This document shows, piece by piece, positions 1 to 64,000 of a DNA stretch of 64,000 bases; position 1 is the stretch's first letter; every line of letters begins with the position of its first letter. This DNA is from Xiphias gladius. Taxonomy: Eukaryota; Chordata; Actinopteri; Istiophoriformes; Xiphiidae. The stretch is taken from contig NC_053414.1 of NCBI RefSeq assembly GCF_016859285.1, forward strand, positions 4,671,517 to 4,735,516, given 5' to 3'. A program made the position numbers and the translations under genes. The notes below the pieces were generated by a model. It ran no database searches, was not told where the DNA came from, and was given only the letters and a program-made list of their open reading frames with translations.

Positions 1-349
1 AACTTGTCTGATTAAAGGAACAAGGAAAGAATCTGACCAAGAATTTGATGGCAAACTTTCAAACGTGATCTGTTTGATAATCAGTGCTAGAGATTCATTT
101 CTTTTGGTGCTAAGGTTGAATTCTCAGCCTAAGGTTGACTTCAGCCTGGTGTTGTAGTTTCCTTCCTGGCAAACACACACGTCGGGGAGTTCGGGTTTGT
201 TTTCATAATAATGGCTAGAAGAATAACCAGCATCTCTATTATCTCCCTCTAAAAGCCCTCTTATCCCTTGCAGTTAGTATTTCATGTCGGGTTGTTTTTT
301 TGCTCTTCAGATATTTTTCTAGAATGAAAGCAGTCAAATAGGAGGAGGG
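1..349. other. Upstream flank of ABCC10
   Basis: No coding exon is supported here. The stretch is AT-rich, lacks a CpG island, and ends directly at the ABCC10 start codon. It should contain the 5' UTR and probably the core promoter, but I see no convincing TATA box or other element that fixes a transcription start. Confidence 0.4.
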
Positions 350-18912
<18,563 letters not shown>

Positions 18913-21900
18913 GATGACAGAGAGACACTGAAAGGAGGGAATTTTTCCAAAACCTGAAGATATATTTTTATACTTTACGCTGGAAAGGTTTGCTGGGAAC
19001 TTGCTTCCTTTGTCAGTGCGTCCTGCTTCACACAAACATAGTTTAAAAAAACAAAAAGCGTTTGGTCATGGAAGGGTCAATGTTAATTTTTATAGGCTAA
19101 TATTTTTTGATTTTATACTGACATTTAGTTTCTTTTAAATTTTTTTGATTTTTTGTTTTTATGCAAAAACAGGATTGTTTCCCCAGAATTTTGTATAAGA
19201 AATTAATTACAGTTAATAATCTGAAAGTCGCACACTCGTAACTCCAACGCAGTCGTATATTTCAACTTATAAGGATCGATGAATCTTCAAGTTGCCTTTT
19301 TCAACGAAAGCCTTCGTTTTCAGCGGAAAGTGCGATTTTCATAAGCTGAAATAAATGATTGTTTCGAAGCTGGCCTGTGAGCCAGCAGCTCAGTGTAGGG
19401 ATCTCAGTGTGCTTTTCCCTTAGCTTTTCTTAGAGTGGAAATCTACACAAGGTGGGAGATATTTTTTTTCTCCCCTTAAACAGCATTTTCTGCCTGCCGG
19501 ATTATGCTGCATTTGCAATACATATTGGCAACGTGAGATTTGGAGGATTTTTAATAATTTATTACTGGACGGAGGCAACTTCCGGCAGCACCTTCATATA
19601 ACTCTATGCTCAACCAGTCTATTGTCATCCGTTCTTTTTAAACACATTGATTGTTTTTGTTGATTCAGTAGATTGTTTGGGGCCATTATGTCCTGCTGTG
19701 TCATAGGCTACTATAATTTTTCTATGGCGATTTAAGGCGACCAGTAGTTACACTCATCTTTGAGTACTTTGGAAATAACTTAAAATGTGAAAAGCAAGAA
19801 ATATAAAAACGTCTTCCCTCTGTAAGGTGCTAGTAAATTTTGCTCCGCGTCAGGTTACATTGAAATCAAATGTAGACAGTCGTGGAACCCTCTCCACTAA
19901 ATCCCAGACTGCGGAAAATAGTTTAGTTGAGTAGGCCATTATCTGGGACCCTCACAATCTGTTTTATACACTCTCTGGATTTGTAACTGCTCTTAAAAAG
20001 TGAATTTATGCAGAAAAAAAGTAAGGGCATACTGATAAATGAGATGCCACATGCCACTACAGGTTTTGCTGCATAAAGCAACATCAATCTGACGTAACCT
20101 TCTCACTCTAATTTGAAGGAGTGATCTTTATGTCAGTGATCTGTAATCTCAAACTGACTCCTTTTTAAAATGGGAGTTAATAATGGGTCACTTTGCAAAC
20201 ATCAGGTAATCGCTCTGTGTTAACTGTTATATGGTCAAATTCTCTTTAGTTTTTTTTTTTTTTCATTACGTGAAGTTTAGGATCCAGATCTATCTTTAAT
20301 GAAGTGGTGTTGTTTATACTATTGCACGTTAAAATGATCTTCATCCATCCACCTGGAGCACCATGGGTTTAGGGCACAGTTACCTGACCCTAGATCTGTT
20401 ATAGCTACCTCAGCTCTGAGGCCGGCCACTGAACATTGTTATAAAGGCAAACAACACTCATGGAGATCAGGCTGTATTTCATAGAAATAACGCCGTACAT
20501 TATATTTTGGTGTTCCTCATGGGAGCTGTTTTGGTCCCCTGATTTTTAGTCGTAAAAAGCCGGGGTTCTTGGTTGATATCTTTAGTGAACATAATGTTAA
20601 TTTCTGTAGCTATACTGATATACCAGTCTATATTTCTGTTGCTACAAATGATACGATGCCTGAAGCCACTCTGTCTATTTTTATGTAGGCAGTCCATAAA
20701 TGCATCAATTATCGTTTCGTACAATTAAATTTAATAAGAGCCATTTATTATTATTAGAATATATTGTTATTTAAGAGCAGAGCCTGAGAGGTTATTGACG
20801 ACTCTTGGGATCTGAATTGCTTGGTTTATTTTCTTACCTCAGTGTTATGTTTGTCAATTTAATTTTTTTTGTTACCTGTTATCAAAACTAAAATACAGCT
20901 TTTCTAAGTGTGGTAGTTTTTTTTTAATGTAGAATGTCAAAGTCAACAGTCCAAACCAAGAAAACAATTTAATTTACTGTAATATAAGACCCAGAAAAGC
21001 TGCAAAGTCTCACTTTTGAGAACCTGCAACATCAAATTTTTAGGCATCTTTGCTTGAAAGACGACTCATACAATTAATGGATGATCGAGAGAGTTAATTT
21101 AATCCACGATTTTTTGCAGCTCTAATATAAACTTTGAATTAAATTATTTCAATTTAAATATTGATTGAAAGAATTTTTTTTATTGTACTACTGGTGTTGC
21201 TACATGTGATGTTCTCATATTGAATAATTCAGTCATTGAATACACTAGACCTACTGTATGTGCAATGTGATGATACTGTATGTGATATATTTGACATATG
21301 CAGTAAAAATGTTTAATAAATTTGAAAGGATTTTCTTGTTTGTGTTTTTTTTTCTCTTTTTTTTTATCTTGTCAACAAAGTACTTTATAATTAAAGTCCA
21401 GGTTCTACTAAAACTATAACGAGTGCTTCATTGGTTATAAATATACCTGTTGTCATACCTGTTTTATTTCAGCAGGTTTTCCTAAGAATATTTTTGCACT
21501 TACGTGTTGTCAGAGCCCATCTGGAGCCACAGCCGTACCTGTCCTGGCAGGATTATATTACGATATATATTGTGTGAAAGCAACTGAACTCTTTTTTTCT
21601 TTCTATCCAGATTCACGCAGAAAGCAGTGTTTGTGATCAACAATAGCCTGTGAGTGACTCACTGTGCGAACGCCTGCCGCTCCCTTGGCTCGGGTCGGCA
21701 TTTTTCTCATGTTAAAACGCTTTATCGCGTTGTCATGGGGAGTGTTTGCTTTATGATTTTTTTGCTCTGCCTTGGTTGTTGAAAGTCGAGGTTTCGACTC
21801 TAACGCTGGATTTAATTTATGTGTGTGTTTGTGTGTGCACGCAGCACACGCGTGTGTTGTGGGAACAGATGCGTTTACGTACGAGGAAAAGCGGGCCGGA

Positions 21901-22202
21901 GGTTCAAGTCGTGCTGTTGTCTGCTCATGTGTGTGTCTGTGTTTGTATGCACACGAGCCGCCAGCATGTGGTAGTCAAGGCGTGTTTGGCTGAGGGCGTG
22001 TGGTGTAATTGTATGTGCGTTTGTGCCTGACAGTTAGTGGAGACGGGACATTTAAGGTGGAACCTGTTCGCCTGCTTCGAGTCAGGTGTTGGTCCACCTG
22101 ACTGGCACGCCCCTCCTCGGTCATAACCTGCAGAGCAAACAGCATGGACTGATTACTATGTGGTGAAACTCTACAGGACAACTTCAACAACACAGAAGCC
22201 AG
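18913..22202 (+). other. ABCC10 3' UTR and intergenic DNA
   Basis: No exon is supported. The AT-rich start is probably ABCC10 3' UTR; AATAAA occurs at 19350-19355 and, more convincingly, at 21315-21320. From about 21640 the composition turns GC- and GT-rich (interrupted GTGTGT runs 21814-22025), which may mark the promoter or a 5' noncoding exon of the next gene. Confidence 0.45.
21315..21320 (+). terminator. Candidate distal poly(A) signal of ABCC10
   Basis: AATAAA followed within about 30 bp by a T/GT-rich stretch (ttcttgtttgtgtttttttt), the usual downstream element. It would give a 3' UTR of about 2.4 kb. The AATAAA at 19350 would be a proximal alternative. Confidence 0.4.
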
Positions 22203-22241
22203 ATGTCGGCAAAAAAAAACACCTGCCTGATGGATCCTGAG
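22203..22241 (+). CDS. Candidate first coding exon of the AHNAK-like gene
   Basis: ATG at 22203 opens 13 codons (MSAKKNTCLMDPE) that end at a plausible donor (GAG/gtcagt). The phase is 0, which fits the phase-0 acceptor at 24206/24207. The alternative is initiation at the ATG at 24201-24203, which overlaps the acceptor and is in frame with the PDZ exon if that exon is transcribed without splicing. The call rests on phase and splice sites only. Confidence 0.4.
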
Positions 22242-24206
22242 GTCAGTTTCATTTCTGGGCTTCTTCTCAGCTGTGAGCTTCATTCTTTGTGGTGACAGTG
22301 GGCTGCATTCCGAGTTCCTGGTGCCATCATCCCAGGTAGTCTCTGTCAAGTCTCAGCCTCCATACTAACGGCCTTTGCTCCTTGTCATGCACTTTTATGG
22401 TACGGTTATTTTAATCAGCTCTTAGCACATCAAATTCAACCGGCCAGTGATATGCTTCTGTGGATGCATTCCAGTTTATGTGTGGTGCAAAATTAACTTT
22501 TTCTTTTGAAAAGAGTTACTTTTCCTTCCCACCCACACATGGTCCATTCTCTTCCTCCTGTTCCTCCACCCGTTGTTTCGATTTGATTTGACATTTGACC
22601 GAAGATTTTCACTTTCACAGCTTCAGGCAGGTGCACTCTGGCTCACCTGTAAAATGTTCAGTTTGTAAATTTCCAAGTAGTAAACCGGCTGCTTCCTTTT
22701 GCTCAGTTGTGTGTGTAAAATGAGCTAAATGCTAAATTCTGATTGATATATTTTGATTTGAGATATTTTGTATCACACACTAAACAGGGGGGGAGACACA
22801 CGGTAGATTTATACAGTTCATTTAGGAAACCCATGATACAGAACAACCAGCTGTTTTTCAACATTAAAACTACATTATTTTTAAGTATAGAGGAACATTT
22901 TGCCAGTCCGTAGTTAGGGTTCAGTATCATCTTTGTTCTGTCTTTCCATACAAGTGTCATTCCTGAACGAATGATGAGTTAAAATTGACCCAAACCTGCT
23001 CCAGCTTGACATCTTAAATACCTGAAAACATATGTTTCTGAAAATGATTGCTCAATAATCTGACCTAAAAGGGATAAAAAATATTTTAACATTTTGAGTT
23101 TTTTAGTAAATGTCACATTGATATTGAGATAATTACTGTGATGATTATTGTAGTGTTAGTTTAGTCCTTACTGCCTGATCCCGCTCTGTATCTGTTGCTA
23201 TCATGACACACTGATTATTGTGAGAATGGTGGATGAGTTGATTATTTTCATCCCGATTTTAACACTTTTAGTTTGATACGCGGAGTTGTAAAAGCAGCAG
23301 CTAGGTGGTGGTATTGAATAGAGCACAGTTTCATTCATCCAGCGCATCTTTTCAAACCATCTCCCATGATCTTGACAGGACAAACTGTGTCTGGATTCAC
23401 TGGAGGTCTGCCAGTGTTGTACCAGCCACTCAATACCAGAGAGCAGCGGGTGTGGTTGATTTGACTTTGTGTGCTCACGAAAAGGAAACACCCAACAACA
23501 GAACACTTTTCGCAGTGCTCTCGATAAACCTGTTTGTTGTTTTTTTTTTTTTGCATTATGATCCAACAGCCCCAAGGCCATAACTCAAATTCCTCAGAGA
23601 TGCACCTGCGGAGTTACCTGTGTATCACTCGTCTACCTAGACAGTAAAACTGATGCCCTCTTGCTTATAGTCTAGTCTAGTCTAGTTTTTTGTGCTACTT
23701 TTTTTCTGAGTCTTCAGTAAAATTCTTTTCTCTCAGGCAAGTGCTTATTTTAATGACTGAAAATGTCACTGAAACAACAAACTTCTTTCTAAGTCGTCTT
23801 TACCTCACTGGTTTAAACAGATTTAAGAAGTGAAACTATCGTATGACAAGAGCTCGTTGCTGGATTCTCCTGGTTCATCTGTGTCATTGAATGTCAACTT
23901 ACGTTCCCGCGGTTTTGTTCTATAAGCTTTAACATGTTACAAATATACAGTACATGTTTAAAGAACTGCTGTATTTCATGTTCCCATAGTAGCTGCGTCT
24001 GTTTACTGAATATTTTATTTTCTTCTGTAGGTTTAGTCCACGGGGATTTTTCAGTGCCACTGTGACAGAAACACAAGGATCATGGTACCAAACACCAACA
24101 TATTGTGTTATTTGAGTTATATTTCAGTCCCGTGTTGCTTTTTAAAGTTTTTGGTTTGGAGGAGTGCTTCTGTTGTAAACATTTTATGACATTTTTTTGC
24201 ATGCAG

Positions 24207-27200
24207 CCGTATCACCGCAGAGGAAGGAGCCTCTCTGACGCCCTCACCCTGGAACGATCAGAAGAGGGGGGGCTGGTCATTTCCAGCATTAATGACAATG
24301 CCTCAACCAGTCAGGGTCTGAGGGAAGGTATGGCCCTTGACATGCTTATAGAATATGCTTTACAACTTCAAACAGGGAAGCCTTGTGCTCATTTTTGGCG
24401 TTTTTGTTTGTGTTTTTTGATTAGCGGTATTGGGCTTCATTAAACCGAAAGCTCTCTAATATTTCTCCTCCGCCGTTCATGTAAATGAAGTCGACAGAAT
24501 TTTCAAAACACTTCTCAGTATTCAGTCCAATACTGTACCAACAGTCAATAACCTTGTCAATGCAATTGAAATGATAAGATTAATAAATGTGTTGTATATT
24601 ACAATGCTGTTGTAATGGATTGCATATTTTCCTGATCACTCAGCGTGAATGCATATTCAACAGATTGTGGTTGAAATACAGAATACAGTAGTAGTTCTTT
24701 TCAAAAAATCCTTGAGTTTGTGGCAGGTGTAGGATCTAAGACTACCATTTAAATAGTACAATATGATGAGCACCTATGATAACATGGAAATGTTCTGGAA
24801 CAAGCTATTGTTTTATGCAGACACTTGATTTTTTTTTTTTTTTTTTTTTTTTTTAAGGGGATGAAATTTTGGGCGCATCAATCAATTTTGATCAACTGTC
24901 AAAAGAGGAAGTGTTAAAAGTGCTGGAACTGATGGAGCCGTTTGATGACAAGGTCCAAGTCCTCACCCGGAGCAACCTGAGCAAGAGCCTTGGAAATCTG
25001 AACCAGTGTGCCAGGAGTCCCGAGATGGTGGGTGTTTTTACAGATACTATCCAGTCAAACTGAATTAATGGATTTTCTTATACCTTTATGCAACAGTGAT
25101 CCACAACACAGCTCACAGTTGCTGAAGTGTTTTGATGTTCTGCTAAACGTTTTAATGTAGGTTCCTGCATTCTACCGTTTAGTTTTCCTGTAATTTAAAA
25201 TGCAAGAATTCTGTTTTATAATGTTCAACAAAGGGCTTTGTTTTTCAATCTGCATTACATTGATTGTCATAGAAACAATGGTAAAACTGATCCCCAGCCC
25301 AACTGCTAGAGAACTAATACAAGAGACCCTGATATTATAGTTACATTCCAGTCACCAAGTTGTGTTTTATATTTCTAGATGCTGAAGGATTCCTACAGCA
25401 AACTCTACAATGACAAAATCAAGAAGTTTATGAGGGCTGATTTGCTCGGTGCTGAAGAGGGCTGTGAGAGCGGTGACAGCGGTGAGCCAACTGTAGCAGG
25501 CCCTTCCAAGGTCAGCCTAAAGCAAGACATGAGGTTGCCTCGCCTTGGAGTTGACTTTGGACTTCTGAAAACCAGGACTCTGAGCACAGATGTTAATGCT
25601 GATTCAGAATCTGATGATGCAACATTTTCGGCCAGAACAGCTGGAGAATTAACAGACGGCAGCAATTTGAACCTTCCACCGTTGGGACTCGGCTTGAGTG
25701 GGACTGCTCCAAGTGTAGCTCAGGTACCCAGACCTAAAATCGATGCTAGAAGTCCACAACTTAATGCTCCAGACTTTCATCTGTCTGGAACATTACCAGA
25801 GGGGCCAAATGTAAACAATACAGCTGGTGTACAACTGCCAAACACTGACATTCCATCAGTTGACTTGACAATGCCAAATCGTGAAAGACGTCATACTGGA
25901 CTGGAAGGCAAAGGAACTTTTGGAACTCCAGAAATAGGAAGCCCAGATGGTAGTACCACTGAAATGGGAATAAAACTTAATGAGGGAAATATCAGTGGTC
26001 CATCCACTGGTGTTCCCAAAGTGGACATTGAAGGAACAAACAAAGAATTCAAAATGCCAAAATTCAAACTGCCTGACCTGGGCCTCTCTGGACCTACTTT
26101 TAGTGGTCCAGAATGTAAGATTGAGACACCAGATGTAGGAAGCCCAGATGTTCCTTCAGATAAACTCAATTTCAAGTATTCCAAGAAACTGAAAAGGCCA
26201 GATTTAAATGTGGATGATCTTTCCAGTTATGTAGAATCACCCAAGCTTAGGCTGTCTGGGAGATCCCCTGAGCTAGACCTAGAAATGCCAGGTGTTAATG
26301 TATCACAACTTGATCTAAATGGACCAGACACTGACATGCCTTCAGGTGAAGTCAAAGTGCCGCTTAAGAAACTAAAGATTGATCTTAAATCTCCAGATTT
26401 AGATGTGGATGCTCCATCTGGTAAACTCACTATGCCCAAATTTGGGTTGTCAGGCAAAGGTGAAGCTGATGTTGAATTGCCTAATCTAGGTCTCAAAACA
26501 CCAAAGATAAAAGATGGGATTCACACACCTCATATAAGTCTACCCAAAGCTGACCTCAAAGGTCAATCTGGAAAATACAAGGTTCCTAAGTTTGCAATGC
26601 CCAAGTTTGATTTACCAGACATTCCAGTTCCAGATTTTAATGGAGACTTCAAGGGACCACATGTGCAGTTGGCTGCACCACATCTCAAAGCTGGAATTGC
26701 AGACCCAAATGTTGACTTAAATGTACCCTCGGCTGACTTGGGCATTGCAAGCCCATCTGGAAAACTCAAAATGCCAGGTTTTGGGTTATCTGGCCCTAAA
26801 GTTAAAGGACCTGAATATGAGTTAAAAAGTCCAGACATGGATATTTTTGCTCCCAAGTTTAAAGGTGGCATCAATTTGCCTGGTGGTGATCTCAAAGAGC
26901 CAAAGCTAGACCTCAATACCCCTGATTTGGGTATTAATATGCCTTCTGATAAATTGGACATTGATGCAGATGCTCCCACTGGAAAATTTAAATTGCCAAA
27001 ATTTAAACTTTTTGGTACATTGCCAAAGAATAAAAATATGGATATCAATGCAGGGATGAAAACACCTGAACTAACTTTGAAATCCCCAAAGATAAAAGGC
27101 ATAGATGCTCCTGACATGAGTGTACCAAACATGGATCTCAAAGCTCCGAAAGCTCCAAATTTAGACCTCCACACTCCAGATGTAAACATTGGTTCACCCA

Positions 27201-30200
27201 AAGGGAAATTCACAATGCCAAAGCTGAAAATACCCAGCTTAGACCTATCAGGTCCAAATGGAGCAAACATTGATGTAGATGCATCTCTAAACAGCCCAGA
27301 TTTGAATTTGCCTGAGATGGACCTTAAAAAACCCAAACTAGATCTTTCTAGCCCAGATGTCAACTTACATATGCCCTCAGGTAAATTGAAAGGACCAGCA
27401 TTGACAAAACCAAATGTTGACTTGAATGCTCCTGACATGCATATTGATGATCCCACAAGCAAATTTCAAATGCCCAAATTTAACCTCTCAGGCACATATC
27501 CAAAAGGACCAAATTTGGAGATAAACACTGATCTAAATTCACCAAATCTAAGTCTTAAATCTCCAAAGATAAAGGGTGGAATTGATGTCCCTGACTTACC
27601 AAACATGGACGTTAAAGCTTCCAAGTTACACGTGAACAATCCAGATGTCAACATTGGTTCACCCAAAGCAAAATTAAAGATGCCCAAATTAAAGATCCCT
27701 CAATTTAGTCTTCCAGGCCTAAAAGGACCTGAGATTGATGGAAATTTAGATGGTCCAGACATGGATATTAATGCACCCAATGTCACTCTCAAAGGTCCTA
27801 AAGCTGATTTAGAAATGCCAGATGTTGATATTGCTGGTCCATCAGGAAAATTCAAAAAACCAAACTTGAACCTGCCTGATTTGAGGCTTTCTGGTGCAAA
27901 GTTAGATGGCCATGAATTTGACTTTAAATCACCTGACCTAAATATCTCTGGTCCCAATCTCAGTGGTGGAATAAATCCACCAGACCTAAATATACCCAAG
28001 GCTGACCTCAAAAGCCCCAAGCTAGACCTCAGTACCCCAAATGTCAATTTAGACATGCCATCTGCCCGACTGAAAATGCCAGAGCTTCATGCTCCAGACT
28101 GGGATGTTAATGCTCCCTCAGGCAAATTGAAATGGCCAAAATTTAATCTTTCAGGTACACTGCCAAAAGGACCAAATATGGACATAAACACAGATCTGGA
28201 TTCACCAGATTTGAGTCTCAGATCTCCAAAGATAAAGGGTGGAATTGACGGCCCAAACTTGCACTTACCAAACACGGACCTTAAAGCTCCCAAGTTAGAC
28301 ATGAACACTCCAGATGTCAACATTGGTTCACCCAAAGCAAAGCTGAAAATGCCAAAATTGAAAATGCCAAAATTTAGCCTCCCACACCTAAAAGGACCTG
28401 AAATGGACGGAAATTTAGATGGCCCAGATGTAGATATAAATGCACCCAATGTCAACCTCAGAGGTCCTAAAGCTGATTTAGATGTTGATATTGCTGGTCC
28501 ATTCGGAAAATTCAAAAAGCCGAACTTGAACCTGCCTGATTTGGGGCTTTCTGGTCCAAAGTTAGGTGGCTCTAAATTGGACCTCAAATCACCTGACCTA
28601 GACATCTCTGGTCCTAATCTCAGTGGTGCAATAAATGCACCAGACATAAACATGCCCAAGGTTGATCTAAAAAGCCCCAAACTGGACCTCAATACCCCAA
28701 AGCTCAACTTAGACATGCCATCTGGTAAATTGAAAATGCCAACACTGGCAAAACCGAAGGCTGAGCTTAATGCTCCAGAATGGGATGTTGATACTCCATC
28801 AGGCAAATTGAAATGGCCTAAATTTAATCTTTCAGGCACATTGCCAAAGGGACCAAATATGGATGTAAACACAGATCTAAAATCACCAAAGATAAAGGGT
28901 GGAATTGATGCCCTTGACTTGGACTTACCAAATATGGACCTTAGAGCTCCCAAGTTAGACATGAACACTCCAGATGTCAACATTGGTTCACCCAAAGCAA
29001 AGCTGAAAATGCCAAAATTGAAAATGCCAAAATTTAGCCTCCCAAACCTAAAAGGACCTGAAATGGACGGAAATTTAGATGGCCCAGATGTAGATATAAA
29101 TGCACCCAATGTCAACCTCAGAGGTCCTAAAGCTGACTTAGATGCTGATATTGCTGGTCCATTTGGAAAATTCAAAAAACCAAACTTGAATCTGCCTGAT
29201 TTGGGGCTTTCTGGTCCAAAGTTAGGTGGCCCTAACTTGAACCTCAAATCACCTGACCTAGACATCTCTGGTCCTAATCTCAGTGGTGGAATAAATGCAC
29301 CAGACATAAACATGCCCAAGGTTGACCTGAAGAGCCCCAAACTGGACCTCAATACCCCAAAGCTCAACTTAGACATGCCATCTGGTAAATTGAAAATGCC
29401 AACACTGGCAAAACCGAAGGCTGAGCTTCATGCTCCAAACTGGGATGTTGATGCTCCCTCAGGCAAATTGAAAATGCCTAAATTTAATCTTTCGGGTACT
29501 TTACCAAAAGGACCAAATATTGACATAAACACAGATCTGAATTCATCAGATTTGAATCTGAAAAGTCCAAAGATGAAGGGTGGAATTGATGCCCCTGTCT
29601 TGGACTTACCAAACATGGACCTTAAAGCTCCCAGGTTAGATGTGAACACTCCAGATGTCAACATCAGCTCACCCAAAGCAAAGTTGAAAATGCCCAAATT
29701 GAAAATGCCTAAAGTTAATCTACCAAGCCTACAAGGACCTGAGATTGATGGCAATTTAGATGGCCCAGACGTTGACATCAGTGCACCCAAGGTCAGCCTC
29801 AAAGGGTCCAAAACTGGCTTTCAAATGCCAGATGTTGATTTTGGTAGCCCATCTGGAAAAATTAAAAAGCCACATTTCCAAATGCCTGATGTGGGGTTTT
29901 CTGGTCCAAAGTTAGATGGCCCAAACTTTGACTTCAAGTCACCAGATCTTAATGCCAAGTTACCGAAAGGACCGAATTTGAACTTAAATTCAGACCTCAA
30001 AACTCCAGATTTGAATCTCAAAGCTCCAAAGATGAAAGGTGGAATCAATGCCCCCCAGTTGGGTTTATCAAATGTGGACCTGAAAGCTCCAAAGTTAGAT
30101 ATGAACACGTCGGATGTCAGCATTGGTTTACCTGATGAGAATTTCAAAAAGCCCAAAATCAAGATTCCAAAAGGCCCAAATGCTTATATAAATGCAGATT

Positions 30201-31303
30201 TACAGGGACCTGACCTGAATATCCCAAATGTAGACGTTAATGGTCCAAGAGGAAATTTAAAAATGCCAGGTTTAAATACACCAGACCTCAGTCTCTCTGG
30301 ACCTAAGACAAGTCTCAAAGGTCCAGACGCTGACATGAATGTTCCGTCTGGAAACATCCAGGGTCCTCAGACTGATCTTGATTTGGCAGACAGAAAATTG
30401 AAACTCCCTTCCCTCAAGCTGCCTCAGTTTGGAATCCCAGATCTTAATAGGGCAGGGTCTGATATTGACTTTGGTGCATCTCTGAGACCAACAAATCTGG
30501 ATATTTCTCCTCCAAATGCAAAACTGAATGTAAAACCACCCAAGTTGAAGGGGGATATCCCAGGTCCAAAGGTCAGTGCTCCAAACATGGACCTCAACGT
30601 GCCTAAAGTGGCAATGCCGAATCCAAAGCTGCATCTCAAATCTCCAGATCTTAGCATTGATGATCTTTCGCTAAATTTCAAAGGACCTTCCTATAGGAAT
30701 CGCAGATCAGATATGACAGGTGTGAAAATGAATATGCCTGATCTGGATGTAGATGGAGATGTCAGATTTCATCACACTGATAGAAAGTCATCTAGGACCA
30801 AAGTAAGGTCCAGCTACCCTCTAGTGGATGCAGATTTTGGCCACCATATTGATTTCAACCGTTCAGATCTCAACATTGATGATTTCACAGGAAAGGATCA
30901 CGTTCGTAGAGCCAGAGGTTCAAAACTGGACCTCCAGGCATCACGTAACCCTGGACAGGGGATCTCCCAGTCAGGTGTTAAGGTTGACATGAGGGACCCC
31001 AGACACAGCAGAAGAATCCCGGCTGGTGCCACTGATATATATTCAAAGCACCAGAGAACAATGCAGCCTGTCCCGACAGCTCGTTTGCCACATTTGTCTC
31101 AAGATTCAAGAATGAGAGAACCTGACAGTTCAGACGGATACTACGTCACTGTTTTTCCAACTCAGACGCAAAATCAAAACATGCCAAACCGTAAATATAA
31201 CACACTTGGAGGGCTTGACTTTCGTCCAGGAAACATGGACCTTGAAGTTCCAGGTAAAACTGACCTTAAAGGGTCAACGTTCTTTTTCTCCAACCTCATA
31301 TAG
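24207..31303 (+). CDS. AHNAK/periaxin-family PDZ-and-repeat scaffold protein
   Basis: Exons: 24207-24327, 24858-25027 and 25379-31303 (phases 0, 1, 0), preceded by a possible 13-codon exon at 22203. The first two code for a PDZ-like fold (LTLERSEEGGLVISSIND, then GDEILGASINFDQLSKEEVL, where GDEILGA is the typical PDZ beta-strand/turn), closely following the AHNAK N-terminal layout. The third exon opens MLKDSYSKLYNDKIKKF and then runs 1974 codons of Lys/Pro/Asp/Leu-rich repeats of the AHNAK type: GPDxDI, KxPKxKxPKFSLP, SGPKxxG, SPDLDISGP. The repeats end at about nt 30650; the C-terminal 200 residues are basic and Arg/Ser/Asp-rich, with NLS-like RNRRS and RRARGSK. TAG is at 31301-31303. AHNAK proteins are giant scaffolds at the cell cortex that bind annexin/S100A10, Ca channel subunits and actin. 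At about 2080 residues this is shorter than mammalian AHNAK (about 5900) and nearer periaxin in size. The repeat sequence favours AHNAK; I leave the symbol blank because the paralogue cannot be settled here. Confidence 0.85.
27640..29720 (+). repeat. Higher-order tandem repeats of 660-680 bp in the AHNAK-like exon
   Basis: Landmark ccagatgtcaacattggttc recurs at about 27641, 28310 and 28970, and in altered form at 29651, giving spacings of about 669, 660 and 681 bp. The block 28310-28969 and the block 28970-29629 align without indels over most of their length, with long identical runs such as aaaggacctgaaatggacgg. Within each block, smaller units of about 30-40 residues repeat. The 220-codon unit preserves frame. 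Confidence 0.85.
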
Positions 31304-32103
31304 GTTTCAGATCACTCATGTTTCCACAAGCGGTATCAACTGTTTCTTCTAGTATGCTATTTGTATTGACTTTATTTATTGTGACTTAAGTTGTTGTATG
31401 TTGTTGTATGATTTATGAATTTTATGAAATGTGTCATTTAATTTTTTTTTCATATATAAAGTAACCTGTGCAGCTTTGTAATGATGCAAATGACGTTACA
31501 ATGCAGCATTCTTGCACTTATTTCATATGTAAAACTTTTTCACATTTTTTTTTTTTACTGAATGTTTATCCTATACAATATTTGTTTTAAAAGTAGATTT
31601 TTGTGTATATAATAGTTAAACCTTCTGATTTTGTTATGACACCGAAAGGATCCAAAATATCCAAATTCTCTCTCTTCACTGCTCAGGTTGAAACTCAAGG
31701 AGGAAATTTGTAAATTTGAGGGACTTTCTGGGTGCAATTACAAGATTAAAGGAGGGAAGTTGTTTTGTTATATATTATCAACTGAATGTTAAAATATTCA
31801 AAGTTTTGTGTATTTTTCTATTATATTGTGCATCTGTTCTTTTGAAAAAACCCACTATATTTTATATTCATTGGGGATGTATATAGTTGAGTTTATTGAA
31901 GTGTTATAACCATTTTTGTTTTTGACATTTTTGAGCAATAACATAATAAAATAATAATGGAATTATTTCAGATTACTATAGTGTATATATTAAACTATAC
32001 AAACTGATTTAGGCCATTTTAGAGTTGACCATGAAGAAATTAAAATTTGTCACAATGGACACATCATATTTCCTATTGTTGTTATATTGTACCAAATATG
32101 TTA

Positions 32104-32109
32104 AATAAA
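32104..32109 (+). terminator. Candidate poly(A) signal of the AHNAK-like gene
   Basis: AATAAA embedded in an A-rich run, followed by the phrase gaagaaaagcacagtaaaat. An earlier aataataaaataataatgg at about 31938 is a weaker alternative. Confidence 0.4.
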
Positions 32110-32333
32110 AAATAAAAAGAAGAAAAGCACAGTAAAATATTTAGATAATCTGTTTCATGACTTATATTATAGAGTTTTATTGAAAGGAAGAAAGTGTAGG
32201 AGTGGTTTTATCGGGTTTACATTTTATTTTAATCTGTAGGTTTATGTAGTTGAATACATTTAAAAAAGTATGATTAAATTTGCTCAGTCATACAAATATT
32301 GTGTTCAGTTTTCAAAAATAAGTAAAAAAAAAA

Positions 32334-32335
32334 AA

Positions 32336-32394
<59 letters not shown>
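32334..32394. repeat. (AT)n microsatellite
   Basis: About 30 AT dinucleotides with one ac interruption, following an A-run. Intergenic. Confidence 0.9.
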
Positions 32395-32396
<2 letters not shown>

Positions 32397-33239
32397 CTAA
32401 TCAAAAACATAAATCTGACAGCATTAAGCTTCCGCATTCAAATGGAGACAAGGATTCAGGTTCATGTGAAAAAGTGCCTAACATCTTTGTCGGTAAATGT
32501 TTTCTAATATCAATTAAAGACAAAGATGTTTCACTCTTTTTCACAAAAAAAAATTGTCAGCATTTATTATGTGAGACTGGTCTATTTCAGTGGAAGTGAA
32601 GTGGGACAGCCGCAGCAGTTTTCAGGACCAAGTAGGCATCATCATGGTTGCAGGCTCTTTAGTATGAAACCGGGCCCCCGCTGTTTTTTTGGCTTCTCTG
32701 CAGCCCAGTGAGGATGCCCAGGGAAACAAAAGGAGGGAGTGTCGCACTGGATGCGTTTTCACACAGACCGTGGACTGCGGAGTTCGTTACACTGGAATCA
32801 CTTTGGGAAGGGATTTCCACGCAGCCGGTACGAACAGGAGGAACCGAGGCTGGATTACAAAACGGGGCAAAGTGGTCCCAGACTCTCAGGGGCCCCAGAA
32901 GCCCCAGACACACTCTACTCTATTTCTGTCTATCTGTGCTCTTGAAGGAGGGAAGTTGTTTCTTTTTCACTTCATGTGATCCCGGGTGAAAAAAACCTTT
33001 TCTGTGCGACCGCGGGACCGTTCTGTTCGCTTCACATGTTCCATTTAACCGGACCGAGCTACAACACTAAGCACTTCACTGACATTATTTACTTCAGTGT
33101 ATTTGGTGTATATTACCAAAACTTTATATATATTATATATATATATAACATAAATAATGTGTATATATAAACACACACGTGTATATATATACATACATAT
33201 ATTTATACACATGTATATATAAAATACGTCGGGTTTTTT

Positions 33240-33457
33240 AAAGGGCCTCCGGGGCTTCCACCTCCTCCGACCACGGGGCGGCGCGTCGGTTCCGGCGTGA
33301 CGTCAAAGACGCGCGCCAGCACGCCAGCGCGACCTTCCCCGCAGCGAACGGCGAGGGACGGGAAGCGGCAGACAGAAATTATAATTATCATGTCTGTTTG
33401 CGAATGATTTCACAGGAGACCCGGTGCGAGTGACCGTGGAAGACCAACCGGACCGAG
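33240..33457 (+). promoter_or_regulatory. GC-rich promoter of mrpl4 with a full CRE
   Basis: Composition changes sharply from AT-repeat to CpG-dense sequence (ggggcggcgcgtcggttccg, gacgcgcgccagcacgccag), typical of housekeeping promoters. It contains the perfect palindrome TGACGTCA at 33298-33305, the CREB/ATF consensus, about 155 bp before the mrpl4 ATG. Control of a mitochondrial ribosomal gene by CREB/ATF is plausible but inferred from the site alone. Confidence 0.6.
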
Positions 33458-36400
33458 ATGCTTCGTTTCTCTCTGGTGGCTTGTGTCCGAGGAGCCGGTA
33501 GAAGGGTGAGTGACTTCAACGCCGCACGGGAACCTCACTCCGCTCGGCACGCGCGGTTCAACGTAAGGTCCGCTGCAATTGTGAGACCGTTGGTGAATAT
33601 CCACAGTCACGGACGTCCATTTTCTCTTTAGCGCTTCAAAGTTCACACATATCTAATAATAACATATTAATATGAGACCTGGGTTCACAGAGCGCTTCGC
33701 AGGAAGATCTGCACACAAGAAGAGTCCCAATCAGACTTTGTGCTAGAAGCTGTAAAACGGAATCTTCAGAAACAGCTAACAGCAATAAGTCAAATAAATA
33801 AACTATCTGACCGTTTCTCATTACCGATTAATACGTCGATTCATTTCCAATAATCCATCAGACATTTATTCTTTATTTCCCGTGAATCACTTTTTTTTAG
33901 TTTTGTCAGGTAAAAGTGATATAAAAAGTTTTCTGATATTATAATTTAGTCTGTTAATTAACTGAAAGAAGAGGAGAGAAAAAACAAAACAATTTCCCAG
34001 AGCCCAGGGTGACATCATGGAATTAATAAAAATATCTTTAATTTACAAAGATGTTTAACAGAGAAAATCAATTCTTCACAATAAAGAAGCGGCTCAACCT
34101 TTGCCAGTTTTTCTTTGAAGAATGACTGAAATGATCAATTGATCATCAGAACGGGTGCAGATGAGTTTTCCGTCAAACTATAAACGGTTGTTGCTGCAAC
34201 CTGAATCTTTTGTCTCCGGCTGTAGGAGCTTACGATGGATCCAAAGCGTCGCTGTCTTCAACAGCGTAAACTCTTATCACTTTCTCGTGACTTCAGCCGC
34301 TGCTTGGACATAACGTCGTCTCAATCACAGATGATCTGGATGCAGTTCTGTCAGCCAGGAGGTCAAATCCTTAACTGTGTACTTTAACCAAAGTGTGATG
34401 TGGAGTCGTCTCTAAGCAGCAGCTGGATGTTTTTAGTGTGCGTTTCCTTCCCACTAACTCCGGGGTTTTCTCCTCCTCAGCTTTCCTCGTCGTTCTCTGG
34501 TCAGAGCGCTCTACCTCCAAATCTACTGCTGCCTACCAACCTCGTGGATCCTGCCAGATTAAGTGAGCCTGAAGCTTGTGGCGTTTGGTGTTTGAAGTTC
34601 AGTATCAGATGTATTTGAAGTTACTCTACGTGATATTTTATACCAGTAATCGTCCAAAATGAGAAATAATGTGTTTTTTCCCCATTACATCGTTAAGGGA
34701 CAAACGAAACTCCGTTCAGTGTTAACGGTTCCCACTTCAGGTGTCACAAACTGAAGTGAGACCGCTGAGACCACGACTAGGACGTCCCTCACTGAGCGGT
34801 CTCGTGTTTCCTCCTGCAGAGCGTCCTCCTCCTGCTGCAGACTGCTCCCTGCCCCTTCTGAGGAAGTGCGATGCCGTCGTTCCCGCTCACCTGAGCCCCG
34901 TCCGGACCTGGGTGGAGTCTCTGGAGAGGCAGGACAGCGAGCCGTTGGGCGTGGCCCAGCTCCACCCTGACGTCTTTGCGGCGCCTCCGAGGTAAAGCGC
35001 AGTCCGGCGTTTTTTTTTCACCTCGGTGTCGGGAGAGGATTGTTAGTTCTGCCCTTGAATCCAGTCACAAAGGGAAGGTCTGTGTGAGGTGGGAGACTTG
35101 TGTGAATCCCGGGTTCATCGCTTGCTTTGTGTTTCCCTCCCCTCAGGCTCGACATTCTCCACAACGTTGAAACGTGGCAGAGGAATTACAAAAGAATCGT
35201 AAGTCACAGATTTACGCCGAGATATTTGTCCTGCACGCTGTCGGGTGGCTCCATCTCGTATTTGACGTTGTGTTGTGAGATGCACTGTGGACACCTCCAG
35301 GCTTCAACTGTAACCAGATAAACACGAGTCTAAGCATTTATGTTTTAATATATTAGTCACCGCGTAGACTCTCACGTGTGTTCATTGTTTTGTTGATTTT
35401 AATGGCGAGACAAAGACACATTTCCTGCTGTAGTGGGACAATTAAGTTCGGTTATATTCTATCAAAACTCTTTTAAATGTGCATCAAGCTCGTAAAGTGA
35501 TCAGACAGCTACAAAGACTTTTTTTTATGTTATCATTTATTAGTTTTATTTTCTAATCTTACAATGAAAAGCCGTATTTATGCATGAATTTCGCCTCACC
35601 AACCGTTGTCTCCATCTTTCAGAGCCACGCCAACACAAAGATCAGGTCAGAGGTCAGAGGTGGGGGCAGGAAGCCGTGGAGACAGAAAGGGAGCGGCAGA
35701 GCTCGTCACGGCAGCATCCGGTCGCCGATATGGAGAGGAGGTGACTGTTTTGATGGTTTTACTGTGAAATGTGGTTAAACCCGCGTGTTCCATTTGTCCG
35801 CTTCGTCTTTTTTAATATAAACGAAGCCAACGCCCCGGCTGCGTAGTCAGGATACAGCGCCGCCACCTTCCTCCCGAGTCGACCAGGTTCACCATCTTTC
35901 CTCAGTCGTGTGATCTGGAGAGATTCACGGGTTTGAAATCAGAGGAGGCCTGACAGGTGATGTCTCCCCCTCAGGTGGGGTGTCCCATGGACCCAGAGGG
36001 CCGACCAGCTACTACTACATGTTACCCATGAAAGTCCGAGTGCAAGGACTCAAAGTGGCGCTGAGCTCCAAGATGGCTCAGGTAACTGACACCTGTTAAA
36101 CTCATTTAAACAATATCCTCAACCAAAGGAAAGCGTTTTGTGATGCACGTGTATTTTGGTTTTCAGTGCTAAAAATAGCCTTAACATGTACAGTCCAGAA
36201 AGTTACACACTTTTCTGTTCTTCAGGCTCTGAGCTTCAGTGAATGTAAAATAACAGACGTATACTAAAGTGAAGAGTCTCCGCTTTAATCCGAGCAGTTC
36301 AGTATAGAAAGAACGGTTTGGGAGATACAGTCCTTTAAACACACAGTGCCCAGAGTTAAGGGGGTCAAAAGTAATTGGACGGATAAAACATGAAGTGAAA

Positions 36401-38584
36401 CAAAGTTATTATATTTAATATTTAGTGGCAAATCCTTTATGCCAGTGACGGTCTGAAGTCTCTGACCCACAGACATCAGCAGACTCTTTGTATCTTCCCT
36501 GGTGATCCATTGCTGCCTCCTGAGGCTCTCGCTGCTAGGGGTCTCTGCCTCTGGTCTGGTCTTCACCCAGTGGGACTGAGATCAGGCGACCGACTCGGCC
36601 GCTTCGAGGAAAAGCTCGCTGGTTGCTTTGGCTGCATGTTTAGGATCGTTGTCCTGCTGAATGATGAGACGTTGCTCGGTGAGTTCTCATGCATTTGGCT
36701 GAACCTGAGCGCAGGTTGCTCCTGTGAACCTCAGCATTCATCCTGCTGCTTCCATCGGCAGTAATAGATGCCAGTGTGCCGGTTCAGTTGGAGCCATACA
36801 AGCCTGAGCCATAAGAGAACCACCGCCGTGTTTGGTGGCTTTGGGTCCTGAGCTGCTCGTTTTTTCTCCTTCCTCTCCATCATTTTGACAGAGGTGGATT
36901 TTTGTTTCATCAGTCCATAGACCATGGTTCCAGAGCTCGACCGGTTTCTGTGAACTGCAGCCTGGCCTTTCCGTTTTTGCATCTTGTTGTGAATCCTCTG
37001 AGGTCGTGGTCATGAAGTCTCCTCTTGATCGTCTTTCTTCCCCGTGAAAAAGACTTGGGCTTCTCGGTCTAATGGCTTTTTTGCCAGTTTGTAGTTTCCC
37101 TAATCCATTATTTTATTTCAAATTGAATGTGAAGCTCAGAGCCAGAAGAACAGAAAGTGTGTACCTGTCCAATTACTTATGACCTGGACTGTTTTTCCAG
37201 TGTTTTGAGTCTTTTTCTCCAGTGTGAGGCACCGGAGGTTCAGCAACATTAAAAATGCACCGAACCAGAACCTTGTTAAGGAGATAAGGCAAAGATATCA
37301 ATCTGTTTGCGTTTTAAAAATTGCTTTTTATATTCCAATTTTCATAGACCTGTTTTTAAAAATCATTTTGGCTTGCAACAGTTATTTTCATTATCGGTAA
37401 TTTTACAGACTCAAAAATGTCAAAAAAAAAAAAAAATGCCCATCACAACTTCTCTGAGCTGAAGTTGATTCTTTCACATGGCTCATATTGTCCCACCATC
37501 AGTCCAGAACCCACAGGTGTTATATTTACTCTCTTATGATGAGGAAGAAGAACAAACCCTCTCATGTTAGAGGCTGGAGCCAGTGAATATGTGGATTAAT
37601 TTTCCTCCAACAATTGTTCTTGTGTTTTTTTTTTTGTGTCGACCCCATTCTGAACCGAATGCTGCGTGTTTTTCCAGGACTACCTTCACATCGTGGACTC
37701 CCTGAACATCCCCACGCCGGACTCTCAGTACCTACTGGACCTCATCCGACACCGACACTGGGGAGAGTCTTTGCTAATAGTCGATGTGTGAGTATCATCA
37801 ACCAGGGCTCCCGTGCATCTTAACAAACTGTTCATACAAAAAATGAGTTTTAACGTCTATGCTGGTTACGTGCAACCAAGTTGCTGTTGCTCTTTGCAGA
37901 GGTGAAGAGTTTCCTGAAAACATTCTCCAGGCCACAGCAAACTTAAAGACAGTGAACATCATTCCAGCCATTGGTGAGTTGGGATTCAGCATTGATGCAT
38001 CTAAAGGTTTGGAAATGTTTCTAGTAGTAATGCAGCGGCGTCTTGTTTCACAGTAGGTTGATATTTCTTCACATTAAAAGCAATTTCCGAACCAATAAAT
38101 GGCAGAAAAACCCCCCCCAAGAATTTCTATGTTTTAAATAAGATTGAACTGATTCCTTGGTGGAGAAAAAGACTTTAAATACATTTTAAAAAATTCCTGT
38201 CACTTTTCTTTTAATTACAAAACGCTGTGTGGCGCCGGGTTTACTGAATTCCATGGTAATTTTGCTAAACAAGTTAATGGTGGCAGGCATAAAGCCTGAA
38301 TTAGCAAACGTCACCCTGAAGACGAGCGCTATTAAACATCTCTCTCTTGATCATTTCCTTAACTTTATACAAAACAGAGCTGCACCGGTTTTTTACCTCG
38401 TGTCAGCAGCAGATGTTTTTGTCTGTTTTCTCGGGCAGGTCTGAACGTCCACAGCATGCTGAAACACGAAGCCATCGTCCTCACTCTGGAAACGGTCAAG
38501 TTTCTGGAGGACAAGCTGCTCTGGCACGACCAGCGTTATACACCTCTGTACCCGTTTAAACTGCCCTACTCCGACTTCCCGTAG
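33458..38584 (+). CDS. mrpl4: Mitochondrial ribosomal protein L4 (uL4m), complete, 9 exons
   Basis: Large-subunit protein of the mitochondrial ribosome; uL4 lines the upper peptide exit tunnel and binds 16S rRNA. Exons: 33458-33505, 34481-34562, 34820-34991, 35147-35198, 35623-35740, 35975-36081, 37678-37787, 37900-37973, 38439-38584; all GT-AG, phases consistent, 302 residues against 311 in human. The N-terminus ([16 protein letters not shown]) is Arg-rich without acids, as expected for a matrix targeting peptide. The conserved uL4 loop [19 protein letters not shown] is at residues 131-149, followed by SPIWRGGG and [11 protein letters not shown]. Later motifs include [11 protein letters not shown] and the terminal [13 protein letters not shown], which matches human closely before an early stop that removes the divergent mammalian tail. 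Intron 6 (36082-37677) holds a Tc1-like relic. Confidence 0.96.
36191..37191 (-). mobile_element. Decayed Tc1/mariner-like transposon in mrpl4 intron 6
   Basis: Inverted termini: the left end begins cagtccag at 36191 right after a TA dinucleotide and contains acacacttttctgttcttc and ggctctgagcttca; the right end, read in reverse, begins cagtccag and contains acacactttctgttcttc and ggctctgagcttca. Inner subterminal pairs with aattggac also match. On the minus strand a broken transposase frame is readable at about 36740-37010 ([21 protein letters not shown]), close to the Tc1-family catalytic region, but it has frameshifts and stops. At about 1.0 kb it is shorter than intact Tc1 elements (about 1.6 kb), so part is deleted. 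It is not capable of transposition. Confidence 0.8.
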
Positions 38585-38673
38585 AAGCCTTGACGTTACC
38601 TGTAATATATTCACTCACTGCAGTGAGCCAGTTGTTTTCTTAATGTGTTTATTATGTTTAACAACAAATCATT

Positions 38674-38679
38674 AATAAA
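38674..38679 (+). terminator. Poly(A) signal of mrpl4
   Basis: AATAAA 90 bp after the mrpl4 stop codon. It is the first such signal and is consistent with a very short 3' UTR. Confidence 0.6.
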
Positions 38680-38712
38680 TAATGCCAATGATAAAAATAA
38701 AAAATGCAGAGT

Positions 38713-38718
38713 TTTATT
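38713..38718 (-). terminator. Poly(A) signal of hyls1
   Basis: On the minus strand AATAAA lies 36 bp beyond the hyls1 stop codon. Cleavage 15-25 bp further would fall at about 38690-38700, next to the predicted mrpl4 cleavage site on the other strand. Confidence 0.6.
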
Positions 38719-38753
38719 AAAAGTGTCTAAAAGGCATGTGGAGCGCAAAAGGC

Positions 38754-41700
38754 CTAAAATCGATAGCTGAATTTGTGAGGAAGGAGGCCGTTTGCTAAAT
38801 CGTTCCTGATCTCCCAGCGAAGCGCCGAGCGTTTCTTCTCCGTTGGCACGATGTAGGTGTTGGGCACGTAAACTCTCCGAGGTTTGGGCTGCAACACAGA
38901 ACAAACCAGGACTTCTCAACCGAAATGTGTACATGTCCGAAGGTTCTCGGTCCACAGTAGAGCTTGGAAGATAAAACTCTGGAAAACTGCGTAATTTTCA
39001 CCACCACACCACAGTCTATGGACAGAGGTGTCAAAGGACTGCAGAGCTGAGACTCTCAACCGAGTCACTGTCTTATATTTGAGCAGTTGTGCTGCAAACA
39101 AGATGATCAGTTTTTGACTGTTAAATATTGCGTCTCAGTGTGGACAGAAAGCAAATACACAAGCATTCTGTCCACCTTAAAAAGAAGTGCGTCAGTGAGA
39201 ATAAGGACTCTGAATTCTGATCTGCCGCCTAAATACACTAGGAAATGTTAGTGGCATCAAATGGCAGTGAGAGGCTTCAGCTGCGTGGAACAGTAAATAC
39301 TTGGTCCACAGACAGGACAGCCTTCTCAAACGCAGCACTAACTAGATGACGCTGCAGCTTTACAGCGAATATTTGGGGAAATACTTACTGGTGGAGGCTG
39401 GTACGCAAGACGTTCCTGAAAACAAAGGGAAAACTCGTTAAAGGAAAACACAAAATCGTTGTGAAGCAACAACTAAAGCCACGTGTTACAGAGGCAGGAC
39501 TTAGTAGAGAAACTTATACATTTTCTGGTACAAACTGACAAAGTGTTGGTGCAATGTGTTAGTGCCTCGTTCAGCCAAGAGTGAAAAGTTAAGATGTGTG
39601 AAGGATTAGAAGCTGGGTTGAACGTGACCCTGCGGGAGGAGCTTGAAGGAGGGAATATTCTTGAACTACACAAAAAAAAGGAAAGACAGAAAGCTCAGTC
39701 CTCTGTACGAGATACGTTTTCATACCTTAATCTCCCAGCGGAGAGCTTTCCGGTCCTTCTCTCCTGGAAGTTTGAACATTTCCCACAGCTGCTTATACTG
39801 GAAATACCTGCAGCGATGAGGAAACCGCAGGATCACACGAGTCCACTACCTGCAGACCGGCATGGCTCTGTTGGCAATGAGAAACCTTCGCAGAGGGTTT
39901 TGTTTTTGTAAACTTACTTGGCCACTGGGTCGGTCTTCTTTATGGTCGGCCGACTCATCACTGGCCGGATGACTGAAACAAAAACAAATTTCAGTCAAAT
40001 TATAAACGGGTCTGTCCGGTGTCAGTACGAACACAACAACATGCGTCGGTGCATTAGGTGGGTGCTGACTTACAGGATTTGGGTTTGGGCCTGAGGTCCC
40101 CTTCACTTTGAGTTCGAGTCTGTCCGAAACGAAATGGGACAAATCATCATGTTCAAGGACATTTGATGGTCTTTCATTTCTGGATGCATTTTGATAAAAG
40201 GCAGTAAACAATCATAGCAGTAAAGAACGTGACACTTTTTCAATGATACCTGAAATAATCAGTGATATTAGATACGAGTTGCATTGATTAAAAATAAATA
40301 AATAAATAAAAAATTCAGTAAAACAAGTTCAGTATGTCAAACAGATGTGAAGAAGAGAAGCGTGAAGTAAAACCTGGGAGACTACATTACCCACCATGCC
40401 TCTGATGTAGGATTCAAACGCACTCAAAGAGATGCCGTCGGACTCGGAGCCGTGCGCGTCACTCTGGCCGGTTGCGTCTTCGTCCTCCGTCTCGGCGTCG
40501 TGTTGGGCGGACGCGGACAGGCGAAGCTCCGCCAGTCGTTCCTCCAGGCAGCTCGACGCATCTGCCGAGAGACAACATCACCGGCATTTTGCTGAATGTG
40601 TGGGCATGGCGGTCACCAGACAACGAAACCCATTCAGGTTCATTTGTTGGGATTTGTTTTTCCCCGCAGCTGGCAGGCGGACTCAGACCAGTACACAGTC
40701 ACAAGACCGCCTCTGGCGTTTAGTCTGCTGCAGCATCTGTGACATCTGCTCCGTCTCTGTCGACAGCGAGAAGGAATCGGTTTTTCATGGCTACAACTGA
40801 GCGTAAATTACTCTTGATTATCAATCTTAGTCAGCTGGTCACATCCCGGTTTACTCAGCATCAACACTGACCTGAACGATTTCGGTTTCTCGATCAAACA
40901 GACTTGAAACATATATTTTTTCTCCCGGAAAATAAAATATGTTCATACAAATTCACTTAGGAGACACATCTTTGTACATGCTTAAACAACAGAAAATCCC
41001 ACTGACCTCCAACAAGCTGTTGGCCAATAAATACGTTTTTATACAAACAGCCAATTATGTCTTGCCCCAAGAAAAGAGTAGCAACGTAACGACAGTTATT
41101 TCAGATTGAAAGGGATGTGAACCAATGATTAATCTTCAGTTTATTTCTGGTTCTTATTTGCTTGTTAGATTGAGAAAATAAAATTGAACAAGTTATTCAA
41201 ATTCCCGTATAAGACTTTCACTTGGAGGAACGCAGCTGAAGGAGTCAATACTTTTAACTGCATCGCTTTCTTCGAATGACCAAATTTGAAACAGGTGAAT
41301 GTCCCAAATGCTGCAGGGGCAGAACTAAACGATCATTACGAGTCGATGCTGTTCGAAATGACCCGAATCTGGGATTCCGTTTTACAAACAGCTGGAGTCT
41401 AAATTTTTCAGTTCTATCCAGTGGTTCATGCTCATGTTGGACAGTGACTTCCTGCCAGGAGGTAGGCGGGAAGTTTATTTTGAACTCGGATGTTATTCAG
41501 GACGAAGAAAGAACTTGAGCCTTTTAAACTACCTGATATCCTGACAACGACGCCGCCTCAAAGTCGAAGTTGAGAAATAAACAGCATAAATGTTGTTGCT
41601 CATAGAGACAGGAAACCATTTACCCTTCTTCCGCCTGAGGTTTCCTTCCCACTCCTCACACATCTTGTCGTACTTCATCCAGCTAAAGTCCGCTTTGGAG

Positions 41701-44700
41701 TCGATGAACTTTATGTCCTTGTTGCTTGAAGACTCGGCAAGATCTTCAGACTCCACTTTGTCCTCGGTCTGTTTCTCCACATTATTGCCCTCTTTAAGGT
41801 CTTGCACCTCCTCTTGAAGCTTTTCATACTGTGTTCCCTCTTCAGGATCACTCCCATGTTCCAAACGCGTCTCGTCCGCCAATAATCTGTCTTCGTTAGC
41901 AGCAATGTGGTGGCGGTGTTGTTGCTCTGATCTCTCATTAGTCACGTCTTTGTTTTCGGACTCTGCGTGTAGATCTTCAAATTTCTCGTCATAGGCCTGG
42001 TCTAGATCCTCTTCGGGTTCGTTGTCTTCTAAAACACTTACTGGGCGAGTCTCGTCGTAGTCTGGCTCACATGTGGATTCAAAGTCAAACCTGCCGAAGC
42101 TGCAAAGTGAACGATCGTCCCCTTCGTGGTCTGTCATCTCAGACAGGTCTGCTCGACTGTCTTGGTCAAACTCGGTTATGGTGTGGTCGTCTCTGTAGTC
42201 TCCTCCCTCCTGCTCCTCTGGTCTGTAGGTGCCATAGCCAGAGGTCATCAGACTCGGAGCTGGACTGCTAGAACTGCTGCTGCAGTTTTCTTCCTCCTCC
42301 TCATTACTTCCGTCTTCCAAACTTTTTCCAGTGAAGTTCCCCTGGGTGGTCAGCTCAGGTTTGTCCTTCTCTGAAGCCTCCTGGATAGAGTCTTCGGCCT
42401 CAGATATAGGATTAGAATCTTCCTCTTTAACCACTCGCTCAATCTTCTCCTCCTCCTCCTCTTCCTCCTCTTCCTCCTCATTACTTCCATCTTCCAAACT
42501 TTTTCCAGTGAAGTTCCCCTGGGTGGTCAGCTCAGGTTTGTCCTCCTCTGAAGCCTCCTGGATAGAGTCTTCGGCCTCAGATACAGGATTAGAATCTTCC
42601 TCTTTAACCACTCGCTCAATCTCCTCCTCCTCCTCCTCCTCCTCCTCTTCCTCCTCCTCATTACTTCCATCTTCCAAACTTTTTCCAGTGAAGTTCCCCT
42701 GGGTGGTCAGCTCAGGTTTGTCCTCCTCTGAAGCCTCCTGGATAGAGTCTTCGGCCTCATCTACAGGATTGGAATCTTCCTCTTTAACCACTCGCTCAAT
42801 CTCCTCCTCCTCCTCCTCCTCCTCCTCCTCCTCCTCCTCCTCCTCCTCTTCCTCATTACTTCCATCTTCCAAACTTTTTCCAGTGAAGTTCCCCTGGGTG
42901 GTCAGCTCAGGTTTGTCCTCCTCTGAAGCCTCCTGGATAGAGTCTTCGGCCTCATCTACAGGATTGGAATCTTCCTCTTTAACCACTCGCTCAATCTCCT
43001 CCTCCTCCTCCTGATTTTCTCCCTCAGACCAAAAAGAGGAGTTGAGGGAATTCTTGTCATCGTCTCTCCCCTCGTCCCACTGAGTGTTGTACATTTTGTA
43101 CATGGTGGCGACTTGCAATCTTGTTGAGGTGTGCGCCAGTGTGTGATCTGAGGAGGAAGTGGGTTTAAGGAAGGAGCTAAGAGGATTAAGTCGGTATCCA
43201 GGAGCCTCAACTGCTGTTTTACTACCAAAGCAGCACCTACTGCTGGTGACCAAAGGTAATACACCTCTGCTTTTTGTTATTTGTTCCTTTCATTTGATTC
43301 TATATCACTTGATCCCACAGTTTCATTCTATCCACGCCATTCCAGGGTATTATTTTGGCCTTTATTTCACAGTAGAGTGACAGGAACTTGACACGGGGAT
43401 GTAGTGGCTGGACCGTATGAGTCACCAAACCACCAGAATAAATCAGTGTTTAGTTTTCTTGTGTTTCTGTTTTTTATGCCACTTGTTGCACAAAGAATTT
43501 CTTCTCGTAGTTAAGATCTGAAGTGAATTTTTCCACATGAAACTTTTTGTGAAACTTGTAACTTTGTGACCCAAAAGTGCATAATGACCTGTATGTTTTC
43601 AGCAAAATCCTCTAAAATGGATAGCAGTTAAAATTACCTTTACCTGTGACGGTAACTTATTTTTATAACAACAACATTTTTAGGTATTTAAAATGCGTAT
43701 CTCTCTAACTGAAAAACATCGGGTCAGTATTGTATTTTAAATGTCTTCTTTAAACATTAAGTATTTTTTTTTTTTTTTAAATCAGGGTGCTTATCCTGAT
43801 TTTAATTTTTTTGTTTTTTAAATTTATGTTATTTTACGTGAATTGACTCTTTATTTCTTTACCACTGGAATTGGTTTGACCTATTTTATTCTACTCCAGT
43901 TAATGTCTTTTGCTGCCTTGCAGTTCCCCATTTTGATCGGGCTTTATATTTTATTTTACAATTTGTTCATATTAATTTGGGGTTTTGAGAAGTGTTCTGG
44001 TAATAAAGATAGTTATTACTGTTACATACAAATATTAGAGAAAACAGTTAAAATAGATATTTACAGGATTTTGGAAGAATTTCTTCAAACAGTTGATTCT
44101 ACATTACCTGAGTCTTCGCTGTAGACTGATTCATCGCAGACGAGAGACTGTCCTTTATGTTTCCTAAATGGAAAAGAAACATCACTGTCAATGTTACATT
44201 TACAGCAAAGACTGTCTGTGGGAAACAAATATTAAGTTGAATTACTTACTGTTTAATATTCAAATAAACAGAGGATTTAGGCTTTAGCCCCCCCCCCACA
44301 CACTGATGACAAAATGGATCAATTATAAATTGTAGGTTATTTATTAAACAATCATACAAAAGAGCTTTTCAACACTGCAGTGTATTCCACATCACTATAA
44401 ACTGAATACCTCTGAATGTATTTGCTGGTCAGAAGAAAAAAAATATGTTAAGACACAAGTTTGGGTTCTGTTTTTGATGAGGATTTATTTATTAATGACA
44501 TTTTATAGACTATCAATTGACAGAAAATGTGACATATTATCAATGCTAAAAATGATAATTAGTTGCAGCCCAACTGTACACCAAAAAGCACCTTTATGCT
44601 TTAAGGTGTACATTAATTATTTTGTCCTGTACAAATTATCTGTGGGAATAATTTTTGGTGTGCACAAGATTTAAAAAAAAAAAAAAAAAATTTCCTCCAA

Positions 44701-46931
44701 CTCAAAATTACAGATCCATGTTTTTAATGGAAAATATTGAATGTACTTGTGTTTGACAGAGGAGTCGTCTTCAAAACCAAATTAGATAGTTGAGCTACTT
44801 TTTTGTGACTATTGAATATTCACTTTATTTTAACTAATTTAGATCATTTTTTGCCCTCAGATGCATCCTTACACATCAGATGTTTTTAATGCTTTGTCTG
44901 GTGTTTTCTCAGCTTTTATATACACCACAACTGAGAGAAACACTCAGCTGTATTTTTCATAGCTGGAAAGACAAATAAAACTCTGGAACAACAAATGAAT
45001 GGATGAATGGATGGACAGTCAGCAGGATGAATGGACACAGATTCATCCACAGTCTGGCCTCATACCTTTGTGTCTTTCAAAAAAAAAAAAAAAATTACCT
45101 GAGGACTTTCCTCGTGATGAAGCGTCTCCCCTGGGTGTCTGGGGAGGATGTGTAGCTGTCTGTGAGCGGCGGGTAGAGGGTGTCCTCAAGGTCCGACTCC
45201 ACCTGCAGTCTGGTGGGGGCACCTAGAGGCAGCTGGAGCTTTGGTGCCACCGAGTGTTGAGCGTACGAGTCACAGTGTTCCTGCTGCCGCCCGTAGTCTC
45301 TGTTCTGACAGGTGGCGAGCACCTGTGTGTTAAATAATGCATATTTCTGCTCAATCATTACGTGCCTGACGCTATTGAAAAGTATGACTGTTTCCATTTT
45401 TGTTTGTCCAATCTAAATGTTCATCGTGTCTTGTCAATAAAACAAGTCTGCCGGTAAATGACACCGCACCAAACTTCACAGAACGATCCGGTATCTTCCG
45501 AAGTGATGCAGATGAAATTGTGGGAGCAATTTTCCTGTAGGTGACGCTTAAACAACGTCCTGCTTTATAAAACGCATTCTTTGAAAAACCTACGCAAAAT
45601 GCTAAATTTTCAAATTGCCTTGTCGACTTCCTTACCAAATATCTAGACTAGAACCCGGTCTCTGTAGTGCTGCTTGGAGCTGGAAGGTGTTTCGAGTCTG
45701 ACTATCATGTTTTTACATGCTTTTCCACAGCTCAATAAGATCGTAGTATATTCAAATTGTGAAAAATTTAAAGACAATCACTGCTTGTCCACAACCCTTC
45801 TACAGATGGACTTGTCCCTGAATACCAGCTGAATAGACTCTCCTTACTGTCATTCAGTTTGTGGACTGTGCTATCAGAGGAGACGGGACCCTGCAACTGC
45901 TGTATGCTAATGTTAAAGAGCCTGGTGATTGGCACATTAGTTTTTGCACATTTTTATATTTACTTATTGTGTATTTATTAATATTACTATTTTATAATAG
46001 TTTTTATTTATTTATTTTTAACTTATTCACTTCCTATTCCCTAACTGTGTGTTGTGCAATTGTAAAAAAGCCTTTTCCCTTACGGGGATCAATAAAATTT
46101 TCCTGATTCTGATTCTCTGCAATATAAAGAATCACTCATTTAAACTCTTTCTGATATCAAACACGGGTATTTAGTGCTGCCAAATCCTGGATGTGACGTC
46201 ATGTTGTCTGAATTCGGGGATAAATCAGATGTTGTATGTGGTGAACACTTACCTGTCTCTCATCGCCTGCTTTGGATGCATGTAAGAAAAATCTTTCACC
46301 AGGGCCTTTAAAGTAGCACTGAGTAACTGTAAAGAAAAAAACCCAGAATTCACCAGTTTTCAGTGGAAGATCTTAAAATGTTACACTTAACTGTTTAGAG
46401 TTATAAAAATACAATGATTATCATCATCCCGCAGCGAGATAAGTGCTCCTGACCTTTTTCTTTGGTGTAGGCGGGAGGACTCTGTTTAGATGTGGCTGGA
46501 TGAGTTTTGGTGGAGTTTATCTGGTCGGATGACGCGAGGGTTTCCAATGCTCCATGCCGAATCAGTTCACTGAGATCTGACATGACACAGAGACTGACTG
46601 TAATCCCTTAGGACAAGTCTGAACACGGAACTCATCAGTGTTACGTTTCTCCATGTCTTTAATGTTTTCCGGAGATGTAACTATTTCAGAGTTTAAAAAA
46701 ACCTGACGATATATTGGTAAATATTCACTTTTTAAACATCAGAGCATAATATATTCATCTTGGTCCCAAACAAGCTACAAAACAATATAAGAACCCCAGA
46801 GGGAAGGAGGTAGGACATTTCAGAGTCTCACCTTGCTTGAATTCATGCAGCCTGTGTTTTGGTATGTTTTTGTAGCCCAGGATCGCCAGCTGTTCTTGAA
46901 TTTCCTCTTCTGAGAAATCCAGACTGTCCAT
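38754..46931 (-). CDS. hyls1: HYLS1, centriolar and ciliogenesis protein, complete, 11 coding exons
   Basis: HYLS1 is a centriole protein needed to form the ciliary gate and cilia; a missense change in the human gene causes hydrolethalus syndrome. Coding exons in transcript order: 46931-46832, 46576-46454, 46326-46253, 45322-45099, 44163-44108, 40561-40395, 40119-40074, 39972-39918, 39807-39726, 39415-39389, 38888-38754. All GT-AG, all phases chain, 362 residues (human 299). The start [20 protein letters not shown] is at 46931; the exon continues upstream as 5' UTR to an acceptor at about 46944. Conserved parts: SYAQHSVAP and KVLRR (exons 4/5), RPKPKSF, the HYLS box region [15 protein letters not shown] (about residues 293-307) and the C-terminal [20 protein letters not shown]. 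The motif ALRWEI occurs twice, about 40 residues apart, as in human (ELRWGV/ALRWGV). Intron 5 (40562-44107) contains the acidic ORF described separately. Confidence 0.92.
41140..41145 (-). terminator. Candidate poly(A) signal for a transcript of the nested ORF
   Basis: AATAAA on the minus strand about 390 bp after the ORF stop codon and inside HYLS1 intron 5. It would be needed only if the ORF is expressed as its own gene. Confidence 0.3.
41529..43103 (-). CDS. Acidic repeat ORF inside HYLS1 intron 5 (nested gene or optional HYLS1 exon)
   Basis: The frame is 524 codons from an ATG at 43103 with a perfect Kozak context (gccaccATG). It starts [16 protein letters not shown] and contains four tandem units ([42 protein letters not shown]) each followed by a Glu run. 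It then becomes Ser/Asp-rich ([15 protein letters not shown]) and ends with a more ordinary segment ([20 protein letters not shown]). I do not recognise the family. The unusual point is splicing: an acceptor (cttcctcctcag) precedes position 43147 and a donor (AAGG/gtaaat) follows 41624. Both are phase 1, the 1524 bp between them are a multiple of three, and the host intron is phase 1. It could thus be an in-frame HYLS1 exon or a separate transcript ending near the minus-strand AATAAA at 41140. The low complexity may also inflate its apparent coding potential, but the non-repetitive third of the frame argues for real coding. Confidence 0.65.
   Translation of the reverse strand: MYKMYNTQWDEGRDDDKNSLNSSFWSEGENQEEEEEIERVVKEEDSNPVDEAEDSIQEASEEDKPELTTQGNFTGKSLEDGSNEEEEEEEEEEEEEEEEEEIERVVKEEDSNPVDEAEDSIQEASEEDKPELTTQGNFTGKSLEDGSNEEEEEEEEEEEEEIERVVKEEDSNPVSEAEDSIQEASEEDKPELTTQGNFTGKSLEDGSNEEEEEEEEEEEKIERVVKEEDSNPISEAEDSIQEASEKDKPELTTQGNFTGKSLEDGSNEEEEENCSSSSSSPAPSLMTSGYGTYRPEEQEGGDYRDDHTITEFDQDSRADLSEMTDHEGDDRSLCSFGRFDFESTCEPDYDETRPVSVLEDNEPEEDLDQAYDEKFEDLHAESENKDVTNERSEQQHRHHIAANEDRLLADETRLEHGSDPEEGTQYEKLQEEVQDLKEGNNVEKQTEDKVESEDLAESSSNKDIKFIDSKADFSWMKYDKMCEEWEGNLRRKKGKWFPVSMSNNIYAVYFSTSTLRRRRCQDIR
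42303..43014 (-). repeat. Four tandem coding units with (GAG/GAA)n poly-Glu tracts
   Basis: Unit boundaries on the plus strand are at about 42303, 42480, 42660 and 42855, giving spacings of 177, 180 and 195 bp. Sequence outside the Glu tracts is almost identical between units; length differences lie in the Glu tracts. The longest tract (42799-42854) is nearly pure CTC on the plus strand, i.e. GAG codons. The unit nearest the C-terminus is the most divergent (ISEA, EKDK instead of VDEA, EEDK). Confidence 0.9.
43148..44107 (-). other. HYLS1 intron 5, 5' part
   Basis: AT-rich intron sequence between HYLS1 exon 5 and the acidic ORF. It would have to contain the promoter of the ORF if that is an independent gene; I see no CpG-rich segment or clear TATA box here. 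Confidence 0.4.
46079..46116 (+). repeat. Retroposon 3'-tail signature in HYLS1 intron 3
   Basis: The phrase tacggggatcaataaaattt followed by tcctgattctgattct is like the 3' end of many fish non-LTR retroposons. The 200 bp before it (from about 45860: agaggagacgggaccctgca) may belong to the same insert. The element is 5'-truncated without coding sequence. Confidence 0.45.
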
Positions 46932-46944
46932 AATATTTCCAGCT

Positions 46945-48051
46945 CTAAGTGAAGGAGGTAGTGTAAAATCTATAGGAAAAATAAAAAAGATCCCAGTTGT
47001 AGGAAACACAATACAAACCACAGATACGAAGAAAAACAAGAGGGCTGATTTATGGAGTAAGATGAAGCATCATGAATGAAATTTGACCTTAGTCATCAAC
47101 TTAGTTCTGTTGTATTTACTATACTAATATACAATTCATATAGTATGAATAGTCCACCTCATTAATATAAATGGGTTGGACAAAATATTAGAAACACCTC
47201 TTAGTATAAATTTCAACAGCACCACAAACTGTAGCCTCTAAAAAATAAACAAAGTTAAATCAACACTTCTCTTCAAAAACAAAACTCAGGACAAAGACTA
47301 AGCAATATAAGCTTTATTTAGGTAGTAGTTATTGCTGGGCTGTGGATTAGATTTGCAGTAGTTTTAACGAGGTGTACCTAATATACCGATGAATTAAAAC
47401 AATCGATTTGGAGGAAACGTTTGTTAAAAGGCAAACTAGAGGAAATTTACATTGGTGCTATTAAGCCATTAATACAGAGCGAGAAAGTGCCGACACTTCA
47501 TTCACTAAAGTGGGAACTGTCTAAAATGTGTCTAAATCAAACGAGTCTAATCTTTGCCCACCGAGGAAACGACCGCAGCTGTGGACCAGCAAGTTGCAGC
47601 GTATCTAAACGGAAAAGAAGGTTATATACGGTAGACTTCCTGAGCTTATGTTTCAGTTTTCAAAACTGGTATTTCATGGTAGTATTCTTCGATCAGTTGC
47701 ATCATAATAAACCCGAACTGAGAACTGACAGCTTCGAGCTCAGATGCCATTTAAACAGAGTAAAACTGGCTGCTGCTGCTGCTTTGTGGCTTTTGTGTAA
47801 AATCGAGCCGAAATGACCAATAGACCATTAATATTTCGCAGAGCAGAAAAGTTGTGTTTGATCCTAGCGCAGTTCTTTCTAGTAGGTGCGCCAACTTTAA
47901 ACTAACAGATTTTTGAATAGAGTTTGGCATCCTAGTCTCAATAACTGAGGTGGACGGGGGCGGGCTACTGCTAACAGTTAGCAGCCAAAAGGGCAGTAAA
48001 CAAAAACAATGTTAGCTAATAACAGACTCTTTTTTTTTTTAATTTCTCACC
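46945..48051 (-). other. HYLS1 intron 1 (within the 5' UTR)
   Basis: No coding exon is supported. Between a likely donor at about 48052 (gcgcag/gtgaga on the minus strand) and the acceptor at about 46945. Confidence 0.5.
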
Positions 48052-48110
48052 TGCGCGAAGACCGATTATACCGAAACCATTATGCTAAAATGAACGGCCA
48101 CGTTGACCAG
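48052..48110 (-). other. hyls1: Probable 5' noncoding first exon of hyls1
   Basis: On the minus strand, cggtcttcgcgcag/gtgaga forms a good donor, and upstream lies CpG-rich sequence. This would be spliced to the acceptor at about 46944, 13 bp before the HYLS1 ATG. The exact transcription start is not visible. Confidence 0.45.
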
Positions 48111-48193
48111 AAGTAGTCGTGTTTAAGTTTCACGGGCACGGCACCAAGACAACGGCCGTTAACGAGCTTTAAAAACGACGCCTGGTGCGCTAC

Positions 48194-48201
48194 ACTTCCG
48201 G
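48194..48201. promoter_or_regulatory. ETS-type site in the hyls1 promoter
   Basis: ACTTCCGG (CCGGAAGT on the minus strand) is a consensus ETS/GABP site, common within 100-150 bp of TATA-less housekeeping starts. It lies about 90 bp upstream of the probable first exon of hyls1. Confidence 0.45.
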
Positions 48202-48329
48202 CCAGCTCTTCTTCGTGTTTGTGTTTTCTTTTTTTTTAAGTCTTTGACAAAGCGGTATATGCTGTCGCCACCTACCGGGAGTGTGGCATAAAAAGCAACC
48301 AGGCTACTTTCTCTCGGCGCCGGTCAAAC

Positions 48330-49535
48330 GCCCAGTGGTCGGTTTATTGGGAACAACCGGCTGAAACGAATGCAGCCGAAGACGAGTGCCCGAACTGGGG
48401 GAAGCGTCTGACATTTCAGTAGAAAAATAAATAAATCAAAGAAGAAATGAAAAAAAACGGTTTGTGTAACTGAAACAGTTTTTCTTTATTTTTGTCTTAT
48501 TCCTTCAAATCGTCTTGTGACCGCTTCACATGTATCCTCGGACCCTTTTGGGGGTTCTGACCCCCCCATGTCAGGAGCCGCTGACCTGTAGACTTCACAT
48601 TCGGGTCTCAAGTTTTAATCTAGTGAAATCACAGAACAATGAAATAAATAAATACTTTTATTTATTTTATTTTTTTAAAGGACCCCTTCAGTCGGGCCTC
48701 GCACCGCCACGACCCGGGCCGATTATTCGGCCCATGCACTGGAAGGATGCGGTCGCGGCTAAGGAGGAAAACGCTCTTGAAAGGAAAGTGCCATTTACCG
48801 CGTCGGTCTTGGACTCGAAATGAAGGACCCGAGACTCATTTTGTCTCGGATTTATTGCCAAAAACCAAACAGACAAACAGCAGCTCAGTGAAGTCCTTCG
48901 CACTGAACAACTACAGCTCCCATGAGGCTCCCACTGCGGCGCCTTCATGGCCGTCTGCCCTGACGTCTCTTTTTCTACGGACCACCGACGGGATGCAGAG
49001 CGGGACTCTCGATGACTCTCACGGTGCCGCCGCCCGTGTTGTGTATCGTCACAACTTTAGTTGTCTTGTCTTTATTATCTCGACAGTTTCACTCCTAAAA
49101 CCACAGAGCCCGGTCATGATAATTCAAGGAATAGCCTCATTTTTACTGTTCCACTTGAAATCCTCAACACTTTCCCCCTTTAAAGATTTAAAGTGCGAGA
49201 ATTTGCAAAACACTGAGGTTCTCCGGTCTCTTCTGAAGAACGGTATGAAAAAACGTTTTGCTTCCACTGCACTTTAAGCTTTAAACTTCATTTCCTTCCA
49301 AACTAAAGGTAAGTACACCCCACCCTGTTCGAGCAGAGAGGCCCTCCTCCTCCTCCTCCTCCTCCTCCTCCCCCTCCTCCAGGCTGCGGAGCCTCAGCCT
49401 CTCACGAATTAATCGGTACTTTCTTACATCCTCCCCTTCCAGCAGGCGGTGGCGTCTTAGTCAGGGGGGAGACTGACAGGTGGACCGTCCGGGAAAAAAG
49501 GGACTTGTATCGTCTTCCGTGGCCCTGGGAAGACC
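48330..49535. other. Intergenic region between hyls1 and the collagen gene
   Basis: The two genes diverge head to head here. The region includes a CpG-rich patch (48680-49040), a sequence close to the ZNF143/THAP11 consensus at 48910-48928 (actacagctcccatgaggc), a (CTC)n tract at 49343-49380, and the collagen 5' UTR at the end. I find no supported gene; open frames here do not resemble any family. Confidence 0.45.
49343..49380. repeat. (CTC)n tract upstream of the collagen gene
   Basis: A nearly pure CTC run of about 38 bp on the plus strand, about 155 bp before the collagen start codon. Pyrimidine-rich mirror tracts such as this are frequent in collagen promoters. Confidence 0.7.
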
Positions 49536-52500
49536 ATGGCTCTCTCCAGGATCTGTCGGGAGTCCGTGCTGGTGCTGTTGCTGCAGATCGTGCTGATTTG
49601 CTCCGCTCAGGTGAGAGATGGCTGCTCCTTCTTTTCCACTCCTTCATCTCCTGGAAAAGAAACTCACGGCTCAGTGGGGGGGTTTACAGAGACCTCATTG
49701 TACTTTATGGTGTTTTATTTCTTCTGAATCAATATTCTATAAACTACAATAAATAATAAACACATTTTGGGTGTTTATGTGATGCTTAAAAGTAATTAAT
49801 GAATTATATCTTACCTAAATATTATTCTTAATCTCCTTCGGTATCATGTTTTTTATTCCTGGAGGCACTTTCATCGTATTTGTGTCGTTCATTAATGGGC
49901 AGATTTTACACGTTTTACCACATTATCCCTACAGGAACAAACCGTGTGTGTCGTCGCACCGAGATACCTGTACTTTTATGCATTTTATTTAAAATCTACT
50001 TGAACCTGTGTAACACTTTTTAGGGACTTAAATGTACTTTACATATTCTACGGTCTTGGTATCAGATTTTCTTTCACATAAGCTCTTTCTAAGCTTTTAA
50101 CAAAGCTGCTATAGTTTGACATAAACGTTAGGGTAATTTATTTTCCATATTGTTATCGTTTGAGCCTTTAACAGAATCAGGATTCTGGCCATGTAAATGT
50201 TGAAACTGGGTGAAGTTCAAGTCAAAGTAATTATAAAGTTTTTTTTCAACAGAACCTATAAGTGTTTGGTCTCAAAAGCTTCATTACTTACCAGAGACTC
50301 ATATTTTATCTAAACACTGGCCGTGACTCATGTCCGTTCATCCCTGTGTGCACACCTGGCACCAATAAGCACCAGACAGCAGCGGTAATCTGAACACATG
50401 CAGTTACTTAGGCGGCATAATGGGACAATAATGGGGAGCCAGGTTTAGTTTCGTGACCTTTGCCCCCTCGCATCACCCAAACAATGAGACTCTGTGTGAG
50501 CCGCCCTCCACGCCACTGGCGGCGGCAGCGGCAGCGGCAAGCACCAGACGACGTTTAGAGGTGAGATTCAGTTGAATAAAAGTGAAAACTGACTTTTGTG
50601 TTTTGCCCTACAGAGGGGCCCGGTCGGTCCCAGAGGGCCCGTGGGGCCGCCCGGAGCAGCCGGCGTGGCCGGTGTGGATGGCATTGATGTAAGTCGGGGT
50701 TTGGTCTCTTCTCAGTTTCAAATTTCAGTTTTCAGACGTGGGTCAAAGCCGCGGCTCAGCTTCGTTTCTGGGTTAATCGGCTCAGTGAAGGGTGAAAGCG
50801 GGTTTTTCATTGGTTTACGCTGCAGAGAGCCGAGCGGCAGATGTTTTAGCAACGAAGGCCCTTGGAAATGAAAAATGTGTATGAATGACTTCATCCTCAC
50901 TATGTTCGCTTTTCGTGGTAGGAGGTGGTGTTACGCTTTCAAAATGACCTGCTACTCTCAGATTAACTGAAGAGTGAGGGAGAAAGGCTGCTCTCTTGCC
51001 CGATGCTGAGCATCTCTCACTATATAAGACTAGAGGGAGGCGATTTTTATGATTCAATGAAACTTAAAGATTAAATGCTATGGGCTGGAAAAAAATTCCA
51101 CGACTCCTCCAAGTTCAGGAGAATTCTTCCAGAAACTCCATTCGACAAACTCATATATGTGTCGTGTTTACGTAGAAAAGAAATGTCTGTTTTTCTTAGT
51201 TCCTGTGAAAACAATAACAAGAAGAAAACCCAATGTTTTGGATTTTTTCCCATTTTATTTGTTCAGTTGGTTTCTTTTATTATGTATTCTGCATTTTCAA
51301 GCTTTCTTCACACCTCTGGTGTACTTAACCGTTTATTCTAAAAGTAGTTTAGCTTAAAAAACACGTTGAGGCCAGAAATACTGGAATAAGGCCAGAGAAT
51401 ACCCGCCGTGTGAGTGAGACTTTTTTATATTGTAGAATTTAACACATGCCAGGTTAGAAGAACCTCCAAACTCTTGGATAAATATACAAATGGACCCGAT
51501 CTCAGTGTCCTCAGTGGCAGCTAACTCCCTGTGCAACAAGCAAATAGGAAAGAAAAAAAGAAAAGACAAAAAGAATCGATCTTTTCATCTTCATTTGTCT
51601 TCAGGGCGATAGAGGAGAAGACTCCACAGTGAACGGCGGACCAGTGAGTCGACTTTTAATTTCTCCCTTCACATGCACTGTGCGGTCTGATGGATGCTGA
51701 CTTTGGGATTCATTAACGAAAGTCGACAGAGTTAATGAGAAGTGAACTTCTGCTTCCAGGGTCCTGACGGTGATAACGGCAGAGACGGAGTTCCTGGAGC
51801 TCCGGGCCTTCCAGGCGCAGATGTAAGTGGAACAACATGTTAACATAGTCGTGGGTAACCTCCGGCACAGACTGGCCGGCCTCGGTTTTCGCCGGCCAAG
51901 CCTGGCAGACGCATTTTTTACGGCTGGTGCAACAGGCTCGTCTCTTGTTGCAAAAGCTGTTTAAAGACCCTGTTGGGTTTTGAGTCCACCAGGTGCTTTA
52001 ATCCAGTAGATGAGAGTCCTGCTGGTTAAACTACCCAGTAAGAGGATGTACTGAGTTTGTGTATGATCTGAGCCGGAGGACTCGGGATATTCAGATCTGC
52101 TGCTGTGTGTGAGCTGCTTGTCTTGGCCTACGCTGAGCAAATGTGTGGAGGAGAGAAAAAAAAACATTCCTTGAATAAACCAATCTGGCTATTTAGGGGA
52201 GAGTCTCAAGTAGCTTCCTGACAGAAACAGGGGTCTTTTTGTGTGGGACCGAGGGGAGTGCAGGGGGATCGGCTGCCCAGAGATGGCTGACAGGGGAGAA
52301 CTGTATGCTGGGAAAGGCGACGCAGAATGGGCTCAGTGTGTTCGCTGTCTGCCGTGGTGATGGTGCTGGGAACAGAGGGGCAGATTCAGGGCTCCATGTG
52401 GACTGAAACGGAGACGAGGTTTAAAGCGCGCCAGAATTTCGTACCTGGTTTGCACAATCATACCTTGAGAAATCAAAGAACCGGCGGCGGGAAAACAAGT

Positions 52501-55500
52501 TTCTACTCCTACGGGAGAAGGGAGTAGATACGTGCACGAGAATCTGAGGAGGGATTTTCCTTCTCTGGGTTTCCACCTTTCGCTCTGAGACAGAAGTAAA
52601 ATCTGCTCCTGTCACAGACTGAATGCCTGTCTGTTTCGATTCCCTTCTCCCGCTGATGCCTTTGACCACGTGGACAGCGGTCTGAGGGGTCATTTACAGA
52701 GGAGGCAACTGAGGGGAGGAGCCCAGGCCACGCCTTCCCTCCCATATCGTATCTGCAATGATTTTCCAAAGACGAACACAAGCAGAGAAAGTATGTGGAG
52801 GAAGTTTGACCCCTTTTGACAGAAGCGCCGACTCAAATGCTCAGAATCTGGAAATGATGGAGGAAACACAAGCACTGAGACTCTAAGACGTGTTGTAAAG
52901 AGACCGAAAGGTTCGCCAAACGTATTCAGAGGAAAGAGCGATCACATCGCAGTTTACAGACTTACCTCCCGGTTCCCACTGTACTTGCACGGGTCGTGCT
53001 GACGCACATAATTAGGAATTATTAAAAAACACGCCGGGTGTATTCACGCTCAGGTCTACCCGCAAATAAAGTAGAAACCTGCACGGGCCTAGAACTGCAT
53101 CTGCTGGACATAGAGGATCGGCTTAGTCGGAGAGAGAAATCCTTTTCCTGAATTTCATGATAAAATTACATCTAAAATTAGCCAGGCACTAACTCAGCCA
53201 GGGCCTGAAGCTTTAGCGACAACGGAGCCCGCACCTGACCCGTCCAACTGAGGTCCGGCAGCAGAATCTGAAGAGACTGTCGGCTTGTCTACAACGTGCC
53301 TGGCCGTCTCATCCCCTCGCGGGTTTTGTTCCCCGGTGTTATCATAACCGACAGAAAAACCAAAGCCGAAACCATGGAAATACGACCCGAGTTGTGATTA
53401 ACAGACGTTTTCCTTTAAATTGCCGATCTGACTTGAAATATACTATTAGTGTCCAACAAGCCGGGACAGGTTCAGTTTAATGGCGACCTCGTCAGTCCCC
53501 CTCTGTCCTCGTTGTTTGGTTGGCAGGTCGTCATTGCGTCATTTAACCCCGGTGTTCGGTTATTGGTAAATGCTGCCGTGCGGGCAGAGTGAGTTAAAGC
53601 ACGTAACTCAACTTTGGCGTTCTTCAGCAAACACTAATCCTGCCCACATGATATCGCGCTCTCTCCGATACAGCAGACATTAAACGCTCTGTACGTACTT
53701 GATACGTACATGATATTATTATCGCATCAAAAAACTACACATCAATAACATTTGTTTCCGTATAGCGTATAAAATAACTTTATCAAAATCATTCACTTGA
53801 AAACAACAATTTTAACATATTTTTAATCAGTATTCTGTAGAAATAAAAAGTCTGTGGACCAGCTGAGCCTCATGATGTCGTGTGCTGTATTTAAAAAATG
53901 TGTTTTCGTGTAACGGGATTTTGTGTCGTCTTTGTAGGGACCTGTTGGACCTCCTGGGGATCCAGGCCCAGTGGGGCCACAGGGGTCAAAGGTAAGTTTA
54001 TCATCTGTACATGTCAAAATTTTGGCGATTCTTACGCTCAAACATCTCGGTCGCCAAATTTTCTCCTTAGGCCAAATCTGGAGGGACAACTGAGAATGAA
54101 ACACACTTCAATAAATCTTATTTCTGCTTTACAGAAGTAGATGTTATAGCAGCAGCATTTTTTTTTTTTTTTTTTGTACTTTTTCTAATACATTTCCCTG
54201 CACAGGACAGTAAAGATTTTTAAAAAGCCGATGTATGCTGATATTTCTGATGTCAGATCTCATTTCTTCTGATGTTCAGGGAGATCCTGGGGTACGAGGG
54301 CCTCCTGGGGAGCCGGTAAGTGCAGATAATGACCCTCATTCAACATTACCCTCGGCTGTTAAGAAAAGATTCATTGACCCCGGCGGTGCTGCCGTCACCG
54401 TGTCACTGCACATGCTGTTGCACGTCTGTCATGTCTCTCAACAATAAGCATAGTAGAAAACAGTGAGTTTAAGTCTAGATTCTGTACAGAACCGTGTAAG
54501 AGTTGGACGAACTTGTGCTGCTTAGGTGTCAAGGTAGCTCTGTTTAAAATTTTACAAATAATGGAACCTATTTTTATGAATTATAAACTGCTCAGTGAGC
54601 TAGTCTTTGTCGTACGGGTGTGCTCTCGGAGTTACAGGGATCAGCGCGTTTATCTGGAGAGCTGCAGCGTTACACCCGCAGTGATCGCTAGTTTTAACCG
54701 TCTAGTTCGGCTACTTTCTACACCAAGCAACAGCTCACAGTACAGTTTATTTTAACTGCCCCACACATATTACTTTATTCATTCCGTAGTTGAACTGGAC
54801 TGAATGTACCCGTGACCGCAGTCAATTAAATACAGGAACAAGGCCGCAATAGTGTGCATTTAGCCCCGCCTTTACGCATCAGAGGAGACTTGACTGCATT
54901 TTCTTTATTGACCCGTACTGACCTCTGTTGATCAGTCAACCTCACCGTCAATCCATGATCTCTCTCTCTCACAGGGTGCGGGACCGGATGGGCTCGATGT
55001 GAGTACCTTCAATATCATGACCCATGCTCTATGTGTAATTAGATCTCAGCTCGGGGGGAAAGCACGGGAGGGCGAGCCGACAGGGATCACCGGTTCACGC
55101 TCAAATGCTGCTCGCAAGGTTGCGCGACGAGCCCGACCTCTGGCAGCTCACCGTGTTTCATGACAGCATGTGCTGCAGAGGCGAAGGGTGGCGCGAGGGA
55201 GACTCACAGCAAAAGGATGAAACCCGAATGTTCATCCGACGTGGAAGCGATAAACACGTCATCTCCCGCAGGTTTCGGTCTGGGCTGCATCATCAGTAAG
55301 GAATAACTGTCCTTGTTTAATAAAGCCCCACCTCCGCAGGGCACTTTGTCTCATTTTCAACCTTCCACCGTCTAGGGTGGATTAAATCCTGTCAACTGTA
55401 TTATTTAGAATTCTCTAGGGAGATTAATGGAGCAGCATCAACAAAAGATTCGATAAAGCTCGATTTTTTTGGATTCAAGACTACATGACGAGTTGAATTT

Positions 55501-58500
55501 TTTTTTTTTTTTTTGCAGTGTAGCGCAGGATAAGTCACCCCATGCACGAAATTTCGCAAAATATTAATGAGCGTACATTAAAAAAATGCACACGGCTGCC
55601 TGTAAGACCGCAGCCATGTACAGAGCCATGGCTGCCACCTAGAGGTTACGTTTCTGGACAGCTAAACGACATGTAATCGCTGGCTGGATTATGTTCAGGG
55701 GCAATATAACTCCTGAATGAACGAAGCGCTGCATTTAACAACGGCGGCGTAGTCACCGGGAGGTGGTTGGGCTGCAGGGCGAGCGTGTAAAGTGGCGACT
55801 GTCACGTGGGAGAACCAAGCTCGCATCCACAATCTCGTCCGTGGTTCAGGAAACAACGGCTCTTGGGTTAAGGTTCGGGAAAGACGGTGGTTTTGGTTAG
55901 ATGTACGTTGCCTGTGAACATTTTACTGATACGTTCGGTATCAACGCATTTGCGACTTGCCAGGTACGTGAATTAACAACACATCTTCATTATGTTTATA
56001 GAAGCTGAAGTCCGGTCGCCATTCCGTTGCCTACGGAACGTATTTGCTGTCGCACTTTAGTTTGTTTGTAAAAGTAATTGTGTGTGAATCTCAATTACAT
56101 ATTCACACGAAAGAGGGTTGTTTCACCGACCTCTTGTAGACACACCCACTGATGATGCCGGAGTGTACTGGCCACACCCCCAGTGCACTCCGGCATCAGC
56201 AAGGTGAGACTTCATGGTTTACAGATAAAGCTTTCATGGTTTTCCTTCTATCCGGTATCGTGGCATGTAAACTATTATTGCACAAACTGGACCCTTTTCC
56301 ACGTATATCCCCTTTACAGATGTTGGTAGCATATGAGAAGAATGTGCATATTGCGTGGACGCTTTATTGCAGCAGACTGCTAACAGTTCAGGCGTGTTTT
56401 GTTTTTTTGACAGGGTATCCCTGGTACAGACGGGCTACCAGGCGAACTGGGCAAAGTTGGAGCCCCTGTGAGTATTACCTAACTTTTAAGTTTGTGTAAG
56501 GTTGAGAATCAAATTGATTTTTTGCCCTGAAAAATGAAAAAAAAAAAAAAAAAAAAAAATTGCATTAGTGCTGTTTGTCGTTGCATTAAGTTATAAGGTG
56601 CTTGTCCAGATGTTAATAAAAAATCGTTTACCGTTCACAGGGAGCGAGAGGCAAGAGAGGTCAAGTTGGTCCCCCCGGTGCTGCCGGGCCTCGGGTAGAT
56701 ATCACAGCTTCTGTCTCTACGTCTGTTAAACACGTTCAGGGAAAACTGATCATGGGTCAAGGGTCAAGGAGAAGTGTTTTATTTTCATGGGGTGCCAAGT
56801 GAGTGGGCCCACTTCTCTCAGAGAGGCGGGATGACACTGTGGGACATTAGATACGATAATGTAAAGGTGCGGGTGAAAGATTTCAGGGGCGTTTGAAAAC
56901 AGTGTCACTGTCGACACAATAGGGGAAACATGTACTTTTAGAGTTTATGTGATAATGATTTACTGTGACCATTAATCTTGTGAAATGTGATCTGTACTGT
57001 TTGTTTGTTTTTTCCTCTCCAGGGACTTCCAGGCGTGTATCAGGGCGAGGACCTGGTAAGTTTGATCCCAAAGAAAATCAATTTACGATCGTTGACGGTC
57101 ACAACAGGGGTTTTTCTGCGCATTTTAGCCCAAAGACTACAGATTTCATGCATCACCGTTGACCATTTTCCAAAACTGTGAGGTTGTAGGTCAGTACTTC
57201 ATTCCCGGTATCCAGGCAGCCAGTCATTTTGAGCTCATGTCATTAAAAAAAAAAAGAAAGTCACTGTTGTTGTAGGAGTTAATTGTTCAGATTGGTGTGT
57301 TCAAGCGGCAGGAAGCTCCTACACCTCAACCCCGAGGACCTGCTGCCGCACTGCGACCGTTCTGAAGCAAGAATTTACTACAGCAAATATCATCCTTTCC
57401 GCAGCATCGTCATTTAAACTTTTTTGGGTTTTTTTTTTTTTTCGGTTAGTTTAATTTCGTTAACACCCGATTCTCTCAGCCTGCCATACTAAAAGTGAAA
57501 CGAAGCTTGGATAATAAAAAACACCCACAAATGATCAGCAGTAAACAGCATAATTTACAGTAAACGGGCCGAAAACGTACAGTATATAAACAGATTTGTC
57601 TCTTCTTCTGCTCTTCCTTACCCTCGCTGTCAGTAGAGCCCCCTAGTGGCAGGGCTCTTCCATGACCTCAAATAGGCTGTTGTGTTTTTCAGTGTCCCAA
57701 CTCCTGCCCCTCTGGTCTGAATGGACACTCTGGTCTCCCCGGCATGAAAGTGAGTTAACTTTTACTCCCGCTGGTTTTGTTTTCAGTCACTGACGGCGAC
57801 TGAGGTGTAATTGTGAAATTATTTCACTTGCCCTTTTTTGTTAAACGCACTCTATAAGATCAATTCTAACGTTTTGTTCCCGCCTGTAGGGCCACAAAGG
57901 GGTCAAGGGTGAATCGGGTGAACCCGGAAGACAAGGACACAAGGTAACGTCGTGCTAAAGACCTGGTTTTTGATAGATGAAAAAACAGATTGCTAGATAT
58001 CACGTCCTGACACAACCGGGTTACGTTCGCTTCCAGGGAGAGGAAGGTGATCAAGGACTGCTGGGAGAAGTCGGAGCTCAAGGACTACCAGTAAAATATT
58101 TCACCATTACCCTCTCAACTCACAGTCACCATGAAAAGTCTCCTTCGCACAGTCAAACATATTAACATCGGACATTTCTTGTCTCTCTTCCTCTGTCCGC
58201 TGAGTAATTTTAGGGCCCAGGTGGACCAAGAGGCCTCCCAGGAATAATGGGCTCCAAAGGGGACAGGGTAAGAGGTCACGAGGTCACACGTACTTCAGAG
58301 TTTCGTGGATTGGACTCATTAAACGATGTTAAAAAACATCCATCATGTTTGACCCCACAAGATAACTCGGCAACACCAGGAGATTTACTAGGAGGGCCTA
58401 AAGTTTGTACAACCTTCATGTTTTAGCACGGAAGAAATTAAGAGCTCAGCTCATTTTTTTTAGGTTCACCATGTAAATGACTGTCAAATTTTGTTTTAAA

Positions 58501-61500
58501 AAAAAAAAGGATGTTAAATCAATTTACTGACAACAACAACTTTCTGTTTCCCCAAACAGGGACCTCGTGGAAAGCCCGGTGACGGGGGCCCTCGGGGAAT
58601 CCAGGGAGGCCCAGTGAGTAGCCATCTTATTATCACCTCTGCTGACGTCCCCTTGTTATTTAAACAAAATACTGATCGAGCTGAAACTGATAAAAAAAAA
58701 AAATCTTTTAGGGCGATCCGGGCCAAAGAGGAGCCATTGGTGAGACCGGGCCAAGTGGAGTGTCGGTAAGGTCTTAAACACAAATCAGACCCGCGGCTGT
58801 AAACACACATGCTAGTTCACATAACACTCTGCGGATTTTATTCCCAGTAATTCTTTGTGTCCTTACATCCTGTTTTCCACTGGGAAAAAAATTAACGTCC
58901 GAAAACATCAGTTAGGATTCATAAAAATGCTCTTTTCCATGTGACTTTATTGTCATTACATTCTGTTTGTTTGGCCTGTCGTCAGGGCCGTGGCCAAGAT
59001 TTTAGAAGTATCAACCCCCCCCAGGTTAACCTCTCCTCAGCCCCCCCAAGCGATTTTTGAATAGGCCCTAAAAAGCACATATTTATTTAACTTTTCAAAC
59101 ATATTTTCTGCAACTTTTGTGTCCTTAAATGATGGTCCAAATGCTGATTCAAAGACAATTTCACTCCCAGGAATACCATTCTTGTGGAGTTCCCCTAAAT
59201 TCCTTTCAATATTCTCAATATTGCTTTATTTAAATAAATTAATCTACTTTATTGAAGTTTTTCCATAAATGCTGACAAATTTACAGATATTGAGTGTAAA
59301 ACTGTTTGAAATAAGAGTGTGTCACCTCTCAATTTGCATCTCTACTTGTGTTCATTTCCTGTGTTTTCCCTGCAGACCCCTTAATTCGACATGTTATCAA
59401 TTTAACTTGTTGCCATTAAAGTCTGCCTTGCTTGTTTTCTTCGTAGGGGGATCGAGGCCCCCAAGGAATCAGAGGAGTGCCGGGGCCAAAGGGAGAGCCT
59501 GTGAGCGCTGCTTCATCTTGCTAAAGCCAGAGTCAATCAATCAGTCAATCAATGATATCCACCCTCCTACCCCACCTACTGTCTCACAGTTTTCTACTCA
59601 GCCAGACAGCCTCCTCCTTACACTATACCCTCCCAGCTTTTTATCCTCTCGCCTACATTCTAACTACAGACCTTAACTTTCTACGCAGCTACCCATCTAC
59701 CTATCTACCTTTCTACCGCCACGTATCCAATCATGTCAATGGTGCTTATGTCATACCATATTCTATATTATATGCTGTCCCCCACCCCTTGTTTTTTCCT
59801 CTCCGGTCTATATGTAGTTATCAAAGAATATAGACTATATTTAAACAGATTTTTGTGCAAAATCCCTATCCAGACCATCCGTCCTCTTTCATCCAGAGCG
59901 GTGCTTTCATTTAATCATGTGTACGTAAGAAGCTTTGCGTTGCTCTCGACTTTTTCCATCTCTTGTCAATAGGGCCTACTGGGTCCAGACGGTCGTGAGG
60001 GAATACCTGGGCTGCCAGGATCCAAGGTAACCTACCACTGTCTTTTTTTTGTTTTTTTTACAACAGTGTGTTGAAGTAATTTTTGCTGCCAACAATTTTT
60101 TTTGCGACCTGAGCATTTGAGAAGTGTACTATTAGTTAGAAAGCCTGCGGTCTGAAAAGCCCTTAAAAGTGAACTTCCCGGTTTAATTGTTTCTGTTGTT
60201 TTTAGGGTCTTCCAGGGAAAAATGGGGCTCCAGGTGACGCTGGCCTACAAGGACTCCCTGTAAGTGACCTCCGACCCCCCGATTCGTCATTAACAGCTTC
60301 AAATTTGCCTTTTTTTTCGAGCTCAGATGTTGATGTTTGATACCACTTTCTTCATGTAGGGTTTGCCGGGCTCTTACGGCCAAAAAGGACACAGTGGTGC
60401 GAAGGTATGATCAAAACTTGTGTGATCATTCTATATAATATTGAATAACACCGTGAAAACAGTAGGATACTTCTACTACTACTGCTGAAAGCCACATCTG
60501 GACAGTAGTTTTTTTTTTTTAATCAACTCAATACTGTACTGTTTTTCTCCCCTTCTGTCCACAGGGTACCACAGGTGGACCAGGGGCTGTAGGTATGATG
60601 GGATATTCAGGGAAACAAGTAAGTTTGAAGCAAGTTGAAACACATTCCATCATTTTACAATAAGTTAAAGCCTCAGAGTGAGTAAATTTGTAAAAGCATA
60701 TTTAAACTACCTGTCGAACGTCGACTTAGTCTGTGGTTTTTTAACTTGTTTAAGGTATTTTAAGTGTCGGGAAATCTCCTCAACTCATAATATAATCGCC
60801 CAACTTTCATTTGAAGTACAGGACAAAAACCGGCCTTCTGACGTCTTATTTGTTTCCAGGGAGAGCGTGGCGACAAGGGAGAGGTGGGACCTGTCGGACC
60901 CAGAGGAGGACCAGTGAGTCTCTGAGATCAGCTGCATCCACATTTCACTTAGAGCTGCAAGATACAGTTTTTCTCCCTGAAAAAGAAACTAATGTATGTT
61001 GTTGTTAGTTTTACTCGAAGTGAAACTGACTTGAGGATCATCAAGATCAGCCAGAGAGTGCACCCTTCGTCATAAACTCTAGTCTATATGTACAATCTGC
61101 TGCACAGTTCATCATTTCTGTCACGCTCTTTGGAGATTCCACAACACTAGCGCATCACCTGGTAACAAAGATCGATACCTCTGACCGTCCACAGGGGAAT
61201 TCGGTTTGCAAAAACCTGCACAGAAAACACAGTGTCACTCATAAGTTAATAATTACCAGATAAAAGCCATAGAAAGGCGATAAACTGTCGCTCTAAATAT
61301 AGCAAAACTGTTCAAGAAATTAATCACATTTATTTCTTGGATATTGTTATTACATTAGATTATTATATCAATTATTGCATATTAACTGCATCACAATGCA
61401 AAATACAACTTTGATAAAAAGGATTTAAGGTATATCATTACAGCTGACCGTTTTAAGAAGGATTTTTGAGAAAATCTTTATACCGTCACATTATTAGTGT

Positions 61501-63709
61501 TTCAGAGTGTCATACAAAACAACGAGTGTTAACTGTAACATTTATATATTTGCAATAAATTCACAGCCATCAGTCTGATCAGTGTAGTGAAGCAAACCGA
61601 AAGGTCAGAAAATAAAAAATATTGTGCGGCTCTGGATTTAAAATTTTTCTCTCCATTGCAATTTGATATATTCAGGCATTTCTATATGTTTTCTATCCAG
61701 ATTCAGCCTTTTCTTTGTCTTTAGGGTGAACGAGGACATAGAGGGCCTGAAGGGCCTCCAGGATCACCAGGAGCCAGGGTAAGACCCGAGAGAAAGTCTG
61801 TCTAATATAAAGGATAAAATCTCACCCAACACAGACACAAAACAAAGACTGACACAGTGTCCGAGGAGGACATCGCCCAGGAAGCAGCTGTACAGGTGGA
61901 GGTGACAGCAGAGTTCGGTTTAGAGTTGGGTTTCTCTGAAGTATCTTCAGACTGCATTTGTTTTTGCTGCATTAAGGTACAGTGGGACAAAGATGAACTT
62001 CCCACAACAGCTGAAAACAGAGAGGATGCCTAGCGTGGCTCCCGGTAGAACAGAGTCAAAAAGTGTTCGTCGATTCTCAAAAATAATCTGTAGTGTTTGT
62101 TTTGATCCGTACAGAATAAGGTAAAGGTCAGACCAGGACTAGGAAGGATACATTTACTCGCTCAGAGTGGTGAAAAACATCTTGTCAGAATAAGCTGCAG
62201 GAGATAACTCCAAAGTTTGACCCTAATCTGGTGCACGGAAAAGTCTCAAGAACTTCTCAGAACGCGTGTGGCCCCAGTACAGAACCCTGCGATACTCCAA
62301 ACATTTCTTATTCGTCTATTCACTGTAATGCCATTAATTCCAAATTGGTGTTACATATGTGACCTGTATGGACTGGAAATGGCTGGAAACACACACACAC
62401 TAATTTTACATTCATGAATAATAATCCTTTGCGAGGGATATAAAAAATTTCCAACTTTACGTTGCACATGTAGAAATCAATCCTGTCACATCGTGGTGCA
62501 AGATAAACTGTTTTCTTATGCCTGCAAAAACAAGTGTCTGTCCTCTTTTAGTTTCATAAATATGGATGTAGTACATGACAGTTGCCACATGGCAGAAAAA
62601 CAAGATGTGGATCCCGGACAAGATTAAGATGTGGTTAATTATCACTAAGTCCAGATAGTGGACAGTATTTGACTATCTGTCTACAACGTTTTGTGAGTTT
62701 TTCTGAGATCCCCTGCTGGCAGGTAAACAGACTGTCAGGGTAAAAAAAACATTGCTTTTTGATAGAACTACTCAAACCCAAGACGAAAACAACAGGATTT
62801 CGTTCATATTTATGTCCGAAAGACACGGAAGAAAAGGACACTACAGATGGATTGAGAAAAGCTGAACAATAAACCTTCTGATAAAGGGAAATTCAATCAG
62901 GCAGAAAATGTTTAAACTGTTGCAACCTTTGAAAAACGTAATAAGCTTCGAGATGGGACTGACTGGGGCAAAGTGCCAGCTGAACCTTTCTTTTCAGCTC
63001 AGGTCAAGTCTGTGGTGCTGCAAACCTCGACTCTATCAAACTAAAAGATCAGTGCCCTGAAATACAAAGCGAAGAGTCGGTGTTCGTAAATACTATCTCC
63101 TATCCGGAACGAGTTATTCAACACGAGGAAGGTATTATTCAACACTGAAGCCCTGTGCCGTGCTTTTATTAAAGAGTGGCAAGGTTTTATGAACTTCTGT
63201 CCTTGGAGTTAAGTCTCTAATCCACCGGTGAGCGGGCATGAATGGCCTCTTGTTACAGAAATCTGAAGACCCAAGGGGTTTTCTGCAGCTCAGGGGGGAT
63301 TTGGGGCAGGAAAAGAAGCTGAGAAGCCCTGAAAGAGCCCTCTGTTCCCCAGGAATGCCTTCAACTGGTCAGCTCACTGTGCCCCACAAACAGTACCCAC
63401 ATATGCCCAGAAACATCTGAGAGGGGGTGGATGGTTAGGGGGGGGGGTCGTCGGGACCTTCCAGCCTCACCATTCAGATGATGTGACGCTGGAAATGTTT
63501 TTATTTTGTAGATGTGGTCAGGTTAAGGTGGGGGAGGGAGCTTCACACAGTTGATCGTGTGATTTGGAGTGTGCATGTGTGTGTGTACTCTGTGTATTTA
63601 ACAGTTTATTTTTTTATGTGCCTGTGTGTTTATACAGGGAAGCAAAGGGGATCCGGGCCTTCCAGGACTTCCTGGCCCTGCTGGTTTTCGTGGCCAGAAA
63701 GGAGACAGG
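49536..63709 (+). CDS. col9a2: Type IX (COL9A2-like) FACIT collagen, N-terminal 24 exons, continues past the window
   Basis: Coding exons: 49536-49610, 50614-50688, 51605-51643, 51760-51822, 53938-53991, 54280-54315, 54975-54998, 56414-56467, 56641-56694, 57023-57055, 57693-57749, 57890-57943, 58037-58090, 58214-58267, 58560-58613, 58712-58765, 59447-59500, 59973-60026, 60206-60259, 60360-60404, 60565-60618, 60860-60913, 61725-61778, 63638-63709. All are phase 0 and multiples of 9 bp apart from the special ones; 425 codons so far. Exon 1 is a signal peptide (core SVLVLLLQIVLICSAQ) that resembles human COL9A2. Then a Gly-X-Y domain, a short noncollagenous break with two Cys (residues 170 and 174, LCPNSCPS) like COL9A2 LCPTNCPPG, and a second Gly-X-Y domain. 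Type IX collagen decorates type II fibrils in cartilage and vitreous and the Cys form interchain bonds. COL9A2 is the best fit (signal peptide, start of triple helix DGID, Cys motif); a type IX paralogue is possible. The 3' half lies beyond the window. Confidence 0.85.
51823..53937 (+). other. Collagen intron 4, 2.1 kb
   Basis: No exon with Gly-X-Y coding and splice sites was found inside. The sequence is of mixed composition without an obvious transposon. Confidence 0.4.
54999..56413 (+). other. Collagen intron 7, with a possible SINE
   Basis: The only notable content is at 55780-55910 (ggctgcagggcgagcgtgta, acgtgggagaaccaagctcg, ttgggttaaggttcgggaaa), which reads like a degenerate fish SINE or other dispersed repeat. 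A near-palindrome at 56152-56190 (tgccggagtgtactggccac and gtgcactccggca) could form a hairpin. Confidence 0.35.
57023..57749 (+). CDS. col9a2: Collagen exons 10-11: NC3-type noncollagenous break
   Basis: Exon 10 (33 bp) ends the first triple-helical block with VYQGEDL, and exon 11 (57 bp) opens with CPNSCPS before Gly-X-Y resumes (GLNGHSGLPGMK). The two Cys three residues apart match type IX NC3 domains, which link the three chains. In COL9A2 of tetrapods the segment before the Cys also holds a Ser (GSAD) that carries a chondroitin sulfate chain; here the segment is shorter and has no Ser between the last Gly-X-Y triplet and the first Cys. Confidence 0.75.
61779..63637 (+). other. Collagen intron 23, 1.9 kb
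   Basis: No Gly-X-Y exon or recognisable element is visible. A G-run (63440-63449) and GT-rich sequence before the exon 24 acceptor are the only features. Confidence 0.4.
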
Positions 63710-64000
63710 GTAAGAGATGCAAAGTGGCGCAAGTTAAAAGTGAAGCAACGTAAATGTTATAGAAAAATTCCAGGATAAGTCCAGTTGATTTCAACCGGGG
63801 TCTCGTTGACACAGCTTTGGCCATCCGCTCTAACACTGATAAAGACTTTGTACCCACTCAGTAAATTGCTGAGATCTGTGATCATCTCAACGTCGCTGCA
63901 ACAAAATCAGTCAGGGCAAGAAACACAAGCAGTCGGCCGATCAGACAGGTTGTAAACAAGCCAGTCGTAAAACAGTTTATCCAGATTATCTAAACCACTG

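Follow-up and report, generated by a model that had tools for sequence, protein, structure and literature searches.

HYLS1 (hydrolethalus syndrome protein 1) is a ciliopathy protein that was reported in 2024 to promote the assembly of centriole triplet microtubules, and the excerpted text of that report describes residues 151–299 of the human protein as sufficient for incomplete-microtubule superstructures (PMC10960023). A comparable gene arrangement is that of Drosophila chiffon/hyls1, where, according to the excerpted account, another coding unit lies in an intron of hyls1 and has a promoter and an exon in common with it (PMC7253586). The analogy to our locus is not exact, because Chiffon is an unrelated replication/histone-acetylation protein read in a different frame, whereas the exon described here enters the frame of HYLS1 itself. 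Searches of the HYLS1 literature (including isoform, fish, exon and zebrafish alternative splicing), which returned mostly titles and the beginnings of abstracts, gave no description of an acidic isoform. The first-pass annotation's remark that no such exon was known thus holds for the literature searched, but not for databases, where HYLS1 models with an acidic front end already exist, mostly under misleading names.

We analyzed a window of 64,000 nucleotides from Xiphias gladius (contig NC_053414.1). Its hyls1 gene has 11 coding exons, encodes a canonical product of 362 residues, and carries a long acidic coding segment within intron 5.

48051..48220, minus strand, putative 5′ exon of hyls1, non-coding, with ...CGCGCAG/gtgaga at its end and a guessed upstream limit
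46832..46931, minus strand, hyls1 coding exon 1
46454..46576, minus strand, hyls1 coding exon 2
46253..46326, minus strand, hyls1 coding exon 3
45099..45322, minus strand, hyls1 coding exon 4
44108..44163, minus strand, hyls1 coding exon 5, ending ...SEDS, phase 1
40395..40561, minus strand, hyls1 coding exon 6, the first exon common to both proposed isoforms
40074..40119, minus strand, hyls1 coding exon 7
39918..39972, minus strand, hyls1 coding exon 8, where the KKTDPVA region begins
39726..39807, minus strand, hyls1 coding exon 9
39389..39415, minus strand, hyls1 coding exon 10
38754..38888, minus strand, last hyls1 coding exon, stop TAG

Judging from sequence, the segment is likely to serve hyls1 as an alternative first coding exon, giving a 663-residue isoform. 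Translation would start at the exon's own ATG (43103), and its phase-1 donor would join exon 6 at 40561, so that 493 acidic residues replace HYLS1 residues 1–192 ahead of the unchanged residues 193–362. The elements of the exon are as follows.

43148..43200, minus strand, pyrimidine-rich tract and apparent acceptor AG upstream of the acidic exon (sequence and back-translation)
41624..43147, minus strand, acidic exon of hyls1 at its longest, 1524 nt between acceptor and donor (window sequence and relatives)
43101..43103, minus strand, ATG (MYKMYNTQ...) in the context GCCACCATGT, where the alternative isoform is proposed to start (as do 20 of 29 named relatives)
42289..43012, minus strand, four copies of a 177-bp repeat coding poly-Glu (repeat search and unit comparison)
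42228..42245, minus strand, conserved TSGYGT motif (motif count, 77 of 79 relatives)
41625..41732, minus strand, conserved end of the acidic exon (alignment of relatives)
41616..41623, minus strand, phase-1 splice donor gtaaatgg, joining to 40561 (sequence and relatives)

As first annotated, the segment (1524 nt, minus strand, 43147 to 41624) is free of stop codons, is phase 1 on both sides, and is flanked by an AG acceptor (cctcctcag/ATCACACAC) and a GT donor (...AAGAAGG/gtaaatgg); an AATAAA follows downstream at 41479–41474. Several finer points needed correction. The donor, described as canonical, has the GT, but its G at −2 and A at +5 depart from the consensus. The ATG, 44 nt inside the segment, had been credited with a perfect Kozak context, which is strong only, because the +4 base is T. 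The label of acidic repeat fits the middle part alone (42289–43012), the remainder being non-repetitive. The open frame exceeds what chance would produce: in the 3546 nt of intron 5, the longest stop-to-stop frame is 586 codons, versus at most 193 in 500 dinucleotide shuffles, and the non-repeat 3′ part by itself (760 nt) has 252 open codons, a length reached in 0 of 500 shuffles (maximum 167).

Two protein searches gave 79 proteins that contain the acidic segment, 29 named or annotated and 50 unnamed. The 29 (among records P0001–P0065) are probably computed gene models; a few are called HYLS1, and the others carry names such as trichohyalin, ABC transporter F family member 4, kinX, midasin or dentin sialophosphoprotein. 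All have the same acidic exon and look orthologous to the segment in the window, and 26 of them (26/79 overall; 348–898 residues long) end in the HYLS1 C terminus, while 24 of 29 lack the N-terminal half of HYLS1. Thus, proteins filed as trichohyalin, ABC transporter F4 and midasin can be explained as products of one gene, hyls1. The join point matches the donor in 22 of the 26, with extra residues at the join in the other four (P0050, P0054, P0061, P0065). In seven species (Sander lucioperca, Dicentrarchus labrax, Labrus bergylta, Etheostoma cragini, Xyrichtys novacula, Spinachia spinachia and Solea senegalensis), both this form and canonical HYLS1 are annotated on contigs of identical length.

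These endings bear on the suggestion that the segment is a nested gene, that is, an unspliced transcript inside intron 5 read from 43103 to a stop at 41529–41531 (524 residues). The ATG in good context, the frame open to 41529 and the AATAAA beyond it all fit such a gene, as do the 50 unnamed relatives in the protein collection, most of which read past the donor. But the sequence read after the donor varies in length and content beyond a recurring GK-x-FPV, the stop and 3′ end are not conserved, 43 of the 50 keep Gly followed by K/R/T/E/N near the donor point (a loose pattern), and the HYLS1 C terminus follows in 26 of the 29 named relatives. The proposed start therefore survives as a conserved ATG and the proposed end does not, and we regard a nested gene as highly improbable.

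The other suggestion was an internal in-frame cassette exon, joined from 44108 to 43147 and from 41624 to 40561, giving HYLS1 with both of its halves. In the window, inclusion does keep the frame open throughout, with 870 residues and no internal stop, and five records from four species join the HYLS1 N terminus to the acidic segment (P0012, P0050, P0051 and P0054 from Scophthalmus, Cyclopterus twice and Antennarius, and P0025 from Scortum). Three of these models (P0012, P0050, P0054), however, lack the first residues of the exon, with no SSFWSD-like motif, and the Scortum model has RHHVQNVQ, a wrong-frame translation, in place of MYKMYN. Moreover, 20 of the 29 named relatives begin at the exon's own Met (MYKMYN-like), the remainder comprising the five with the HYLS1 N terminus, two that start upstream in frame and two that start elsewhere. 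In an alignment of 21 sequences, conservation of this Met is at least 90%, a figure partly built in because predicted proteins begin at Met, and the residue is kept at the position equivalent to 43103 in all nine relatives whose frame extends upstream.

The leader between acceptor and ATG was examined in eight relatives by back-translation, so that its nucleotides are themselves deduced; three were unclear and were dropped, leaving five with a usable AG/ATCACAC site. At this site, AG/ATCACACA fits P0003, P0004, P0020 and P0052 at 10 of 10 positions. Only P0052 (20 nt) keeps the leader in frame with exon 5, and in the other four it is out of frame: P0003 (43 nt), P0004 (43 nt), P0020 (36 nt) and P0036 (15 nt). 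This is not the pattern of a conserved cassette, although a hand reading of the Scortum leader (32 nt) is also in frame. A direct junction between exons 5 and 6 was recognized, by a loose pattern, in 92 of the 120 canonical matches listed. The donor half of the cassette suggestion stands, since relatives join the segment to the C-terminal exons of HYLS1, whereas the acceptor half probably fails as a conserved feature. Because starts at the exon's own Met dominate and the leader frame is not conserved, the 870-residue protein is not the conserved product, and we judge the cassette to be unlikely.

Under the alternative-first-exon reading, the acceptor upstream of the acidic exon suggests splicing from a 5′ untranslated exon, which would lie within intron 5 or be the first exon of hyls1 itself; the putative non-coding exon at 48051..48220 is a possible partner. 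The conserved coding frame and Met, the compatible donor and the annotation of both forms side by side are observed, whereas this upstream exon, its promoter and any function of the isoform are inferred.

It could also be argued that the coding segment is conserved but that the isoform models are mostly mispredictions, with little or no present-day translation of the segment in this species, because it is decaying or silent in expression. None of the 47 relatives from Logan contigs has the end of the HYLS1 C terminus or a stretch resembling exon 6. The 120 canonical HYLS1 matches listed include 24 Logan-only proteins with 98–100% query coverage, on contigs of 1.1–2.5 kb that are apparently spliced mRNAs. 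Within a species, the acidic exon also evolves faster than the canonical protein (61% versus 76% identity to the window in Sander, 57% versus 73% in Dicentrarchus, 52% versus 73% in Labrus and 53% versus 75% in Solea senegalensis), and the repeat in the window has recently expanded fourfold. Against this, relatives keep long open frames, TSGYGT (77 of 79), the Met and donor-compatible residues, which together argue for a maintained function. The Logan result may mean instead that the isoform is scarce, confined to certain tissues or difficult to assemble across poly-GAG, and we consider the misprediction account to be decidedly unlikely.

The acidic part itself matched no known domain or structure. 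Pfam gave no match above cut-off (best C2_CAPS, E 0.035, and POP1_N, E 0.16), PDB no match of note (best 2nwt, E 0.2), and Rfam at gathering thresholds nothing within 38000–49000; a 212-residue query from the exon found only the exon itself in the same genome, and thus no paralogous source. The 177-bp repeat consists of a 142-nt unit and a variable GAG/GAA tract, and the four units in the window differ at 0–6 of 142 positions. Repeat number and length vary across relatives, and the four-copy repeat is the window's own. When structure was predicted for P0007 of Larimichthys, a relative of the isoform type, together with 15 others, mean pLDDT was 46, most of the acidic part was below 50 with low-confidence helices at 32–49 and 312–319, and better helices appeared only in the HYLS1 C terminus; the model was too weak for a fold search. 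The 493-residue acidic part, which is of low complexity and has poly-Glu repeats specific to each lineage, is probably disordered. The pI is 4.05 for the acidic exon and 7.67 for canonical HYLS1.

The shared 170 residues wholly contain PF15311 (HYLS1_C; canonical residues 265–350, E 8.2e-40) as well as the KKTDPVA stretch, which we take to be the HYLS-1 box. The 663-residue product therefore has both elements and, by construction, lacks the N-terminal half. Because the C-terminal half of human HYLS1 alone builds incomplete, centriole-like microtubules in the excerpted text of PMC10960023, the isoform may keep microtubule-building activity. Its acidic tail could compete with the acidic tail of tubulin for the HYLS-1 box, and the conserved TSGYGT could make it short-lived; in that case the isoform might be a form of HYLS1 that, at some stage or in some tissue, is regulated or acts as a restraint. 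A conserved natural isoform that joins the sufficient half to an acidic tail would be a ready-made test of how HYLS1 activity is tuned. More speculatively, and rather improbably, spiny-finned fishes (Acanthomorpha) may have evolved a second HYLS1 whose disordered acidic front imitates the acidic tail of tubulin at the HYLS-1 box, or competes with it there, and which is switched off through the conserved TSGYGT acting as a degron. If so, acidic HYLS1 would hold back the assembly of triplet microtubules as a built-in brake, and might do so in spermatids or multiciliated cells.

Literature searches for TSGYGT gave no matches, and those linking HYLS1 with TrCP gave only one that, by its abstract, is unrelated. 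The motif was rejected as a canonical DSGxxS β-TrCP degron, as D[ST]G..[ST] occurs in 0 of 79 relatives. The PER degrons TSGCSS and SSGYGS are described, in the excerpted text of PMC11223080, as resembling the canonical β-TrCP motif. When the hexamer alone is compared, TSGYGT shares the spacing and SGYG core of the PER2 degron SSGYGS, while departing from the strict DSGxxS form.

The acidic segment in intron 5 of hyls1 is, in our judgment, probably a real and conserved alternative N-terminal exon of that gene. The canonical gene has 11 coding exons (38754-46931, minus strand) that splice cleanly to give a 362-residue protein; a Pfam scan places HYLS1_C (PF15311) at canonical residues 265-350, and the closest canonical HYLS1 matches are from Toxotes (86%), Trachinotus (85%), Seriola (83%), Siniperca (83%), and Lates (82%), which marks the window as percomorph DNA. 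As the first-pass annotation had described, the segment (43147-41624) comprises 1524 stop-free nucleotides with AG and GT edges within the intron. The features concerned are as follows.

44107-40562, minus strand: intron 5 of hyls1, 3546 nt, phase 1
42289-43012: four copies of a 177-bp unit, central part of the acidic segment

The longest stop-to-stop frame of intron 5 runs to 586 codons, against at most 193 in 500 dinucleotide shuffles, and the non-repeat 3' part of the segment (760 nt) holds a 252-codon frame, a length reached in none of 500 shuffles (maximum 167). The exon encodes 182 D/E and 47 K/R residues (pI 4.05). Outside the poly-Glu tract, the 142-nt parts of the repeat units differ at only 0 to 6 positions, and the amplification is therefore recent. 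Acidic repeats appear to have been amplified separately, from different units, in the window's fish (four copies) and in the Sander and Zoarces/Anarhichas relatives (P0008, P0009, P0019, and P0063).

The acidic exon is already in the databases as predicted proteins, mostly wrongly named. Among 962 candidates, a search scored on the last 219 residues matched 62 proteins at E<=1; a second search, with a 21-sequence alignment, matched 73 at E<=0.01, 17 of them new, among 7988 scored candidates. Combined, these are 79 relatives carrying the acidic segment (P0001-P0079), 29 named or annotated and 50 unnamed (47 from Logan contigs, 2 ncbi, 1 ena). Acidic low complexity presumably explains why most bear misleading names (trichohyalin, ABC transporter F family member 4, kinX, midasin, dentin sialophosphoprotein, and others); some do bear the name HYLS1 or hydrolethalus syndrome protein 1. 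In the portions covered of the literature searched, we found no description of an acidic HYLS1 exon. Acidic and canonical proteins lie on contigs of the same length in seven species (Sander lucioperca, Dicentrarchus labrax, Labrus bergylta, Etheostoma cragini, Xyrichtys novacula, Spinachia spinachia, and Solea senegalensis), and in Solea senegalensis under a single locus tag.

All species named in either listing are fishes that we take to be acanthomorphs, among them Myripristis (Holocentriformes) and Lucifuga and Genypterus (Ophidiiformes). The segment is missing from the canonical HYLS1 matches in Esox, Umbra, Coregonus, Polymixia, and Lampris, as from all 120 canonical proteins fetched, none of which contains SGYGT; this does not imply absence of the exon from those genes. 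TSGYGT is found in 77 of the 79 relatives; the exceptions are P0039, with TSGYST, and P0079, a fragment that does not cover the motif. The distribution fits an origin of the exon near the base of the acanthomorphs.

It had been proposed that the segment is an internal exon, giving a giant HYLS1. As a conserved product this is disfavored, because 20 of the 29 named relatives start at the exon's own MYK-like Met, a count that owes something to the way proteins are predicted, with Met as first residue, and because the leader frame seems unselected. Two others start upstream in the same frame (P0028 and P0053), five begin with the HYLS1 N-terminus (P0012, P0025, P0050, P0051, and P0054), and two start elsewhere (P0040 and P0046). 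The 21-sequence alignment shows conservation of at least 90% at the Met column and an invariant T-S-G-Y-G-T, and the Met is kept at the start site in all nine relatives whose frame extends upstream.

For the leader, eight of these nine were back-translated and scanned for AG|ATCACACA, with their exon 5 assumed to end in phase 1 as well; P0021, with only three residues upstream, was left out, and P0028, P0053, and P0058 were dropped for unclear sites. The motif is compatible at 10/10 positions in P0003, P0004, P0020, and P0052. Relative to phase-1 entry, the site-to-ATG distances of the first three (43, 43, and 36 nt) are out of frame, and the 20 nt of P0052 are in frame; P0004 also has weaker 9/10 sites at 61, 52, and 32 nt, of which the 32-nt one is in frame. 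P0036 has a 9/10 site at 15 nt, out of frame, its next site matching at seven positions. The leaders of the window (44 nt) and, by hand reading, of Scortum P0025 (32 nt) are in frame, yet the annotated P0025 model translates the start region in another frame, with RHHVQNVQ in place of MYKMY. Three of seven leaders are thus in frame, against one in three expected at random, with no sign of selection. The recurring AG and pyrimidine-rich tract suggests that the acceptor is used and hence that a 5' untranslated exon exists, possibly a putative exon whose end lies at 48051.

An independent nested gene had been considered equally possible. It is very unlikely in view of the ends of the relatives: 26, all named, reach the HYLS1 C-terminal end, and read-through tails past the donor-like Gly diverge among unnamed relatives. 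By reading, the join matches the window's donor point in 22 of the 26, and extra residues occur there in four (P0050, P0054, P0061, and P0065). The Cyclopterus models P0050 and P0054 have an extra Lys-rich basic tract after the acidic one, at the donor (KEKKTEKKEKKEKKKMTKEKKTKKKK). Three named relatives lack the C-terminal end (P0027, P0053, and P0062); P0027 and P0062 do enter exon-6-like sequence but stop short. In 43 of 50 unnamed relatives the donor region has Gly then K, R, T, E, or N, a loose pattern corresponding to GGT plus, mostly, purine; it is missing in P0020, P0047, P0072, P0073, P0075, P0077, and P0078. A read-through GK-x-FPV (41607-41623, minus strand) recurs in many unspliced relatives, so that intron positions +7 to about +17 seem to be conserved; they may hold a splicing element that aids a weak donor.

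Neither the HYLS1 C-terminal end nor an exon-6-like stretch occurs in any of the 47 Logan relatives; most continue into the intron and thus look genomic. For the canonical form, 24 of the 120 matches listed are Logan-only (98-100% query coverage, contigs of 1.1-2.5 kb), and 14 of these pass a strict two-ended pattern. Canonical spliced messages therefore seem to reach the collection, whereas the acidic form does not. Failure to assemble (GAG)n tracts and the point where the isoforms branch may explain this gap; low or narrow expression of the acidic isoform is at least as likely.

The shared part of the alternative isoform begins 84 residues ahead of the KKTD aspartate (residue 277), with 85 residues after it. 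If this aspartate corresponds to human D211, the counterpart of human residues 151-299 lies within the shared part. The C-terminal half of HYLS1 (151-299) is enough in human cells for incomplete-microtubule superstructures, a model has D211 of the HYLS-1 box trapping the acidic tail of TUBB, and polyglutamylation might repel that tail (PMC10960023). At the HYLS-1 box, the acidic tail of the isoform could act as a competitor of the tubulin tail. The structure predicted for a relative has very low confidence over most of the added part, as expected for a disordered region. TSGYGT resembles the SSGYGS of PER2 (PMC11223080), and by this likeness could confer regulated turnover of the isoform; a strict degron pattern matches 0 of the 79 relatives.

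Elsewhere in the window, a 1974-codon open frame of repeats (25379-31303, plus strand), which we take to be periaxin/AHNAK-like, matches no Pfam family at E<=0.01. By eye, 36400-37000 (minus strand), between or within exons of a neighbouring gene, looks like a decayed Tc1/mariner transposase.
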